Assembly: GCF_900108295.1 (NCBI RefSeq)
Contig: NZ_FNWK01000003.1
Coordinates: forward strand, 1 to 64,000
Origin: Sphingopyxis sp. YR583
GTDB taxonomy: Bacteria > Pseudomonadota > Alphaproteobacteria > Sphingomonadales > Sphingomonadaceae
Length of the DNA stretch: 64,000 bases
Reading direction: 5' to 3'
Shown here: piece by piece, positions 1 through 64,000 of the stretch
How positions within the stretch are numbered: the stretch's first letter is position 1
Layout of the letters: each line of letters begins with the position of its first letter
Position numbers and translations under genes: made by a program
Notes under the pieces: model-generated
The model's database searches: none
Seen by the model: only the letters and a program-made list of their open reading frames with translations
What the model was told of the DNA's origin: nothing

Positions 1-96
1 GAGGGACAAAATACGGCGTGGGTGCGCCTGCCGAATGGAGGGTGGCAGGAAAAGTCGTCACTAGGCTAACGTCTGCTTCCCACCCCAAAGCCGACA

Positions 97-140
97 AACA
101 AAAAGCCCGCCGGAGCGAATGCGCCGGCGGGCTTTTTGTT
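97..140. terminator. Perfect bidirectional intrinsic terminator
   Basis: Two 17-nt arms (97-113 and 124-140) are exact inverted complements around a 10-nt loop. The stem has a G/C-rich core flanked by A5 on one side and T5 on the other, so it can terminate transcription from both strands. It lies 18 nt beyond the grxD stop codon and so ends the minus-strand DUF1476-bolA-grxD transcripts. Bases 1-96 hold no gene I can recognise. Confidence 0.9.
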
Positions 141-158
141 ATCTGGCAGATACGCGGG

Positions 159-491
159 TTATTCGGCGCGCGCCGGAATCCCGGTCATCAGCGTGTGAAG
201 CTCGCCCGCTTCCCACATTTCCATCATGATGTCGCTGCCGCCGATAAATTCACCCTTTACATAAAGCTGGGGGATCGTCGGCCAGTCCGAAAATTCCTTG
301 ATGCCCTGACGGACTTCCATGTCCTGCAGCACATCGACCGTTTCATATTCCATGCCGAGGCGGTCGAGCATCGCGATCGCCCGCGAGGAAAAGCCGCACT
401 GCGGGAACAAGGGCGTGCCTTTCATGAACAGCAGCACGGCATTGTCGGCGACCAGCTTGGCAATGCGGTCGTGGGTGGTGGGATCGCTCAT
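159..491 (-). CDS. grxD: Monothiol glutaredoxin, Grx4/GrxD family
   Basis: This 110-aa protein has the monothiol glutaredoxin active site CGFS (in FPQCGFSSRA), followed by the WPTIPQLYVKGEFIGG glutathione-binding stretch. CGFS glutaredoxins carry or transfer [2Fe-2S] clusters, usually with BolA partners, and take part in iron sensing and Fe-S maturation in the cytosol. A longer frame from a TTG at 524 exists, but the family starts at the MSDPTTHDRI methionine at 491. The gene lies just downstream of bolA on the same strand, the usual alphaproteobacterial arrangement, and ends at the 97-140 terminator. Confidence 0.96.
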   Translation of the reverse strand: MSDPTTHDRIAKLVADNAVLLFMKGTPLFPQCGFSSRAIAMLDRLGMEYETVDVLQDMEVRQGIKEFSDWPTIPQLYVKGEFIGGSDIMMEMWEAGELHTLMTGIPARAE

Positions 492-540
492 TTCATGTCT
501 CCGATGGCGCGCATCGCGCCGCAAATTTCGTCTCAGCCCC

Positions 541-774
541 TTATGAGGGGATGGCGGTCGTCAATTGCAAGGCATGAAGTTCGCCGCCCATCCGCCCGCC
601 GAGCGCCGCATATACCGCCTTGTGCTGCGCGACGCGCGTCAGGCCGCGAAAGGATTCGCTCACGACATGCGCGGAATAATGGTCGTTGTCGCCCGCAAGG
701 TCGGTGATCTGGACCTCTGCGTCGGGGAACGCCGCAACGATCATCGCCCGCAAATCATCTTCGCGCATGCCCAT
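541..774 (-). CDS. bolA: BolA family protein
   Basis: The 77-aa product has the BolA fold signature: a short helix-rich N-terminus, then DNDHYSAHVVSESFRGLTRVAQHKAVYAAL with the conserved His that ligates a bridging [2Fe-2S] cluster together with a CGFS glutaredoxin. It sits 49 nt upstream of grxD and 10 nt downstream of the DUF1476 gene on the same strand. This agrees with the well-known BolA-Grx4 partnership in Fe-S trafficking and iron homeostasis. Its length and motifs are normal for the short BolA2-like subfamily, so the family is secure while the exact physiological role is inferred. Confidence 0.95.
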   Translation of the reverse strand: MGMREDDLRAMIVAAFPDAEVQITDLAGDNDHYSAHVVSESFRGLTRVAQHKAVYAALGGRMGGELHALQLTTAIPS

Positions 775-784
775 CGAACGGCCT

Positions 785-1111
785 TCAGTTCTGGCTGTCG
801 ATGAACTGGCGGCGAGCTTCGGCCGTCTTGTCGTTCAGCACCGAACGGATTTCGGCATCGCTGATCTCGACGCTCGCCGCGGTCAGGTCGCCCGCCAGCT
901 TGCGGATGACATCCTCGTCGCCCGCTTCCTCGAAATCAGCCTGCACGACGGCCTTGGCATAGGCGTCGGTTTCTTCGGGGGTCAGCCCCATACGCTCGGC
1001 CGCCCATTCGCCGACAAGCCGGTTGCGGCGCGCCGTGATGCGGAACTGCACTTCCTGGTCGCGTGCAAATTTGGCCTCGAAGGCGCGTTCACGATCGTCG
1101 AATCCGCTCAT
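785..1111 (-). CDS. DUF1476 protein (F1-ATPase inhibitor zeta family)
   Basis: The 108-aa, highly charged, predicted all-helical protein begins MSGFDDRERAFEAKFARDQE, the hallmark N-terminus of DUF1476. The founding member is the zeta subunit of the Paracoccus denitrificans F1Fo-ATP synthase, which blocks ATP hydrolysis. The frame stays open upstream to 1249, but family alignment sets the start at the ATG at 1111. It is the first gene of the minus-strand run DUF1476-bolA-grxD. Function in this organism is by family only, since some zeta homologues inhibit weakly. Confidence 0.92.
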   Translation of the reverse strand: MSGFDDRERAFEAKFARDQEVQFRITARRNRLVGEWAAERMGLTPEETDAYAKAVVQADFEEAGDEDVIRKLAGDLTAASVEISDAEIRSVLNDKTAEARRQFIDSQN

Positions 1112-1321
1112 TTTTTCCTCGTCCGAATGGAATGTCCCCCTGCAGATAGGTTGCGCGCCCCGCTGGCGCAAGCCGCCTGTGCCGCAGATCACTTCCCTTT
1201 CGCTTACGAAGAGTTTAGGGTTTGGTCCCAAGGGAATGGGTCGCACCACAGCAATAAAGTTTCCGCCTTGCCGGCGTCACATCGGCATGGCGTCTCTACG
1301 CCTGTGTTTGGGGGATTTGTG

Positions 1322-4300
1322 ATGACCGTTCGACGTCCGCGACTTGTGCCGATTCTGGCGCTGCTGGCTTTTGCCGCGCCCGGAACCGCATTGGCGCAAG
1401 GCAGCGATCCGACGCTCCGCGACAGTTTTTCGATCGGTGAACAGGGCGGCTCGCTCTGCGAAGTACAGGCGACCGTTCGCGACAATGTGATCAAGGGCAT
1501 GTTCGACCGCGCATGGACGATCGTCTGCCGCGATGCGAGCCAGCCAGTCGGCACGGTGCGCGAATTGCGCGCAACCTCCGCCGACGCGCGCGCACGAATC
1601 GAGCAGGCGCGCTCCGGTACGATCATCTGCACCGCCGCCGACGCCTGTACGATCAAGGGCAGCAATATCGCGTGGCAGACGCGGATCGAGACCAAAGGCA
1701 ATATGACCTACAGCGTCGAGGGCTTCGACGCTTATTCGGACGCGCTGAACCTCGCGCTCGAATCGATACGCCAGCACCGCGTGATGCCGGGCGTGATCAA
1801 GGTCGCGACGACATCGGTCGGCGGCAATGACGGTTTCGCCCGCACGATCGCCGGGACGATCGACGTCGATAAGGCGCTGGCCGAGGGATATCGCCGCAAC
1901 CACAGCGGCGACTATGCCGAAGCCGCCGAATTTTTCGAGGCGCTGTCGCGCCGCGCGACCGAAGAACAGTCGGCCGCCGACATCGACCCGACCGAAGTCA
2001 CGCTGAACCGGGCGCTGCAACGCTCGAACCTCGGCGAATTTGCCGAAGCCGAACGCTTGTTCGCAGACGTCGAGGCGATTCCGACCGCCGACCCCGTCCA
2101 GCTGCGCCTCCGCCGCAATTTCCGTGCGATCCATGCGCTCAACCAGCGCGACTATGATGGCGCAGCCACGCGGCTTCAGACGCCGATCCCGCCGCTCACG
2201 AGCGGGGTGACGGTGTCGGGCGACGCGGTCACGCTGACGCCGCAGATCGTCGCGGGGGTGAACAGCGGCGACAACGCCCGCGTCATCCGCCAGAGCAACG
2301 ACCGCGAGCGCCTGTCGCCGCTCGAACGCGCGCAGATCATCGATGCGCAGGCAACCCATTTGCTCGGCACCGTCGAACGGCTGCGTGGTAATGCCGAGGC
2401 GGCAAAGACCGCCCAGCTCAAAGGCCTTAACGATGCGATTGCGGTGCGCGAAGGCCGGGTGACCTCGATCATCCGTTTGCGCTCGCAGATGCTCGGCGAG
2501 CTTGCGCTGGCCGAGGAAGCGAACGGCGACAAGGCCGCGGCCGACGCGCGTTTCCTTGAATCGGTGAACCTGCTCGCGGTCGAATATCCCGAAACCAACG
2601 CGCTCGCCTCGGCGCGGGCACGCTATGCGTCCTTCCTCACCCGCGAGGGGCAGGACGACAAGGCGATGGGCATTTATCGCGAAGTCGTGACCGCGCTCGC
2701 CAGCACGCAGCGTTCGACCGCGGGCATGGCAAATATGATGGCGCCCTATTACCGGCTGCTTGCCGCGCGGTCGGCAACCGACCCCAAAGCGATCGAGGAC
2801 TTCTTCGTCGCGAGCCAGCTACAGATCCGCCCGGGCGTTGCCGACACGCAAGCCGTGCTCGCGCGCGAACTGTCGGGCGGCAGCAGCGACGGCGCCCGCC
2901 TGTTCCGTCAGGCGACGACGCTCAATCGCGACCTCGAACGCGCGCGGATCGAGGATGCCCGTCTTGCCCAGTTGCCTGAATCGCCCGAAGTCAACGCGCT
3001 GCGCGCCGACATCAAGGGACAGCTCGACAATCTGTCGTTCCAGCAGGCCGAAACGGTGGTCGCGCTATCGGCCTTCCCGCAATATCGCGTCGTCGCGTCG
3101 GGTAAGCTCGACCTTGCCGAATTGCAGCAGGTTCTGCGCCCCGACGAAGCCTATCTGAAAATGCTCGTCGTCGGTGACGGCGTCTATGCGATGATGATCG
3201 AACAGGGCAAAGCCCAGCTCTGGAAATCGGACATCGGCGCCGCGGGGCTCGAAACCGCCGTCGATACGATCCGTTCGACGATCTCGGTCGTCGAGAACGG
3301 CCGCCGCGTCACCTATCCGTTCGATGCAGCCGCCTCGTACAAGCTTTATGGCCAATTGTTCGGCCCCGTCGCGGCGCGACTGCCGACGGTGCCGCACCTG
3401 ATCTTCGAACCCGATGGCGCGATGCTGCGCCTGCCGATCAACCTCCTGATCACTTCGGACACCGGTCTTGCCGCCTACGAACAGCGCCTACTCGATCCCG
3501 ATGCCGATCCGTTCGACATGCGCCAGATCGCCTGGCTCGGCCGGACGTCGCGCCCTAGCACCGCGGTCTCCACCCTTGGCTTCCGCAACGCGCGGCAGGC
3601 GGCACCGTCGAAGGCCAGCCATCAATATTTCGGCCTTGGTGAGAATCTGCCCATCAGTGGGCGTCTCCCCTCGCTTGGCACGCGCGGCGCAGCGGGTGGC
3701 AGCGTCGACGGCGATTGCCTGTGGGATGCGGCGCAATGGGCGCGTCCCATCTCGGCCGAGGAACTGGTGACCGCACGCGCTGCGATGGGCCGCGACGCCG
3801 GCACGCTGCTCACCGGCGGCGCCTTCACCGATACCGCCGTCAAGAACCGCGCCGACCTCGGCGATTACCGCATCATCCATTTCGCGACCCATGGCCTTGT
3901 CACCGCGCCGCGCCCCGCCTGTCCCGCACGCCCGGCACTCGTCACCTCGTTCGGCGGTGCGGATTCGGACGGACTGCTGACCTTCCAGGAAATCTTCGAC
4001 CTCAAGATCGACGCCGACCTCGTCATCCTGTCGGCGTGCGACACCGCCGGTGCGGCGAGCGTTGCGGCCACTCGCGAGGCGGGGCTTTCGGGCGGCGGCA
4101 ACGCGCTCGACGGGCTGGTGCGCAGCTTCATCGGCGCGGGTGGACGGTCGGTGATCGCAAGCCATTGGCCCGCCCCCGACGACTTTGACGCGACCAAGCG
4201 ACTGATCGGCGGGCTTTTCGCGGCGACCGAGGGAGAAAGCGTCGCCGATGCTTTGTGGGGAACGCAGGTCCACCTGATGGACGACCAGCAGACGTCGCAT

Positions 4301-4408
4301 CCCTATTATTGGGCGGGCTTCGCGATCATCGGCGACGGCGGTCAGGCGCTGCTCCACAGCGGTGCGACCGCACGAAATGGAGAGACTGCCGGCCGCGCTG
4401 CCCGCTGA
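1322..4408 (+). CDS. Exported TPR-CHAT domain protein (caspase-like)
   Basis: This 1,028-aa protein starts with a clear signal peptide (MTVRRPRLVP... cleaved near ALAQ). A cysteine-containing N-terminal domain follows, then TPR-like helical repeats (about residues 185-480) and a C-terminal CHAT domain (about 640-1020). The CHAT catalytic dyad is visible: His857 in IIHFATHG and Cys906 in VILSACDTAG. CHAT proteases are caspase-clan peptidases, usually cytoplasmic and partnered with TPRs, so an export signal is noteworthy. The reading frame extends back to 686, but only the ATG at 1322 gives a signal peptide. The cyclase gene starts 4 nt after the stop, implying co-transcription with the cyclase and the two-partner secretion genes. 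I infer a processing role on an exported client, possibly TpsA. Confidence 0.85.
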   Translation: MTVRRPRLVPILALLAFAAPGTALAQGSDPTLRDSFSIGEQGGSLCEVQATVRDNVIKGMFDRAWTIVCRDASQPVGTVRELRATSADARARIEQARSGTIICTAADACTIKGSNIAWQTRIETKGNMTYSVEGFDAYSDALNLALESIRQHRVMPGVIKVATTSVGGNDGFARTIAGTIDVDKALAEGYRRNHSGDYAEAAEFFEALSRRATEEQSAADIDPTEVTLNRALQRSNLGEFAEAERLFADVEAIPTADPVQLRLRRNFRAIHALNQRDYDGAATRLQTPIPPLTSGVTVSGDAVTLTPQIVAGVNSGDNARVIRQSNDRERLSPLERAQIIDAQATHLLGTVERLRGNAEAAKTAQLKGLNDAIAVREGRVTSIIRLRSQMLGELALAEEANGDKAAADARFLESVNLLAVEYPETNALASARARYASFLTREGQDDKAMGIYREVVTALASTQRSTAGMANMMAPYYRLLAARSATDPKAIEDFFVASQLQIRPGVADTQAVLARELSGGSSDGARLFRQATTLNRDLERARIEDARLAQLPESPEVNALRADIKGQLDNLSFQQAETVVALSAFPQYRVVASGKLDLAELQQVLRPDEAYLKMLVVGDGVYAMMIEQGKAQLWKSDIGAAGLETAVDTIRSTISVVENGRRVTYPFDAAASYKLYGQLFGPVAARLPTVPHLIFEPDGAMLRLPINLLITSDTGLAAYEQRLLDPDADPFDMRQIAWLGRTSRPSTAVSTLGFRNARQAAPSKASHQYFGLGENLPISGRLPSLGTRGAAGGSVDGDCLWDAAQWARPISAEELVTARAAMGRDAGTLLTGGAFTDTAVKNRADLGDYRIIHFATHGLVTAPRPACPARPALVTSFGGADSDGLLTFQEIFDLKIDADLVILSACDTAGAASVAATREAGLSGGGNALDGLVRSFIGAGGRSVIASHWPAPDDFDATKRLIGGLFAATEGESVADALWGTQVHLMDDQQTSHPYYWAGFAIIGDGGQALLHSGATARNGETAGRAAR

Positions 4409-4412
4409 TCCG

Positions 4413-6503
4413 ATGAACGCACCCGAAGCCATCATTCCCGCGGCGGACGCAACCGCGCCGGACGGCCAGCGCGCCGGAGTTCCATTGGGCAAGCGCGTCC
4501 GGCGGTTGGTCATGCAGCTCGGTCCGTCGCGGATGGCGGCGACGCTCGCCTTTCTCCTGATCGCGATCCTCGTTGCGCGCTTCAGCTGGCAGATGCCGCT
4601 GATCGATGCCGCCGAACGCGCGCTCTATGACGCGCGCGCGATGCTGATGGCCCCGCATGTCGAACAGGACAAGCGCATCACCCTCGTCACCTATAACGAC
4701 GAAACCCTGTTCAATACCGGCATCCGCTCGCCGCTCGACCGCACCCTGCTCGCCAATGCGCTCGGCAACCTCGACCAGATGGGCGCGAAGGCGATCGGGA
4801 TCGATATCGCGTTCGATTCGCCGCGTCCTGACGACGATCTGCTGAAGGCGCAGCTCCGCGCGATGAAGACCCCGACGTGGCTCGCCTATGCCGAACAGGC
4901 GAGCAATCCGAACACGATCTTTTTCGAGCAGCAGAAATTCCTCGAAGGCTTCATCGGCGAGGTGACGACCGACAAGACCAGGCCGACGAGCGTCTTGTTC
5001 CGCACCGATGACGACAGCGTGATCCGCAACTGGCCCGACCGGCCCAAGAATCTGCCCCCGCTGATGTCGAACGCGCTCGCGCCGATCGATACCGCGCACG
5101 CGAATTTTCAGGGTAATATCCGCTTCCTCGTCCCCGCCCGCGCCGCCGCGGGCCAGGAGGAACCGGTCTTCGCCAACATCCCGATCGACACCTTCGCGAT
5201 GCCCATGGATGCCGAAATGCGCGCGGGCTTCGCCGAATTAGTGAAGGGGCGCTATATCCTGATCGGCGGCGACATCATCGACAACGACCAGTTCAACACG
5301 CCGCTGAGCCGCTTTCCCGACGCGATTACCGGTCAGCATGAAACGATGATCGGGCTCGAGGTTCATGCGCATATGCTGGCGCAGCAACTCGACAAGGCAT
5401 GGACCCGGCCGATCCCCGGCCCCGCGCTGTGGGGGCTCGCGGTGCTGATCGTCCTCGCGGGCGGACTCACCAGCCTGATCGACCTACGCGCGCGCTGGGT
5501 GGCGCTCGCCTTCCTCGGGCAGATGGCCTTCTTCATCGCTTTCCCCTTCTGGCTGCAGGGTCGCGGCGTCGACACGACAACGCTCCCTACCTTCGGCTGG
5601 GCGGTCGGCTGGCTGTTCGGTTACGCCGCCGTGGGCACCGCCGCGCGCACCGTCGGCTCGCGACAGCGCGCCTTCGCGCAGTCGGCGCTCGGCAAATATC
5701 TGCCCGCCGACATCGCGGCGCAGATCATGCGCGATCCCGACCAGCTTTCGCTGCATGGCGAGCGGCGCAACATCTTTTGCGTCTTTACCGACCTCGAAGG
5801 CTTTACGAAGCTCAGCCACGCGGTGACGCCGGAAACCGTGGCGCGGCTGCTCAACGAATATCTCGATCGCCTGTCGGACATCGTGCTCGCCCATGGCGGG
5901 ACGATCGACAAATTCGTCGGCGACGCGATCGTCGCCTTCTGGGGCGCCCCGATCAGCCGGCCCGACGACGGCGAACAGGCGGCCGCCGCAGCACTTGCCA
6001 TGTATCAGGCGGGCGAGAAATATCGCGTCGACCTGGCTGCCGAGGATGTGCCGCCGATCGGCATGACGCGCGTCGGGCTTCATGTCGGCGACGCGATCGT
6101 CGGCAATTTCGGCGGCGAAGGCCGCATCCAATATACCGCGCTCGGCGACAGCATGAACACCGCCTCACGGCTCGAGGCGGCAAACAAGGGCCTCAAGACC
6201 GGGGTGCTGGTGTCCGCCGAAGCGGCCGCGCGGTCGCGCCGCGACGATCTGGTGCCGATGGGCCGCGTCACGCTGCGCGGCCGGGCGCAGCCGGTCGATG
6301 TCTTCACGCCGCGCCCGGACCTCGCGCCCGACCAGCGGGACCGCATCGCCGCGCTGGTCACCGCCCACGCGGCGGGCGACAAAAAAACCTATGTGACCTG
6401 TGCCACAGCAATACAGGGCGATTTCGGTCAGGATCCAGCCATCATGTTTCTGATAGAACGCCTGAACGAGACCAAAGAGGGAGAAAGCTATGTCCTTTCC
6501 TGA
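4413..6503 (+). CDS. CHASE2-domain adenylate/guanylate cyclase
   Basis: This membrane-bound class III nucleotide cyclase has about 696 aa. A transmembrane helix near residues 30-50 is followed by an extracytoplasmic CHASE2 sensor (about 55-330), three close membrane helices (about 335-415) and a cytoplasmic cyclase domain (about 445-620). Metal-binding Asp460 (FTDLEGFT) and Asp504 (FVGDAIVAFWG), substrate-specifying Lys500 and the NTASRLEA segment are all present, so the enzyme should be active; the Lys favours ATP. The start is uncertain: an ATG at 4377 overlaps the CHAT gene, while the ATG at 4413 lies just after its stop. The 3' end overlaps the next gene by 14 nt. CHASE2 sensors commonly neighbour CHAT proteins. 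Confidence 0.9.
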   Translation: MNAPEAIIPAADATAPDGQRAGVPLGKRVRRLVMQLGPSRMAATLAFLLIAILVARFSWQMPLIDAAERALYDARAMLMAPHVEQDKRITLVTYNDETLFNTGIRSPLDRTLLANALGNLDQMGAKAIGIDIAFDSPRPDDDLLKAQLRAMKTPTWLAYAEQASNPNTIFFEQQKFLEGFIGEVTTDKTRPTSVLFRTDDDSVIRNWPDRPKNLPPLMSNALAPIDTAHANFQGNIRFLVPARAAAGQEEPVFANIPIDTFAMPMDAEMRAGFAELVKGRYILIGGDIIDNDQFNTPLSRFPDAITGQHETMIGLEVHAHMLAQQLDKAWTRPIPGPALWGLAVLIVLAGGLTSLIDLRARWVALAFLGQMAFFIAFPFWLQGRGVDTTTLPTFGWAVGWLFGYAAVGTAARTVGSRQRAFAQSALGKYLPADIAAQIMRDPDQLSLHGERRNIFCVFTDLEGFTKLSHAVTPETVARLLNEYLDRLSDIVLAHGGTIDKFVGDAIVAFWGAPISRPDDGEQAAAAALAMYQAGEKYRVDLAAEDVPPIGMTRVGLHVGDAIVGNFGGEGRIQYTALGDSMNTASRLEAANKGLKTGVLVSAEAAARSRRDDLVPMGRVTLRGRAQPVDVFTPRPDLAPDQRDRIAALVTAHAAGDKKTYVTCATAIQGDFGQDPAIMFLIERLNETKEGESYVLS

Positions 6504-7248
6504 TTTCCGGATGCGCCGCCTCGGCCTCACCGCCGCTGCCGCCATCGCCGCCGTCGCCATGGTGGGCACCGCCGCCGCGCAATCGATGGTCGTCCGCTCG
6601 ACCGGCCCGTCGGCGAGCAAATATCCTGCCGGTGCCAAGCTTAAATCCTCCGACAAGCTGACGCTGGTTGCCGGCGACCGGATCATCTTGATGCAGGCAG
6701 GCAAAACGCGCACGCTGTCCGGCCCCGGCACCTTTGGCGCCACCGGCACGGTGCAGGCGAGCCAGTCGCTTGGCGGCAACGTCACGCGCATGCTCGCCAA
6801 GGGGCCGACGATGCGGTCGCGCGGCGGATTTTCGCGCGGACCGGGAGAGGAAGCGCCCGCCAATGTCCGGGCGCCGAACCTGTGGCTGCTCGACTATCGC
6901 GAGGGCGGCACCTTCTGCGTCCTCGATCCGTCGGTCCTGATGCTGTGGCGCCCGAACATGGAAGGCGACACCGCGCTCGAAATCGAAAGCGCGGGCAAGA
7001 AAGCCACCGTTGCGATCGTCGATGGCGCGAATTTCCGCAAATGGCCGACCGATGTGCTGCCGGTGCAATATGGCACCGACTATCGTTTGTCGGGCGGCGG
7101 TCTCGCCAAGCCGGTGACGGTGCGTTTCGCCGCCGTCGAAAACGCACCCGACACGGCCGAAGGGTCGATCGACATGCTGATGGGCAAGGGCTGCTCGCCG
7201 CAGCTCAACCGCCTTGTCGATACGATGTCGGAAGCCGAAGCCGGATGA
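6490..7248 (+). CDS. Small exported protein of unknown function in the CHAT/cyclase operon
   Basis: The 252-aa product has a signal peptide (hydrophobic run about 11-30, cleaved after TAAAQ). Residues about 40-85, with KLTLVAGDRIILMQAG and LSGPGTF, loosely resemble the beta-rich FecR-type periplasmic fold. Cys codons occur in GTFCVLD and GKGCSPQ near the C-terminus and could form a disulfide. It overlaps the cyclase stop by 14 nt, so the two are probably translationally coupled. A hairpin at 7256-7287 follows the stop. I do not recognise a characterised homologue. Its position suggests a periplasmic accessory or sensor partner for the CHASE2 cyclase or the CHAT protein, which is inference. 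Confidence 0.75.
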   Translation: MSFPDFRMRRLGLTAAAAIAAVAMVGTAAAQSMVVRSTGPSASKYPAGAKLKSSDKLTLVAGDRIILMQAGKTRTLSGPGTFGATGTVQASQSLGGNVTRMLAKGPTMRSRGGFSRGPGEEAPANVRAPNLWLLDYREGGTFCVLDPSVLMLWRPNMEGDTALEIESAGKKATVAIVDGANFRKWPTDVLPVQYGTDYRLSGGGLAKPVTVRFAAVENAPDTAEGSIDMLMGKGCSPQLNRLVDTMSEAEAG

Positions 7249-7255
7249 GATGAAT

Positions 7256-7287
7256 GGATGCGGGCGGTGATTGTCGCCGCCCCATCC
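7256..7287 (+). terminator. Probable intrinsic terminator or attenuator
   Basis: A stem pairs 7256-7260 plus 7262-7267 with 7277-7287, leaving one bulged C and a 9-nt loop, just after the stop of the small exported protein gene. The following bases are only moderately T-rich, so termination may be partial. It separates the CHAT/cyclase/exported-protein genes from tpsB and tpsA. Confidence 0.5.
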
Positions 7288-7431
7288 GTCTGATATTTAC
7301 CCACGAAAATTCCGCCAGTCGCGTGACGGAACATTTCCTTGGGTCGAAATTTGCGCTGCCGTTTGCGCGGCCGTGCCAGTGGAGTTGGCGCATCGCGATG
7401 ATCGCGGGGCGCCTGTACGCAAGGGGTGATG

Positions 7432-9255
7432 ATGACCGTGTCGGGGGACTTCGGACTTAATATGATCGCGCGGCCGAAACTGGCGGCGATCCTTCGGATA
7501 TCGGCCTGTTCGGCGGGGCTGGTCGCCGCCGCCTTGCCCGTCGCCGCCCTGGCGCAAGCGACACCGCAAATCCCGACCCGGGAAGAAATCCAGCGGCCGC
7601 CGACGCCGCCCGCCGTCCAGCCCAACGAACAAATCGTCGCGGTCGACGACGGGATCGAGCACGCACCCTGCCCGCTCGCCAGCCCCGAATTCGCCAACAT
7701 CCGCTTCACGCTGCGCGCCGTCGAGTTCACGAGCGTTGATGGCATCGACAATGCCATCCTCGGACCGAGCTGGTCGGATCGTGTGGGGCAGGAACTGCCG
7801 ATTGCCGCCGTTTGCGACATTCGCGACCGCGCGGCGACGATCCTGCGTTCGCAGGGCTATCTTGCCGCAGTCCGCGTCCCGGCGCAGACGATCGGCGACG
7901 GCGTCGTCCGGCTCGACATTCTTTCGGCGCGCATGTCGCGGATCGAGGTCCGCGGCGATGCCGGAGCGAATGAGGGGCTGCTCCAGCGCTATCTGTCGCG
8001 GCTCGACGACCAGCCGGTGTTCAACATCGTCGACGCCGAACGCTATCTTCTGCTCGCGCGTGACATTCCGGGGATGGACGCGCGCCTGACGCTGCGCCCC
8101 GGCGTGGTTCCCGGTGAAGTCGTCGGCGAAGTCACCGTCGCGCGCACGCCATATACGTTCGATTTCAACGCGCAGAATTTCGGCTCGCGCGACGTCGGCC
8201 GCTGGGGCGGCATCGCGCGCGCGCGGCTCGCCGGACTCACCGGCATGGGCGACCTCACCACGGTCAGCTTCTATGCGACCCCCGATTTCGACGAGCAAAA
8301 GGTCGTGCAGGCGTCGCACGAGTTCCGCGTCGGCGGCGAAGGCCTGCGCTTCGGCGCCAGCTACACCTACGCCTGGACTCGCCCCGACATCACGGGCTTT
8401 GCCGTCAAATCGAACACCCAGATCGTCAGCCTTTTCGGTTCCTATCCCCTCGTGCTGACGCAGGCGCGGCGCGTGACTTTGGGCGGTGGGCTCGATTTCA
8501 TCGATCAGGACATCAGCCTGACCAGCGTCCCGATCAACCGCGACCGGCTGCGCGTATTCAACCTGCGCGCCGACGCGAGCTGGATCGACCCCGGCTCGAT
8601 CGCGGGACGCGGCGGCTATAGCCCCAGCGAACCGCGCTGGTCGCTCTCGACCTCGCTCGAAGCCCGCAAGGGCGCCTCCCTCCTCGGCGCCAGCGATGAT
8701 TGCGGCCCGGGTGGCACGGCCTGTTTCCTGCCCGGTGCGGTCCCGCTGACGCGCGTCGAGGGCCAGCCCGACGCCTTCCTCGTCCGCGCCAACGCACTCG
8801 CCGAATGGCGGCCGGCCAAGCTGTTCACGCTCTCCGCCGCGCCGCGCGCGCAATGGGCCAACGATCCGCTGCTCGCGTACGAAGAATTTTCGGGCGGCAA
8901 CTTTACTGTCGGACGCGGCTTCGATCCCGGCACGGTTATCGGCGACAGCGGCGTCGCGGTCGCTCTGGAAGCGCGCTACGGTTCCTTCGCTCCGGCCAAC
9001 ACCGAAAGCTTCGCTTTCCAGCCGTTCGTCTTCTTCGACGCGGCGTGGGTGTGGAACAAGGACACCGCGTTCGACGGCCTCAACCCGCAAAAGCTCTTCT
9101 CGGCCGGTGGCGGCGTCCGCGTCGCTTACGGCGATCTGGCGCGGCTCGACATGGCGTTGGCCGTGCCACTCAATCGCGGCGGCTTTCTTGCCGAGCGGCC
9201 CGATCCGCGGCTGCTTGTGTCGCTGACTACCCTGTTCGGCGTGAGGGCGCGCTGA
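7432..9255 (+). CDS. TpsB two-partner secretion transporter (ShlB/FhaC family)
   Basis: The 607-aa outer-membrane protein has a signal peptide ending near AALAQA, a POTRA-type periplasmic region (about residues 75-230) and a C-terminal 16-strand barrel region. It contains the TpsB signature VGRGFDPGTVIGDSG, equivalent to the VRGY tetrad of the plug loop L6 in FhaC. It should fold and export the adjacent TpsA by binding its TPS domain. Three in-frame starts are stacked (GTG 7426, ATG 7429, ATG 7432). The AAGGGG at 7421-7426 is best spaced for 7432. It ends 28 nt before the preferred tpsA start. Confidence 0.9.
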   Translation: MTVSGDFGLNMIARPKLAAILRISACSAGLVAAALPVAALAQATPQIPTREEIQRPPTPPAVQPNEQIVAVDDGIEHAPCPLASPEFANIRFTLRAVEFTSVDGIDNAILGPSWSDRVGQELPIAAVCDIRDRAATILRSQGYLAAVRVPAQTIGDGVVRLDILSARMSRIEVRGDAGANEGLLQRYLSRLDDQPVFNIVDAERYLLLARDIPGMDARLTLRPGVVPGEVVGEVTVARTPYTFDFNAQNFGSRDVGRWGGIARARLAGLTGMGDLTTVSFYATPDFDEQKVVQASHEFRVGGEGLRFGASYTYAWTRPDITGFAVKSNTQIVSLFGSYPLVLTQARRVTLGGGLDFIDQDISLTSVPINRDRLRVFNLRADASWIDPGSIAGRGGYSPSEPRWSLSTSLEARKGASLLGASDDCGPGGTACFLPGAVPLTRVEGQPDAFLVRANALAEWRPAKLFTLSAAPRAQWANDPLLAYEEFSGGNFTVGRGFDPGTVIGDSGVAVALEARYGSFAPANTESFAFQPFVFFDAAWVWNKDTAFDGLNPQKLFSAGGGVRVAYGDLARLDMALAVPLNRGGFLAERPDPRLLVSLTTLFGVRAR

Positions 9256-9283
9256 CATGACCTTTCCATCGAGGACAACCGCC

Positions 9284-12200
9284 ATGCGTGCCAACGCCAA
9301 TCCGTCGCCCCTTCGCAACGGCAAGCAGCGCCTGATGACAAGCTGCGCGATCGCCGCGGGCATGGCTGCGCTGGCCTATGGCGGTCCGGCGCTGGCGCAG
9401 GTTGCTGCCAACCCCATATTCGTCGATGTGGGCGCAGGCACGGGGGTGAATAACGTCGGCAACCAGACGAATGTGAACGTCACGCAGGCGCAAAGCATCA
9501 TAAACTGGGTTCCGACCGACACCGCGCCGACGGGCGGCGCGATCGACATCCTGCCCGACGGATCGATCTGGAATTTCAGCGGCTCGGGCGATTACACCGT
9601 ACTCAACCGCTTCACGAGCGGCTCGGGCGGCTCGCTCAGCCGCCAGATCGCGCTGAACGGCACGGTCAACAGCGTCAACACCGCGGCATCGGGCGCGCGC
9701 GGCGGGAATATCTGGTTCTATAACGCGGGCGGCATATTGATCGGCGCGACCGGCGTGATCAACGTCGGCAGCCTTGTTCTCACCAGCAACAATATCATCA
9801 CCACCGGGGGCCTGTTTGGCCCGACCGGTGAAATCCGTTTCGACGGCGCCGCGGGCAGCACCTCTGCGATCACCGTCAACGGTTCGATCAATACGAACAA
9901 CGGGATCAACGCGGGCAACAGCTATGTCGCGCTCGTCGCGCCTCGCATCGTCCAGGCCGGCACCGTCCGGACCGACGGGTCGGTTGCCTATGTCGCCGCC
10001 GAAGCGGTCGACATCCGGATCAACAGCGGCCTGTTCGACATCAATGTTACCCGCGGTGCCGAGGGCGGGAACGTCATCACCCACACCGGCACCACCACCG
10101 GCCCCGCGCATCAGCAGGGCGATACCGACCAAAGCCGTATCTATATGGTCGCCATTCCAAAGAATGACGCGGTCACGATGCTGGTCAGCGGCGCGATCGG
10201 CTATGACGATGCGCTGTCGGCGCAGGTCGACCCGGATGGCGCGGTGCGCCTGTCGGCGGGCTATAATATCACGAACGGCGAACATAATCTGGCGCCGGCA
10301 AACGCCACCGCGGCCAATATCGTCGTCAACGACACGCTATTCCGCAGCAATACCGCCGCGCATGCGAGCGGCACTTTTAGAGGTGAAGCGCTTCAGCAGC
10401 TTCCGGGATCACCGCCGCCCCTGTCGTCGGCAGGACGGATTTTCGTCGAAGGCAATGCGGTTTTCAGCGGCGACGCCGGCGCGACCCTGACCGTCGGCAC
10501 GGGACAGCAAGGCGGTGCCACAGGCAATCTGACCGTCCGGTCCGACGGCGCCATCGGCGCGGCGGGCAGCGCGGCGGTGGTCGTGAGCGGCGGTACGCTG
10601 ACGACCGGCAATCTGCTGCAGATCACCTCGCTGGCCCAGCCCGCCACGGCAACTGGCGACAGCCAGGGCGGAACCGCCAGCCTGACGGTGACGGGTGGCA
10701 GCGTGATATCGCAGACAATAGCCGTATCGGCCATCGCTGCGGCCGAAATCGGAACCAATGGCACCGCGGGCACCGCCCGTGGCGGCGATGCCAGCATTTC
10801 GGTGCGAAATGCCGGATCTTTGCTGAGTGCCACTGCCGTCACTATCAGCGCCTCGGCATTTGGTCCCACCAATATTGCCGTCCCGACCGGCGGCAATGCG
10901 CAGGGCGGCAATGCGACCCTGACGGTCGCCGACGGCGCAAGCTTTCGTGCGACGAGCAATGTGTCGCTCGATGCGAATGGCAGCGGCGGATTCGGCCCGG
11001 TTCAGGCGGGGAACGGAACGGGCGGCACCGGCCGCATCGAAATCCTGGGCGCGAACACCCTATTCGACACGTTGGACACCTCGATCGCCGTTCGGGGCAA
11101 TGGAGGAAGTTTTTCCGGTCCAGATACCACTTTGAACGGCGGTGACGGAACCGGGGGGAGCGCTGCGGTCGTCATCAACAGCGGCACCGGTGCAGCCCTG
11201 TCGCTCGGCGCACTTTCACTCGATGCCAGCGGACGGGGCGGCGAAGCGAGCGGTGAAAATTCAGTCGGCGGCGATGCCCTGGGCGGCACGGCGAGCCTGA
11301 CGGCAGACGGCGGCGCCACCGCACAATTCACCTCGATCGCCCTCGCCGCTTCGGCAGAGGCGGGCGGAGCGCTGAGCCCGGGCGGCACGACCGCGCGGGC
11401 GGGTAGCGCGCGCGGAAATCAGGTAACGCTGAGCGCAACCAATGGATCGACGATCAACAGCAGCGGTACCGTCGGGCTTTCGGCCACGGGCGCGGTCGTC
11501 GCGGGCGAGAATTACGGGTCGGGGACCGGCGGCAACGTCAATATTTCCGCGACGGCCGGCGGCAGCGTGACCAGCAGCAACCGTTTCAACGTCGATGCGT
11601 CGGGCGGAAATTATTCCAACGCCATCGGCCAGAGCGCCGGCAACGGCGTCGGCGGCGGCGTCGAATTCCTCGCCGATGGCGGCACCATTCGTGCCGAGGT
11701 CTATGAGGTCAACGTCAGCAGCAATACGATCAATGTCAGCGGCACCGGCGGCTCGGCGCAGGGCGGCACGGTCGACCTTTATGCGAACAACGGCGGACAG
11801 ATCACGGCGACGCTCGATGCCACGAACGTCTTCGACGCCAGCGCAAGGACGGGTATCAGCGCGGCCGGAACGAACGCGACCGGCGGGACGATCCAGCTGA
11901 TTGCCAACGCCGGCAGCATCAACATGCCCGTCGGGACGATACTCGCGGCCGGCGGCGTTTCGGGCGGCGCGACTGCGGCGGGATCGGACATTTCGGTGGG
12001 GAGCGGCGGGACGATATTGGTCCGCACCGTCGCCGACGCCCTGAACAGCAGCGCGATCAGCCTTGGCGATTTCGAAGCATCCGCCGAAGGACGAACCAGG
12101 GTCGATGAGGAGAGCGCTCCGGGGCTTCCGCGCGAGACATCGGGCCGCGGCGATGGCGGCTCGATCGATTTCGATATTCAGGGCGGCACGCTGAACGCCG

Positions 12201-15200
12201 CAACGATCAACATCTCGGCCAATGGCTATGGCGGCAACGGCGCCGCCGACCGCAGCCTCGGAACCGGGGGCGTCGCCACCTTCCAACAGACCGGCGGCAC
12301 GATCAACGTCGGCGATCTGGTCGTCAGCGCCGACGGCTTCGGCGGCGTGGTACAGGGCCAGTCGGGCGCCGGCATCGGCGGCACCGCAACCATCGACCTG
12401 CTCGGCGGCACGATCACCGCGGCCGACATCGTCGCGACCGCCGACGGCGAAGGCGGCGAGGGTTCGTTCGGCTCCGACGACGATCCGATGAATATCGTCC
12501 CCGGCGGCATCGGCGGCATCGGCCGCGGCGGCACCGCGACGATCAATATCGAAGGCGCCGCGGTCGTCGGCGCAAGCGTCATCGAAGCACGCGCAGCGGG
12601 CACCGGCGGCAATGGCGGCGAATTCTTCAACTTCTCGAGCTTCGGCGGCACCCCGGGCACGCCCGGCGCCGGCGGCGACGGGATCGGCGGCGACGCGACG
12701 GTGAACGTCCGCGGCGGCACGACGACGGCCAGCGGCATGGTCGCCAATGCGTCGGGATTGGGCGGCACCGGCGGCAACAGCTTCTTCTCGAGCAGCAGCG
12801 GCGCCGCGACCGGCATCGGCGTCGGCGGGGACGGCGGCGCGGGCCGCGGCGGGACCGCCACGATCGCTCTCGAAACGCCGATCCCCGGGGTCGGGATCGC
12901 GAACAGCATCGCGCTTGGTACCGGCGGTACGGGCGGCACCCATAATGTCGGCGGCAATGGCGGCGACGGCGTCGGCGGTATCGCGCAAGCGATCGTCACC
13001 GGCTTCGACGCCGGCGAACTCGCCGTGACGCTCGATTCGACCGGAACCGGCGGCAATGGCGCGAACGGGCGCGACGGCAACGGCGGCAATGGCGGCAATG
13101 GCACGGGTGGCAGTTCGCGCATGACGGCCGATGGCGCGGGCGCGAGCCTGACCGCGCTGGAAAGCAATTTCGTTTCCGGCGGCACGGGCGGCAATGGCGG
13201 CGCGGGCGGCCTCGCCTTTGCCGCGGCCCCGGCGGTTGCTCCCTCCGGCGGCAATGGCGGCAACGGCCAGGGCGGCGCGGTCGAAATCGTCGCCAACGAG
13301 GGCGGCACCGTCACGCTCGGCTTCCTCAGCGGCGGCAGCATCATTCTCGACAGCGTCGGCCGCGGCGGCATCGGCGGCGGCGGGGCCAATGGCGGCTTCT
13401 TCGGCAATTCGACCGGCGGCGACGGCGGCAATGGCGGCGCGGGCACCGGCGGCACCGTATCTTTGCAGGCCAACGGCGGCACGATCACTTCGAACGGCGA
13501 GGCCGTCGACATCACCGTCAACGGCATATTGGGCGAGACGGGTATCGGCGGCTCGGGCACCGGCACCGGCGGCAATGGTGCGAACGGCGCCTTCAGCGGA
13601 ACCACCGGCGGCCGCGTCGTGATCGAGACGACGGCGGGCGCCTCCGGGCCCGGTCAGATCGATCTCGGCCTTACCAGCATCGCCGCGAACGGCGACACCG
13701 CCGGCCGCATCGAAATTCGATCGGGCGGCGACATTTCCTTCGCCGGGCTTGACGCACAGGCGCTCGGCACCGCCGCACCGACCAACAACAACACCGATCA
13801 GGCGCTCGCGGGAATCTTCATCGCGCCGACGGGCGGCACGATCTCCAGCCAGGGTGACGTCACGCTGACCACCGACGGTTCGGTCGGCATCTATGCGCAG
13901 TCGGACGGCATCCTCGATGTCGATGGCGCGCTGACGATCACTGCGGGCGACCAGATCGACATTCGTCACGACGTCCGCGAAGGCACAGCCGCCACTCTGG
14001 GTGCAAATGGCAGCCTGATCCTGTCGGCAGCGACCAGCATCAGCGCCGCGCCGGGCAGCCTGATCGGCGCGGGCGACCTGCTTTCGCTCAGCGCGACCGG
14101 CCCGACGGCCACGATCGGCGTCGACCGTCTGGCCGGCGGCAACATCGTCATCAGCAGCGCGGGCGCAGCGAGCGTCGAACATGCCGAAGCGGTGGGCGAC
14201 TTCACCGCGACGACGGGCAGCTTCCGCACCGGGCTGAATTCGATCATCACCGGCGGCAATATCTCGATCGCCTCGCCCGGCGCCGTCGATCTCGGCAATT
14301 CGACCGCGGGCGGTTTCGTTCAGGTCAGCGGCCAGTCGATCGTCTTCAACAATATCGATGCCGGCGAACGCATAAGCCTGTCGGCCGAAGGAACGGCAAC
14401 CGGTGCAGAAGGGATCCGCGGCGGATCTCTCAGCGCGGGCGACGACATAAATCTCTTTGCGAACAGCGTGGCGCTCACCGGCACGGTCACGGGCGACGCA
14501 TCCTTCTTCGCCTTTGGCACGGGCGGCACTGTTTCGGTGAACAATGCCGACGTCGACGGGACGATCTCGATCTTCTCGGAAGGAGACATGACCGGAACCT
14601 ATATCGCCGGCGGCGATATCTTCCTGAATTCGGATGCGAATATCAATGTGTCGGCAAGGGCCAATGGCGGCTATGTCGATGCCAATGGCGTTGCGACGCA
14701 GGGCAATCTGTTCGTCGATGCGATCGGCAACGCCGCGCTGACCGACAGCTCGGCCGGACGGATGTTCGGCGTCAACAGCGGGGGCGCGGCGACGATCACC
14801 AATGGCGCCGCCGGCGAAGACCTGCTGGTGCGGGCGGGAACGACCGCCAGCCTGACCGACGTCACGGCGGGCGACGACCTGACGGTTACGGCGGTCGGCA
14901 ACATCTTCGCCAACAATGCCAGCACGACGGGCCTCGGAAACGACACCCATATTCTAGCCTATTCGGTCGGATCGTCCAGCGGTGTGTTCACGATCGGCGT
15001 CGGCGAAGGCACGGCAGGCACCAACGGCGCCGATATCGTGATGGCCTCGTCGGCCGGCGCGATCGACGCGGCGGCGCTGTCGGCGGGCGACGATATCTTG
15101 CTGAATGCCGCCAACAATATCGCGGTCAACGGCGCGACGACGCTCGGCCTCGGCACAACTGCCGGCGACAGCAGCATTCGCACGCAAGGCGGTGCGACGA

Positions 15201-17050
15201 CGCTGTCCGGTATCGACAGCTTCAGCGACGTTATCGTCGATGCGACGGGCGCCGCCAATCTCACCGGCCCGGTTGCGGCGGGACGCGATGTCGCGATCAC
15301 CGCTGCATCGGTCAGTCTCGCGACGCTCACCGGCCCGGGCGGTGCGGTCGATACGCTGACCGCCGACGGCAATATCGCGGTCAATTCGGCCGCGGGCATC
15401 GTCGGCGGCGGGACGCAGGCCTTTGGCGACCTGACGATGACCGCGGGAACCGCCATCGACGTCACCCATGCCGGCGGCGGGACGAACGTCGTGCTGAGCG
15501 GGGCAAGCGGTATCGACGCCGACACCGTATCGTCGTCGGGAACGACCAGCCTCGACAGCACGGCTGGCGAAATCCGGATCGGCAGCCTCAATTCCAGCGG
15601 CACGATCGACGCCAGGGCCAATGCGATCCGCATCGAAGGCGGCGGCAACATGCACTTCACGTCGCTGAACGCAGCGACCGGCGGCGCCTATGTCCGCGGC
15701 AATGGCGATTTCTCGGTCGACAATGGCAGCGTCGCCGGAACCGCCGACTTCGCCACCAGCGGCGAGGCGATGAACATCATCGCGCTGACCGCCGCCAACG
15801 CGAATATCGCGAACAGCGGCGGCTTCCTTACGCTGAATTCGGTCAGCGTGACGGGCGATCTGGCCGCTTCGGCACGGTCGAACCTGGCCGTCACCGGCGT
15901 CGTGACCGGCCAGTCGATCTCGCTCGAATCGGCCGACATCGCGATCGGATCGGCGGGCCGCGTCGGCACGGCGGGCGTCACCCAGCAGCTGTCGATCGCG
16001 AACAATGATGACGGCAGCCAGACGTTCATCGGCGGCACGGCGAGCTCTACCGGCCCCAACGGCTATCATATCGACGCCGACGAGCTGACACGCGTTTTCG
16101 GCACACAGATCGAAGTCTTCGCACCCAAGGTTCAGGCCGCGGGCGGGCTCTCGGTCGGATCGTCCGCACCGCCCGACGTCGTGGTCGATACATTCACCAT
16201 GACCGGCGGCGCGTCGAACTCCAACCTCGGCGCCAATGGCGCGCTGACGATCAGCACCCCGGGCAAGATGCGCGTGATCGGCAATGTCCAGCTCACCGGG
16301 CTCACCGATACCAATGGATTGAACCTGATCGCAGACGAGGCGATCGAGGTCATCCTCGGTCAAGGGACCGTCCGCCTCACCGGCGCGAGCAATGCCCCGG
16401 GCGGTCAGCTCACCATGGAATCGGACGACATCATCGTCGCGACGCCGGCCGCGATCGCCGCGGTCGGTGCCGCAACGTCGATCGACGCGATCAACGCCCG
16501 GCTGGGCGAAAATGACGGCGTCGTGCTCGACGAAGGAGCGCTCTTCGCGCGTGGTATCCGCGCCAATGTGTCCGGCGGCTTCTATGTCCAGAACAGCGGC
16601 GCGGGAACCGACCTCGCCTTGCGCCGCGGGCTGACATTCGGCGCCGGCGGCCTCGATGTGGTCGCGCAGGGACAGCCGCGCATCGTCGTCAATGGCGTCC
16701 AGCTTGGCGCCAACGGGCAGGTGACCGGCCTCGAAGCGCTTCAGCTTCTGACGATCAACGGCGCGGCGCCGGTGGTCGGCACCTATGATCGCCGGTCGAC
16801 CTTCAACGGCTGCTTTATCGCCAGCCCGACGGCGTGCACCACGGTCGCGATCGATTTCGAGAATAATTTCCCGGTTCAGGATATTATCGACGAAGAGGTC
16901 GACGACGACGATGCCGTCGGCAAAGGCAATAATTTCCCGCAGGCGCTGATCACGATGCGCGACATCGACCCGATGACCGGCGAGCCGCTGCTCGACGATC
17001 CGGTGACCGGCGCGGGCAATGACGATTTGTGGACGCCGCCGCAGCAATAA
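9284..17050 (+). CDS. Giant TpsA exoprotein with filamentous haemagglutinin N-terminal domain
   Basis: This is an about 2,588-aa secreted adhesin-like protein. After a signal peptide (cleaved near PALAQ), residues about 30-170 form the TPS/haemagglutination domain: NVTQAQSIINWVP, GGNIWFYNAGGILIGATGVIN and LVLTSNNI match the beta-helix cap recognised by TpsB. The rest is beta-helix-like short Gly/Thr/Ala/Ser repeats, with an extreme glycine-rich block in the middle. The C-terminus is acidic, with the only obvious Cys pair (NGCFIASPTACTT) about 80 residues from the end. ATG 9257 is possible, but GAGGA at 9271-9275 is well placed for ATG 9284. Substrate or target cannot be read from sequence. 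Confidence 0.88.
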   Translation: MRANANPSPLRNGKQRLMTSCAIAAGMAALAYGGPALAQVAANPIFVDVGAGTGVNNVGNQTNVNVTQAQSIINWVPTDTAPTGGAIDILPDGSIWNFSGSGDYTVLNRFTSGSGGSLSRQIALNGTVNSVNTAASGARGGNIWFYNAGGILIGATGVINVGSLVLTSNNIITTGGLFGPTGEIRFDGAAGSTSAITVNGSINTNNGINAGNSYVALVAPRIVQAGTVRTDGSVAYVAAEAVDIRINSGLFDINVTRGAEGGNVITHTGTTTGPAHQQGDTDQSRIYMVAIPKNDAVTMLVSGAIGYDDALSAQVDPDGAVRLSAGYNITNGEHNLAPANATAANIVVNDTLFRSNTAAHASGTFRGEALQQLPGSPPPLSSAGRIFVEGNAVFSGDAGATLTVGTGQQGGATGNLTVRSDGAIGAAGSAAVVVSGGTLTTGNLLQITSLAQPATATGDSQGGTASLTVTGGSVISQTIAVSAIAAAEIGTNGTAGTARGGDASISVRNAGSLLSATAVTISASAFGPTNIAVPTGGNAQGGNATLTVADGASFRATSNVSLDANGSGGFGPVQAGNGTGGTGRIEILGANTLFDTLDTSIAVRGNGGSFSGPDTTLNGGDGTGGSAAVVINSGTGAALSLGALSLDASGRGGEASGENSVGGDALGGTASLTADGGATAQFTSIALAASAEAGGALSPGGTTARAGSARGNQVTLSATNGSTINSSGTVGLSATGAVVAGENYGSGTGGNVNISATAGGSVTSSNRFNVDASGGNYSNAIGQSAGNGVGGGVEFLADGGTIRAEVYEVNVSSNTINVSGTGGSAQGGTVDLYANNGGQITATLDATNVFDASARTGISAAGTNATGGTIQLIANAGSINMPVGTILAAGGVSGGATAAGSDISVGSGGTILVRTVADALNSSAISLGDFEASAEGRTRVDEESAPGLPRETSGRGDGGSIDFDIQGGTLNAATINISANGYGGNGAADRSLGTGGVATFQQTGGTINVGDLVVSADGFGGVVQGQSGAGIGGTATIDLLGGTITAADIVATADGEGGEGSFGSDDDPMNIVPGGIGGIGRGGTATINIEGAAVVGASVIEARAAGTGGNGGEFFNFSSFGGTPGTPGAGGDGIGGDATVNVRGGTTTASGMVANASGLGGTGGNSFFSSSSGAATGIGVGGDGGAGRGGTATIALETPIPGVGIANSIALGTGGTGGTHNVGGNGGDGVGGIAQAIVTGFDAGELAVTLDSTGTGGNGANGRDGNGGNGGNGTGGSSRMTADGAGASLTALESNFVSGGTGGNGGAGGLAFAAAPAVAPSGGNGGNGQGGAVEIVANEGGTVTLGFLSGGSIILDSVGRGGIGGGGANGGFFGNSTGGDGGNGGAGTGGTVSLQANGGTITSNGEAVDITVNGILGETGIGGSGTGTGGNGANGAFSGTTGGRVVIETTAGASGPGQIDLGLTSIAANGDTAGRIEIRSGGDISFAGLDAQALGTAAPTNNNTDQALAGIFIAPTGGTISSQGDVTLTTDGSVGIYAQSDGILDVDGALTITAGDQIDIRHDVREGTAATLGANGSLILSAATSISAAPGSLIGAGDLLSLSATGPTATIGVDRLAGGNIVISSAGAASVEHAEAVGDFTATTGSFRTGLNSIITGGNISIASPGAVDLGNSTAGGFVQVSGQSIVFNNIDAGERISLSAEGTATGAEGIRGGSLSAGDDINLFANSVALTGTVTGDASFFAFGTGGTVSVNNADVDGTISIFSEGDMTGTYIAGGDIFLNSDANINVSARANGGYVDANGVATQGNLFVDAIGNAALTDSSAGRMFGVNSGGAATITNGAAGEDLLVRAGTTASLTDVTAGDDLTVTAVGNIFANNASTTGLGNDTHILAYSVGSSSGVFTIGVGEGTAGTNGADIVMASSAGAIDAAALSAGDDILLNAANNIAVNGATTLGLGTTAGDSSIRTQGGATTLSGIDSFSDVIVDATGAANLTGPVAAGRDVAITAASVSLATLTGPGGAVDTLTADGNIAVNSAAGIVGGGTQAFGDLTMTAGTAIDVTHAGGGTNVVLSGASGIDADTVSSSGTTSLDSTAGEIRIGSLNSSGTIDARANAIRIEGGGNMHFTSLNAATGGAYVRGNGDFSVDNGSVAGTADFATSGEAMNIIALTAANANIANSGGFLTLNSVSVTGDLAASARSNLAVTGVVTGQSISLESADIAIGSAGRVGTAGVTQQLSIANNDDGSQTFIGGTASSTGPNGYHIDADELTRVFGTQIEVFAPKVQAAGGLSVGSSAPPDVVVDTFTMTGGASNSNLGANGALTISTPGKMRVIGNVQLTGLTDTNGLNLIADEAIEVILGQGTVRLTGASNAPGGQLTMESDDIIVATPAAIAAVGAATSIDAINARLGENDGVVLDEGALFARGIRANVSGGFYVQNSGAGTDLALRRGLTFGAGGLDVVAQGQPRIVVNGVQLGANGQVTGLEALQLLTINGAAPVVGTYDRRSTFNGCFIASPTACTTVAIDFENNFPVQDIIDEEVDDDDAVGKGNNFPQALITMRDIDPMTGEPLLDDPVTGAGNDDLWTPPQQ
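12598..13620 (+). repeat. PGRS-like glycine-rich repeat block inside tpsA
   Basis: About 340 codons are dominated by imperfect GGNGG, GGTGG and GGDGG units, written mostly with GGC codons and recurring ggcggcaatggcgg motifs. Short non-glycine inserts separate the glycine runs. The pattern resembles PGRS-type sequence and should form a polyglycine-II or beta-helical sheet. It is a likely hotspot for slippage or recombination length change between strains. Confidence 0.75.
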
Positions 17051-17084
17051 GGCTTTCGGTTGACGTCGGCGGGCGGAGCAAGGC

Positions 17085-18557
17085 ATGGGCGCGGTGATGA
17101 CCGACGCTCCTGCCTCTCCGCTCAAGCTGTTCAACAGCCTGACGCGCAGCCTCGAAACCTTCGAGCCCGTCCACCCCGGGGAGGCCCGCGTCTATTCGTG
17201 CGGGCCGACGGTCTATAATTATCAGCATATCGGCAATATGCGTGCCTATGTCTTCGCCGACACGCTCGGCCGCACCCTGTCCTTTAAGGGCTATTCGCTG
17301 CGCCACATCATTAACATCACCGACGTCGGCCATCTGACCTCCGACGCCGATGCCGGCGACGACAAGATGGAGAAGGCGGCGGTGCAGCAAGGCAAGACGG
17401 CGTGGGACATCGCCGCCTTCTACACGGCCGAGTTCAAGCGCGATCTTGATTGGCTCAATGTCCGTAGTCCCGCGAAATGGACCGTCGCGACCGACTATGT
17501 CCCCCGCATGATCGAATTTGCGAAGCGTATCGCGGATGCGCATTGCTACGAACTCGAAAGCGGCCTGTATTTCGACGTCTCGACTGTCGCCGATTACGGC
17601 CGCCTCGCGCGTGCCGTCACCGACGAGGGCGAAGGCCGGATCGAAGAAGTGGATGGCAAGCGCCACGCCGCCGATTTCGCGATCTGGCGCAAGACCCCGG
17701 CGGGCGAGACGCGTCAGATGGAATGGGATTCGCCATGGGGTCGCGGCGCGCCGGGCTGGCATCTCGAATGCTCGGTCATGGGCGAGGCTGAACTCGGAAT
17801 GCCGTTCGACATTCATACGGGAGGCATCGATCACCGCGAAATCCACCATCCGAACGAAATCGCCCAGAATCAGGCGTATCGCGACTGCGGCAGCCTCGAC
17901 TGCACCGAACATTCGGGGGCACGGCTGTGGATGCACAATAATTTCCTTATCGACCGCGGTGGCAAGATGTCGAAATCGAGCGGCGAGTTCCTGCGGCTTC
18001 AGTTGCTGGTCGATCGCGGCTATTCCCCCCTCGCCTATCGACTGATGTGCCTTCAGGCGCATTATCGAAGCGAGCTGGAATTTTCGTGGGAGGGCCTTGG
18101 CGCGTCACTGACGCGGCTCAAGCGACTGGTCATGGCGGCTGTCCCGGTTCGCGAGGTCGCGAACGCAGAAGTGACCGACCGCCGCCTCGTCGACCTGCTC
18201 GAAAAATTCGACGCCGCCATGTCGGACGATCTGGGCACTGCGGTTGCGCTGACTCTGCTCGAAGAGGCCGCCGCCATGAAAAAAGTCGATGCCGGACAGA
18301 AGCGGGCGGCGCTGGCCGCGATGGACGCGGTGCTCGGCCTCAGCCTGCTCTCGATCGATCGCACCGACCTGCGCGTGCGCCCGAAATCGGTCGTCATCAC
18401 CGAAGACGAGATCGAAGCCACGCTCGTCCGCCGCAAGGAAGCCCGCGCCGCGAAGGACTTCGCCGCCTCCGACGCGCTGCGCGACGAACTCATCGCCGCG
18501 GGTGTGGAGGTGATGGACGGCGACCCGCTCGGCTGGGACTGGCGCCTCTCCAATTAG
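17085..18557 (+). CDS. cysS: Cysteine--tRNA ligase
   Basis: The 490-aa class I aminoacyl-tRNA synthetase charges tRNA-Cys in the cytosol. The signature NYQHIGNMR (HIGH motif, residues 48-51) and GKMSKSSG (KMSKS motif) are both present. The zinc-binding residues that discriminate cysteine are seen in VYSCGPTVYN and the later HLECSVMG stretch. GGAG at 17074-17077 fits the ATG at 17085; a second ATG at 17097 (MTDAPAS) is an alternative start. The gene follows tpsA by 34 nt but is a housekeeping gene, so this is probably chance adjacency. Confidence 0.97.
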   Translation: MGAVMTDAPASPLKLFNSLTRSLETFEPVHPGEARVYSCGPTVYNYQHIGNMRAYVFADTLGRTLSFKGYSLRHIINITDVGHLTSDADAGDDKMEKAAVQQGKTAWDIAAFYTAEFKRDLDWLNVRSPAKWTVATDYVPRMIEFAKRIADAHCYELESGLYFDVSTVADYGRLARAVTDEGEGRIEEVDGKRHAADFAIWRKTPAGETRQMEWDSPWGRGAPGWHLECSVMGEAELGMPFDIHTGGIDHREIHHPNEIAQNQAYRDCGSLDCTEHSGARLWMHNNFLIDRGGKMSKSSGEFLRLQLLVDRGYSPLAYRLMCLQAHYRSELEFSWEGLGASLTRLKRLVMAAVPVREVANAEVTDRRLVDLLEKFDAAMSDDLGTAVALTLLEEAAAMKKVDAGQKRAALAAMDAVLGLSLLSIDRTDLRVRPKSVVITEDEIEATLVRRKEARAAKDFAASDALRDELIAAGVEVMDGDPLGWDWRLSN

Positions 18558-18595
18558 AGGCTTGCCCCGGCCTTGCGCGCTGCTAGCTTCGTTGC

Positions 18596-18952
18596 ATGTC
18601 GCAACTGATCTGCTGGCTCCTTGTCGGGCTTGTCCATCTGATCCCGGCGCTGGCCCTGTTCCGGCCGGCGCTGATCACGCGGCTCTATGGCATTCAGCCC
18701 GACAGCCCGCTCTTCCTGTTGATGCATCATCGCGCCGCGCTGTTTTTCGCTGTGCTCGTCGCCTGCGTCTGGGCGGCGTTCGATCCCGGCGGGCGCAAAC
18801 TCGCAGCCTTGCTCGCCGCGATCTCGATGCTCAGCTTCCTTTTTCTCTATCAAACATACGGCCGTCCCGTGCCGCTCGCGACCATCGCGCTCGTCGATCT
18901 GATCGGGCTCCTTCCCCTCGCCTGGGCCGGCTGGCACGCATTTCAGCAGTAG
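18596..18952 (+). CDS. Small integral membrane protein, unknown function
   Basis: The 118-aa protein is almost entirely hydrophobic, with four predicted transmembrane helices (about residues 3-24, 46-62, 66-85 and 92-114) and a short cytoplasmic/periplasmic loop around RLYGIQPDSPL. There is no signal peptide, metal motif or catalytic residue I can name. It sits 38 nt after cysS and 7 nt before the 2-hydroxyacid dehydrogenase gene, so it may be co-transcribed with the latter. I do not recognise a characterised family. Confidence 0.75.
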   Translation: MSQLICWLLVGLVHLIPALALFRPALITRLYGIQPDSPLFLLMHHRAALFFAVLVACVWAAFDPGGRKLAALLAAISMLSFLFLYQTYGRPVPLATIALVDLIGLLPLAWAGWHAFQQ

Positions 18953-18959
18953 GAAAAAC

Positions 18960-19904
18960 ATGACCAAAACTGTCACCGTCCTCTCGGGCCTCATCCGTCC
19001 GCTCCTCGAAAACGGCCTGCCCGACTGGATCGAACCGCGCTTCTTCGCATCGAAGGAAGAGGCGCTCGAACTCGCGCCGCACGCCGAGATCGGCTGGTTC
19101 GACATGTACGACAAGAAGGATATGGCCGCGATCATCACCACCGCGACCAACCTCAAATGGCTGAACTCGATCTATGCCGGGGTCGACGGCATGCCGCTCG
19201 ACCTGCTCCACCAGCGCGGCACGATCGTCACCAACGGCGCGGGCATCAACGCGATCACCATCGCCGAATATGTCGTGATGGGCATGCTCACCGTCGCCAA
19301 GGGATACCGCGACGTCGTGCGCGCGCAGGAAAAGCGCGAATGGCTGATGGACTCGCCGGGCAAGGTCGAATTGTTCGGGTCAAAGGCGTTGCTGCTGGGC
19401 TATGGCGCGATCGGCAAGCTGATCGAGGAGCGGCTGAAGGCCTTTGCGGTCGACGTCACCGTCGTCCGCCGCTCGCCGGGTGAGAACACCCTAACCCCCG
19501 ACCAGTGGCGCGCCAGCTTAAGCGAGTTCGACTGGGTTATCCTCGCCGTCCCGGCGACCCCCGAAACCGACGGCATGATCGGCGCGGCCGAACTGGCCGT
19601 GATGAAGCCGACCGCGACGCTGATCAATATCGCGCGTGGCAGCGTCGTCGATCAGGATGCGCTGGTCACGGCCTTGAACGAAAAGCAGATCGCATCGGCC
19701 TTTCTCGACGTCACAACCCCCGAACCGCTGCCGTCGGACGATCCGCTATGGAGCCTCGACAACGCGCACATCACGATGCACCTGTCGGGCCGCGCGCAGG
19801 ACAAGATGTTCGTTCGTTCGGCGCAGCGCTTCCTCGAAAATCTGGACCGCTGGAAAAAAGGTGAAGCCGTCGAGCCGCGTGTCGACCTGTCGCTGGGTTA
19901 CTGA
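18960..19904 (+). CDS. D-isomer-specific 2-hydroxyacid dehydrogenase family protein
   Basis: The 314-aa soluble NAD(P)-dependent oxidoreductase has a divergent N-terminal substrate domain and a Rossmann domain with the dinucleotide motif LLGYGAIG. The family's catalytic elements follow: Arg in NIARGSVVDQDAL, the acidic DVTTPEPLPSDDPLW segment, and a His in NAHITMHLSG. This combination fits reduction of a 2-keto acid to a D-hydroxy acid, or the reverse; the substrate cannot be deduced. AGGAAAAAC immediately precedes the ATG. Its last 7 nt overlap the convergent phosphodiesterase gene. Confidence 0.88.
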   Translation: MTKTVTVLSGLIRPLLENGLPDWIEPRFFASKEEALELAPHAEIGWFDMYDKKDMAAIITTATNLKWLNSIYAGVDGMPLDLLHQRGTIVTNGAGINAITIAEYVVMGMLTVAKGYRDVVRAQEKREWLMDSPGKVELFGSKALLLGYGAIGKLIEERLKAFAVDVTVVRRSPGENTLTPDQWRASLSEFDWVILAVPATPETDGMIGAAELAVMKPTATLINIARGSVVDQDALVTALNEKQIASAFLDVTTPEPLPSDDPLWSLDNAHITMHLSGRAQDKMFVRSAQRFLENLDRWKKGEAVEPRVDLSLGY

Positions 19905-20749
19905 CGCGGCCGCTCGGCCTTCAACTCGCGCACCAGGGGCTGCAGCCGCTCGTCATATTTAGCGAGCATCGTATGCGCCCCGGCATGGTCGTAGAAGCTG
20001 ACCAGCTCGCGCCCGTTCCAACGGTGCAGCGCATAGGCGGGATCCTCGGCGACGATCATCGGACGGTCGTCGGGCTTGTTCTCGTCGATCGGCCGGAGGT
20101 CGAGCGAGACCTGCGGCGCCGTCGACGAGCAGATCGCGATCGTGCGCCCCTCCCACGCAACCGTCACCGAGCGATGGAGGTGCCCGCAGATCAGCCCGCG
20201 CACTTGCGGATGCCGGCGCACGACATCGGTGAAGACAGCAACCCACGGCTCGTCAGGGTCGGTGTTCATCCATTCGATCCCGCTTTCGACGGGGGGATGA
20301 TGCATGACGATATAGGTCGGCTTGGTCCGGTCCTTCGCCAGTTCGGCCTCGAGCCACGCCGCACGCTGCGCGCAAAAGGCACCGCCATGGCGTCCCTCCT
20401 CCAGCGTGTCGACCGTCACCAGCCGCAGCTCGGGCAGCTCAATCGTGTACTGGACGAACCCGTTGCCGTCGTCGAAGCCCGGAAAACGGGCATGAAAATT
20501 GTCGCGCAGGTCATGGTTGCCGACGCTCGGCCAAACCGGAAACGGACAGCGCGAAAAGGCAGTGGCAAGTCGGCGATAGCTGTCGTCATCGCCGCGGTCG
20601 GTGATGTCGCCGGTGGCGAGCAACAGGTCGGGGCGGTTCGGCCCCTCGATCAGCACGTCGAGCACCTCGTCGAGACGCTTGCGGTTATATTCGGCCGGAT
20701 TGTCCGGATCGAACCCGATATGGATATCTGTGATCTGCGCGATCAGCAT
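19898..20749 (-). CDS. Metallophosphoesterase, CpdA-like cyclic nucleotide phosphodiesterase
   Basis: The 283-aa calcineurin-like phosphoesterase has all dimetal-site motifs in order: DIH near residue 8, GDITDRGD, VGNHD, MHHPP and GHLH. This order and the short length match class III cyclic-AMP phosphodiesterases such as CpdA and close relatives. It should hydrolyse a cyclic nucleotide or another phosphodiester in the cytosol. It is encoded in the same direction as the upstream redox operon (21058-26319), whose flavoprotein carries two cyclic-nucleotide domains. A palindromic element lies between them. The cAMP specificity is family-based inference. Confidence 0.85.
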   Translation of the reverse strand: MLIAQITDIHIGFDPDNPAEYNRKRLDEVLDVLIEGPNRPDLLLATGDITDRGDDDSYRRLATAFSRCPFPVWPSVGNHDLRDNFHARFPGFDDGNGFVQYTIELPELRLVTVDTLEEGRHGGAFCAQRAAWLEAELAKDRTKPTYIVMHHPPVESGIEWMNTDPDEPWVAVFTDVVRRHPQVRGLICGHLHRSVTVAWEGRTIAICSSTAPQVSLDLRPIDENKPDDRPMIVAEDPAYALHRWNGRELVSFYDHAGAHTMLAKYDERLQPLVRELKAERPRQ

Positions 20750-20765
20750 ATCCGTCCCCTGCTGC

Positions 20766-21031
20766 AGGGCCTGAACCTGTCCATTACGCGTTCGAGGCGT
20801 TGAAATGGCGAAGATGTTGGGTTTGGGTAGCCGTCGCGGGTAGCATCGCTACCCGCAAGGATGGACAAGCCCAAGATCGAAGCCATTTCGACGTCCCTTC
20901 GGGATTTGACCGATTTTGTCCATGGCGGCGTCAGCGTGTCTTGGAATATGTTCATATGCCTTTGCCCCGCTTCCTAGCCCTGAACAAAATCGCTTCAAAC
21001 CTCGAGCGCGTAATGGACAGGTTCAGGCCCT
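20766..21031. repeat. Nested palindromic (MITE-like) element
   Basis: Outer arms 20766-20797 and 21000-21031 are inverted complements over 32 nt with one mismatch. Inside, 20798-20825 pairs imperfectly with about 20863-20892, and within that a perfect 9-bp hairpin with a 3-nt loop occupies 20836-20856. A further 9-bp inverted pair joins 20911-20919 and 20984-20992. No ORF is credible here and no target-site duplication is obvious. It fills the whole gap between the phosphodiesterase and cytochrome genes. It could be a mobile non-autonomous repeat or a structured RNA or terminator region. Confidence 0.7.
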
Positions 21032-21057
21032 ACTGGTTCGCCCCGGCGACCCAAATC

Positions 21058-22992
21058 CTATCCGCCCCGCCTTGCCGCGGGCAAGGAAGGTGTGCGCCAC
21101 GTCACTTCGTAAAGGCCCCGCCCCCCGGTTCCTGTGATCATGCTCACACTATAGGTATCACCCAAGGGTTTATTTGTGATTGCCGCGGTATTTTTCTTGC
21201 GCTGGCGCGGCGGCATCCACGGTTTGCCGTCATCCGAATGATATTCGTGACACATTGCGCAGGGTGATTCGGTCGCGGTTTCAACCTTCACCACGCGCGC
21301 ACCGCCCTCGCCGACATGGCAGTCGCGGCATTGGCGCAGCCCCGGCACGAGCAAGTCGGTCGAGGCTTTCGACGCCGGCGCGGCGGTATGGCAATCGGCG
21401 CAGGCGGTTTCCTTGTGCGCATCATGGTCGAACCAGCCCTTTTGCAGGTAGCGCGGCGTCTGGCTCACCGCCGCGACGCGCCAGCTATTTCCGGCCTGCA
21501 GCGCAAAGATCGTGTGGCAGTCGTAACAGGCGCCGCCCTTTGAAAAGACCGCGCGCACCGCATCCTGCGCCCGCGACGGCCGCGTCGCGACTTCGTTGAA
21601 ATAGATATTATAGACCTGCCCTTCGGCATAGGCACCGGGCCGCCGCCGCTGCATTCCGCCCAGTTGGAGCGGCCGCGCGGGCGGCGCCGAGCGATAATAG
21701 GCCGTGAGGTCCGCAACCACCTGATCGGGCTCGCCATGACGCAAGGTCCGCGTCACCCCGCCCACCGTCTCGAACGCAAGGCTGTGGCACATCGCGCAGT
21801 CGCGCTCCATCTCGACCGGCTTGACGCGCACCCCGTCGGCCTCGACCCGGTGACAATTTTCGCATTCAAGCTTCTTGCCGAAATCATAGCGTCCGCGGAA
21901 ACTCGCCGCCATGCGCGCAACCCCGCCGGTCGCCTGCAGATGCATGTCGTGCGGGAATTTGAGGCCGTTGTAATCGACCACCCCCTTCGCCAGCGTCGTG
22001 CGCACCAGCTTGCCGCCCGGTGCCGGACGCACGAGTGGGCGGAACTCAGGATGCCTCGTGCCGAAATCCGCGGCATCGGCAAGCGCCGTAGGATGCCCGG
22101 CAGTCTTCAGCCGCGCCGACATGCCGTCGTGACAATCGGCGCAGAATTTCTGCGGCGTCGCCGGCATCGGGCCCGAACCTTCATGCTCGGTATGGCATTC
22201 GACACAGCGGCCCTGCGGCTTGTTGAAGGTCTTCGCAAAGCCGTCGAGAATGCGCTCGCCGACGCCCGGCGGGTGCCGTGCGGCGAGCAGCATCGCGGTC
22301 GGAGCATTGGCGTGCGCCATGCTCATCGCCTTGTGCTCGCCGGTGTGACAGCCGACGCACGCCTTGTCGGTCACCGCGACGAACGGTTCGACATGGCACG
22401 ACTGGCAGTCGTTCTTCAGGCTGGCATGCGCGCTCGACAAGGGCCCCGAAAGCCACGCGCTGTCGGCATGATATCCGTCGGGGCGCTCGTTGACATTCTT
22501 GTAGCTGTACCACGCCCAGATCGGCCCGATCAGGAAGGCGAGCAGCATCAGTACGCCGAACACCCAAGCGCCCATGCGCTTGCCGAGCATCACGCCCTGC
22601 AGCGAAAAGGCCTTCGCCTCGTCGACATCCTTCGACGATTGCGACAGTTCGTCGATCCGCTCGACGAGCAGGATGATCTTATCATCCTCGCGCGCAATCG
22701 TCAGCCGGTGGCCGCCAAAGCGCAGCTCGCCGCCCGCCGCGCTGTCGATGTCGGCCGCGGTCTCGGTGCGGCCATTGAGGTCGAACCCCAGCCCTTCCTG
22801 CGCAGCGACGCGCACCGTGCGCCCGTCGCTGCTGCTGATCGTCGCATGATGCGGATTCACCGCCAGATCGGCGACATGGATCGTATTACCGGCATCGCGG
22901 CCAAGCGTGATGATATCGCCCGGCAGCGCGGCATCGCGGATGATCTGCTTGCCGGTTTTGGTCGTCGAGATCCGACGCAGGATGAAGCTCAT
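21058..22992 (-). CDS. FHA domain-membrane anchor-decaheme cytochrome c fusion
   Basis: The 644-aa protein has three parts. Residues about 25-100 look like a degenerate FHA domain (LGRDAGNTIHVADLAVNPHHATI). One transmembrane helix spans about 141-164. A periplasmic domain follows with ten CxxCH heme sites: CQSCH (196-200), CVGCH, CVECH, CADCH, CENCH, CAMCH, CYDCH, CADCH, CRDCH and CAMCH. Topology is therefore cytoplasmic FHA and periplasmic multiheme. It should pass electrons to or from the upstream-encoded b-type membrane protein and flavoprotein, while the FHA domain could bind a phosphothreonine partner. It begins 10 nt after the stop of the membrane protein gene. I know of no characterised protein with this layout. 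Confidence 0.88.
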   Translation of the reverse strand: MSFILRRISTTKTGKQIIRDAALPGDIITLGRDAGNTIHVADLAVNPHHATISSSDGRTVRVAAQEGLGFDLNGRTETAADIDSAAGGELRFGGHRLTIAREDDKIILLVERIDELSQSSKDVDEAKAFSLQGVMLGKRMGAWVFGVLMLLAFLIGPIWAWYSYKNVNERPDGYHADSAWLSGPLSSAHASLKNDCQSCHVEPFVAVTDKACVGCHTGEHKAMSMAHANAPTAMLLAARHPPGVGERILDGFAKTFNKPQGRCVECHTEHEGSGPMPATPQKFCADCHDGMSARLKTAGHPTALADAADFGTRHPEFRPLVRPAPGGKLVRTTLAKGVVDYNGLKFPHDMHLQATGGVARMAASFRGRYDFGKKLECENCHRVEADGVRVKPVEMERDCAMCHSLAFETVGGVTRTLRHGEPDQVVADLTAYYRSAPPARPLQLGGMQRRRPGAYAEGQVYNIYFNEVATRPSRAQDAVRAVFSKGGACYDCHTIFALQAGNSWRVAAVSQTPRYLQKGWFDHDAHKETACADCHTAAPASKASTDLLVPGLRQCRDCHVGEGGARVVKVETATESPCAMCHEYHSDDGKPWMPPRQRKKNTAAITNKPLGDTYSVSMITGTGGRGLYEVTWRTPSLPAARRGG

Positions 22993-23002
22993 CGTCCCCG
23001 CC

Positions 23003-23884
23003 TCACCAGTAGAAGAAGACGCTGATGATATGCGCTGACAGCGCCGCGATCAGCGCAAAGGTCAGCGGCACATGCACATAGAGCCAGATTTCGAGCAGCG
23101 CGCGAATCTTGAGATGCTGGCGCAGCCTCGCAAGCGCCGCCTCCTTCTGCTTGAGCAGCCCCACCACCTTTTCGCGCGCCTCGGTATCGCTGCTGCGCGA
23201 CAAGGTGAGCGTGCGAAGCGCGGCGCTGGTCGCACAATTCGGATAGCGGCCCGACACGCGCGCCACGATCCCGCCCGCGAATGGATCCTCGTCGAGCGCC
23301 GCGAGCACCGGCGCGGTATCATCGGGCGTCAGCGGCTGCGCAGCGGTATGAAGCTGGCGGTCGAAGGCGCGGATCGCCTCGAGCATCTGCATCTGCGTCA
23401 TCTGCTCGCGATTGTTCGACAGCGCCTGTGGCAAGGTCGCATAGACGATCACGCCATAGAGCCCCGACAGGATCACGAGCATCATCAGCGCCCAGGCGAG
23501 CGTATGCACGTTCCAGCCAAGCTGGAATCCCGTATGCCAGGTGCCGACGACGATCAGGCTGAGCCCCAGATAGACATGCGCCGAGGTCCATGCCTTCAAC
23601 GACCAGTGATCGCTCGTCATCTTGCGCTTGCGATAGCCGAGTGCGGTCAGCCACAGGATCAGCACAGCACCGATCGTGCCGAGTGTATAACCGTACCAGC
23701 TGCCGCCATTATGCCGCGGCGTCACGTCGATCAGCGCATAACTCACGATGATCAGCAGGCAGAGCCCGCCGGAAATCTTCGCCCAGCGGAAACCGGCATA
23801 GCGCAGGAAGCCCTCGTGCCGACGCTCGCGGACGCGCTCGGTCTGGGTCGCCTTGACGCGACCGCGCTTGAACAGGCTCGCCAT
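23003..23884 (-). CDS. Membrane b-type cytochrome-like protein
   Basis: The 293-aa protein has about five transmembrane helices: near residues 34-52, 66-84, 99-118, 123-144 and the last 30 residues. A soluble cytoplasmic-looking insert lies between the fourth and fifth. Histidines sit in helices in the manner of bis-His b-heme ligands (SAHVYLGL, GTWHTGF, NVHTLAW, YVHVPLTF, SAHIISVF). It likely relays electrons between the cytoplasmic ferredoxin-flavoprotein and the periplasmic decaheme cytochrome, or to quinone. The frame runs back to 24181, but the ATG at 23884 overlaps the upstream stop as TGATG, indicating coupled translation. Heme binding is inferred, not proven. Confidence 0.8.
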   Translation of the reverse strand: MASLFKRGRVKATQTERVRERRHEGFLRYAGFRWAKISGGLCLLIIVSYALIDVTPRHNGGSWYGYTLGTIGAVLILWLTALGYRKRKMTSDHWSLKAWTSAHVYLGLSLIVVGTWHTGFQLGWNVHTLAWALMMLVILSGLYGVIVYATLPQALSNNREQMTQMQMLEAIRAFDRQLHTAAQPLTPDDTAPVLAALDEDPFAGGIVARVSGRYPNCATSAALRTLTLSRSSDTEAREKVVGLLKQKEAALARLRQHLKIRALLEIWLYVHVPLTFALIAALSAHIISVFFYW

Positions 23885-26319
23885 CAGTCGGTATCCTCGT
23901 CGAGCCGCGCGATCGACAGGAACTCCTCCGGCGAGACGCGGATCGCGGCGCCGGTTGGGCAAGCGCGAACGCAGGCGGGACCGCCGGAAATGCCTTTGCA
24001 CATGTCGCATTTGACCGCGATCTTCTTGGGCTTCTCCTCGCCCAATTGTTTCTTGGTCCATTTGGGCGACGGCTCGCCCGGCCCCGGCCCGAAGCCGGTG
24101 AGCAGCCAGCGCAGCAGGCTCGGCTTCTCGGGCGGTGCCGCCTCCATGCGGATCACCCCATAGGGGCAGTTGCGCATGCAATTGCCGCAGCCGATGCAGC
24201 CCGGCTCCATGAACACCTCGCCGTCGGGACCGCGATGGATCACGTTCGGCGGGCAGTCGGCCATGCAGTGCGGATGTTCGCAGTGGCGGCAGCTTGTCGG
24301 AACGTGGAGATGCGCGAAGGTCTTGCCCGCCTCGCGGTCGAGCCGCGACAGGCCCTCATGACTGTCGGCGCACGCCTTCTCGCAATTGTCGCAGCCGACG
24401 CACAGATTTTCGTCGATGAGCAGCGCGTCGGTCGCCTCGCCCAGCCCTTCCTTCATGATGAAGCTCGCGGTGTCCGAATAGAGGTCGACCGCGCTCGAAT
24501 AGGTCGCTTTCCGCGATTCGATGAAGCTGTTCATCTGCGCGCGTTCGGCGACAGCGGCCTCGGTCGCCTCGCGCACCTGCGGCCGCGCCGCCAGCATCTT
24601 GCGGAAACTCTCGCCGGTCAGCTTGATCACCTCGCTGCCGACCGCCGCCTTCACCGTGGCATTTCTGGGTTGCCCGCTGAGGACGCCCATTTCGCCGAAG
24701 AAGCTGCCCGCGGGCAGGTAGCGGAGGAAGATCGGCTTGCCGCCGATATCCTTCTCGACCACCATCGACCCCGACCGGATGACATAGACATCGTCGCCCT
24801 GCTCGCCCTCGGTCAACACGACCTTGCCTGCCGAAATGCGTTCGACCTCGGCGGTGTCGACGACGGGGCCGAGATCGTCGACCGTCAAGCCGCCCTTGAA
24901 GATCTGGAGCAGCTGGCGTTCGAGCGAGATACGGTTGATCGCGCGTTTCGCGCCGGGCACCGAGGCCATCAGCTTGAGTGCCGCCGTGCGCGACACCTCG
25001 ACGAAAATCCCGTCGGCACCCGCGCGGATCGTCGCGCCGCGCTTGCGGCCCGAAATCAGGCCGACCTCGCCAAAGATCGATCCCTGCTCGATCGGTACGG
25101 TGAAGTCGGGGCCGACCTCGACCTCGGCAAAGCCGTCGGCGATTGCGAACAGCGACGATCCGGGGTCGCCCTTCTCGAACACCACGTCGCCCTTGCGATA
25201 AAAGGCGACCTTCGAATCGAGCATGAATTCCCGCATCTGCAGCGGCGATACGTCGGCGAAGATGCTGACCCGCGTGCGCAGATATTCGAGCCACTCGCTG
25301 ACCGACTTTTTCTCCGGCAGATCGGCAAAGATCGCCGCGAGGTCCTTTTCGTCGGCGGGCGTCAGGTCGCTATTGCCGTTGATGAACTCGACGACATCAT
25401 AGCCCTGGTTCATGCAATGCTTGATCAGCGGATAGCCGGCGAGCGCGCCGATCACGAAGATGCCGGGCACCGTCGATTCAAAGGTCGGCGACAGCTTCGG
25501 AAAGGCCTCGCGATCCGGCCCCGTGAACTCGATCCCCATCGATTCGACGAACCCGCGCGGCGCAACCGATCCCAGACGCGCGACGATCACATCGCACGCG
25601 ATCTTCACATCGCCGTCGGGGGTTTCGAGCGTCAGCCAGCCGGGCTCGACCGTCTTCGGCTGCGTCTCGGTGCGGATACTCATCAGGCCGTTCTCGCCCG
25701 CCTCCATCATGTCGGAGACATTTTTGGCCTTGGCGCGCGCGAAATCCTTCGAACGGTTGAGGATGGTGACGGTATTCTCGAGCGCTTCCTCGGCAACGCC
25801 GAGCGCATTTTCGATCCCCGCGTCGCCCGACCCGACGACGGTGATATGCTTGTCCTTGAAATCCTCGGGATCGTCGACCTGATAGATGATGTGCGGCAGG
25901 TCGGCGCCTTCGCAGCGCATCCGGTTCGGATTGCCCTGCGTCCCGATCGCCAGCACGATATTCTCGGCATGAAAGACATCGCCCTTGGCGGTCTTGATCG
26001 CGAAGGCGCCCTTCTGGCCGGTGACCTCGGTGACGTCGGCGTGTTTGACGACATTCACCTTGTTGTTCGCGGCATCCTCGTCCCAATTGCCGAGGATATA
26101 TTCGCGCGCACCCTCGGCGAAACGGCAATCGGAACGCAGGTCGAGCCGCTCGGGCGTCGCAAGGACGCGCTTGCCCTTCTGATATTTGAAGATCGTGTCC
26201 GACAGATGGTCAGTCTTTTCGAGCAGGACATGGCTGAGCCCGAGCTGCCCGGCGCGTGACGCGGCGCTGAGCCCGGCCGGCCCCGAACCGATAATCGCGA
26301 CCTTGACCGGATCGCTCAT
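23884..26319 (-). CDS. FAD/NAD(P) oxidoreductase-double cNMP-binding-ferredoxin fusion
   Basis: The 811-aa protein has an FAD motif IIGSGPAGLSAA (about residue 10), an NAD(P) motif VVGSGDAGIENA, and the closing FAD segment VIGALAGYPLIKHCMNQG. Two CRP-like cyclic-nucleotide domains follow (about 350-470 and 480-600), each with a phosphate-binding cassette (FGEVGLISGRKRGAT and FGEMGVLSGQPRNAT) keeping the key Arg. From about residue 637 come four cysteine groups for [4Fe-4S] clusters, starting CVGCDNCEKAC. It should pass NAD(P)H electrons through FAD to the clusters under cyclic-nucleotide control. No thioredoxin-reductase CxxC is present. The ATG at 26319 is chosen because it overlaps a short upstream ORF as ATGA. 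Confidence 0.9.
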   Translation of the reverse strand: MSDPVKVAIIGSGPAGLSAASRAGQLGLSHVLLEKTDHLSDTIFKYQKGKRVLATPERLDLRSDCRFAEGAREYILGNWDEDAANNKVNVVKHADVTEVTGQKGAFAIKTAKGDVFHAENIVLAIGTQGNPNRMRCEGADLPHIIYQVDDPEDFKDKHITVVGSGDAGIENALGVAEEALENTVTILNRSKDFARAKAKNVSDMMEAGENGLMSIRTETQPKTVEPGWLTLETPDGDVKIACDVIVARLGSVAPRGFVESMGIEFTGPDREAFPKLSPTFESTVPGIFVIGALAGYPLIKHCMNQGYDVVEFINGNSDLTPADEKDLAAIFADLPEKKSVSEWLEYLRTRVSIFADVSPLQMREFMLDSKVAFYRKGDVVFEKGDPGSSLFAIADGFAEVEVGPDFTVPIEQGSIFGEVGLISGRKRGATIRAGADGIFVEVSRTAALKLMASVPGAKRAINRISLERQLLQIFKGGLTVDDLGPVVDTAEVERISAGKVVLTEGEQGDDVYVIRSGSMVVEKDIGGKPIFLRYLPAGSFFGEMGVLSGQPRNATVKAAVGSEVIKLTGESFRKMLAARPQVREATEAAVAERAQMNSFIESRKATYSSAVDLYSDTASFIMKEGLGEATDALLIDENLCVGCDNCEKACADSHEGLSRLDREAGKTFAHLHVPTSCRHCEHPHCMADCPPNVIHRGPDGEVFMEPGCIGCGNCMRNCPYGVIRMEAAPPEKPSLLRWLLTGFGPGPGEPSPKWTKKQLGEEKPKKIAVKCDMCKGISGGPACVRACPTGAAIRVSPEEFLSIARLDEDTD

Positions 26320-26393
26320 GCGCACGCCACCGCGCGGCGAAAGCCGCACTTGCAGTCGCTGGCCATGATGCTGACGAACTCGCGCACGGGCAC
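26316..26393 (-). CDS. Possible 25-aa leader/small ORF before the flavoprotein
   Basis: A GTG at 26393 (or GTG 26387) opens a 25-codon frame whose TGA overlaps the flavoprotein ATG as ATGA. A GGGGGAAGG run lies just upstream of the first GTG. The predicted peptide contains SDCKCGFRR near its middle, with a second Cys at the end. It could be a real cysteine-containing small protein, a translational coupler, or a chance frame. Evidence is limited to the ribosome-binding site and the coupling. Confidence 0.35.
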   Translation of the reverse strand: MPVREFVSIMASDCKCGFRRAVACA

Positions 26394-26508
26394 CCTTCCC
26401 CCTATCGCCAGCCCCCCGGCGATTTCATAACGGATGCGACCCGGACTTATGTCCTGGACGCAAAGCTATGCCCTTGAAAGCGAGCCAAGGTCAACCGGTG
26501 CAGGCGAG

Positions 26509-26547
26509 AAATCCGCCGTTGCGAGACGTTCGCAACTAGGCGGATTT
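26509..26547. repeat. Strong dyad / hairpin upstream of the redox operon
   Basis: Arms 26509-26517 and 26518-26524 pair with 26539-26547 and 26530-26536, giving 16 bp around a 5-nt loop with a two-base TA bulge. It lies 38 nt past the DUF3060 stop and about 190 nt before the flavoprotein start. It may terminate DUF3060 transcription or be an operator for the redox operon. No strong T-run follows on the minus strand. Confidence 0.55.
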
Positions 26548-26585
26548 GTGCGAGCCCGGACCTCTTTTGTCAGCGCATCTTTATG

Positions 26586-26981
26586 TCAGCGTAAGGGACG
26601 CACCTGATTGTCGACACCCTGCACCGAGACACGCGGCTTGCCTTTACCGCGGACCTGCCAGGTCACGATATTATCGACGCCCGAAACGCGCAGGTCCGCG
26701 CCGGGCGGCAGCAAGATGCTGATCTCGTTATCGACGCCATTGACCGTCAGGCTGGGACAATCGCCGGTGAAGTTGATGCGATTGCCCGAACCCGACACTT
26801 CGGCAGGACGCCCCTGACAGTCGACCTCGTTCGCCTGATCGACGCCGTTGATCGACGCACCCGCACGCGTTCCGGTGCCCTGTCGCGGCTGCGCGGCGGA
26901 CGGCACGGCGGCAAGAATAAAGCTGGTGGCAAGAGCCGGGAACAGGAATTTTGCGGCGGCATGATATCGGAACAAAGTCAT
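26586..26981 (-). CDS. Exported DUF3060 domain protein
   Basis: The 131-aa product has a signal peptide ending near PSAAQ. It then carries the repeating beta pattern of DUF3060: INGVDQANEVDC, VSGSGNRINF, VNGVDNEISI, VSGVDNIVTW and VQGVDNQVRP, each an about 20-residue VxGxxN strand-turn unit. Two Cys could pair. Function of the family is unknown. The upstream ATG at 27020 would add a 13-residue pre-sequence before the signal peptide, so 26981 is preferred, although GAGGAG abuts that ATG more closely than ideal. Confidence 0.8.
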   Translation of the reverse strand: MTLFRYHAAAKFLFPALATSFILAAVPSAAQPRQGTGTRAGASINGVDQANEVDCQGRPAEVSGSGNRINFTGDCPSLTVNGVDNEISILLPPGADLRVSGVDNIVTWQVRGKGKPRVSVQGVDNQVRPLR

Positions 26982-27068
26982 CTCCTCTGTTCCCCGCCTC
27001 GAAATTCCCTTGGCATTCAATGGCCTGTCGGAACAGCCGCGTCAACAGGCCGGCGCGGACGCGATGGA

Positions 27069-27842
27069 TCAGGCGAGTTCGAACATCGCCGCGATGCGTT
27101 CCGACTGGCTCGGCTCGAAGCGCGACCATCCGTCGGGGCCGAGCTTTTCGAGCGGGCGGAAGCGCGCCTTATACGCCATGCGGGCCGATCCTTCGATCCA
27201 GTAGCCAAGATAGACATAGGGCAGGTCCGCGCGCGCCGCGCGCTGGATGTGATCGGCGATGATATAGGTGCCAAGCCCTTCGCGCATCGGATGCGCGGCG
27301 TCGAAGAAGCTGTAGATCATCGAAAGGCCGTCACCCTGCCGGTCGGTGAGGCAGCAGCCGACGAGGCGCCCCTTGCCGCCGTCGAGCGTCGGTTCGCGAT
27401 ATTCGATCATATAGCTGTCGACCGGGGTCTGCTCGACCATGTCGGCGAAATCCTGCTCGTCCATGTCGGCCATGCCGCCATCGGGATGCCGCGAGCCGAG
27501 ATAGGAGCGGAGCAGCGCATATTGCTCCTCGGTCGCCCAGGGCTTGCACGCGGTTGCGACCAGATCGCCATTACGACGCAGGTTGCGCTTCTGCGAGCTG
27601 CTCGGCGCGAATTCCGCCGCGCAGACGCGCACCGAAACGCAGGCCGAACAATCGGCGCAACTCGGACGATAGGCGACCGACTGGCTGCGCCGGAACCCGA
27701 TGCGGCCCAGCGCGTCGTTCAGCTCGTTCGCGCTGTTGCCGCTGAGCTCGGTGAAAACCTTACGCTCGGTCTTGCCCGCCAGATAGGGGCAAGGCGCCGG
27801 GCTCGTGACGAAAAAGCGCGGAAAACGGAACGGTGCGGACAC
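27069..27842 (-). CDS. bpt: Aspartate/glutamate leucyltransferase (Bpt)
   Basis: The 257-aa enzyme attaches Leu (or Arg in relatives) from aminoacyl-tRNA to N-terminal acidic residues, marking proteins for ClpAP via the bacterial N-degron pathway. The N-terminal ATE domain has the conserved Cys set ([17 protein letters not shown]). The C-terminal domain has GVCL-type [20 protein letters not shown] and GTYIIADHI motifs of the GNAT-like fold. A GTG at 27842 preceded by GGAGG at suitable spacing matches the family N-terminus ([10 protein letters not shown]); the frame upstream to 27911 does not. It is monocistronic. Confidence 0.93.
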
Positions 27843-28028
27843 GCGGAAAAGACCTCCGGACTGGCGAATGCGGAGCCCCCCGACGCGGGTCCGACGCGCT
27901 ATTTGCACCAACTATGCCGCGCGCCGTCAATGGTGCAAAGTCCATTTACCATTTTTAAACGTCCCGTTCTGAATCACGCCGAAAATTTTGTGAATCAGCC
28001 GGTAACTTTTGTGCCGATTTGAATCGGG

Positions 28029-29483
28029 TCAGCTGTATCCGCGCAGTTCGTCGCCGGTCAGCGTCGCCACATGCAGCACGTTCGTCGACCCCGGCGTACC
28101 GAACGGCACGCCCGCCATCATCACCAGCTTGGCGCCCGCCTTGCAGATGCCGTGGCGGAGCGCCATGCGCTTGCCCTTGGCGATCATCTCTTCGAAACTG
28201 CCGATGTCCTTGGTGGGCACCGCGTGTGCGCCCCAGAGCAGGCCCATCCGCCGCGCCGCCTCGCGTTTCGGGGTCAGCACCAACAGCGGCGCGCCCGGCC
28301 GTTCGCGCGCGACGCGGCGCGCGGTCGAACCCGATGCGGTGAAACAGATGATCGCATCGGCGGCGATCGTCTGGATGATCGTGCCCGCCGCCTCGGCAAG
28401 TGCGTCGGCGGTCGTCGCGTCAGGCGCGGTCTCCGTAAAATGCAGCCGGCGGAAATAATCGGGGTCGCTTTCGACCGAACGCGCGATCGAATCCATCATG
28501 GTGACAGCTTCCACCGGCCACGCACCCGCCGCAGTCTCCGCCGACAGCATGATCGCATCCGCCCCGTCGTACACCGCCGTGGCAACATCGCTAACTTCCG
28601 CGCGCGTCGGCGACGGCGACACGATCATCGATTCGAGCATCTGCGTCGCGACCACCACCGGCTTGCCCATCCGCCGCGCCGTCGCGACGATCTTCTTCTG
28701 CAGCGGCGGCACCGCCTCCGGCGGCAATTCGACGCCGAGGTCACCGCGCGCGACCATCGCCGCATCGGCAAGCTCCAGGATTTCCTCGATCCGCTGCACG
28801 CCCGAAGGCTTTTCGAATTTCACGAGCAAGGCCGCTTTGCCGCCGATCAGCCGCCGTGCCTCGGCGACGTCCTCGGGCCGCTGCACGAACGACAGCGCGA
28901 TCCAGTCGACATGCTGCTCCAGCGCGAAAGCCAGATCCTTGCGGTCCTTTTCGGTCAGCGCCGCGAGCGGGACGACGACGTCGGGGACGTTGACGCCCTT
29001 GCGATCCGAAATCTTGCCGCCGACCTCGACCACCGTCTCGAGCCGGTCCGGCGACACGCTCTTGACGCGGAGCACCAGCTTGCCGTCATCGACGAGCAGG
29101 CGCGTATCGGGCTCGGCCGCCGCGAACAGCTCGGGATGCGGCAGGTGGACGCGGGTCGCGTCCCCCGGCGTCTTGTAGGCGTCGAGAATGAACGGCTGGC
29201 CCTTCACCAACTCGACCGGACCATCCTTGAACGTCCCGACGCGCAGCTTCGGCCCCTGCAGGTCGACGAGGATCGTCGTCGGACGACCGGTATCCTTTTC
29301 GAGCGCGCGGATTGCCGCGATCACCTTTGCGTGGCCGGCGTGATCGCCATGGCTCATATTGACGCGAAAGGCGTCGGCACCGGCGCGGTGCAGTTCGGCG
29401 ATCATCTCCGCATTGGCGCTGGCGGGGCCAAGGGTCGCGAGGATACGGACCTTGCGCTGGCGGGGGGTAAAGCTCTGAACCAC
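28029..29483 (-). CDS. pyk: Pyruvate kinase
   Basis: The 484-aa enzyme converts phosphoenolpyruvate and ADP to pyruvate and ATP. Family motifs are evident: ILATLGPAS near the N-terminus, FRVNMSHG, VDLQGPKLR, the active-site lysine region VKFEKPSG, the metal-binding MVARGDLGVELP, and MLSAETAAGAWPVE. The start is a GTG at 29483 with GGAG a few bases upstream. It is transcribed divergently from the DUF1244 gene at 29579. Confidence 0.96.
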   Translation of the reverse strand: MVQSFTPRQRKVRILATLGPASANAEMIAELHRAGADAFRVNMSHGDHAGHAKVIAAIRALEKDTGRPTTILVDLQGPKLRVGTFKDGPVELVKGQPFILDAYKTPGDATRVHLPHPELFAAAEPDTRLLVDDGKLVLRVKSVSPDRLETVVEVGGKISDRKGVNVPDVVVPLAALTEKDRKDLAFALEQHVDWIALSFVQRPEDVAEARRLIGGKAALLVKFEKPSGVQRIEEILELADAAMVARGDLGVELPPEAVPPLQKKIVATARRMGKPVVVATQMLESMIVSPSPTRAEVSDVATAVYDGADAIMLSAETAAGAWPVEAVTMMDSIARSVESDPDYFRRLHFTETAPDATTADALAEAAGTIIQTIAADAIICFTASGSTARRVARERPGAPLLVLTPKREAARRMGLLWGAHAVPTKDIGSFEEMIAKGKRMALRHGICKAGAKLVMMAGVPFGTPGSTNVLHVATLTGDELRGYS

Positions 29484-29578
29484 AAATGCTCCGGTGACTG
29501 GGGGACGCGAGAGGAATGCCGCCTTGATGATAGGAAGGCAACCGCCGTATAGCTATTCAATCATCCAACGGAGGAACC

Positions 29579-29908
29579 ATGTCCTGCAGCGACGATCAGA
29601 CGGTGGGCAACGACGCTCTCGACAACATCGACGATGCGGTGGCCGCCGCGGCGTTCCGCCGCCTCGCCCGCCTGCTTCAGCATCGCAGCGATGCCGCGAA
29701 CATCGACCTGATGGGGCTTGCGGGCTTCTGCCGCAACTGCCTCGGCGACTGGATTGCAGAGGCGGGCGACATGGACAAGGAGGCGGGCCGCGCGATCGTT
29801 CACGGCATGCCGACCGCGGAATGGAAAGCGCTTCACCATACCGCCGCGACGCCCGAACAGCTCGCGCGGATGGAAGAAAGCATGGCCAAAAATCCCCGGG
29901 GCCATTAG
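29579..29908 (+). CDS. DUF1244 family protein
   Basis: The 109-aa soluble helical protein contains the DUF1244 signature [15 protein letters not shown] followed by a conserved YGMP-type turn (here [10 protein letters not shown]). The CxxC in FCRNC is characteristic, and family structures suggest a small metal- or thiol-containing helical protein of unknown role. GGAGG precedes the ATG. It lies 55 nt before gapR on the same strand. Confidence 0.9.
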
Positions 29909-29963
29909 GGACGCGCCAAGCGCGATTCTTGCGCTGGACCATTCCCATTTACCGGAGCCTAAA

Positions 29964-30206
29964 ATGAGCGAAGCCACCGTATCCGACGAACAACTGCGCC
30001 TTTTCATCGAGCGCATCGAGCGTCTGGAAGAAGAGAAAAAGGGCATCGCCGACGACATCCGCGACACCTATAATGAATCGAAGTCGCAGGGTTACGACCC
30101 GAAAATCATGCGCCAGATCGTGCGCCTGCGCAAACTGCCGGTCCACGATCGCAAGGAAATGGAAGCGATTCTCGACGTCTATAAATCGGCGCTCGGAATC
30201 GACTAA
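29964..30206 (+). CDS. gapR: Nucleoid-associated protein GapR (DUF2312)
   Basis: The 80-aa protein matches DUF2312: [39 protein letters not shown] and a Met/Lys-rich C-terminal helix. In Caulobacter, GapR binds overtwisted A/T-rich DNA ahead of forks and RNA polymerase and stimulates gyrase and topoisomerase IV. The charged coiled-coil and length agree with the family. CGGAG about 7 nt upstream supports ATG 29964; an open frame to 29718 is not used. Confidence 0.93.
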
Positions 30207-30227
30207 AAGCCACTGAGGAGAGTGACG

Positions 30228-30545
30228 ATGTTCAGCACCACAACCAACGCTGTCGAAGGCCGTCCGGTCCGCGAATATCTGGGCATCGTCACCGGCGAGG
30301 TGATCGTCGGCGCCAACCTGTTCCGCGACCTGTTCGCCAGCATCACCGACATCGTCGGCGGCCGCTCGGGCAAATATGAGGACGTCCTTGCCCGCGCGCG
30401 CAAGGAAGCGATCGCCGAGATGGAGGCGGAGGCCACGCGCCTCGGCGGCAATGCGGTGATCGGCGTCGACCTCGACTATGAAGTGCTCGGACAGAACGGA
30501 TCGATGCTCATGGTTTCGGCGAGCGGAACCGCCGTGGTTGTCTGA
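30228..30545 (+). CDS. YbjQ family (UPF0145) heavy-metal-binding-domain protein
   Basis: The 105-aa protein belongs to the YbjQ/PF01906 family: the N-terminal beta strand [34 protein letters not shown], and the [17 protein letters not shown] core. Members form pentameric beta-propeller-like rings of unknown function; the heavy-metal label comes from weak fold similarity. GAGGAG 7 nt upstream points to ATG 30228 rather than GTG 30222. It is followed 56 nt later by yebC. Confidence 0.9.
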
Positions 30546-30601
30546 AATGGCTTGCCGCGCTAGGGCGGCGCCAGATTTTCCCGTTTCGATGGAGGTAGGC
30601 C

Positions 30602-31348
30602 GTGGCCGGCCATAGTAAATTCAAGAACATCATGCACCGCAAGGGTGCACAGGACAAAAAGCGCAGCAGCCTCTTTTCGAAGCTGAGCCGCGAAATCACC
30701 GTCGCAGCGAAGATGGGCCTGCCCGATCCCGACGCCAACGCGCGCCTTCGCGCCGCGGTCAACGCCGCCAAGGCGCAGTCGATGCCGAAGGACAATATCC
30801 AGCGCGCGATCGACAAGGCTGCGGGCAATGACGGCGATAATTACGAAGAAATCCGCTACGAGGGCTATGGCCCCGGCGGCGTGTCGCTGATCGTCGAGGC
30901 ACTGACCGACAATCGCAACCGCACCGCGACCAATGTCCGCACCGCCTTCTCCAAGAACGGTGGCAATCTCGGCACGTCGGGCAGCGTCTCTCACGGTTTC
31001 GATCGCCTCGGCATGATCAGCTATGGCGCGGGCGCCGGCGATTCCGACACCGTGTTCGAAGCTGCGCTCGATGCAGGTGCTGACGATGTCGAATCGTCCG
31101 AGGACGGCCACGACATCTGGACCAGCGTCGACAGCTTGCACGAAGTCGCGAAGGCGCTCGAAGCCAAGCTCGGCGAAGCCGAAGGCGTCAAGCTCGCATG
31201 GCGGCCCACGCTGAAAAGCGAAATCGCCGACGAAGCGATCGCGCAAACGCTGTTCAAGCTGATCGATACGCTCGACGACGACGACGACGTCCAGACCGTG
31301 TGGGGCAATTACGAAATCCCCGACGCGGTGATGGAGAAGCTCGGCTGA
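30602..31348 (+). CDS. YebC/PmpR family regulator
   Basis: The 248-aa protein begins [20 protein letters not shown] from a GTG with a GGAGGT Shine-Dalgarno. It has the three-domain YebC layout, including [13 protein letters not shown] and [22 protein letters not shown]. Homologues act as transcriptional regulators of ruvC or quorum genes, and some help ribosomes at proline stretches. It directly precedes ruvC, overlapping it by 4 nt under the start proposed below, a conserved yebC-ruvCAB arrangement. Confidence 0.95.
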
Positions 31349-31818
31349 TCATCCTAGGCCTCGATCCCTCGCTCAGTTGTACCGGATGGGGCGTCATCCG
31401 CGTCGAGGGCAGCCGGATCAGCCACATCGCTAACGGGCAGGTGAAGACCGACGCCAAGGCCCCCCTGCCCGACCGGCTGGCGCATCTCGACACCGTGCTT
31501 GCGGCGGTGATCGCAGATCATGCGCCCACCTGCGCCGCGGTCGAGGAAGTGTTCGTCAACGACAATCCGCAATCGACGCTCAAGCTGGCGCACGCCCGCG
31601 GTGTCGTACTGCTCGGCTGCGCACGCGCCGGTTTGATCGTCGGCGAATATGCGCCGCGGCTGGTCAAGAAAGCGGTCGTCGGCACCGGCGGTGCGGCGAA
31701 AGAACAGGTGCAGGCGATGCTGCGCGTCCTGCTCCCCGGCGCGAAGGTCGCGGGCGCCGATGCAGCCGATGCGCTGGCAGTTGCAATCTGCCATGCGAAC
31801 CATCGCCCCAAGGTTTAA
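31345..31818 (+). CDS. ruvC: Holliday junction endonuclease RuvC, probable CTG start
   Basis: The 157-aa resolvase of the RuvABC complex keeps the four acidic catalytic residues: Asp in LGLDPSL, Glu in VEEVFVN, and the two Asp of [12 protein letters not shown]. No ATG, GTG or TTG lies at the family N-terminus ([16 protein letters not shown]). A CTG at 31345 overlaps the yebC stop as CTGA and has GGAGAAG at 31333-31339. The nearest conventional in-frame start, GTG 31300, would add 15 unrelated residues inside yebC. I therefore favour the CTG start, though this needs proteomic proof. Confidence 0.88.
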
Positions 31819-31826
31819 TCTTCACG

Positions 31827-31916
31827 CCGTTCGCCCTGAGCTTGTCGAAGGGCCGTTCTTCTCTTAAGGAGAACAAAAGGGGAAGGACAGGGCTTCGACA
31901 AGCTCAGCCCGAACGG
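31827..31916. repeat. Inverted pair of REP-like repeats between ruvC and ruvA
   Basis: Copies at 31827-31853 and 31890-31916 are inverted relative to each other and share the core TTCGACAAGCTCAG plus GAACGG. This core is a common extragenic palindrome in sphingomonads and other proteobacteria, known here from memory only. Paired, they form a long hairpin in the 112-nt ruvC-ruvA gap and may stabilise or attenuate the transcript. Confidence 0.85.
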
Positions 31917-31930
31917 ATGTTGGAAACCAG

Positions 31931-32530
31931 ATGATCGCCAAACTCACCGGACGGCTGGACAGCAGCGGCGCAGGTCATGCGGTGATCGATGTCGGCGGAG
32001 TCGGCTATCTGGTCGAAGCCTCGGCACGCACGCTCGATACGCTCGGCCCGGTCGGCGGCGACGTCACCATCCACACCGAAATGCTCGTCGGTGAGGATTT
32101 CCTGCGCCTGCTCGGCTTCGCCAAGGCCGAGGAGCGCGACTGGTTCCGCCTGCTCACGAGCGTCCAGGGCGTCGGCGCGAAGGTCGCACTCGCAATCCTC
32201 TCGGCGCTCGAAATCGGCGACCTGCAGCGCGCGCTCGCGAGCGGCGACAGCGCGATGATCGCGCGCGCCAATGGCGTGGGGCCGAAGCTGGCACAGCGGA
32301 TAACGCATGAATTGAAGGACAAGGCTGGGGCGTTGGGCGGAATTGCCAGTTCGGGTCCAGCCCTGTCCGCCACATCCGGCCCGCTCGGCGACGCCGTCGC
32401 CGCGCTCACCGGCCTCGGCTTCAAGCCCGGCGAAGCGAGCGCCGCGGTCGCGGCGGCGAGCGAGGAACTGGGGGCGAGTACCGGCCTCGACGCGCTGGTG
32501 CGGCTGGCGCTGAAGAAGGCCGCAAAATGA
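31931..32530 (+). CDS. ruvA: Holliday junction DNA-binding subunit RuvA
   Basis: The 199-aa protein binds four-way junctions and loads RuvB. Visible are the N-terminal OB-fold ([13 protein letters not shown]), the helix-hairpin-helix segments [17 protein letters not shown] and [18 protein letters not shown], and the flexible linker before the C-terminal RuvB-contacting domain ([12 protein letters not shown]). It overlaps the next gene by 4 nt (ATGA). Confidence 0.96.
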
Positions 32531-32871
32531 ACCGCATGCTTATGATGGCGGCGACCACCGTAACAGCTTATTGGCTTGCAGGCTGCGATGCGATGATGGA
32601 TCAGGCTGCCCAGAATCTCGCTGTTGAACGTGCGAAGGAACAGGTCGCGGGCGCGCTCGGTGACGGGAAACCTCGCTTCCGCAATGTTTTTCAATCGCCT
32701 TCGAATTTTACCTGCGGCGAGGTCGCCCGTTACCAGTCTACCGAATTTCAACGCTTTTTCGCTTCCGGTATCGACGAGCCTTTCCTCGAGGAAGACTTGG
32801 GCAAGGACAAGATCGACATGATGTGGGAGGCCGCATGTGTCGCGGCGCCAGAAGCGACAGCGACCAAATGA
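32527..32871 (+). CDS. Small putative lipoprotein inserted in the ruv operon
   Basis: The 114-aa protein has a short signal peptide with a plausible lipobox (YWLAGC, Cys about residue 20). The mature part has only two further Cys (FTCGEV and EAACVA) and no known domain. It overlaps ruvA by 4 nt upstream and the GFA gene by 4 nt downstream (ATGA at both), so it is firmly embedded between ruvA and ruvB. No function can be assigned. Confidence 0.75.
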
Positions 32872-33269
32872 TAGCCCGCATCCGCCACGCCTCTTGCCGC
32901 TGCGGCCAGCTCCGCATTGCATGCACTGGCGAGCCGATCCGCGTGTCGGCCTGCCATTGCCGCAATTGCAAGGCGCGAAGCGGCAGCGCCTTTGCCGCGC
33001 AAGCGCGTTTTCCTGCCGCAAATGTGCACACCGAAGGCGAAGCGAAATTATACCAACATGCCGGCGGCAGCGGCACTCTCGCGGATTTCTATTTTTGCGG
33101 CAATTGTGGCTCGACGCTCTGGTTTCTGAACCGTCCGGAGTTGGACAGTTATGCCGTGCCGATCGGCAATTTCGAACCGGGCCATGATTTCGAACTGCAA
33201 TTTTCGGTCTATGAGGATCGTCAGGAACCTTGGGTTTGCATCGTCGGCGAGGCAATAGAACGGTTATGA
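32868..33269 (+). CDS. GFA family protein (CENP-V/GFA zinc fold)
   Basis: The 133-aa protein has the GFA cysteine pattern: [20 protein letters not shown] and [11 protein letters not shown], enough for two zinc sites. The family is named for glutathione-dependent formaldehyde-activating enzyme, but most members have no proven substrate. ATG 32868 overlaps the preceding stop as ATGA; the frame to 32823 is discounted. Its 3' end overlaps ruvB by 4 nt, so it is translated as part of the ruv operon. Confidence 0.88.
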
Positions 33270-34294
33270 CTGAGCCGACCCTTACCACCCCCATCCGCAC
33301 CCCCGAGGACGCCGACGCCGCGCTGCGGCCAAAGTCGCTTGCCGAGTTCGTCGGCCAAGCCGCGGCGCGTGAGAATTTGCGCATTTTCATCGAGGCGGCA
33401 AAAGCGCGCGCCGATGCGCTCGACCATGTGCTCTTCTATGGCCCGCCCGGACTCGGCAAGACGACCCTAGCGCAGATCGTCGCGAAGGAACTGGGCGTCG
33501 GCTTCCGCTCGACCAGCGGCCCCGTCATCGCGAAGGCGGGCGATCTTGCCGCGCTGCTCACCAACCTTGAGGACGGCGACGTTCTCTTCATCGACGAGAT
33601 CCACCGCCTGTCACCCGCGGTCGAGGAAATCCTCTATCCCGCGATGGAGGACCGCGCGCTCGACATCATGATCGGCGAAGGGCCCTCGGCGCGCAGTGTC
33701 CGCATAGACCTGCCGAAATTCACGCTCGTCGGCGCGACGACGCGGCAGGGCCTGCTGACGACGCCACTCCGCGACCGCTTCGGCATCCCGGTGCGGCTCA
33801 ATTTCTACACGCATGGCGAGTTGGAACAGGTCATCACCCGTGCCGCACGCCTGCTCGCGCTGCCGATCGCGTCCGACGGCGCACTGGAGATCGCCAGGCG
33901 GTCGCGCGGCACCCCGCGTATCGCCGGGCGCCTGCTGCGCCGCGTGCGCGATTTCGCGACCGTTGCGGGGCATGAGATCGTCGACGCAAAGGCGGCCGAT
34001 GCCGCACTCAACCGGCTGGAGGTCGATGCGCTCGGGCTCGACGCGATGGACCGCCGTTACTTGACGATGATCGCCGATATCTATCGCGGCGGGCCGGTGG
34101 GGGTCGAGACGATGGCGGCCGGACTCAGCGAACCGCGCGACACGATCGAAGATGTGATCGAGCCCTATCTGCTGCAGGTCGGGCTGATCGCCCGGACAGC
34201 ACGCGGGCGCATGCTCAATGCGAGCGCGTGGAAACATCTGGGACTCAATCCGCCCGCGGGGTCGCAGGACGGACTTTTTGACCAGGCGAAATAG
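33266..34294 (+). CDS. ruvB: Holliday junction branch migration ATPase RuvB
   Basis: The 342-aa AAA+ motor drives branch migration with RuvA. It shows Walker [12 protein letters not shown], Walker [10 protein letters not shown], sensor 1 [19 protein letters not shown], the arginine-finger region and the C-terminal winged helix ([15 protein letters not shown]). The start at ATG 33266 overlaps the GFA stop. The ruvC-A-(lipoprotein)-(GFA)-B order is the usual ruv cluster with two extra genes. Confidence 0.97.
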
Positions 34295-34395
34295 GCGGAT
34301 TTCCGCGGCTTTTATTCCATCACCCGGCCCCGATCTGCGACGAACCGTTCAAGAGGGGTTTGCGACGAGTCGTTGCGAGGCTATCGGTTGGGATA

Positions 34396-34875
34396 ATGGT
34401 AAATGTCCCGCCTCCCTTCATTCCCGGCGCTTTTGTCGGGGCTGAGCATCATTTCCGGGCACGCGTGTACTTCGAGGACACCGACCTGTCGGGCATCGTG
34501 TATCACGCCAACTACCTGCGCTACATGGAGCGCGCGCGCTCCGACATGCTGCGCCTTGCAGACATCGACCAGCGCGCGGCGATGGAAGCGGGCGAAGGAA
34601 GCTGGGCGGTCACCGACCTCGCGATCAAATACCGCCGGCCCGCGCGGCTCGACGACGATCTGCTTGTCGTCAGCACGGTCGAGGCCGTGCGCGGCGCGAG
34701 CGTGATTATTTCGCAGCGCATCCTTCGCGGGACTGACACGTTAAGCGGCGAGACATTGACCGACGGGCAAGTGACCGCAGCCTTCCTGTCCCCCGAGGGC
34801 CGACCGCGCCGCCAGCCGGCGGGGTGGGCCGACCGATTTACCGCCATCATGAATGGAGAGACTTTCCCTTGCTAG
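34396..34875 (+). CDS. ybgC: YbgC/FadM family acyl-CoA thioesterase
   Basis: The 159-aa hotdog-fold protein has the 4-hydroxybenzoyl-CoA-type signature VYFEDTDLSGIVYHANYLRYMERAR, in which the Asp (TDLSG) is catalytic. It is the standard first gene of ybgC-tolQRAB-pal operons and hydrolyses acyl-CoA or acyl-ACP thioesters at the inner face of the membrane. ATG 34396 is chosen; a longer frame begins at 34360. The stop overlaps tolQ by 7 nt. Confidence 0.92.
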   Translation: MVNVPPPFIPGAFVGAEHHFRARVYFEDTDLSGIVYHANYLRYMERARSDMLRLADIDQRAAMEAGEGSWAVTDLAIKYRRPARLDDDLLVVSTVEAVRGASVIISQRILRGTDTLSGETLTDGQVTAAFLSPEGRPRRQPAGWADRFTAIMNGETFPC

Positions 34876-35567
34876 ACAATATCTCGCTGGCCGCCGACGC
34901 GGCGACCCTGTCCCCCATCGCACTGTTTATGCAGGCCGACTGGATCGTGAGAGGCGTGATGATCGGCCTGCTGCTGGCCTCCGTGTATGTCTGGGCGGTT
35001 GTCTTTACGCATGGCCGCAGCGTCAGCAAATTGATGAGCGCGTCGGAACGGTTCGAGCGCGATTTCTGGCGCGCTGACAATATCGACAAATTCTTTGACA
35101 AGAACGGTGGCGAGGAACTGCCGAGCGCAAAGGTGCTCGCTGCAGGAATCAGCGAGTGGCGCCGTTCGACCAAGGGAAAGATTGTCGATCGCGACGGGAC
35201 GCGTGAGCGACTGGGTATCGCTATGAACAGCGCGGTTGCAGGCGAAGTCGACCGGCTGGCTGAAAAGATCAGCACGCTGGCCACCATCGGTTCGGTCGCG
35301 CCCTTCGTCGGTCTGTTCGGTACCGTGTGGGGCATCATGCGCGCGTTCACCGAGATTGCAGCACAAAATAAGAGCAGCCTCGATGTCGTAGCACCCGGCA
35401 TCGCTGAAGCGCTGTTCGCGACCGCAATCGGCCTGTTCGCTGCCATCCCCGCTGTGATCGCGTACAACGCCTTTTCGCAGCGACTGAACCGGCTCGAATC
35501 GCGCCTCGGCCGCTTCGCCGACGGGCTCCACGCGACGTTCAGCCGTGAACTCGAGGTTGAAGCCTGA
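34869..35567 (+). CDS. tolQ: Tol-Pal system proton-channel subunit TolQ
   Basis: The 232-aa MotA/TolQ/ExbB-family protein has three transmembrane helices (about 25-45, 135-160 and 170-195), with the conserved TIGSVAPFVGLFGTVWGIM and EALFATAIGLFAAIPAVIAYN segments. With TolR it uses the proton gradient to energise TolA. The start is the TTG at 34869 with GGAGAG about 8 nt upstream; the frame continues to 34824 inside ybgC but without support. The stop overlaps tolR by one nucleotide (TGATG). Confidence 0.94.
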   Translation: MLDNISLAADAATLSPIALFMQADWIVRGVMIGLLLASVYVWAVVFTHGRSVSKLMSASERFERDFWRADNIDKFFDKNGGEELPSAKVLAAGISEWRRSTKGKIVDRDGTRERLGIAMNSAVAGEVDRLAEKISTLATIGSVAPFVGLFGTVWGIMRAFTEIAAQNKSSLDVVAPGIAEALFATAIGLFAAIPAVIAYNAFSQRLNRLESRLGRFADGLHATFSRELEVEA

Positions 35568-36076
35568 TGGCGATGTCCGGCCCATCGGGCGGCATCGGCG
35601 GTCGGCGCGGCCGCGGCAACCGCCGCGCGCCGATGGCCGAAATCAACGTCACCCCGCTCGTCGACGTGATGCTCGTGCTACTGATCATCTTCATGATCAC
35701 CGCGCCCCTTCTCGCCTCCGCCGTCCCGATCGATCTGCCCGAGAGTCGGGCGAAGCCCGTCGAGACCGAGGATCAGGAGCCGGTGCAGTTGTCGATCAAT
35801 GGCGACGACACGCTCTACATCGGCGAAGAGGTGGTGCCAGAGGCCGAACTTCCGGCGCGCCTCGATGCAATCGCACGCGCGAACGAAGGACAGGACAAGC
35901 CCCGCCAGATCATGCTGCGCGCCGACAAGGGGCTCGATTATGGCCGCGTCATGCGCGTGATGGGTGAACTCAACCGTGCCGGTCTGACGCGCATTTCGCT
36001 GGTAACGACGGGTTCGGAGGGTGCCGCCGAAAACAAGGTGGCGACGGTCACCGACGGTTCAGAAACCCAGCCCTAG
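35567..36076 (+). CDS. tolR: Tol-Pal system protein TolR
   Basis: The 169-aa ExbD/TolR protein has an N-terminal Arg/Gly-rich cytoplasmic tail, MAEINVTPLVDVMLVLLIIFMITAP carrying the proton-relay Asp in the single membrane helix, and a periplasmic dimerisation domain. It forms the TolQ-TolR motor. It is translationally coupled to tolQ and lies 6 nt before tolA. Confidence 0.95.
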   Translation: MAMSGPSGGIGGRRGRGNRRAPMAEINVTPLVDVMLVLLIIFMITAPLLASAVPIDLPESRAKPVETEDQEPVQLSINGDDTLYIGEEVVPEAELPARLDAIARANEGQDKPRQIMLRADKGLDYGRVMRVMGELNRAGLTRISLVTTGSEGAAENKVATVTDGSETQP

Positions 36077-36082
36077 GTTAAG

Positions 36083-36907
36083 ATGATGGCCGAAACACGG
36101 GCAGTTGGGGGGAATGAAGGACGCGGCATCGCCATCGCGGTGACGGCGCATGTCCTGATCATCGGCCTGCTTTCGGTCCAATGGACCGCGGGCGACCGCC
36201 GGTTCGACAATCCCCCGATGGAAGTCGATCTGATCGCCGAAACGGCTGTGCAATCGACCGCGCCGGTGATCAGCGAGACACCGCCCGCCGCGCGACTTGG
36301 CGAGGAAGACAATGTCGACATAGCGGCGCCCGCCCCCATGCCCGCGCCTCCCTTGCCGGAACCGGTCGTGCGCCCGACGCCTGCCCCGACGCCCAAGCAG
36401 GTTGCGAGACCAAAGGCCGCGCCGCCCAAGCAGCCTCCTGCAGTTCAAAAGGCGCAGCCCAAGGCCGCTCCCAAGGCCCCGCCCGCCAAGGACAGGCCCG
36501 CCCGCCCGACCGGCCGTCTTGACGGCATTGCTGACGGGCTCTCGAAATCGCAGCCCAAATCGCTCGCAAGCAAGGGGGCGCCTGCAGCAGCGACCGCCGC
36601 CGAGGTCCGCCGCTCGATCGACGTCAGCATCAAATCGGCGGTCGCGCCGCGCTGGAACGGTTGCCGCATTTCCGGGGTCGACGTCGACCAGCTCAAAACC
36701 GTCGTCAAATTCCGCCTGACCCAATCGGGGGCGCTCGCAGGCTTCACCTCTGTCACGACGACTGGCGAGAACGACAGCAACAAATTCCAGATCCAACGCC
36801 ATCAGGAATGCGCCAAACGCGCGGTGGAACTCGCCGCACCCTTCGACCTGCCAGAAGAAAATTACAGCTTCTGGCAGAATTACACGCTCGATTTCATCAA
36901 GAGGTAA
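36083..36907 (+). CDS. tolA: TolA-like cell-envelope energy transducer
   Basis: The 274-aa protein has one N-terminal transmembrane helix (about residues 15-33). A Pro/Ala/Lys-rich periplasmic linker follows (about 75-165, PAPMPAPPLPEP, PTPAPTPKQ and KAAPKAPP), then a compact C-terminal domain with two Cys (RWNGCRI and HQECAKR) expected to form a disulfide. This is the architecture of TolA, which spans the periplasm to contact TolB/Pal. The linker is shorter than the long helix in E. coli TolA. Its place between tolR and tolB makes the call secure despite low sequence conservation. Confidence 0.88.
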   Translation: MMAETRAVGGNEGRGIAIAVTAHVLIIGLLSVQWTAGDRRFDNPPMEVDLIAETAVQSTAPVISETPPAARLGEEDNVDIAAPAPMPAPPLPEPVVRPTPAPTPKQVARPKAAPPKQPPAVQKAQPKAAPKAPPAKDRPARPTGRLDGIADGLSKSQPKSLASKGAPAAATAAEVRRSIDVSIKSAVAPRWNGCRISGVDVDQLKTVVKFRLTQSGALAGFTSVTTTGENDSNKFQIQRHQECAKRAVELAAPFDLPEENYSFWQNYTLDFIKR

Positions 36908-36912
36908 GAGAA

Positions 36913-38277
36913 ATGCTCCTCCGTCCGATCAGCCTTTCACTCGCCCTGCTGCTCACCGCGGCTCCGGCCCTTGCGCAGACCCCGCCTGCGCCGCCTGCGG
37001 TCACGCCAACCGAACCCCGCGAGACCATCGAGGGCACGCTGTCACAGGACCGCACCGTTATCGCGGTCCCCGCGCTCGCAACCGCATCGGTGCAGACGGT
37101 GGCGGGCCTGCGCACCGACAGCCTTGGTCGCCAGATCGCCGAAGTCATCGCCGCCGACCTTGAGCGCAGCGGCCTTTACGATCCGATGGGCCCCAGCGGC
37201 ATTCCCACGATCACCCGCGCCGAGGTGCAGGCGCCGCGCTTTGCCGAATGGCAGGGTCGAAACGCCGAGAATGTCGTCCACGGCTTCGTCGATGCCAGCG
37301 GCACCGGCGGCCTCGTCGTCGGTTGCTATCTCTATGACACCGCGCTCGGCAGCGAGCTGGTCCGCAAGGGTTTCGAGATTCAGCCCGGCGACTGGCGCCG
37401 CGCCGCGCATAAATGCGCCGACGCCATCTATTCGCGCCTGTCGGGCGAAGCGCCCTTCTTCGACAGCCGCGTCGCCTATATCGCCGAGAGCGGCCCCAAG
37501 GGGAACCGCATCAAACGCCTCGCGATCATGGACAGCGACGGCGGCAATCACCGCTTCATCACCAATGGTCAGGCGCTCGCAATCAGCCCGCGTTTCTCGC
37601 CCGATTACAAGAAGATCGTCTACGTCTCCTATCTGAACAACCGCGTCCGCGTCTTCATCTATGACGTCGCGGCGGGGTCGCAGAAGCTGGTGACCGAAAG
37701 CAGCAACGCGACCTTCGCGCCGCGCTGGTCGCCCGACGGCACGCAGATCCTCTATTCGATGGCCGTGAACGGCAACACCGACATCTATCGCATATCCGCC
37801 AATGGCGGCACGCCCGTTCGGCTGACGAACACCCCCGGCATCGATGTCGGCGGCAGCTTTTCGCCCGATGGCAAGAAGATCGTGTTCGAAAGCGACCGTT
37901 CGGGCGGGCAGCAAATCTATACGATGAACATCGACGGATCGAACCAGCAGCGGATCAGCTTTGGCGGCGGGCGCGCCGCAACCCCCGAATGGTCGCCGCG
38001 CGGCGACCTGATCGCCTTCACCCGCATGGGCGGCGGCGAGTTCCGCGTCGGGGTGATGACCCCGTCGGGCGGCGGCGTGCGGCTGCTGACGAACAGTTGG
38101 CAGGACGAGGCGCCGACCTGGTCGCCGAACGGCCGCGTCATCCAGTTCTTCCGCACCACGCCCGGTCGCGAAGGCAAGTCGAGCCTGTGGCAAGTCGACC
38201 TGACCGGGGTGAACATGCGCCGTCTGCCGACTCCGCAAGATGGATCCGATCCCAGCTGGGGCCCGGTACTTCCCTGA
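36913..38277 (+). CDS. tolB: Tol-Pal system periplasmic beta-propeller TolB
   Basis: The 454-aa protein has a signal peptide (cleaved after PALAQ), an N-terminal alpha/beta domain (about 40-180) and a six-bladed WD40-like propeller with repeated SPDG/SPNG and IY.MNIDG motifs (SPDYKKIVY, SPDGTQILY, SPDGKKIVF and SPNGRVIQF). It binds Pal and releases it from peptidoglycan during constriction. GAGGTAAGAG lies just upstream of ATG 36913; the upstream frame to 36661 lies inside tolA and is not used. Confidence 0.95.
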   Translation: MLLRPISLSLALLLTAAPALAQTPPAPPAVTPTEPRETIEGTLSQDRTVIAVPALATASVQTVAGLRTDSLGRQIAEVIAADLERSGLYDPMGPSGIPTITRAEVQAPRFAEWQGRNAENVVHGFVDASGTGGLVVGCYLYDTALGSELVRKGFEIQPGDWRRAAHKCADAIYSRLSGEAPFFDSRVAYIAESGPKGNRIKRLAIMDSDGGNHRFITNGQALAISPRFSPDYKKIVYVSYLNNRVRVFIYDVAAGSQKLVTESSNATFAPRWSPDGTQILYSMAVNGNTDIYRISANGGTPVRLTNTPGIDVGGSFSPDGKKIVFESDRSGGQQIYTMNIDGSNQQRISFGGGRAATPEWSPRGDLIAFTRMGGGEFRVGVMTPSGGGVRLLTNSWQDEAPTWSPNGRVIQFFRTTPGREGKSSLWQVDLTGVNMRRLPTPQDGSDPSWGPVLP

Positions 38278-38378
38278 AGAAAACCGGAACCAAAGAGGCG
38301 CGATGGGGTTCAAATATCGCGTCCTGAACGGGCCAATGCGGCCACATGAATGATTTTCAACAACAAGAGGACAGAGAC

Positions 38379-38894
38379 ATGACGATACGGAAAAGCACCG
38401 CAATGATTGCGGCGATCACCATGCTTGCTGTTGGCGCCTGCGCGAAGAAGGCCCCTGACACACTTCCCCCCGCCCCCGAAGGCACCGGCGACACCGGCGC
38501 TGGTACCGGCACCGGCGTGATCCCCGGATCGCAGGAAGATTTCCTCGCCAGCGTCGGCGCCATGGGTGACCGCGTTTTCTTCGACTATGACCAGTATAAT
38601 GTCGATGCGCAGGATCAGGCGACGTTGCAGACGCAGTCGCAGTGGCTGCAGCGCAACCCCGCGGTTCGCGTCACGCTCGAAGGCCATGCCGACGAACGCG
38701 GCACCCGCGATTACAACATCGCCCTTGGCGAGCGCCGGGCCAACGCCGCGAAAAACTATCTCGCGTCGCTCGGCGTCGACCCGTCGCGCATTCAGGTCAT
38801 CAGCTATGGCAAGGAACGTCCGGCCGAAATCGGCTCGACCGAAGAAGCCTATGCCAAGAACCGCCGCGCGGTGACCGTCGTCATCAACCGCTAA
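38379..38894 (+). CDS. pal: Peptidoglycan-associated lipoprotein Pal
   Basis: The 171-aa outer-membrane lipoprotein has the lipobox VGAC, a short Pro/Gly/Thr-rich tether, and an OmpA-like peptidoglycan-binding domain (VFFDYDQYNVD, LEGHADERGTRDYNIALGERRA, VISYGKERP and NRRAVTVV), including the Asp and Arg that hold diaminopimelate. AAGAGGA precedes ATG 38379. The last 11 nt overlap the convergent prepilin peptidase gene, and the operon terminator lies inside that gene. Confidence 0.96.
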   Translation: MTIRKSTAMIAAITMLAVGACAKKAPDTLPPAPEGTGDTGAGTGTGVIPGSQEDFLASVGAMGDRVFFDYDQYNVDAQDQATLQTQSQWLQRNPAVRVTLEGHADERGTRDYNIALGERRANAAKNYLASLGVDPSRIQVISYGKERPAEIGSTEEAYAKNRRAVTVVINR

Positions 38895-39651
38895 GCAGCG
38901 GCCAAAGAGGCACCGCGGCAAAAGCGGCGGTGCAGGCAAATACACCGAAGGGGACCCGTCGCTCGCCGAGCGGCTGGTCCCTTTTTCGTTGGCTAATCAA
39001 CGCCCAGACGATCCCGCCGAGGCTGGCGAGCACAAGCATCAGCGGCAGCGCCTGCCATCCGAGCCAGGCACCGATGGCCGCGACCAGCTTGGGATCGCCG
39101 CCGCCCATCGCGTCCTTCAGCCTTATACGCCGGTAGAATTCGGCGATGGCGGCGAGCGTCAGGCCACAGACGACCGCGCCGACCCAGCGGTCGATCAGCG
39201 ACGTTTCCAGCATCGGCCCCGCTATCAGCAAACCGACGATCCCGAGCAGCAGGTTGAGGCGGTCGGGCAGCCAGAAATGGCGTGCATCGAGTAGAGCGAG
39301 CGGCAGCAACAACCAGCCGAACAAGGCCCAGAGCCAACCCGGCGTTCCCGGTGAAAGCGTAAGCGCCACCACACCGATCAGCGCGGAGCCCAGTTCGACG
39401 CGCCAGTGAAACGGATCGATCGCCGCATTGCAGGTTCGGCAGCGCCCGCGCGACGCGAGCGTCGAAATCAGCGGGACGAGATCGAACGCGCCCAGCGACC
39501 GACCGCAGCCGTCGCATTGCGAACGCCCGAGTACCGAACGTCCTGCGGGCCAGCGCAGCACCAGCGTGGCGATAAAGCTACCAACAACCAGCCCGATCAG
39601 CGCAGCGAAGGCGACGCCCATGCCGAAGGGCAAGGCATCGAGGATCGTCAC
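38884..39651 (-). CDS. gspO: Prepilin peptidase (type IV leader peptidase, GspO)
   Basis: The 255-aa inner-membrane aspartyl protease/methylase processes pseudopilins GspG-K. It has an N-terminal domain with the two CxxC zinc pairs (CDGCGRS and CRTCNAA), about seven membrane helices, and the catalytic Asp residues in LLDARHFWLPD and GGGDPKL. The GTG at 39651 lies 1 nt past the gspN stop; an open frame extends to 39750 within gspN. It is the last gene of the secretion operon. Confidence 0.92.
   Translation of the reverse strand: MTILDALPFGMGVAFAALIGLVVGSFIATLVLRWPAGRSVLGRSQCDGCGRSLGAFDLVPLISTLASRGRCRTCNAAIDPFHWRVELGSALIGVVALTLSPGTPGWLWALFGWLLLPLALLDARHFWLPDRLNLLLGIVGLLIAGPMLETSLIDRWVGAVVCGLTLAAIAEFYRRIRLKDAMGGGDPKLVAAIGAWLGWQALPLMLVLASLGGIVWALISQRKRDQPLGERRVPFGVFACTAAFAAVPLWPLLSG
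38948..38986 (+). terminator. tol-pal intrinsic terminator, antisense within the peptidase gene
   Basis: GGGACC at 38951-38956 pairs with GGTCCC at 38976-38981, extended by flanking A/T pairs and an inner CGCTC/GAGCG stem. T5 follows immediately on the plus strand. It lies about 55 nt after the pal stop, and its bases also encode part of the C-terminus of the minus-strand prepilin peptidase. Confidence 0.75.
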
Positions 39652-39652
39652 G

Positions 39653-40369
39653 TCAAAAGCGGCCCGAGGTCGCCAGCACGAAACCGGTGGGCCCGGCCTT
39701 GAATCCCAGCATCGCAAGCGCGCCGGCCATCGCCGGATCGCGATCGACATTGATCGCGAATTGCGCGCGATACGCGCCGCTGCCGTCGAACGACAAAGTC
39801 AGCCGCTCCATGCCCGACTGGCTGGCAAGCGCCGCCTGCGCGCGCCCGTTCACACACGCCAGCGGGCCCGACAGGCCGCGCGAGAGATCGAGACCCGCGA
39901 TCGGCGCGGAAACCATCAGCTGGATGCGGCCACTTGTCGCCGCGCATTTGCCCGCGTCGTCGAAGCGTATCGTCGCGCCTTCGAACCGGATAGCATCGAC
40001 CGGGATCATGCCGAGCCCGCCCGATATCGATGTCGTGCCGCTAATATCGGAGGCGCCTCGCGGGTTATTTCCATGCAGTCGGCCAGAGAGCGCGCCAAGC
40101 CGCTCGTCGGTGCGCGAGAAAGCGAGTTCGGTATTCCCACCGAGCAGCGCAAGTGGCGACAGGCTGGCACGCACCGTGCCCAGCGGCAAAACGCCAAGCC
40201 GCGCGTCGACAAGCTCACCCGACCAGACCGACCCGCGAACCTCGCGCGCCGTGACGCCGGCATCGGTGGCGCCGGACCAACTGAGCGCAAGCCGCATCGG
40301 AAAGGTCGCGATGAGCAGAATCAGCGCGAGCAAAACCGCGACAATACTCCAGCGTCGTCGCATGCTCAT
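39653..40369 (-). CDS. gspN: Type II secretion system protein GspN
   Basis: The 238-aa protein has one N-terminal membrane helix (about 8-28, SIVAVLLALILLIATFP) followed by a beta-rich periplasmic domain typical of GspN (TAREVRGSVWSGELVDARLG, then LPLGTVRASLSPLALL). Only some type II systems carry GspN, and its role in the inner-membrane platform is poorly defined. It overlaps gspM by 4 nt and precedes gspO by 1 nt. Confidence 0.88.
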   Translation of the reverse strand: MSMRRRWSIVAVLLALILLIATFPMRLALSWSGATDAGVTAREVRGSVWSGELVDARLGVLPLGTVRASLSPLALLGGNTELAFSRTDERLGALSGRLHGNNPRGASDISGTTSISGGLGMIPVDAIRFEGATIRFDDAGKCAATSGRIQLMVSAPIAGLDLSRGLSGPLACVNGRAQAALASQSGMERLTLSFDGSGAYRAQFAINVDRDPAMAGALAMLGFKAGPTGFVLATSGRF

Positions 40370-40848
40370 TGACCGCCCTTCCGAAGCTCGGCGGTCAGAC
40401 CGACGGTGCCGTCGGCGGCGGGGGTGATCGTCAGTTGATCGACCACAAAACCCTGACCCTCGAGCGAGGCGAGCCAGTCGGTTAGTATTGGCGCCTTGGC
40501 CTTTGCTATGGCGATTGTCGCCTGATGGGCGCCGCGCGCCTCGTTGCGGTCAAGGGTCAGCCCGATCTCGCCCGCCGATTGCGCGAGATATTGATCGATC
40601 GCGACCGCATCGACCGCCGCCGCGACCGATTTGGCCGGCCGCTGTGCGAGCAATTGCACTTTCGAAGACACGCGCCCTTCGCGTTCTATCGCGGCGCGGT
40701 GCTGACTCTCGAGATCGATGAAAGCTGCGATCACCGGACGGCCAAGCCCCCAGAGGACGACGCCCAGTGCCAGCACGCCCGCGATACCGACGAGCCAGCG
40801 CTCGCGCGTCGAGAGGGCAATCCACCAGTTTTGCAATCGCTCGGTCAT
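40366..40848 (-). CDS. gspM: Type II secretion system protein GspM
   Basis: The 160-aa bitopic protein has a short cytoplasmic N-terminus with the family STRERWLV motif, one membrane helix (about 18-38) and a ferredoxin-like periplasmic domain. It partners GspL in the inner-membrane platform. The start overlaps gspL by 4 nt and the stop overlaps gspN by 4 nt. Confidence 0.9.
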   Translation of the reverse strand: MTERLQNWWIALSTRERWLVGIAGVLALGVVLWGLGRPVIAAFIDLESQHRAAIEREGRVSSKVQLLAQRPAKSVAAAVDAVAIDQYLAQSAGEIGLTLDRNEARGAHQATIAIAKAKAPILTDWLASLEGQGFVVDQLTITPAADGTVGLTAELRKGGQ

Positions 40849-41990
40849 GGCACCGCCCGGATCGTGATATTCGCCATCTGCTGGCCGTCGCTACCCGCCA
40901 TCGGCTGGGCGGTGATGCGGTAGCCGCGTGCCTGCAAGGCGAGCAGCACCTGATTGATATCCTCGACACGCGGCGCGGCCAGCGTCGTCGTCAGCGTTCC
41001 GTCGGTGCGATGCGATAGCGTCTTGAGCGACACGCCGGGCGCGTCACCCATCGCGTCGTACAGCGCCGAAGCCGGAACCGAAAAGGCGAGCGGCCCACCA
41101 CCGGCAGCAGCCAACCGCCGGTCGAGTTCGGCTTCGGCCGCGGTCGCATCGGGCGCGGTCACCCCGGCCTTCTTTGCCATCGCGACAACCGCATCGTCGG
41201 CTCGGCCGGTGTCGGACGACAGGCGCAGCGCATAGATGGTCGGGATGAGCAGGCTGACCACAGCAAGCGCGATGGCAAGGCGCTTTGCAAGCCGCAGCAT
41301 CGCGGAATCGATCGACCAGCTACGCTTCGGCTTCCATCCGCCGCTGAGCAGATCGATCGGCGGAGCGGAAAGCGTCAGCAGCAACGCCTCGCGCATCCGG
41401 CCCGTATCGAGTGGCGCAATGGCATGTCCGCCCGCGACCAGCGGATCGAGTTCGGGATCGGACACCCACGCGCGGTCGGCGCTGCGGACAATCCGCTCGC
41501 CGCCGACCTCGGCCGTCCACAGCGTGTCGGGTTCGGGCGGCGGCACCGCAGCGGCAGAGGGAATGATCGCGGCGGGCGAAAGGCCCCGCGCCATCAGCCA
41601 GCCGGTCCATGCGGTCATCGCGGCGTGCGTCGTTACCGCGACCACGACCGCCTGCCCATCGCCCGCCGGCTGTCCTGCCACGACATGCAGCGCCGCTGCA
41701 TCGCCGAGGCTGTTCCTGAGCGCATCGATGCGCGCCGCAGCCGCGGCCTGTGCGGGCGCGGCGTCGGGATAATGGAGCCAGCGCAGCGGCACATCGGCCG
41801 CAGGCGCCAGCGCGACGAGGCGGTCGTCCGCGCCATCGTCGCGAGGCCCTTCCCACGCCCCGACCCAACCGTCGTCCTGACCACTGTCGACGATCACGCC
41901 GTCGTCGACACGAAGCCATGCAGGTTGGATCGCATCGTCCTGCCCAAGCGCCGCCAGCGAAGGCAGCCAGAGAACCAATGTGCTGGACAT
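40845..41990 (-). CDS. gspL: Type II secretion system protein GspL
   Basis: The 381-aa bitopic protein has an N-terminal actin-like cytoplasmic domain (about 1-240) that holds the GspE ATPase at the membrane. A single helix (about 250-270, LAIALAVVSLLIPTIYAL) and a periplasmic ferredoxin-like domain follow. Sequence conservation is low as usual, so the call rests on architecture and on its position between gspK and gspM. Confidence 0.88.
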   Translation of the reverse strand: MSSTLVLWLPSLAALGQDDAIQPAWLRVDDGVIVDSGQDDGWVGAWEGPRDDGADDRLVALAPAADVPLRWLHYPDAAPAQAAAAARIDALRNSLGDAAALHVVAGQPAGDGQAVVVAVTTHAAMTAWTGWLMARGLSPAAIIPSAAAVPPPEPDTLWTAEVGGERIVRSADRAWVSDPELDPLVAGGHAIAPLDTGRMREALLLTLSAPPIDLLSGGWKPKRSWSIDSAMLRLAKRLAIALAVVSLLIPTIYALRLSSDTGRADDAVVAMAKKAGVTAPDATAAEAELDRRLAAAGGGPLAFSVPASALYDAMGDAPGVSLKTLSHRTDGTLTTTLAAPRVEDINQVLLALQARGYRITAQPMAGSDGQQMANITIRAVP

Positions 41991-41991
41991 A

Positions 41992-42999
41992 TCAGTCCGT
42001 CTCGCCCCAATCGCGGCGCACGATCACCGGTGCTGCGATCCCCGCAGAGGGCGCGCCGCCATTGGCATCGATCAGCGAAATTGCGGTCAAGAAACCGTCC
42101 CCCATCGTCACATTCGTCGTCAGCGCCAGCCACCGGCTGGTCACGCCGGCCTGTTCGGCAACCTCGTTGGGCGGCTTGCGCCCTTCGAACGGGCCAGCCT
42201 CCCAGAATCGTACGCTGCTGCCATAGCCGCCTGCGGGACGCGCCGCCAGCGCCGCCCGCGCTTTGGCGACAGTGATTTCGCCGGGCAGCAACATCGCGAC
42301 GAGCGGCGCCTGCTCGGGCGCCAGCGTATTGACGTTGAGCTTGACCGGGTCGGTCACCGGCAGCACGCAAATCCAGGGTTTGAGCCGCGCATAGATTTTG
42401 GGCGTCACACCGCGCACCGCGCGCAGTTCACTGACGTCGGCCATCTTGCGGTTCGCCGGCAGATAGGCGCCCTGCATCGAACGATAGGCATTGTCTTCGG
42501 CGCCGAGCGGGCCTTCGTTGCTGTCGCTGTCGATCCAGTCGGCGGTCGCACCCGCGATCGCCTGCGCCTGGCCCGGATCGATCCCGAGCAAGGTCATCAA
42601 TTCACCGAACTGGCGCATCGAACCCGAGCGTTGACTGAACCGACCCGGGACGGTTTCGGCGACAAGGCTGTTGAGGTTGAAGCAATTGTTCGCGTCGGTG
42701 AGCTTTGCCCGTCCCTCGCCGCCCGGAAGCGGCAGCGTGAAGTCGCGCCCGAGCCAGTTTCCTGCAAGCGTCAGCTTGGCGGGATCGCGTCCGACGAGAT
42801 CGGCGACACGGCGGAGCGCAATCTGTTCGGCGGCGAAAGCGTAGGCGCGGCCCTGATCGACCGTCGCCGCGCTGCCCGCGATGCGCGTCGCGAGCGTCAG
42901 CCGGTCGAGCGCGGTCGCGGCGATCACCGCCATCACCGCGACGAGCAGCAGGACGGTGAGCAGCGCCGCGCCCTGCTCGCCTTTCGCATCGGGCCTCAT
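41992..42999 (-). CDS. gspK: Type II secretion system minor pseudopilin GspK
   Basis: The 335-aa large minor pseudopilin starts MRPDAKGEQGAALLTVLLLV: a short basic leader, a Gly cleavage site and the hydrophobic helix without the usual Glu at position 5, as expected for GspK. The big insert domain (about 90-300) caps the pseudopilus tip with GspI and GspJ. It overlaps gspJ by 4 nt. Confidence 0.92.
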   Translation of the reverse strand: MRPDAKGEQGAALLTVLLLVAVMAVIAATALDRLTLATRIAGSAATVDQGRAYAFAAEQIALRRVADLVGRDPAKLTLAGNWLGRDFTLPLPGGEGRAKLTDANNCFNLNSLVAETVPGRFSQRSGSMRQFGELMTLLGIDPGQAQAIAGATADWIDSDSNEGPLGAEDNAYRSMQGAYLPANRKMADVSELRAVRGVTPKIYARLKPWICVLPVTDPVKLNVNTLAPEQAPLVAMLLPGEITVAKARAALAARPAGGYGSSVRFWEAGPFEGRKPPNEVAEQAGVTSRWLALTTNVTMGDGFLTAISLIDANGGAPSAGIAAPVIVRRDWGETD

Positions 43000-43607
43000 G
43001 GTGCCGGTACGCCTGCAATCGGCGGTGGCGGCAGCGTCGGCGCGGTCAGGAACAGCATCGTCAGCGCCTCGCGCCCGTTACGCGCCAACCGCACCTCGAC
43101 CGCGCGCGGCAGGCGATCGCCGGGTTCAGAATTCCAGCTCTCGCCCCAATTGCCCTTATCGTCGCGATAGCGCACCGCGACGCCCGCCACATCAGCGACA
43201 AGCCGGTCGCCTTCGCCAAGCGCCGTGCCGTCAAGCATCGGCTGGATCGCGCGGCGCCATTCAGCGCCGACAAGCGCGTACCCCACGCGCTCGACAGCCG
43301 GACGCGGGCCGCCGTCGGCCGAACCCGCGCCACCATGGACAAAGGCAAAGCCGTTCGGGGAGCCGACGAAGGCGGGCACCGCCTCCCCCGCCGGGCCGCG
43401 CGTCGATCGCTGGACCGCCTGCGCCAGATCATTCGCCATCACCGCACGCAGGCGGTTGACCCCGCCCATCGCCTTCAGCCGTTCCTGCACCGCATCCTGG
43501 GTATCGACGCTGCTGCGGAGCAGGCCGACGCCCATCGCCGCGATCGCCGCAAAAATCGAGAGGGCGACGAGCATCTCGACAAGGGTGAAACCGCGCTGGT
43601 CGCTCAT
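42996..43607 (-). CDS. gspJ: Type II secretion system minor pseudopilin GspJ
   Basis: The 203-aa pseudopilin has the prepilin leader MSDQRG followed by FTLVEMLVAL, with Glu at +5, then a beta-rich globular domain. The frame is open to 43793, but ATG 43607 gives a normal 6-residue leader and overlaps the gspI stop by 4 nt. With GspI and GspK it forms the tip complex. Confidence 0.92.
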   Translation of the reverse strand: MSDQRGFTLVEMLVALSIFAAIAAMGVGLLRSSVDTQDAVQERLKAMGGVNRLRAVMANDLAQAVQRSTRGPAGEAVPAFVGSPNGFAFVHGGAGSADGGPRPAVERVGYALVGAEWRRAIQPMLDGTALGEGDRLVADVAGVAVRYRDDKGNWGESWNSEPGDRLPRAVEVRLARNGREALTMLFLTAPTLPPPPIAGVPAP

Positions 43608-43981
43608 CGCGAGGCCCGGATGATCGTCAGCACCGCCTGCCCGCGCCCGCTTTCGGGGCGAACGAGCAGGTCGATGCGTAGCAAGCTGTCGTCGGCCGTC
43701 TTCGCGACACGTTGTTCGACGCGCCAGTTGCGGCCGGCGTTCGCGACGCCGATCGCGCTGTTGCCGATCGTCGGCGGCGCGGGATCGGTCCACAGCTCGA
43801 CCGCGCGGTTTTGTGCGACGATCCCCGCCATCGTGCTTTCGTCGAGGTCGCCCGCGGTGCGCACCGCATAGGCGTCGAGACGGATCAGCGCGAGCGCGGC
43901 GATGCTGATGACGCTCAAGGCCACCAACATTTCGAGCAGGGTGAAACCGCCCTCCGCCCCTGTGGCGCGCTCATTGACCAC
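43604..43981 (-). CDS. gspI: Type II secretion system minor pseudopilin GspI
   Basis: The 125-aa pseudopilin is cleaved in GAEGG/FTLLEMLVAL. The GTG at 43981 has GGGAGG about 7 nt upstream and overlaps the gspH end by 11 nt; an upstream frame to 44026 lacks support. The C-terminal half contains the family RNWRVEQ segment. GspI nucleates the tip with GspJ and GspK. Confidence 0.9.
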   Translation of the reverse strand: MVNERATGAEGGFTLLEMLVALSVISIAALALIRLDAYAVRTAGDLDESTMAGIVAQNRAVELWTDPAPPTIGNSAIGVANAGRNWRVEQRVAKTADDSLLRIDLLVRPESGRGQAVLTIIRASR

Positions 43982-44468
43982 GGCTGACCTCCCCGGTCGC
44001 CGAGACGCGCACGATTTCGCGCGCATCGCCTCCGGTCAGCACGATGGCTTGCGGCGTCGGGCTGATGCCGACACGGTCAAACAGGACGCGCGCCGCCCCC
44101 TGTCCGTTACCCGCCGCAAAACGCACATCACCGGGCCAGTTCCGCTGTTCGAAGGCACGGCCGGGGAGCGGCTGCCACTCGCCGGCAATCCGTCGCTCGA
44201 AACCATAGCCCGAGGGCGCGAAGTTGACCGCGACGCTGCGCCCCTCGATCACCGCGACATCGCGCGCGGCAGCGAGGCGTGCGGCGAGCCGGTCGGCTTC
44301 GCTCCGCACGGTACGTTCCTCGCCGGGGATGGTCAGCACGACCGCGGTTGCGGCGAGCGCCATGATCGCGAGGACGACCATCAGTTCGACCAAGGTGAAG
44401 CCGTTGGGGATGAAGCCGTTGGCGTGGGGACGCGCACGCGTCTCAGCTGTCGGCGCGAATATCCGCAT
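43971..44468 (-). CDS. gspH: Type II secretion system minor pseudopilin GspH
   Basis: The 165-aa pseudopilin has a leader ending FIPNG before FTLVELMVVLAIMALA. Downstream GspH features include GRSVAVNF and the final VRVSATGEV strand. The 5' end overlaps gspG by 26 nt. The 23-residue leader is longer than typical, but the only earlier Met gives this frame. Confidence 0.9.
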   Translation of the reverse strand: MRIFAPTAETRARPHANGFIPNGFTLVELMVVLAIMALAATAVVLTIPGEERTVRSEADRLAARLAAARDVAVIEGRSVAVNFAPSGYGFERRIAGEWQPLPGRAFEQRNWPGDVRFAAGNGQGAARVLFDRVGISPTPQAIVLTGGDAREIVRVSATGEVSRGQ

Positions 44469-44952
44469 TGTCGTCGGTCCCGCCGGGGGCGCCGTCGGCG
44501 CCGAGCGACCAGACGTCGAACGCCTTTCCGTTCGGCCCGGGTGCCTGATAATTATAGGGGCGGCCCCACGGATCGGCGGGGAGCGTCTTGATATAGCCGC
44601 CGCGGCGATAGCGCTCGGGCTGCGCCAGCGCCGGCGGCGCGGTGACGAGCGCGTTCAGGCCGTCGGTCGAAGCCGGGTAGGTCAGATTGTCGAGCCGATA
44701 TTGTTCAAGCGCGGTTTCGAGCGTCGAAATATCGGCCTTTGCCTTGGTGATCATCGCGCGATCCTGGCTGGGCAGGACGTTGATCATCACCACGGTCGCG
44801 AGCAGGCCGATGATGAAGATCACGACCATCAATTCGGTGAGCGTGAAGCCGCGCTCGTCCCGTTTGCGACGCGCGGCCAGCGGCCGATCCCGATCTGAAT
44901 AAGAGGTATCGAGCATCAGGCGAACGATTAGCTTCATCAACGACATTTTCAT
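44443..44952 (-). CDS. gspG: Type II secretion system major pseudopilin GspG
   Basis: The 169-aa major pseudopilin has ERG/FTLTELMVVIFIIGLLATVV, then the GspG core ADISTLETALEQYRLDNLTYP, the DPWGRPYNYQAPG loop and the C-terminal calcium-site region DGAPGGTDDNADI. Starting at ATG 44952 (ATGA overlap with gspF) gives a 35-residue leader, unusually long. ATG 44916 would give a 23-residue leader, still longer than normal. Cleavage by GspO should leave the same mature protein. Confidence 0.92.
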   Translation of the reverse strand: MKMSLMKLIVRLMLDTSYSDRDRPLAARRKRDERGFTLTELMVVIFIIGLLATVVMINVLPSQDRAMITKAKADISTLETALEQYRLDNLTYPASTDGLNALVTAPPALAQPERYRRGGYIKTLPADPWGRPYNYQAPGPNGKAFDVWSLGADGAPGGTDDNADIRADS

Positions 44953-46163
44953 AGTCCGGCTAGATTCTGCAACTGGAGGATCGGCAGCAGAATGGCGAGG
45001 ATGATCAGGGCCACGCACGACCCCATAACGACAATTATGACAGGTTCGAGAAGCGCCATCGATGCCGCCGTAAAACGGTCGAATTCGCGCTCGAGATAGT
45101 CGGCGGCGCGTTCGAGCATCTGTTCGAGACGCCCCGCGCTTTCGCCGCTGGCGGTCATGTAGACGAGCAAGGGCGGAAAGACCCCCGCATCGCGAAGCGC
45201 GGTGGAAAGGCCGCCCCCCGCGCGCACCTGATCGACGATATTGGCGGTCGCGCCCGCCAGCGCGGCGTTGCGGATCGTGGGTACCGTCAGCTTCAACCCC
45301 TCGACGAGCGGCAGGCGGCTCGACACCATCGTCGACAGCGTCCGGGCAAAGCGCGCAGCATAGAGATCGCGGAGCAGGCGGCCGAAGAGCGGCAGGCGAA
45401 GCAGGCGCGCATCGACGCGCGCCTTGAACGCCGGACGGCGCATCGCCGTCACCCAGCCGAAGCTTGCCGCGGCAAGTAGCAGCGCGATCAGCCACCACCA
45501 GTTTGCAGCGAACCCCGATATCGCGATCACCGCGCGGGTCAGGAACGGCAGTTGCTGCCCGGTGTCGGTGAATTGTTCGACGACGCGCGGGACGACGAAG
45601 ATCATCAGTGCCGCGACGACGCCGATCGCCACGATCGCGAGAACGATCGGATAAGCGAGCGCCGCGATCAGCTTGCCGCGCACCTCGGCCTGCCGTTCGA
45701 GCAGATCGGCAAGGCGCGCGAGGATCGTCGTCAGGCTGCCCGTCGTTTCGCCCGCCGCGACCATCGCGCGATAGAGCGGCGGAAAGCTGCCCGGCTGGCG
45801 GCCCATCGCATCGGCGAGACGGCGTCCTTCGAGCAGGCCGGCGTGAACCTCGCCGATCACGGCGCGCGCGCTTTCGGCCTCGCTCTGGCGCGTTAGCGTG
45901 CGCAGCGCCTCTTCGAGCGGCGCGACCTCGGCAAGCGTCGCGAGCTGACGCGTGAAGAGTGCCAGTTCCTTTGCCGACAATTTGGTCTTGCGGAAAGCGA
46001 GCAGCGAACGGCTCACGGGCTTCGCGCCCGCCGTTTCGACCGCGACGATATGGAATTTACGGGCGATCAGGTTCGCACGCGCCGCATCGTCGTTCGCGGC
46101 GGTCAGCCGTCCCTTGCGTTCGCGGCCCAGGGGATCGATCGCCACATAGCGATAATCAGGCAT
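44949..46163 (-). CDS. gspF: Type II secretion system inner-membrane protein GspF
   Basis: The 404-aa polytopic protein has two repeated GspF domains (about 70-195 and 270-390) with three membrane helices. Typical motifs are LFTRQLATLAEVAPLEEAL, LYRAMVAAGETTGSLTTIL and FPPLLVYMTASGESAGRLEQML. It couples the GspE ATPase to pseudopilus assembly. Two ATGs lie close together (46169 and 46163); GAGG is better placed for the second. Confidence 0.94.
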   Translation of the reverse strand: MPDYRYVAIDPLGRERKGRLTAANDDAARANLIARKFHIVAVETAGAKPVSRSLLAFRKTKLSAKELALFTRQLATLAEVAPLEEALRTLTRQSEAESARAVIGEVHAGLLEGRRLADAMGRQPGSFPPLYRAMVAAGETTGSLTTILARLADLLERQAEVRGKLIAALAYPIVLAIVAIGVVAALMIFVVPRVVEQFTDTGQQLPFLTRAVIAISGFAANWWWLIALLLAAASFGWVTAMRRPAFKARVDARLLRLPLFGRLLRDLYAARFARTLSTMVSSRLPLVEGLKLTVPTIRNAALAGATANIVDQVRAGGGLSTALRDAGVFPPLLVYMTASGESAGRLEQMLERAADYLEREFDRFTAASMALLEPVIIVVMGSCVALIILAILLPILQLQNLAGL

Positions 46164-47649
46164 CGACATCCTCGCGCCGCGCGATGCGGATCGCTTCCTC
46201 GGCGGTCGTCAGCCCCTTTGCCACCATCGTCCGTGCCGCCGAGGCAAGCGTCGGTGATTTCAGGAAAGCGTGCTTCGCGATCATCGCCTCGTCGCCGCCA
46301 GCGTAAATATAGCGGCGGACGGTTTCGTCGACCTTTATCGCCTCGAACACCCCGATGCGGCCCTTGAACCCGGTGCCGCCGCACTGATCGCAGCCCTTCG
46401 GGCGCCAGATGACGGTGCCGATGTCGAGCCCGAGCATCGCGGCGATGCTGTTGTCCGCCTGCACCGGCTCGCGGCAATGATCGCAGAGCTTGCGGACGAG
46501 GCGCTGCGCCAGAACGGCGCGGAGCGTCGAGGCGAGCAGGAAGGGCTCGACCTTCAGATCCTTGAGCCGCGTGATCGCGCCGACCGCGTCGTTGGTGTGG
46601 ACGGTGGAAAGCACGAGGTGGCCCGTCAGCGACGCCTGCACCGCGATGTCGGCGGTTTCGCGGTCGCGGATTTCGCCGACCATCACGACGTCGGGATCCT
46701 GGCGCAGGATCGCACGGAGACCCGCAGCGAAATCGAGACCGACCTTGGCGTTCACCTGCGTCTGACCAACACCATCGACGGCATATTCGACCGGATCCTC
46801 GACGGTCAGGATATTGCGCTGGCCGTCGTTGAGCTGCTTGAGCGCCGCGTACAGCGTCGTCGTCTTGCCCGAGCCCGTGGGCCCGGTGACAAGGATGATG
46901 CCATTGGGTTCGGCGAGCGCCTCGCGCAAAATCTGGTCGGCGGCGCCCGACAGGCCGAGCACGTCGAAGTCGATTCCCGCCGCATCCTTGTCGAGGATAC
47001 GCATCACGACGCGCTCGCCGGCGCGGCTAGGGAGTGTCGAAACGCGGACGTCGACCGCCTTCCCCGCGAGGGTCAGCCCGATGCGGCCATCCTGCGGCAC
47101 GCGGCGTTCGGCGATATCGAGGCGCGCCATCACCTTGATGCGGCTGACGACGACGGGGGCGACGTGCGGCGGCATGCGCAGATGCTCGCGCAGCACGCCA
47201 TCGGCGCGCATCCGCACGACCAGCCCGCTTTCATAGGGCTCGATATGGATGTCGCTGACGCCCTGCCGCACCGCTTCGGCGATGATCGCATTGATCAGCC
47301 GGATCGCGGGCGCATCGTCGGCGCTGTCGAGCAGATCCTCCGCGCTGGGGATACCGAGGTCGAGGTCGCTGCCGTCGAGCGAACCCGCCATCGCGGCCGC
47401 CGAACTGTCGACGGCATAATGATCGGAGAGCAGCCGGTCGAAATCGGCGACGCTCGCGGTCGCGACGCGCAGCGGCTGCGCAAGATAGCGCTTCACCTCG
47501 ATCAGCACCGCGGGATCGGCATCCTCGCGCAGCGTCGCGAGCCATACGCCGTTTTCGCCGGGCGCGATCACGACGCCGTGCGTGCGGGCAAAGCCATATG
47601 GAATATCAACCGGCGCCGGGGGAGGCGCCGCCGGTTCGATGTCGGTCAC
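46156..47649 (-). CDS. gspE: Type II secretion system ATPase GspE
   Basis: The 497-aa hexameric ATPase powers pseudopilus assembly. The N1E/N2E region is followed by Walker A GPTGSGKTTTLYAAL, the Asp box, Walker B VGEIRDRETADIAV, the His box and the tetracysteine zinc motif (CDHC plus CDQC). The start is a GTG at 47649 overlapping gspD by 4 nt. Confidence 0.96.
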   Translation of the reverse strand: MTDIEPAAPPPAPVDIPYGFARTHGVVIAPGENGVWLATLREDADPAVLIEVKRYLAQPLRVATASVADFDRLLSDHYAVDSSAAAMAGSLDGSDLDLGIPSAEDLLDSADDAPAIRLINAIIAEAVRQGVSDIHIEPYESGLVVRMRADGVLREHLRMPPHVAPVVVSRIKVMARLDIAERRVPQDGRIGLTLAGKAVDVRVSTLPSRAGERVVMRILDKDAAGIDFDVLGLSGAADQILREALAEPNGIILVTGPTGSGKTTTLYAALKQLNDGQRNILTVEDPVEYAVDGVGQTQVNAKVGLDFAAGLRAILRQDPDVVMVGEIRDRETADIAVQASLTGHLVLSTVHTNDAVGAITRLKDLKVEPFLLASTLRAVLAQRLVRKLCDHCREPVQADNSIAAMLGLDIGTVIWRPKGCDQCGGTGFKGRIGVFEAIKVDETVRRYIYAGGDEAMIAKHAFLKSPTLASAARTMVAKGLTTAEEAIRIARREDVDA

Positions 47650-49862
47650 GGATAGTCTCCGGCGGGGGGCGCAGGCGCCTGCGAAACCGAGGGCGGGACG
47701 TCGGCCGGCTTGATGCTGCCATCGGGGCCGCGCAGTTCGGGCAGATTGACCGGACCGACGGTGATGTCGGCGGGGGTCGACGCGGTGGGGACCGGCGGCA
47801 CGGCGCCCAGATAGTCGCGCACCAGCGTGTCGATCGCCGGCTCCTGATCGGGATTCCGCTGGAGCTGGAAGTCGCGGATATAACCATAACGGCGCGCCGT
47901 GAGCGCGGCATTGTCTTCGCGGTTGCGCAGGATCGTCGGGCGGATGAAGACCATGAGGTTGGTCTTTGCGCGCGTCCGGCTGCGCGATTTGAACAACTCG
48001 CCGATCAGCGGGATGTCGCTGAGGAGCGGGATGCGTTCGATCGTCTTGCGTTCGTCGTCGTTGAGCAGGCCGCCGATCGCGAGAATCTCGCCGTCGTCGA
48101 CGGTGAGTACGGTTTCGAACGAGCGCTTGTTGAGGATGAGATCGCTGTTGCGCGACGAGACGGGGCCCGCAACGCTCGACACTTCCTGTCGAAGGAAAAG
48201 CTTCACCTCGCCCGCACCATTGACCTGCGGCGTGACGTCGAGCTTGATGCCGACCTCTTCGCGCTGGACGGTGCGGAAGGCGTTGTCGAAATTGTCGCTG
48301 AGCGCCTCGCCCGTCGTGATCGGCACTTCCTGGCCGACAAGGAATTTCGCCGCCTGATTGTCGAGCGTGACGATGTGCGGGGTTGCGAGCAGGTTCGACG
48401 TCGTGTCCGACTTCACCGCGTTGATGATCGCGCCGAAGATCGTGTTCTTGCCGATATCGCCCGCGAAACCCGCGAAGCCGCCGGTTGCGCCGAGGAGCGA
48501 GGCCGCTGCCGCTTCCTGCAGGCTGTTGCCGAGCGAGCTGTTGGTTTGCGTCACCGTGGTGTTGCCGTTGACCGTCGTCGTCTGCTGCGACAACTGGTTC
48601 GCCGCATAGGCACCGCCGAGCGTCAGGATATTGGGCTGCGCGTTGCTGTAGCTGGTCGCGACGAAGGGAATATTCTTGCCGCCCAGAAGGAACTGGACGC
48701 CGAGGCGTTTCGCGGCGTCGTCGCCGATTTCGACGACGATCGCCTCGACCAGCACCTGCTGACGGCGGCTGTCGAGCTGGCGGATCAGTTCGCCGAGCAT
48801 GCGCTGCACTTCGCTGTTGGCCGCGACGATGATCGCATTGGCGCCCTCATAGCGCGTGACGATCGCGGGGCCGCGGGTCGAGATGCTGCCCGTGCCGCCC
48901 GCCCCGGTCGAGGTCGTGGACGCCGGCGCGGCGGCAGCCACCGGGGCGCTGCTGCCACTGGACGAAGAGGTCGAGGACGAAGAGGAGGCGGGCGGCAGGC
49001 CCGCCTTCTGCGCCGGGTCGCTGCCGCCGCCGATCAGTTGCTGCAACGTCGGGAGCAGCGTTTCGGCATTGGCATGTTCGAGCCAGTAGACGCGCAGTTC
49101 GGTGCCGCCAGCCGCCTTCGCGTCAAGGTCGTTCGCCATCGATACGAAGCGCGCGACGAGCGCCTGGTCGCCGCGCAGGGCAATCGCATTGCTGCTGTCG
49201 ATCGGGACGATCGCGACGGGCTTCTGCGCCCCCTCACCCGCCGCCGGGACGAGCGCCTGCAACGCGGCGGCGATTTCGCGCGCGCCAGCGTTTTTCAGCG
49301 TGACGATCTGGCTGGTCGAGCTGTCGCGGTCGATGCTCGACGCGAGCGCACGGATACGGCGAATATTGTCGGCGAAATCGGCGACGACGAGACTGTTGGC
49401 GTTGCGGTTGGCGGTGAGCGAGCCCTGCGCGCTGACGAGCGGGCGCAGCGTTTCGACCGCCGACACCGCATCGATGTAACGCAGGCGGATGATTTCGGTG
49501 ACGAACTGGTTCTGCGCGGCGCCGCTGCTGCCGATCCGGCCGGGCTGTGCCGCAGCGCCATCGATCGGCTGGACCCGGTAACTGCCGTTCGGTCCGGGGA
49601 CCGCGACGAGACCGTTCGAGCGCAGCGTCGCGAGAAATATCTCGAAATATTCGCTGCGCGACAGCGGCCGGTCGGTGACCACCGACACCTTGCCGTTGAC
49701 GCGTCCGTCGATGACGAAGGTGCGCCCGGTGATCCGCGCGGCATCCTGAATGAAGGCGCGGATGTCGGCGTCGCGCACGTTGAGCGTATATTGCGCGAAC
49801 GCGGGCCCGGGCGTGGCGGAAACGAGCGCGGCGGCAAGCATCAGGGACAGTTTGAGACGCAT
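47646..49862 (-). CDS. gspD: Type II secretion system secretin GspD
   Basis: The 738-aa secretin has a signal peptide (cleaved after GPAFAQ), then N0, N1, N2 and N3 ring domains (about 25-320). A Ser/Gly/Ala-rich insert (about 285-330) lies within the N-domains. The C-terminal beta-barrel secretin domain (about 390-650) includes SNLLATPHIVTLDNQAAKFLVGQEVPI and the VLTVDDGEILAIGGLL segment. It forms the outer-membrane channel for folded exoproteins and starts 5 nt after gspC. Confidence 0.96.
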   Translation of the reverse strand: MRLKLSLMLAAALVSATPGPAFAQYTLNVRDADIRAFIQDAARITGRTFVIDGRVNGKVSVVTDRPLSRSEYFEIFLATLRSNGLVAVPGPNGSYRVQPIDGAAAQPGRIGSSGAAQNQFVTEIIRLRYIDAVSAVETLRPLVSAQGSLTANRNANSLVVADFADNIRRIRALASSIDRDSSTSQIVTLKNAGAREIAAALQALVPAAGEGAQKPVAIVPIDSSNAIALRGDQALVARFVSMANDLDAKAAGGTELRVYWLEHANAETLLPTLQQLIGGGSDPAQKAGLPPASSSSSTSSSSGSSAPVAAAAPASTTSTGAGGTGSISTRGPAIVTRYEGANAIIVAANSEVQRMLGELIRQLDSRRQQVLVEAIVVEIGDDAAKRLGVQFLLGGKNIPFVATSYSNAQPNILTLGGAYAANQLSQQTTTVNGNTTVTQTNSSLGNSLQEAAAASLLGATGGFAGFAGDIGKNTIFGAIINAVKSDTTSNLLATPHIVTLDNQAAKFLVGQEVPITTGEALSDNFDNAFRTVQREEVGIKLDVTPQVNGAGEVKLFLRQEVSSVAGPVSSRNSDLILNKRSFETVLTVDDGEILAIGGLLNDDERKTIERIPLLSDIPLIGELFKSRSRTRAKTNLMVFIRPTILRNREDNAALTARRYGYIRDFQLQRNPDQEPAIDTLVRDYLGAVPPVPTASTPADITVGPVNLPELRGPDGSIKPADVPPSVSQAPAPPAGDYP

Positions 49863-49867
49863 AAAAC

Positions 49868-50749
49868 CTATTGCTTTGACAAGAAGATGGCGACGGGAAC
49901 GACGCTGGCGCCGCGCTCGACCTCGAGCGCGATCCGCGCGCCCGGCGTCAACTGGTTGGCGAGCGCGGCGGCATCGCTCGCCGATCCGATCTGGCGCCCG
50001 TTTACCGACCGGACAACATCGCCGGGACGGAGGCCCGCAGCGCGGAAGGCGGCGCCGTCGCCTTGCGGCTGGACGACAATGCCGGTGACGCGGCCCTCTT
50101 CGGTGCGCGGCGCGAAACCGACACCGGCCTTGATCGCCGCGGGTGTCATTTCGCCGCTCGCACTCGCACCGGCCGCCGTGGCGCCAATTTCAGGTGTGGG
50201 TGCGGGCAGCGGCGTCGCGGCGTTGGCGACGGGAGCCTCACCACTCTGATCGAGGAACAGGCTTTCGCGCGCGCCGCCGCGGTCGAGCAGCACATGATCG
50301 AAAGCGACACCGACAAGCTTCAGTCCGGGCGCGATCTCGTCACCGACGGCGTAGCTTGTCTGGATACCGTCCTCGCCCGCGATGATCGCCGAACCGCCGC
50401 CGGTCGCTTCATTGAGGTTGATGCCGAAGAGCGTGAGCCCCGCCGACGTGACGGTCGCCGATGCCGGCCCCTGCGCATTGCCGCGGAAAAAGGGATCGAG
50501 GCTGGTGAAGAGCGCGCGCCGTTCGGCGGGCGACACGATGACGGCGGCCTGCGGCTGCCATGCGCCGAGCGGCGACAGCGGCGTAAGAAGCGCCCAGAGT
50601 AGTCGAACGCATTGCCAGATCAGCAGCGCGCCGAGCAGGCCGACAAGCAAGGCCGGCCAGATTTCGCGCGGCGAGCGCTTTCCGGTGCGCAGCCAGGCGG
50701 GCAGCGCGCGCGGCAGCCGAACGGCCGATCCGGACATCAGCGTTGCCAT
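49868..50749 (-). CDS. gspC: Type II secretion system protein GspC
   Basis: The 293-aa bitopic protein has a cytoplasmic N-terminus, one membrane helix (about 33-55), the homology-region domain that docks to GspD N0 (LTLFGINLNEATGGGSAIIA), and a C-terminal PDZ domain (VVQPQGDGAAFRAAGLRPGDVVRSVNGRQI). ATG 50749 with GGAAG upstream is chosen over the open frame to 50815. It is the promoter-proximal gene of gspCDEFGHIJKLMNO and follows the PHO-box-like array at 50809-50837. Confidence 0.9.
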   Translation of the reverse strand: MATLMSGSAVRLPRALPAWLRTGKRSPREIWPALLVGLLGALLIWQCVRLLWALLTPLSPLGAWQPQAAVIVSPAERRALFTSLDPFFRGNAQGPASATVTSAGLTLFGINLNEATGGGSAIIAGEDGIQTSYAVGDEIAPGLKLVGVAFDHVLLDRGGARESLFLDQSGEAPVANAATPLPAPTPEIGATAAGASASGEMTPAAIKAGVGFAPRTEEGRVTGIVVQPQGDGAAFRAAGLRPGDVVRSVNGRQIGSASDAAALANQLTPGARIALEVERGASVVPVAIFLSKQ

Positions 50750-50792
50750 GAATTCTTCCCTGTCCCCCAACTGAAAGGCTGCGCCTGCGAAT

Positions 50793-50837
50793 CGCCTAGG
50801 GGCGAACGGTGACAATCAGTTGACAAGAAGATTACAG
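50793..50837 (-). promoter_or_regulatory. PHO-box-like promoter of the gsp operon
   Basis: Read on the minus strand, three 7-nt repeats with an 11-nt period are CTGTAAT (50831-50837), TTGTCAA (50820-50826) and TTGTCAC (50809-50815), against the PhoB consensus CTGTCAT. Ten to thirteen bases further, TAGGCG at 50793-50798 is a plausible -10. The gspC start is about 44 nt past it. The same arrangement occurs before the lipoprotein gene at 55276. Confidence 0.6.
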
Positions 50838-50876
50838 TTTTTTGACCGCCGAGCGAGTCCGCTGAGACGGCTCGAG

Positions 50877-50915
50877 GCGAACCCTCCCCGCCGGAGCGCG
50901 GCGGGGAGGGTTCGC
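50877..50915 (-). terminator. Long intrinsic hairpin after the TonB-dependent receptor gene
   Basis: Sixteen perfectly complementary bases (50877-50892 with 50900-50915) enclose a 7-nt loop, starting 3 nt after the receptor stop. The stem is very G/C-rich. On the minus strand no T-run follows directly, so it may also act as an mRNA 3'-end stabiliser. It insulates the gsp promoter from receptor transcription. Confidence 0.75.
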
Positions 50916-50918
50916 GTA

Positions 50919-53621
50919 TCAGAACTTGAGCGACGCGCTGAGCGAGAAGGTCCGGCCCAGCTTGTAACGGTTGAAATAGATCTTGTTGTCGCCCGAAGTC
51001 TGGACTTCCTGATAATTACGACCGGTCAGGTTGCGCGCCTCGAACTTCAGCTCGATTTCCTTGTTCAGCAGGGTCAGCCCCTGACGCGCCACGAAATCGA
51101 GCTGGATGCCCGGCTTTTCGAGCAGGTCAGGCTGCCCCGACGGACCACGGCTGGTCACGCGCGGGCTGGCATAGGTGATGAGCAGGGTCTGCTGCGACAG
51201 CTTGTCCTGATCTTCAAGACCGATCTGGACGTTGACCAGATGGTCAGACTGCCCGGTGAGCGGCGAACCGTCGAAGAAATAGTTTCGCGCATCCTGCACC
51301 ACACCGTTGATGACGGTCGTGTCGTTGGCACCGACTTTGATGTCCGATTTGGTGAAGGTGTAGTTGCCGATCAGCACAAGGCGGCGGCTGGCCCAGAAGG
51401 CCGAATCCGACAGCGTATCGAGCGCGAAATATTTCTGCGCTTCCAGTTCGACGCCATAAAGCGTCGCCTTCGGCGCGTTGGCATAGCTGGTGTTGATCGA
51501 CGAGTCCGAGATCGCGGTATAGGCCTCGATCGGCTTGTCGATCGACTTGTAGAAGCCGGCGGCCGTGAAGCGCTGATCCTTGGCGAAATACCATTCATAG
51601 CGCAGTTCGGCGTTCCAGAGCTCGCTGTCGCTGAGCGAAGGGTTGCCGCGGAACAGGCGGTTCGATTCGGGATCCTGATAGACCTGCGCGACAAGCTCGC
51701 GGAATTGCGGGCGTGCGATCGTCTTCGATCCGTTGAGACGGACCTGCATATCGGGTGCGACTTCCCACGTCAGCGTGATCGCGGGCAGCCAGTAGTTATT
51801 GTTGAGGTTGGTCGAGACGATCGAGCTGCCGCCGGTTCCGAAAAGATCGACCGGAACGACAGTCTGCTTGCCTTCCTCATACCGCACGCCGGCGTTGATG
51901 TTGATCCCCGACACCAGTTCGGCCTGCACCTGCGCATAGCCTGCATGGGTCTTGAGTCCCGCGTCGAACGCCGCCGTGCCGTCCTGCGCCGAGGTCTCGA
52001 TCAGGCCGATATCATAATATTGGATCGTCGCGTCGGAGAGCAGATAGTCCGGGCGGAGCTGCGTCACCGCAATGGGGAGCCCCGACGCGCGAAACTGGAA
52101 CGCGCGGCGGACAGAAGTACGCTTCGTGTCGCTATAGGCATAACCCACCGTCGCGGTGATGCGCGAGGCGAGTTCATACGACAGGTCGACGCCGCCCGAC
52201 CACAGATCCTCGTTGAGGTCCGAGAAAGCGATGGTCGCGTCGCCGCGGTTGCCGCCAAGATCGTTGACGAACTTGTCGCCCGTCGGATCCTGCGTCGTCG
52301 GAAGATTGGTACGGACATAGGTAAAGCCGCGCTCATAGGGCGCCTCGCGCTGCGAGTTGGCATAGGCGCCGCGCAGGTCGACTTTCAGCTGGTCGAAGTG
52401 GAATTCGCCGACGAACTGCGTGTTGATCAGCTGGCGTTCGTACCAGGCGGTGTCCTGCTTCATGATATCGCGGCCGACCTGGTTCGCGTCGGTGCCAACG
52501 GCGAGGCGCGCCTGCTTCAACGTGTCGCGAATATAGAGGTTGGTCCAGCGCATCTTGTGGTCGCCGATTTCGAGCCCGAAGCCGAGCAGGCCGTTCACGA
52601 CGACGCGGTTGTCGGTGACGACGCGATTATAGCTCGTCTGCGGATCGCCCGACAAATCCTGTTCGACCGATGTCTGCTGCAGCGTGTCGCGGGTGCGCCA
52701 CTTGTTGCTGATGCCCGCGGTCGCGATGATGCCAAGCTCGCCGTTTGCAAAGGGGATCGTCGTGCCGCCGGTGATGCCCGCCGACCAGTTGACCGGGATA
52801 TGGTTATTCTGTTGCAGGAGCGTCGTTTCGGCGTTCACCAGTTCCATCTGGATCGCCTTGAGGTCTTCCTTGGAAAAGTCTGCGCCCTCGAGGATCGGCT
52901 TGCCGCTCGCGAACGCCGCCTTCAACAGCGGCGGAACATCGCGCGTGCCGTCGTCGAAGCCCGTCCAGTCGGTGTCGCTGCCATAATAGGTATAGCCAAG
53001 CTCGTTCGTCGTCTCGCTGTCCCAACCGATGCCGCCGCTCAGCGTCAGGAAAGGTTCGCGCGGGATCGCCTTGGTCGTGAGGTTGATCACGCCGCCGCCG
53101 AATTCGCCGGGGAAGTTTGCCGAATAGCTTTTCTGGACGAGCGTCGAGTCGATGACGTTCGAGGGGAAGATGTCGAGCGGAACGACGCGCTTCAGGGGCT
53201 CGGGGCTCGGCAACGGCGAACCGTTGAGCAGCGCGAGCGAGTAACGATCGCCGAGGCCGCGAACATAGACGAAGCCGCCGCCGACGACCGAGAGGCCCGT
53301 AACGCGCTGGAGCGAACCCGAAATATCGCCTTCGCCGGTGCGTGCGATATCGGCCGACGACAGGACGGAAACGACTTCGGGCGTGGCGCGGACGACGTTC
53401 GGAGTAAAGCGGCCGGTAACAACGATTTCCTGATTGGCGCCGCCGGGGATCGAGACATCGGCCTCTTCATCGGCCTGCGCCGCGTCGTCGGCCGGCGCTT
53501 CTGCAGCGACGGGCGGCGTATCGGCGGCGGGTTCGCTGCCGGCATCCTGCGCGAGCGCGGCAGGCGCGACGAGGGCGGAGCTGAGGAGAAGCAGGCTGGC
53601 GAAGATCGGCCGCTTGGTCAT
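50919..53621 (-). CDS. TonB-dependent outer-membrane receptor
   Basis: The 900-aa receptor has a signal peptide (cleaved after ALAQ), an Ala/Glu/Asp-rich N-terminal spacer and the TonB box-like QEIVVTGRF (about 64-72). The plug domain includes VYVRGLGDRYSLALLNGSPLPSPEP and FGGGVINLTTKA. A 22-strand barrel ends in FSLSASLKF with a terminal Phe. It should import a scarce ligand across the outer membrane; the ligand is unknown. It lies 80 nt downstream of the lipoprotein gene on the same strand, and a promoter with PHO-box-like repeats lies upstream of that gene. Phosphorus-related uptake is therefore a hypothesis. Confidence 0.9.
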   Translation of the reverse strand: MTKRPIFASLLLLSSALVAPAALAQDAGSEPAADTPPVAAEAPADDAAQADEEADVSIPGGANQEIVVTGRFTPNVVRATPEVVSVLSSADIARTGEGDISGSLQRVTGLSVVGGGFVYVRGLGDRYSLALLNGSPLPSPEPLKRVVPLDIFPSNVIDSTLVQKSYSANFPGEFGGGVINLTTKAIPREPFLTLSGGIGWDSETTNELGYTYYGSDTDWTGFDDGTRDVPPLLKAAFASGKPILEGADFSKEDLKAIQMELVNAETTLLQQNNHIPVNWSAGITGGTTIPFANGELGIIATAGISNKWRTRDTLQQTSVEQDLSGDPQTSYNRVVTDNRVVVNGLLGFGLEIGDHKMRWTNLYIRDTLKQARLAVGTDANQVGRDIMKQDTAWYERQLINTQFVGEFHFDQLKVDLRGAYANSQREAPYERGFTYVRTNLPTTQDPTGDKFVNDLGGNRGDATIAFSDLNEDLWSGGVDLSYELASRITATVGYAYSDTKRTSVRRAFQFRASGLPIAVTQLRPDYLLSDATIQYYDIGLIETSAQDGTAAFDAGLKTHAGYAQVQAELVSGININAGVRYEEGKQTVVPVDLFGTGGSSIVSTNLNNNYWLPAITLTWEVAPDMQVRLNGSKTIARPQFRELVAQVYQDPESNRLFRGNPSLSDSELWNAELRYEWYFAKDQRFTAAGFYKSIDKPIEAYTAISDSSINTSYANAPKATLYGVELEAQKYFALDTLSDSAFWASRRLVLIGNYTFTKSDIKVGANDTTVINGVVQDARNYFFDGSPLTGQSDHLVNVQIGLEDQDKLSQQTLLITYASPRVTSRGPSGQPDLLEKPGIQLDFVARQGLTLLNKEIELKFEARNLTGRNYQEVQTSGDNKIYFNRYKLGRTFSLSASLKF

Positions 53622-53650
53622 GATGGAAAAGTCCCCAAATTATGCAGGAA

Positions 53651-53684
53651 GGGAGCGGGCCAGCCGTCAGGCGAGCCCGCTCCC
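53651..53684 (-). terminator. Hairpin between lipoprotein and receptor genes
   Basis: A perfect 10-bp stem (53651-53660 with 53675-53684) around a 14-nt loop fills the middle of the 80-nt gap. No T-run follows on the minus strand, so it may be a partial attenuator or a stabiliser that sets different levels of the two products rather than a full stop. Confidence 0.45.
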
Positions 53685-53701
53685 CAATGGATCGCGAGCG
53701 A

Positions 53702-55276
53702 TCAGGTCGTCGGAATGGCGCTGCAGCTCTTGCTCGACGTGCCGAAGTTGGCGGTCGAAGAGTTACAGGTCCAACCCTGGTACCAGGTGTCGTTGGCGTC
53801 GCGGACGGCGCCGACGTAAGCCGTGGTGTCGAAGAAGGCGTTCAGCGTCTTCGCGTTGAAGGGCGTGAAGCCGGTTTCGGTCGCACCGTTGATGAACAGG
53901 CTGGTCAGCGACGGCGTGTAGGTCGTGCGGTTGTTGGTGCCGGCTTCGAAGATCGCCTGGACCTGCGCGTCAGTGACGCCGCTGGTGCCGCGGAACGGCG
54001 AGGCGTTGCACTGCATCGACACCGACTGGAACACCGGCGGGCCGGCTTCGTCGAGAGCCGGATTGGCCGCCTGCGTCGTCGTCGCGCTGTTGAGACCGAG
54101 GCAACGGAAGCCCGGAGCGACGATCAGGCCGTTGGCGAACGTATAGTCGGCGCCGCCGCGGACGAGGATCGACACCCCGTTACCCGCCGCATTGTTGCGG
54201 TGGATATAGGTGAAGTTCGAAATCGCAACGCGCTGGCGCGGCGACGTGTCTTCATTGCCGTTCGAGTCGATTTCCATCATCGAGTCGCCGACCGCACCGC
54301 CTTCGCGCTGAACGCCGATGACGTACTGGATGTTACCCTGATAGCCGACGTCGGTGTCGAGGCTGTCATCTTCGGCACCGGTGATCACCAGATGCTTCAT
54401 GTTCACGCGGCCGCCGAACACTTCGATGCCGTCGTCCGAGCTGTTGTGGATCTGGATATGGTCGAGCTGCGTACCCGAACCGGTACCCGACGGGGTCAGG
54501 CCCTGCAGTTCCTTGTCGGCGCTGAGGATGAAGCCCGAATAGCGGATCTGGACATAGGACATGCGGCCCGAATTGTCGGCCGGCTGCGCGCCGCCATATT
54601 TCGCACCCGAAGTGCCTTCGGTATCGCGTTCGCAGGCGGCAGTGCCCGGCGTGGCCGCCGGCGCTTCGCAATCGGTGACCGGCGCGCGGCCGAGCAGGAT
54701 GACGCCGCCCCACAGCTGCGAGGTCTGATCGCCCGCCGAACCGACGACGTTGCCGCGGCCGGTGAAGATGATCGGCTGCGTCGGGGTGCCGACGGCATCG
54801 ATGCGGTTGCCGCGATTGACGGTGAGGAAGGACACACCGGTCGCACCGAAGACGGTCACGCCCGGATCGATCGTCAGCGTGACGACATTGTTGGTGCTCG
54901 CGGCGCCCTGGTCGGTGCCGACGTCGACGCGGCCTGGGAGCGAATAGATAACGCCTGCGACCTTCGGGATTGCCGTCGTCGCGGTGAAGCGCGTCGGGAA
55001 GCCGCAATTGCGCCATTCGTTACCGCCGGCGTCCGAAATCGTGCCGAGGTTCGAAAGCTGGTCGGGGCCGTTGATGGTCGGGCAGTTCGCGGCGGGCGTG
55101 ACGGTCGCCGGCGGAGTGGGCGTCGGGGTCGGGGTCGGGGTCGGCGTGGGGGTCGGCGTCGGAACGACGATCACGCCTTCGCCCGGCGACGCGACGCCGT
55201 CGGCACCGCACGCCGCAAGGATAGAACAGGCCACGCCGCTGAGCATGACCAAACGAATGCGTGCGAAAGCCGCCAT
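53702..55276 (-). CDS. Putative outer-membrane lipoprotein with beta-helix-like domain
   Basis: The 524-aa protein has a lipobox ILAAC (Cys about residue 22), a short spacer, a TP-repeat linker (about 39-56), and a long domain resembling a parallel beta-helix (IDPGVTVFGATG, LTVNRGNRIDAVG, PIIFTG, WGGVILLGRAP, LDHIQIHNSSDDGIEVFGG and LVITGAEDDSLDTDVG). Acidic Asp clusters (SSDDGIEVFGG and EDDSLDTD) could bind metal. It is encoded just upstream of the TonB-dependent receptor, suggesting surface substrate capture for it, a SusD-like arrangement by analogy only. Six Cys occur in the mature part. I do not recognise a characterised homologue. Confidence 0.8.
   Translation of the reverse strand: MAAFARIRLVMLSGVACSILAACGADGVASPGEGVIVVPTPTPTPTPTPTPTPTPPATVTPAANCPTINGPDQLSNLGTISDAGGNEWRNCGFPTRFTATTAIPKVAGVIYSLPGRVDVGTDQGAASTNNVVTLTIDPGVTVFGATGVSFLTVNRGNRIDAVGTPTQPIIFTGRGNVVGSAGDQTSQLWGGVILLGRAPVTDCEAPAATPGTAACERDTEGTSGAKYGGAQPADNSGRMSYVQIRYSGFILSADKELQGLTPSGTGSGTQLDHIQIHNSSDDGIEVFGGRVNMKHLVITGAEDDSLDTDVGYQGNIQYVIGVQREGGAVGDSMMEIDSNGNEDTSPRQRVAISNFTYIHRNNAAGNGVSILVRGGADYTFANGLIVAPGFRCLGLNSATTTQAANPALDEAGPPVFQSVSMQCNASPFRGTSGVTDAQVQAIFEAGTNNRTTYTPSLTSLFINGATETGFTPFNAKTLNAFFDTTAYVGAVRDANDTWYQGWTCNSSTANFGTSSKSCSAIPTT
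55112..55163 (-). repeat. Tandem Thr-Pro coding repeat in the lipoprotein linker
   Basis: An imperfect 6-nt unit (ggggtc and variants on the plus strand) recurs about eight times and encodes consecutive Thr-Pro dipeptides between the lipid anchor and the globular domain. Such hexamer arrays change copy number in frame by replication slippage, altering linker length without a frameshift. Confidence 0.7.
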
Positions 55277-55384
55277 GAAAATCTCCGTTCCCGGTGCGCG
55301 CCCCCCAATCGTTCGAGTGGCGCCCCTGATGAAAAATCACCGGCGAACGAGAAGAGATATGCTGACTCGCCCCCGGTGACGCCG

Positions 55385-55440
55385 CCACTAGGGTGATTCG
55401 GTGACGGTCTGACGCCAGAGCCGTGACAGTTGAGTGACTC
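55385..55440 (-). promoter_or_regulatory. PHO-box-like promoter of the lipoprotein/receptor operon
   Basis: On the minus strand, 7-nt repeats every 11 nt read GAGTCAC (55434-55440), CTGTCAC (55423-55429), CTGGCGT (55412-55418) and CCGTCAC (55401-55407). After exactly 10 nt comes TAGTGG (55385-55390) as a likely -10. Both the spacing and the GTCACCG plus CCCTAG sequence match the gsp promoter. The 55277-55594 gap otherwise holds the lipoprotein leader and a weak tRNA promoter; TTGCAT at 55521 and TAGGCG at 55544 are candidates. Confidence 0.6.
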
Positions 55441-55594
55441 TTTTGAGTCGATTTGGTGACATCAGCCTCGCCTGCGCGGCCAATTGCTCAGGGCGGCGAA
55501 AATAAATCGGGGCGGCTCGCTTGCATCGCCCGAAAAGCTTTGCTAGGCGCCCGCTCCTACCTGGTGCCGGACCCGATCCGGACCATCATGATGT

Positions 55595-55681
55595 GCGGTC
55601 GTGGCGGAACTGGTAGACGCGCAACGTTGAGGTCGTTGTGGCCGAAAGGCCGTGGAAGTTCGAGTCTTCTCGACCGCACCA
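55595..55681 (+). tRNA. tRNA-Leu (anticodon GAG)
   Basis: The 87-nt gene folds as a class II tRNA. A 7-bp acceptor stem GCGGTCG/CGACCGC, a D-arm with TGGCGGAACTGGTAGAC, an anticodon stem CAACG/CGTTG with loop TTGAGGT giving anticodon GAG, a long variable arm GGCCGAAAGGCC, a GTTCGAGTC T-loop, discriminator A and encoded CCA are all visible. It reads CTC/CTT leucine codons. Its 3' end is the likely chromosomal attachment site of the element that follows. Confidence 0.95.
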
Positions 55682-55711
55682 TCATCCTTTGTTTTCATTG
55701 GATAAAATGAA

Positions 55712-55815
55712 AAATTTGGTGCACTTTGGTGCACTCACGGCCCCGGAGAATGTTTTCGGCCGTGCAAAATCCACGTCGAAATGCGCCCGGTTTTCGAGGT
55801 CAGTGCACCAAATTT
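55712..55815. repeat. Direct and inverted TTGGTGCACT repeats next to tRNA-Leu
   Basis: TTGGTGCACT occurs twice in direct tandem (55716-55725 and 55726-55735). A 14-nt version (55712-55725) recurs as an exact inverted copy at 55802-55815. Their place 35-135 bp from the tRNA 3' end fits integrase or excisionase arm-binding sites of an att region. No coding frame is credible here. Confidence 0.6.
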
Positions 55816-56262
55816 GCCACCAAAAATTTAGCAACATTTGGGGTCGGCGTTGCCGCCGCGGCGCTCATGACGACACTTAATATGTATTTTGGGCGCAAGA
55901 TCGCTGCTTCCGCGGATGGCTGCTTGTGACGTCCCAACGCCGGGCGTCGTTTGCCGACGCCCCGAAGCCCAATCGCGTCCCTCGGCGAAAAACTTAGCCG
56001 TTGCAGGCGCCGCCAATTTCAAATTTGTTTTACGAAACGCCAATCAATCCGAAAAATTCAAAATTTCTTTATCAAACTTCTCCATTGCCCCAAATGTAAA
56101 AGGAATTTTTCGAATTTACGGCATTAGTCCGAGGCGAAATAAATTTTCAATTTTTCCTTCTATAAAACCAAAAATTCAATATTGATTTATCAAAATTCCT
56201 CCATAGATAGGCTTCCAAGGAAAATTTGAAGGAAATTTGCGATCCCCGACCGTCAAGCCATC
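55816..56262. other. A/T-rich stretch with no recognisable gene
   Basis: This 447-nt region has no supported ORF. Bases from about 56000 onward are strikingly A/T-rich, with runs such as aaaatt and tttttc, unlike any other part of the window. It may hold promoter or regulatory sites for the HipA-family gene and marks foreign origin. Confidence 0.5.
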
Positions 56263-57414
56263 GTGACCTACAAAGGCCAGCGTGCAGGCGTGCTCAGCGA
56301 AGCCGGCGCCGATACGCGCTTCACCTATGATGAAGGGTGGAGCACGACCATTGCATGCGCCCTGCCCGCTGTGACGCGCGAGCATTTCTGGCGCGGCGGG
56401 CTCATTCCCTTTTTCGAGCATCTCGGCCCGGAAGGGTGGCTGCGTGGGCGGCAGGCCCGCGCGGGCGGCACGCCCGACCAGGATGATTTCGGCCTGCTTC
56501 TCAACTATGGCGCCGATTGCATCGGCGCCGTGGGCATATTGCCGCCCGATGGCACGCACACGCACCGGCTTCCCGAAGCCGATGCGATCGAGGAAGCCGC
56601 GACCGCACCGGGGCGCACGCTCTCCGGCGTCCAGAAGAAATGGCTCGTCTACGAGGACGAAGAGGGCTTCGTGCCATCGATACGTCCAGCCGATCCCGCG
56701 ACGCATATCGCGAAGTTCAACCGCGACGAGCTGCCGACGCTGGTCCAGAACGAGGATCTGTCGCTGCGGCTTGCGCGCGAGATCCTCGGCGTCGACGAGG
56801 TCACTGTCGCCAATCGCGGGCTGGTGCGCGGCGCCGACCAGATCGCACTGCTCGTCGAGCGCTTCGACCGCAAGGATGGCGAACGCCTCCGCCTCGAGGA
56901 TTTCTGCCAGATTCTCGAACGGCCGCGCGGCCGCGAGTTCGACGGCAAATATCATTCGAGCTATGAGGAAGCCGCCGGCGTGGTCACCCGTCACTCAGTG
57001 CGTGCGCGGATCGATCTCGACCGCTATTTCCGGCTCGTCGTGTTCAATCTCGTGATCGGCAACGCCGACGCGCATCTCAAGAATTTCTCGCTGCTCGAAC
57101 GCGGCGACGGATTGCGGCTCAGCCCGGCCTACGACCTGCTCAACACGATCGTCTATCCGCAATATGACAATCTGACCGCACTCGAGATCGGCGGCGCAAA
57201 ACGGCCCTTCGACGCGCTCGACCGCAATCTCCTCAAGACCCTCGGCACCGACATCGGCCTCCCCGACAAGGCTGTCGACGATGCGCTCGATACGCTCGCG
57301 AAGCGGTTAAAGGCCGCCAAGGCGCTCACCCTCCCCGATCGCGTCGACGCGCAGGATTTCCGCGTCGCCTATAAGAATGTGGTCGCCGACCAGGCAGCAA
57401 GGATTTTCGCATGA
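56263..57414 (+). CDS. HipA-family serine/threonine kinase toxin
   Basis: The 383-aa protein has an N-terminal couple_HipA region (YKGQRAGVLSEAGADTRFTYDEGW) and the HipA kinase core: the Gly-rich LSGVQKKWLV loop, the THIAKF ATP-site lysine, the catalytic NADAHLKNFSLL loop, and the metal-binding SPAYDLLNT. All catalytic residues look intact, so it should phosphorylate a target such as glutamyl-tRNA synthetase. The GTG at 56263 starts within the first beta strand. An ATC at 56242, preceded by AAGGAA, would restore the full fold. The stop overlaps the regulator start by 4 nt. Confidence 0.87.
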   Translation: MTYKGQRAGVLSEAGADTRFTYDEGWSTTIACALPAVTREHFWRGGLIPFFEHLGPEGWLRGRQARAGGTPDQDDFGLLLNYGADCIGAVGILPPDGTHTHRLPEADAIEEAATAPGRTLSGVQKKWLVYEDEEGFVPSIRPADPATHIAKFNRDELPTLVQNEDLSLRLAREILGVDEVTVANRGLVRGADQIALLVERFDRKDGERLRLEDFCQILERPRGREFDGKYHSSYEEAAGVVTRHSVRARIDLDRYFRLVVFNLVIGNADAHLKNFSLLERGDGLRLSPAYDLLNTIVYPQYDNLTALEIGGAKRPFDALDRNLLKTLGTDIGLPDKAVDDALDTLAKRLKAAKALTLPDRVDAQDFRVAYKNVVADQAARIFA

Positions 57415-58382
57415 CCGACTTTCCGATCGACTGGCGCGCCGTCGTCGACGAGGCGATCCGCCGCCGCAAGGAAGAGGGGTTTACCCAGCGCCAGCTCGCC
57501 CTCATCGCCGGTGTCAGCGTGCCGACGGTGAACAGCTTCGAGCAGGGCGAGACCGGACTGCAGTTCGAGCGCGTGATCTTGATCCTCGAGGCGCTCGGCC
57601 TTTTCCTGCGCCCGAGCGCCCCCGACAGCCTCGGCGCCTTCGTGCACAAGGCACGCCGGCGCTGGGAAGAACTCGCCTCCTCGCTTCCCGAGAACCACCC
57701 GGCGCGCCAGCCCTTCGGTCATAGCGAATACGCCTATGCCATCCAGGGCATCAGGACGCCCGGCCTCCGCGTCCTGCGCAAGGCGCTTGCCGACCTTTCC
57801 AGTCACAGCGGGCTTGCGCCCTTCTGGATTCCGCCGCGCCGCGAGGCCCATATCGAGCCCGAGACCGATATCATGGAATATTGGGCGGCCGAGGGGAATG
57901 CGAACCAGCATATCCTCGATGCGGCAAACAGCGATTTCTGGCAGCTCGACGGCGAGGGGCAGGTCTATCTGCAGCGGGGATATCAGGAAGATGGTCGCGG
58001 CAATCTCGAGCCGGGCACGATCTTCGACCTGACATCGCCGATCCGCCGCACCGCCGAGTTCCTGCTGTTCGCCGCCGGCACGGCGCGGCTCTTCGGCGGC
58101 GACAGCAAGGCGGGCATTCACCTCACGGCGCGTTACACCGGGCTCGAGGGTCGCACGCTCTTGTCGTGGACGCAGCCGCTGCTGCGCATCGCGCTCGAAC
58201 AGCATCATCGCGCGCGAACGTCGCGCGTCGATCTCGATATCGTGACCGACGTCGGCGCCGTCGAAAGCGATCTGGTCAGTCTGACCGAGACATTCTTGGT
58301 GCCGCTGTACGAACGCTTCGACGGCTACCGGCTTCCCACCGATCTTGTCGCGGCGCAAATCCGCGAGCTGCCGAACCGATAG
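57411..58382 (+). CDS. Long XRE-family regulator, putative HipA partner
   Basis: The 323-aa protein has an XRE helix-turn-helix at residues about 14-66 (TQRQLALIAGVSVPTVNSFEQGETGLQFERVILILEAL), as in HipB. About 250 further residues form an alpha/beta domain I cannot assign (for example FWIPPRREAHIEPETDIMEYW and YTGLEGRTLLSW). HipB antitoxins are usually about 90 aa and encoded before hipA. Here the gene is second, overlapping by ATGA, and is over three times longer. It probably represses the pair and neutralises the kinase, with an extra sensing role possible. Confidence 0.75.
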   Translation: MTDFPIDWRAVVDEAIRRRKEEGFTQRQLALIAGVSVPTVNSFEQGETGLQFERVILILEALGLFLRPSAPDSLGAFVHKARRRWEELASSLPENHPARQPFGHSEYAYAIQGIRTPGLRVLRKALADLSSHSGLAPFWIPPRREAHIEPETDIMEYWAAEGNANQHILDAANSDFWQLDGEGQVYLQRGYQEDGRGNLEPGTIFDLTSPIRRTAEFLLFAAGTARLFGGDSKAGIHLTARYTGLEGRTLLSWTQPLLRIALEQHHRARTSRVDLDIVTDVGAVESDLVSLTETFLVPLYERFDGYRLPTDLVAAQIRELPNR

Positions 58383-58488
58383 GGCCGAGCGCGCTGGCGA
58401 ACAGCGGCACGTTCAGCCGCCGGCCGCTTTGTTCCAATCAACGAACCCGGACCCGCAGCGCCGTCGCCTTCCCCGTACGAGGGAGAGT

Positions 58489-58719
58489 TCAGATTTCTCG
58501 CGGACGCCCCTGCCGCTGCTTGCGAGGATAGCTGTTTGTGATTGCCCAATCCCGTGCGACATCCGGCACCCAGCGGGCGCGTGGCAACGTGTTGACCCGC
58601 GGCGGAAGCTTGGAGGGACATTGCGAGACAAGCCGGCACACGGTCGATTCCGAGTAGCCAAGGAAATGTGCGAGCTCCCGGGCCGTCCAGAGCGTTTCGT
58701 CGGGCATCACTTGTTGCAT
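58489..58719 (-). CDS. AlpA/MerR-like helix-turn-helix DNA-binding protein
   Basis: The 76-aa protein carries TARELAHFLGYSESTVCRLVSQ, a winged helix-turn-helix of the AlpA/excisionase type, followed by RARWVPDVARDW, the wing segment. Such small proteins regulate integration or excision in elements. The ATG at 58719 is very close to GGAGG, so GTG 58710 or ATG 58707 could be the true start. It lies on the minus strand, converging with the regulator gene and downstream of the trb genes. Confidence 0.75.
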   Translation of the reverse strand: MQQVMPDETLWTARELAHFLGYSESTVCRLVSQCPSKLPPRVNTLPRARWVPDVARDWAITNSYPRKQRQGRPREI

Positions 58720-58764
58720 TACCTCCCGGTGAGCGGTCGTGCATTCGTCACGGGATTTTCAACG

Positions 58765-58989
58765 TCATGGCTTGGCGGTCCTTTCCAGTTTGGCGAACTC
58801 ACGGTCGCCGTCGAGGAAAGCGCCCACCATTGCCGGTATAAGTTCGGCTATCGTCACGTCCGCGCCGTAAGTTCGCGCGTATAGGGCTGCGTAAGACGTC
58901 AGCCGGTCGTTAAGCTCAGGCATGACGAGGATGCTAATCTTGACGGGCGTGCGATCGGGCAGCTTGGGAAGTCTTAGTCCAGCCATCAT
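58765..58989 (-). CDS. DUF2274 family protein of the trb cluster
   Basis: The 74-aa protein with core LPDRTPVKISILVMPELNDRLTSYAALYARTYG and LIPAMVGAFLDGDREFAK matches DUF2274, which almost always follows trbI in conjugation clusters. It overlaps trbI by 4 nt (ATGA). Its role in conjugation is unknown; a ribbon-helix-helix-like fold is possible. Confidence 0.85.
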   Translation of the reverse strand: MMAGLRLPKLPDRTPVKISILVMPELNDRLTSYAALYARTYGADVTIAELIPAMVGAFLDGDREFAKLERTAKP

Positions 58990-60251
58990 TGCGCTCCCAG
59001 GGCTCGCCAAGGGCGAAGGACCACATCCTTGTGCACAACGATCCGAAGTGGCCAGCCCGGGCGAACCTTGAGCGTCGGCTGGATATCGAGACTCCGCGCG
59101 ACGACCTGGTCACCTGCGCGCGCGCCGCCCTGCTGGGCTGACTCGCGCACGGCCCGTACGAGATCACTCTCGCTGCTACCCGATCCAAGCTCGGTGGCGA
59201 CACCCAGGAGCGTAGATAGGCCGACGCCCTTGAGGAGCTGCCAGGTGTGTCGGTCGATGCGGTCAGAAAGTCCGGCGTAACCTTGGGTATCGCTGGCCGG
59301 CACATTGTCGATACGGATCGAGGAGCCGTCGGGAAGGATTATTCTTTGCCAGACGACAAGCGCACGGCTTTGGCCGTACGCGACGACGCTGTCATAGCTG
59401 CCGACCAACCTCGATCCCTGCGGGATGAGGAGCGTCCTGCCCGAGATACTGTCGTAGACATTTTCGGTGACTTGCGCCGTGACGAGCCCGGGCAGATCAG
59501 AATTCAACCCGGTGATCAGGCTAGCGGCGATGACGCTGCCGGCCTGCAGCGCGTAGGGAGACGCCGCGTCTTGCAAACGGTGAGGGCTGGTGTCGTCAGA
59601 CTCATTCGGCCGCCCGACGAGATCATTCTTCATGCGCTGTCGGTTCGGATCGAGTTCGATATCAGCCGCTGTCGCGCTTGCGCCCGCCGGTTCGCTCAAG
59701 AACGAACCCGATGCCGACGAAGAGGCTACCGAACGTCCGCCCCGAAGCATGATCTCGGACTCGCGTGCGGCGCGCTCTTCGGCAGCAAGGCGCTGCCGCT
59801 CGGCATCCGCCGCTGCTGCAGCCCGTGTCGCGGCATCGCCCCCCGTATCCGCTGATAACGCCATGTCGGTCTCGCGCTGATGCTTCAGGATAGGCCGGCC
59901 AAGGTCACCGGGCAGTTTCGGTCCGAGCCTTGGCGTGTCACCATATCCAGACGGCGCCCCCGCGAGAGCCTCGGGAAGTTTCGGTGTCGCAGCCGACGCG
60001 CGCTCCTCACCCGCCACCCCTTGCCTCGAGCCTGACGATCCCAGCGCCAGCCAGGAAACGCCCGCGATGAGAGCCGCGGCAGCGGCGCTGATCGACACGA
60101 TCACGCCTTTGCGGAAACGGGTTATCCGCGCTGGCCTGCCGCGCAGCACCAGTGTCTCGGGATCTGCCTTGGGCATCGGCGCCGGTCCGGGCTTCGCCGG
60201 GATCGAAGCGCTCGTGTCGGAAGCGTCGGACGGGGCGGTGAACTCCGTCAT
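58986..60251 (-). CDS. trbI: Conjugal transfer protein TrbI (VirB10-like)
   Basis: The 421-aa protein has an N-terminal cytoplasmic segment, one membrane helix (about 48-70), a Pro/Ala/Arg-rich periplasmic linker with a coiled-coil-like Ala/Glu/Arg run, and the C-terminal TrbI/VirB10 barrel (YALQAGSVIAASLITGLNSDLPGLVTAQV, LLIPQGSRLVGSYDS and RIDNVPASDTQGYAGL). It spans both membranes in the mating-pair channel. ATG 60251 overlaps trbG by 4 nt; the longer open frame is discounted. Confidence 0.93.
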   Translation of the reverse strand: MTEFTAPSDASDTSASIPAKPGPAPMPKADPETLVLRGRPARITRFRKGVIVSISAAAAALIAGVSWLALGSSGSRQGVAGEERASAATPKLPEALAGAPSGYGDTPRLGPKLPGDLGRPILKHQRETDMALSADTGGDAATRAAAAADAERQRLAAEERAARESEIMLRGGRSVASSSASGSFLSEPAGASATAADIELDPNRQRMKNDLVGRPNESDDTSPHRLQDAASPYALQAGSVIAASLITGLNSDLPGLVTAQVTENVYDSISGRTLLIPQGSRLVGSYDSVVAYGQSRALVVWQRIILPDGSSIRIDNVPASDTQGYAGLSDRIDRHTWQLLKGVGLSTLLGVATELGSGSSESDLVRAVRESAQQGGARAGDQVVARSLDIQPTLKVRPGWPLRIVVHKDVVLRPWRALGAQ

Positions 60252-61054
60252 ATCCCCCGCCCCTGCCGCGTGATCCGGACGATCTTCTGCTTCTTTCCGC
60301 CGAGCCGCAGCTCCGCGGCGCCGAACAGCCGGTCGACGATGTAATAGCGCCCCGATACGCGGTAGTTCACGAGCTGCGCCTCGCCCTTGTCGCCGAGGAC
60401 GAACAGCGGCGGCGCCTCTCGGACGGCGATCGAGGGCGGGAACTCGATCCATGTCTGGCGTCCGTCGTCGAACGCCCGTAAAGGCAGCCACGGCGGCCTA
60501 TCGCCGGAAATGCGGTAGTCGAAATTCAACTGCTCGATCGCGATGCCTTTGGAAATCGGCCTCGCAGCATCGGACGCGTCGCGCTGGCGCTGCCACGCGA
60601 GTAGTTCGTCGGCCGGATAGGTCCAGCTGATCGCCGGCATCGCCGTGGTCGCGCGGCTTGCGAGCTGGATTCGGTAGACGCGCCTGTCGGTCGAAATGAT
60701 CAGGTTCGTCGAAAGCCCGGCGCTGAAGGGCTTTACCAAGATATGCGTCCGCTTGGACTCGCCGCGACCACTCGTCGTGTCGCCAACCGTCCAGCGGACG
60801 GTTTCACCCGCGGCGACCGAAATCAGCGTCTCACCGGGCTGGAGTGCGATATCGCTGATCCGCCCGGGAATCGTGTAGAGCCGGTAGAGAGCGCCATCGG
60901 CGAACGGATAGACTTGCACCGCGTGGACGAAGCCGCTCGCTGCCGGTTCGCGGAGTGCCGCCTTGTTCGCAGCGGCGACGCTGGCCGAGGGTTGTGCGGA
61001 TGCGCCGGGCGCGAGCGCGATCATGGCGGCACTGAGCATGAGAATGCGGATCAT
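60248..61054 (-). CDS. trbG: Conjugal transfer protein TrbG (VirB9-like)
   Basis: The 268-aa periplasmic/outer-membrane-associated protein has a signal peptide ending GASAQ and a TrbG/VirB9/CagX domain (VYPFADGALYRLYTIPGRISDIALQPGE, SGRGESKRTHILVKP and FNLI-like LNFDYRISGD). With TrbI it forms the outer core of the type IV channel. It overlaps trbF by 4 nt and trbI by 4 nt. Confidence 0.93.
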   Translation of the reverse strand: MIRILMLSAAMIALAPGASAQPSASVAAANKAALREPAASGFVHAVQVYPFADGALYRLYTIPGRISDIALQPGETLISVAAGETVRWTVGDTTSGRGESKRTHILVKPFSAGLSTNLIISTDRRVYRIQLASRATTAMPAISWTYPADELLAWQRQRDASDAARPISKGIAIEQLNFDYRISGDRPPWLPLRAFDDGRQTWIEFPPSIAVREAPPLFVLGDKGEAQLVNYRVSGRYYIVDRLFGAAELRLGGKKQKIVRITRQGRGI

Positions 61055-61884
61055 CGCGATTGTCCTTCCGGGTTGGACCTGTCCGTGCGAGTGAGGTCAG
61101 CGTCGAGCGGCGAGCCGAGCGGCATGTCATGCGCGCCCCGAGCGTCTTCCGGCAGCCCGAGCGCGTGCTCAGGGGGCGCTACCGACCCGATGCGCGGCAA
61201 TGTTTCGAGCTCGCGGCTCCAGTCGAGCGCGTCGACATATAGCCCGAGCGGATTTTTCCGGAGCACATCCGCCGAACGCGGCGGCTTGATCTTGATCGTC
61301 GCCACCGCTGTCCAGCGCGATGTCCCCTCGAGGCTGCCCCGTTCGAAGGCCTGCTCGGTCCAGTTGATCCGGAAGGAGTCGTCGGACGCGCGCACGAGGC
61401 TGGTGATCTGCACCGACACGGTCCGCTGTCCGACCTCGGCAAAGGGATCGGATGCCCGCGCATACTCCCCGAGAAAGATCGCGCCCCGCGCGCTCGCAAA
61501 ATCATAGGCCGACAGCCAGTTGTCGCGCATCAGAACCGCGTCGAGCGAACGGGCCCGGATCTGCGTGATGAAGCGGCCGAGATGCCAGGCGATCTGCGGG
61601 TCGGTCGGTCGATAGTCGGTGTCTGCCCGCGCCACCGCCTGCGCCCGGCCCAGTTGGTCGACCTCGACGACATAGGGGACGACGCGGCTCTGCAATGACT
61701 GCCAGATGAGCGCCGACGAGAGCCCGATCGCCAGAATCAGTCCGCCGAACGCCATCAGCCGTCAGTTCTTCGCCTGCGCTCGGGCATCGCCGATCCGCAA
61801 GTCCCAGAGCTGTCCGGCCCGGCTATAGGGTGTGTCGGGTTCAGGCGTTTGTCCATATCGCTGGACGGCACGTTTGAAGCGCAT
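61051..61884 (-). pseudogene. trbF: trbF interrupted by an in-frame TGA at codon 41
   Basis: The frame from ATG 61884 encodes MRFKRAVQRYGQTPEP... and would read AQAKN-W-RLMAFGG in intact TrbF. Codon 41 is instead TGA (61762-61764), where Trp TGG is expected. The same frame resumes at an ATG at 61755 (codon 44) and continues for 234 aa with the membrane helix and VirB8-like periplasmic domain (NWLSAYDFASARGAIFLGEYA). Restart could yield a protein lacking only the short cytoplasmic tail. It is a real nonsense mutation or a sequencing error; the remainder is uninterrupted. TrbF is needed for mating-channel assembly. Confidence 0.88.
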
Positions 61885-61887
61885 GGG

Positions 61888-63192
61888 TTATTCCCTTTCC
61901 TTGATATCGGGGGTGGCGGAAGCACCGCCGCGATCGCCTTCCTTGATCGTGTGCAGCGCCGTCTGGCGGCGATGGCGGGCGGTTTGCTGGTTTTGAAGAC
62001 GCTGCGCCCAAGCCGGCGCGGCGCTGGCGGCAGCGCTCGGCGCCGCGTCCCCCGCGGACGCTGTCGAACTGTTGCCGGCATTCCACGCTGCGTCGCGCCC
62101 GCGTTCGGCGGCTGCCGCAAGGCCCGAGGCCGACGAGAGCCGGGTCGACGCCGCGCCTCTGGCGGCGGTAGCAACGCCGCCAAGGCCTGCGCCGACCGAC
62201 GTAGAGCCCGAAGTTTCCTGGCCGAGCTTGTACGCGGTGGACGCCGCGCTCCCCATCGACGTGCCGGCGCGGATCGCACTCATTCCCGCGCTGCCCACTC
62301 CGCGCGCGGCAGCGACCGCGCCGGCCCCGCCCATGGCGATGCCGCCCGCCGCGAGCGCGGTTGTCGCGACGACCGATCCCGCGCCGAGCTGCGGCGCGCC
62401 TGCGACAAGACCCGAAGCGATGCCCGGACCGAAGATGGCGAGGCCAAAGAGCGCGAGGCTCGCGAGCATCAGCGACACGGCCTGCTCGGTCGTCACCTCC
62501 TCGCCGCCAAGCGCGCTGGTGAACTCGGCAAAATAATTCGAGCCGATGCCGACGATCACCGCGAGGACCATCACCTTTATGCCGGAGCTGACGACATTGC
62601 CGAGTACGCGCTCGGCGAGAAAGCTCGTCCGGTTCCAGAGCGCGAAGGGAACGAGGACGAACCCTGCGAGGCTGGTAAGCTTGAATTCGAGAATCGTGAT
62701 GAAGAGCTGGATCGCGAGGATGAAGAAAGCGCCGATCACGATCACCCACGCGATCAGCAGCACCGCGATCTGGACGAAATTGTCGAAGAAGGCGATCGGC
62801 CCGACAAGATCGCTCGCCTGCACGAGAAGAGGGGACGCGGCCTCAAACCCCGTTCCGGCGAGGCGACCAGGCATGAGAAGATCCTCGGCCGATATGGCGC
62901 TGCCGCCCGCGACGAGCCCGAGCCCGGCAAAGGAGCGGAAGATAATGTCGGAGAGTGTCTGGAAGCTGTTCAGGATCAGCGCGAACGCGCCGACATAGAG
63001 GATTTTCTTGAGGAATTTGGCGATGACGTCGTCCTCGCCCCCGAGCGCCCAGAAGAGGCCGGCAAGCGTGATGTCGATGCCGATCAGGATAGAGGTAAGA
63101 AAACCGACATCGCCGCCCAGTAACCCGAAGCCGCTGTCGATATAGGCGATGAACGCAGCCATGAATTGGTCGATGACGTTGAGGTCGTCCAT
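61888..63192 (-). CDS. trbL: P-type conjugative transfer protein TrbL (VirB6-like)
   Basis: The 434-aa polytopic inner-membrane protein has about six helices in the first 280 residues, with the TrbL signature LTSILIGIDITLAGLFWALGG and KILYVGAFALILNSF. A low-complexity Ala/Gly/Ser-rich C-terminal tail (about 290-420) is typical of TrbL. It begins after the intergenic hairpin at 63214-63278 and ends 3 nt before trbF. Confidence 0.92.
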   Translation of the reverse strand: MDDLNVIDQFMAAFIAYIDSGFGLLGGDVGFLTSILIGIDITLAGLFWALGGEDDVIAKFLKKILYVGAFALILNSFQTLSDIIFRSFAGLGLVAGGSAISAEDLLMPGRLAGTGFEAASPLLVQASDLVGPIAFFDNFVQIAVLLIAWVIVIGAFFILAIQLFITILEFKLTSLAGFVLVPFALWNRTSFLAERVLGNVVSSGIKVMVLAVIVGIGSNYFAEFTSALGGEEVTTEQAVSLMLASLALFGLAIFGPGIASGLVAGAPQLGAGSVVATTALAAGGIAMGGAGAVAAARGVGSAGMSAIRAGTSMGSAASTAYKLGQETSGSTSVGAGLGGVATAARGAASTRLSSASGLAAAAERGRDAAWNAGNSSTASAGDAAPSAAASAAPAWAQRLQNQQTARHRRQTALHTIKEGDRGGASATPDIKERE

Positions 63193-63213
63193 GTGTCAGC
63201 TCTCTCGAAAAGT

Positions 63214-63278
63214 GTCGCGGGGGCGCCGGCGCTTGCGGACTGCCCAAGTCCGCCGCGTCGTGCCGGTGCCCCCGCGAC
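63214..63278 (-). terminator. Two-tier hairpin between trbJ and trbL
   Basis: A 17-bp stem (63214-63230 with 63262-63278, one G-U pair) encloses a second perfect 7-bp hairpin (63235-63241 with 63247-63253). On the minus strand a TTTT lies just after the stem, giving an attenuator-like structure inside the operon. The 157-nt gap that holds it carries no trbK. Confidence 0.6.
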
Positions 63279-63349
63279 GGGGCAGCTGCGGTTGGAGGAA
63301 GCGGCCAGCCGCGCTGCCCCAATCGGTGGCGACGTCAGCGCGGCGGCGT

Positions 63350-64000
63350 TCAGGCCTTGCCGTCGCCGAGGAAGCGGCGTGTCGCCTCGCGTGCCTCGCG
63401 CTCGCCCTGCGCGCGGCGCGCCTGCTCGAGCGCCTGCCCGCGGAATTGCGCCGCCATGAGCTGCTGGATCTGGAACTGCTGCTTGGCCGCGAGCGCCAGC
63501 AGCTGGTTGGTCGCCTGCTGCGCGGCGAGGCCGCCCTCGGCGCCCTGGCTTTTCTCGACGATCGCCTTCAGCGCCTCGGCATCGCTGCGGACATTCTCGA
63601 CGATCCCGCTCTGGACCGACATCGCCTGGCGGAATGCCGCCATCTCCTGCTCGATGCGCTGCTTCGCGGAAGCAACACGCGCGTCGCGCCGGGCGAGATG
63701 ATCGAAGCTCGACGGAAAGCTGCCGCGGAACTGTTCGTCGAGACGGTCGACGCGGAAGTCGATGCCCTGCGCCTGGCCCATCAGCCGGTCGATTTCCTGG
63801 AGACGCTGCTCCAGCGCCGCCATCTGCGGGAAATCGACCTTCGCGAGATTCTTCTGCTGGTTCGCAAGCATCTGCGCTTCGTTCTGGAGCGACTGGATCT
63901 GCTGGTTGATCTGCTGAAGCGTACGCGCCGCGGTCAGCAAATTCTGCGAATAATTGGCGCTGTCGAAGACGGGGACCGCGAGCGCCGATGATGTCGGGAG
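63350..64000 (-). CDS. trbJ: Conjugal transfer protein TrbJ, 5' end beyond the window
   Basis: The visible 216 C-terminal residues match TrbJ: ANYSQNLLTAARTLQQINQQIQSLQNEAQMLANQQKNL, a long helical coiled-coil with many Gln, and a C-terminal GEREAREATRRFLG tail. The N-terminal signal peptide is cut off at 64000. TrbJ is a VirB5-like periplasmic pilus-tip-associated protein and, with TrbK in other systems, linked to entry exclusion. Confidence 0.9.
   Translation of the reverse strand, partial: LPTSSALAVPVFDSANYSQNLLTAARTLQQINQQIQSLQNEAQMLANQQKNLAKVDFPQMAALEQRLQEIDRLMGQAQGIDFRVDRLDEQFRGSFPSSFDHLARRDARVASAKQRIEQEMAAFRQAMSVQSGIVENVRSDAEALKAIVEKSQGAEGGLAAQQATNQLLALAAKQQFQIQQLMAAQFRGQALEQARRAQGEREAREATRRFLGDGKA

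What the first reader, a model, noticed from the sequence alone, without database searches (positions are those of the whole stretch)
23884..26319. Flavoprotein fused to two cyclic-nucleotide domains and a four-cluster ferredoxin
One polypeptide carries FAD and NAD(P) motifs, two CRP-type cNMP pockets with intact cassettes, and four groups of Fe-S cysteines, and it lacks a thioredoxin-reductase CxxC. It looks like a ligand-gated electron input module, in which cAMP or cGMP would directly regulate electron transfer rather than transcription.
Basis: partly seen in the sequence, partly recalled or inferred. Interest (0 to 1): 0.75.

Follow-up and report, generated by a model that had tools for sequence, protein, structure and literature searches.

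The report
Possible cAMP-gated bacterial electron exporter
An unstudied bacterial gene set appears to let the signal molecule cAMP switch the flow of electrons from inside the cell, across the membrane, to a ten-heme wire outside it, instead of switching genes.

Summary
Window 23884-26319 is one 811-residue minus-strand gene: TrxR/Bdr-like flavoprotein without CxxC, two cyclic-nucleotide domains with intact cassettes, then a four-cluster ferredoxin. It is no artefact: relatives occur in 36 of 385 genomes of its class, and all 16 Fe-S cysteines are invariant in 123 of 123 aligned sequences. The flavin-CNB pair was catalogued in 2007 ('Bact_Pyrredox', Kannan et al.). New here is the context. The gene overlaps a membrane protein with invariant histidine pairs (probable diheme cytochrome b), followed by a decaheme cytochrome and, in sphingomonads, a phosphodiesterase of the cyclic-nucleotide class (70 of 72 loci with room). 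Flavoprotein and membrane protein are naturally fused in Magnetococcales. All 92 carriers examined have a class III cyclase, against 12 of 97 non-carriers of the same family; 26 of that family's 52 carriers have one within 40 kb, as here. In two of three carriers fully read it is the only protein with canonical cAMP cassettes. Best reading: a cAMP-controlled NAD(P)H-to-periplasm electron conduit. No ligand, flavin, heme or activity has been measured; direction, terminal acceptor and the phosphodiesterase's substrate isomer are unknown.

The parts
23884..26319 (-). A: 811-aa FAD/NAD(P) oxidoreductase + two cNMP domains + four-cluster ferredoxin
   Evidence: homologues
25360..26319 (-). A residues 1-320: TrxR/Bdr-like FAD-NAD(P) module without CxxC; NR..F.RAK motif (R189 118/123, K197 121/123)
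24964..25203 (-). cNMP domain 1; cassette GEVGLISGRKRGATIRA with E418 and R427 invariant
24589..24843 (-). cNMP domain 2; cassette GEMGVLSGQPRNATVKA with E543 (122/123) and R552 (123/123)
23926..24420 (-). A residues 634-798: HycB-like ferredoxin, 16 invariant Cys = four [4Fe-4S] sites
   Evidence: (formate hydrogenlyase subunit 2, residues 634-798)
23003..23884 (-). B: 293-aa membrane protein, probable diheme cytochrome b (H103, H117, H127, H271, H285 invariant in 107/107); start overlaps stop of A by one base (TGATG)
   Evidence: PF01292 below cut-off; three hydrophobic segments by a simple scan; no PDB relative by profile
21058..22992 (-). C: 644 aa, FHA-like N-terminus, one hydrophobic segment, ten CxxCH hemes
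   Evidence: ten CxxCH in 90 of 91 complete frames; FHA above cut-off only in distant relatives L150 and L149
19898..20749 (-). PDE: 283-aa class III metallophosphoesterase (Rv0805/Icc/SpdA-like), downstream of C
4362..6503 (+). CHASE2 sensor - class III adenylate/guanylate cyclase, about 18 kb from A
6490..7248 (+). 252-aa gene behind the cyclase; a relative lies beside the cyclase in 9 of 13 genomes fetched for linkage; function unknown

Best explanation
A-B-C encode a transmembrane electron conduit whose cytoplasmic entry is controlled by cAMP. SHOWN by sequence: domain content, invariant cofactor residues, the operon, a natural A-B fusion, a PDE gene behind the operon in sphingomonads, and co-inheritance with class III cyclases. 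INFERRED: NAD(P)H (probably NADPH) reduces the FAD of A; electrons cross its four [4Fe-4S] clusters to two b hemes in B and on to the ten hemes of C, whose heme domain is periplasmic and whose FHA-like domain is cytoplasmic and may dock A. cAMP binding to the two cNMP domains, which sit between flavin and ferredoxin, changes their relative position and opens or closes the flavin-to-cluster step. The CHASE2 cyclase sets cAMP from an external signal and the PDE resets it. The acceptor beyond C is unknown.
For: Cofactor residues and cassettes kept down to about 43% identity. B found next to A in 79 of the 80 kept loci; the exception, L085, ends at the contig edge. A-B in one chain in three distinct proteins of 1110-1136 aa, two named Magnetococcales/Magnetococcus. 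Ten CxxCH in 90 of 91 complete C frames, nine in the other. PDE 16-313 bp behind C on the same strand in 70 of 72 of those loci with C and room; in two genomes whose C has room but no PDE behind it (G771: L216, L154; G808: L159, L160) a PDE lies beside a cyclase instead. Cyclase PF00211: 52/52 carriers vs 12/97 non-carriers in the family (Fisher p=7e-29), 36/36 vs 213/349 in the class, 7/7 further carriers. In 5 of 6 genera where both states were seen, the cyclase is missing with A. Cyclase within 40 kb of A in 26/52 carriers, 2.7 expected at random. In G145 and G244 A alone has canonical cassettes.
Against: No measurement of ligand, flavin, heme or activity. B scores below the PF01292 cut-off (23.0 vs 30.1) and has no solved relative. 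B was not found beside A in L026, L038 and L039 of 29 further class loci. The PDE scores best against SpdA, which hydrolyses 2',3'- and not 3',5'-cAMP (PMC4222275 abstract), though below that model's cut-off. PDE found in none of 16 distant-family loci with C and room. No cyclase within 40 kb in 26 of 52 carriers. Carrier G742 has another protein (617-aa frame) with a canonical cassette, and the window's genome a CRP-like one. The phosphopeptide Ser of C's FHA is not conserved. The ferredoxin is weak in both models. Fisher p ignores shared ancestry.
Confidence: 0.6

Rival explanations
1. Same conduit, opposite flow: electrons enter from periplasmic donors through C and B and reduce NAD(P)+ in A, as reverse electron input in lithotrophs, with cAMP as the switch.
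For: Some relatives are named Gallionella, Sideroxydans and Magnetococcales; that several of these oxidise iron or sulfur is recalled.
Against: Uphill transfer to NAD(P)+ needs energy coupling that nothing in A-B-C obviously supplies; the sphingomonad carriers are, from recall, mostly aerobic heterotrophs (the 80 kept are the best matches, so this is a biased sample).
Confidence: 0.12
2. The cNMP domains are structural or bind another ligand; the cyclase and PDE association reflects shared ecology or neighbourhood, so the conduit is not cAMP-gated.
For: CNB-fold domains can bind heme or other ligands (CooA, CprK: Kannan 2007, passages); the PDE may be 2',3'-specific; none of 16 distant loci with room showed the PDE.
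Against: Both cassettes keep Glu and Arg in at least 122 of 123 sequences; 92 of 92 carriers have a cyclase; in two of three carriers fully read A is the only canonical receptor candidate.
Confidence: 0.2
3. A is a soluble disulfide reductase or ferredoxin-NADP reductase of the Bdr/TrxR type with extra sensor domains.
For: Best structural match is Bdr/YpdA; some sources name it thioredoxin reductase.
Against: CxxC in 0 of 120 listed relatives; Bdr's cysteine column is Ala/Gly in 118 of 123 and Cys in 4 (role of that Cys recalled); score 126.9 vs cut-off 339.9; recurrent membrane partners.
Confidence: 0.05

Closest known systems
Bact_Pyrredox CNB family (Kannan et al. 2007, PMC2246266; passages seen)
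   Same: N-terminal pyridine-nucleotide oxidoreductase plus tandem CNB domains; printed cassette GEMGLISGRRRGATVRA matches this protein's first cassette at 14 of 17 positions
   Different: the main text has 0 hits for ferredoxin, Fe-S or 4Fe-4S; in the passages seen there is one table row and a general remark on NADH production
HycB-type ferredoxin subunits (formate hydrogenlyase) and AegA/YgfT
   Same: four-cluster ferredoxin; that AegA also joins it to a flavin module is recalled
   Different: far under AegA/YgfT cut-offs (71.1 vs 1003; 52.3 vs 1154); no cNMP domains there (recalled)
Bdr/YpdA and thioredoxin reductase
   Different: active-site cysteines absent
CymA/MtrA-type export conduits
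   Same: works like them: electrons carried over the membrane to multiheme c (inferred)
   Different: C is far under the DmsE-type decaheme cut-off (19.6 vs 192.2); entry is NAD(P)H-flavoprotein, not quinol (inferred)
Ca-gated NADPH oxidases such as NOX5 (recalled)
   Same: works like: a second messenger gates transmembrane electron flow from NADPH
   Different: unrelated parts; messenger would be cAMP
S. meliloti CyaD1/SpdA and CyaC systems (PMC4222275, PMC10463352; abstracts only)
   Same: alphaproteobacterial cyclase with class III PDE at the same locus; CyaC responds to quinone redox state
   Different: output there is the transcription factor Clr

Membership tests
Bact_Pyrredox CNB family | N-terminal pyridine nucleotide oxidoreductase followed by tandem CNB domains | tested here: met
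   description
Bact_Pyrredox CNB family | cassette consensus GEMGLISGRRRGATVRA | tested here: met
   14 of 17 positions identical in CNB1
Canonical cNMP-binding domain | cassette Glu and Arg in both domains | tested here: met
   123/123, 123/123, 122/123, 123/123
Canonical cNMP-binding domain | binds cAMP or cGMP | not testable with these tools
   needs purified protein
Thioredoxin reductase | redox-active CxxC | tested here: not met
Bdr/YpdA | single active Cys in the FAD GxGPC motif (recalled); model cut-off | tested here: not met
   Ala here; Cys in 4 of 123; 126.9 vs 339.9 bits
HycB-like four-cluster ferredoxin | four groups of four cysteines | tested here: met
   123 of 123
Cytochrome b561/Ni-hydrogenase cytochrome b (PF01292) | curated score cut-off | tested here: not met
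   23.0 vs 30.1 bits
Cytochrome b561/Ni-hydrogenase cytochrome b (PF01292) | paired histidines about 14 apart (recalled criterion) | tested here: met
   H103/H117 and H271/H285 invariant in 107/107
DmsE/MtrA-type decaheme cytochromes | TIGR03508 cut-off | tested here: not met
   19.6 vs 192.2
Phosphothreonine-binding FHA | conserved Gly-Arg, Ser and His (recalled criterion) | tested here: not met
   GR 92/92 and His49 84/92 kept, but the Ser position is mostly N31 E20 D9 A8 T6 of 92
3',5'-cAMP phosphodiesterase CpdA (NF008359) | curated cut-off | tested here: not met
   75.4 vs 225
SpdA 2',3'-cNMP phosphodiesterase (NF050112) | curated cut-off | tested here: not met
   134.6 vs 400
Calcineurin-like (class III) metallophosphoesterase | PF00149 cut-off | tested here: met
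   64.4 vs 21.5
CHASE2 class III cyclase | PF05226 and PF00211 cut-offs | tested here: met
   89.9 vs 26.3 and 62.7 vs 21.9

The most novel reading that the evidence does not exclude
A complete second-messenger circuit built around a redox machine: a CHASE2 sensor cyclase makes cAMP, a PDE removes it, and the main cAMP receptor in some of these bacteria is not a transcription factor but the flavin-ferredoxin entrance of a transmembrane electron conduit ending in a decaheme cytochrome, so that an outside signal sets electron export directly.
Probability: 0.45. Interest if true: 0.9.

Novelty: new variant of a known kind. Interest (0 to 1): 0.72.

Why it matters
cAMP in bacteria is known mainly through transcription factors. 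If A is gated by cAMP, an outside signal could change electron flow across the membrane at once, without gene expression, in a protein family found across several classes of Proteobacteria. It would give a function to a family listed since 2007, suggest what class III cyclases do in sphingomonads that show no other canonical receptor, and offer a genetically encoded switch for electron export. The prediction is directly testable with one purified protein and a few deletion mutants.

Tried and rejected
Assembly or annotation artefact: rejected, the domain order recurs in dozens of genomes. Thioredoxin reductase or Bdr: rejected on cysteines. Phosphothreonine input through FHA: weakened, Ser not conserved. 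HbpS-like neighbour as the acceptor: HbpS-like proteins lie near C in 8 distant loci; none among the 7 window frames; not searched in other sphingomonads, so left open. Known iron-oxidation electron-transfer cluster: the Fe(II)-oxidiser survey PMC5566968 has 0 hits for cyclic nucleotide, CRP, FHA, thioredoxin reductase and 4Fe-4S (passages only). Magnetospirillum paper PMC5459824 (passages only) lists a cNMP-domain gene responding to iron and oxygen; its architecture is not given in the passages. Neighbour clustering in 47 loci (those of L061-L119 over 15 kb) found A, B and C in 47, the PDE in 45, a large opposite-strand gene in 29 and weaker clusters such as a 143-aa frame upstream in 23; shadow frames were not separated. 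The crude gene caller printed no A in L142 and L143 and missed B in several loci where tblastn finds it. The structure job on the natural A-B fusion gave mean pLDDT 76 and pTM 0.54, with ferredoxin and A-B junction mostly at or under 60, so no interface is claimed. VIA rows mainly cover the flavin module, so the other domains rest on sequence only. Literature: ten listing searches (the last was aimed at SpdA) showed no title on this operon; five papers were opened, none read whole; only open-licence PMC texts are held. Genome counts use E<=1e-60 and a first-look filter, so weaker relatives are missed. The within-genus contrasts are the six I saw; 77 non-carriers were unlisted and not checked for more.
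Full report

IS IT REAL AND CONSERVED. The window is from Sphingopyxis or a very near relative (names). At E<=1e-60 the protein occurs in 36 of 385 genomes of its class, 15 of 398 of its phylum and 52 of 149 of its family; the samples overlap. In 123 aligned sequences (the window's own and the 122 loci then held, possibly some from the same genomes) the 16 cysteines are invariant, and the cassette Glu and Arg of the two cNMP domains are kept in 123, 123, 122 and 123. Further relatives are named Gallionella, Sideroxydans, Rhodocyclaceae, Gammaproteobacteria and Magnetococcales.

THE OPERON. The stop of A overlaps the start of B by one base (TGATG), and C starts 10 bases after B. B (293 aa) has three hydrophobic segments by a simple scan (relatives two to five, where the scan called them) and five histidines invariant in 107 of 107 aligned sequences: 103, 117, 127, 271 and 285. 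Two pairs 14 apart are what a diheme four-helix cytochrome b needs (recalled), but B is below the PF01292 cut-off and has no solved relative by profile, so 'cytochrome b' is inference. C has an FHA-like start, one hydrophobic segment and ten CxxCH motifs; of 101 C matches in 113 loci, 91 frames are complete, 90 with ten CxxCH and one (L150) with nine. Among the 80 kept loci, mostly sphingomonads by title, 79 show B and 76 show C; L085 lacks B, and L072, L085, L087 and L099 lack C, all where the contig ends. In 29 further class loci B is missing in L026, L038 and L039, so the partners are not universal: around L038 (longer stretch L146) other multiheme genes lie beside A. Three proteins of 1110-1136 residues, two named Magnetococcales or Magnetococcus, end in a B-like part after A in one chain, which argues that A and B form one complex. 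P0125 is a tandem double of the flavin-cNMP part with one ferredoxin at the end.

THE cAMP LINK. Behind C lies a 283-aa metallophosphoesterase related to Rv0805 and Icc. Of the 80 kept loci, 76 have a C match; 72 of these have more than 1 kb behind it, and in 70 the phosphodiesterase follows on the same strand 16-313 bases away by match ends; L078 and L108 lack it. In 16 distant-family loci with C and room none was found with this query. In two genomes whose C has room but no phosphodiesterase behind it (G771, stretch L216; G808, stretch L159) one lies beside a cyclase instead, on the same strand (L154, L160). A class III cyclase with a CHASE2 sensor lies at 4362-6503, about 18 kb from A. In 13 genomes fetched because a cyclase was near A, its match is found in all 13; in 9 with the 252-aa neighbour too, in the others often over the catalytic part only.

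CO-OCCURRENCE. In the 149 family genomes, 64 have a PF00211 cyclase; all 52 carriers do, against 12 of 97 non-carriers (Fisher p 7e-29). In the 385 class genomes it is 36 of 36 against 213 of 349 (p 1e-7). Seven further carriers all have one. That is 92 of 92 distinct carriers. Shared ancestry inflates these p-values; in six genera where I saw both states, the non-carrier lacks the cyclase in five (G325, G517, G608, G775, G777) and keeps it in one (G871). In 26 of 52 carriers a cyclase lies within 40 kb of A, where about 2.7 would be expected at random; the other 26 have none so near on the same contig.

IS A THE cAMP RECEPTOR. Of 12 genomes searched for cNMP domains I read all matches in seven. 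In carriers G145 and G244 only the two domains of A have a canonical cassette (nearest misses lack the Arg). In the window's own genome A shares this with one CRP-like protein of 242 aa. Of four non-carriers, G325, G517 and G777 have none; G608 has one borderline case (GELAVFAGKPRIVDAVS). The other five, all carriers, were not read fully; in them I saw one further canonical cassette (G742, 617-aa frame) and one borderline (G786, 520-aa frame), so A is not the only candidate everywhere.

MECHANISM. The simplest circuit is: external signal, CHASE2 cyclase, cAMP, cNMP domains of A, change in the flavin-to-ferredoxin step, electrons through B to the decaheme C, reset by the phosphodiesterase. The position of the cNMP pair between flavin and ferredoxin fits a hinge. 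What is beyond C, which way electrons flow, and whether cAMP opens or closes the path are open. The cyclase keeps the Lys typical of ATP users and a Thr at the second position (recalled rule), so cAMP is more likely than cGMP. The main caution is the phosphodiesterase: its best model is SpdA, whose namesake at a S. meliloti cyclase locus cleaves 2',3'- and not 3',5'-cAMP (abstract); both SpdA and CpdA cut-offs are missed. A precedent for redox-linked cAMP signalling is S. meliloti CyaC, which responds to quinone redox state (abstract).

WHAT IS KNOWN. Kannan et al. 2007 list 'Bact_Pyrredox', tandem CNB domains behind a pyridine-nucleotide oxidoreductase, with cassette GEMGLISGRRRGATVRA, and remark that NADH production may involve CNB functions (passages). 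Its main text has no hit for ferredoxin or 4Fe-4S, and the passages I saw name no partner genes. Ten listing searches of the open-licence library showed no title on the operon. I therefore call it a new variant of a known kind: the protein class was catalogued, the circuit was not found described.

VERDICT. Observation confirmed; interpretation partly supported and extended. Confidence 0.6 in a cAMP-controlled conduit, interest 0.72.

Noticed in passing
window 20766-21031: A 266-bp element with 32-bp terminal inverted repeats (97% complementary), single-copy in its genome, lies between C and the phosphodiesterase; 20 of the 21 loci L040-L060 have only 44-86 bp there by match ends, L057 has 313.
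   Followed up: partly
window 686-4408 (+): CHAT-domain (caspase-like) gene of 1240 aa whose frame overlaps the start of the CHASE2 cyclase frame; in L134 a caspase-domain gene and a trypsin-like gene lie upstream of A.
   Followed up: no
window 9257-17050 (+): Frame of 2597 aa without any Pfam match; a large opposite-strand frame recurs beyond the PDE in 29 of 47 loci, not shown to be the same gene.
   Followed up: no
L133, L134, L135, L136, L137, L138, L140, L149: Near C in these distant relatives lies a protein of about 500-770 aa with HbpS-like (PF03928) matches, a possible redox partner.
   Followed up: partly
L152 469-3747 (-): A FIST-domain class III cyclase lies about 1.7 kb from one of two copies of A, on the opposite strand with an amine-oxidase-like frame between, in another class of Proteobacteria (G385).
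   Followed up: partly
P0125: Natural double: flavin-cNMP-cNMP twice, then one ferredoxin.
   Followed up: no
L146 3532-4848 and 7566-11555 (-): Other neighbours of A: a four-heme protein on one side and a 1329-aa ten-heme protein with a weak LVIVD-repeat match on the other.
   Followed up: no
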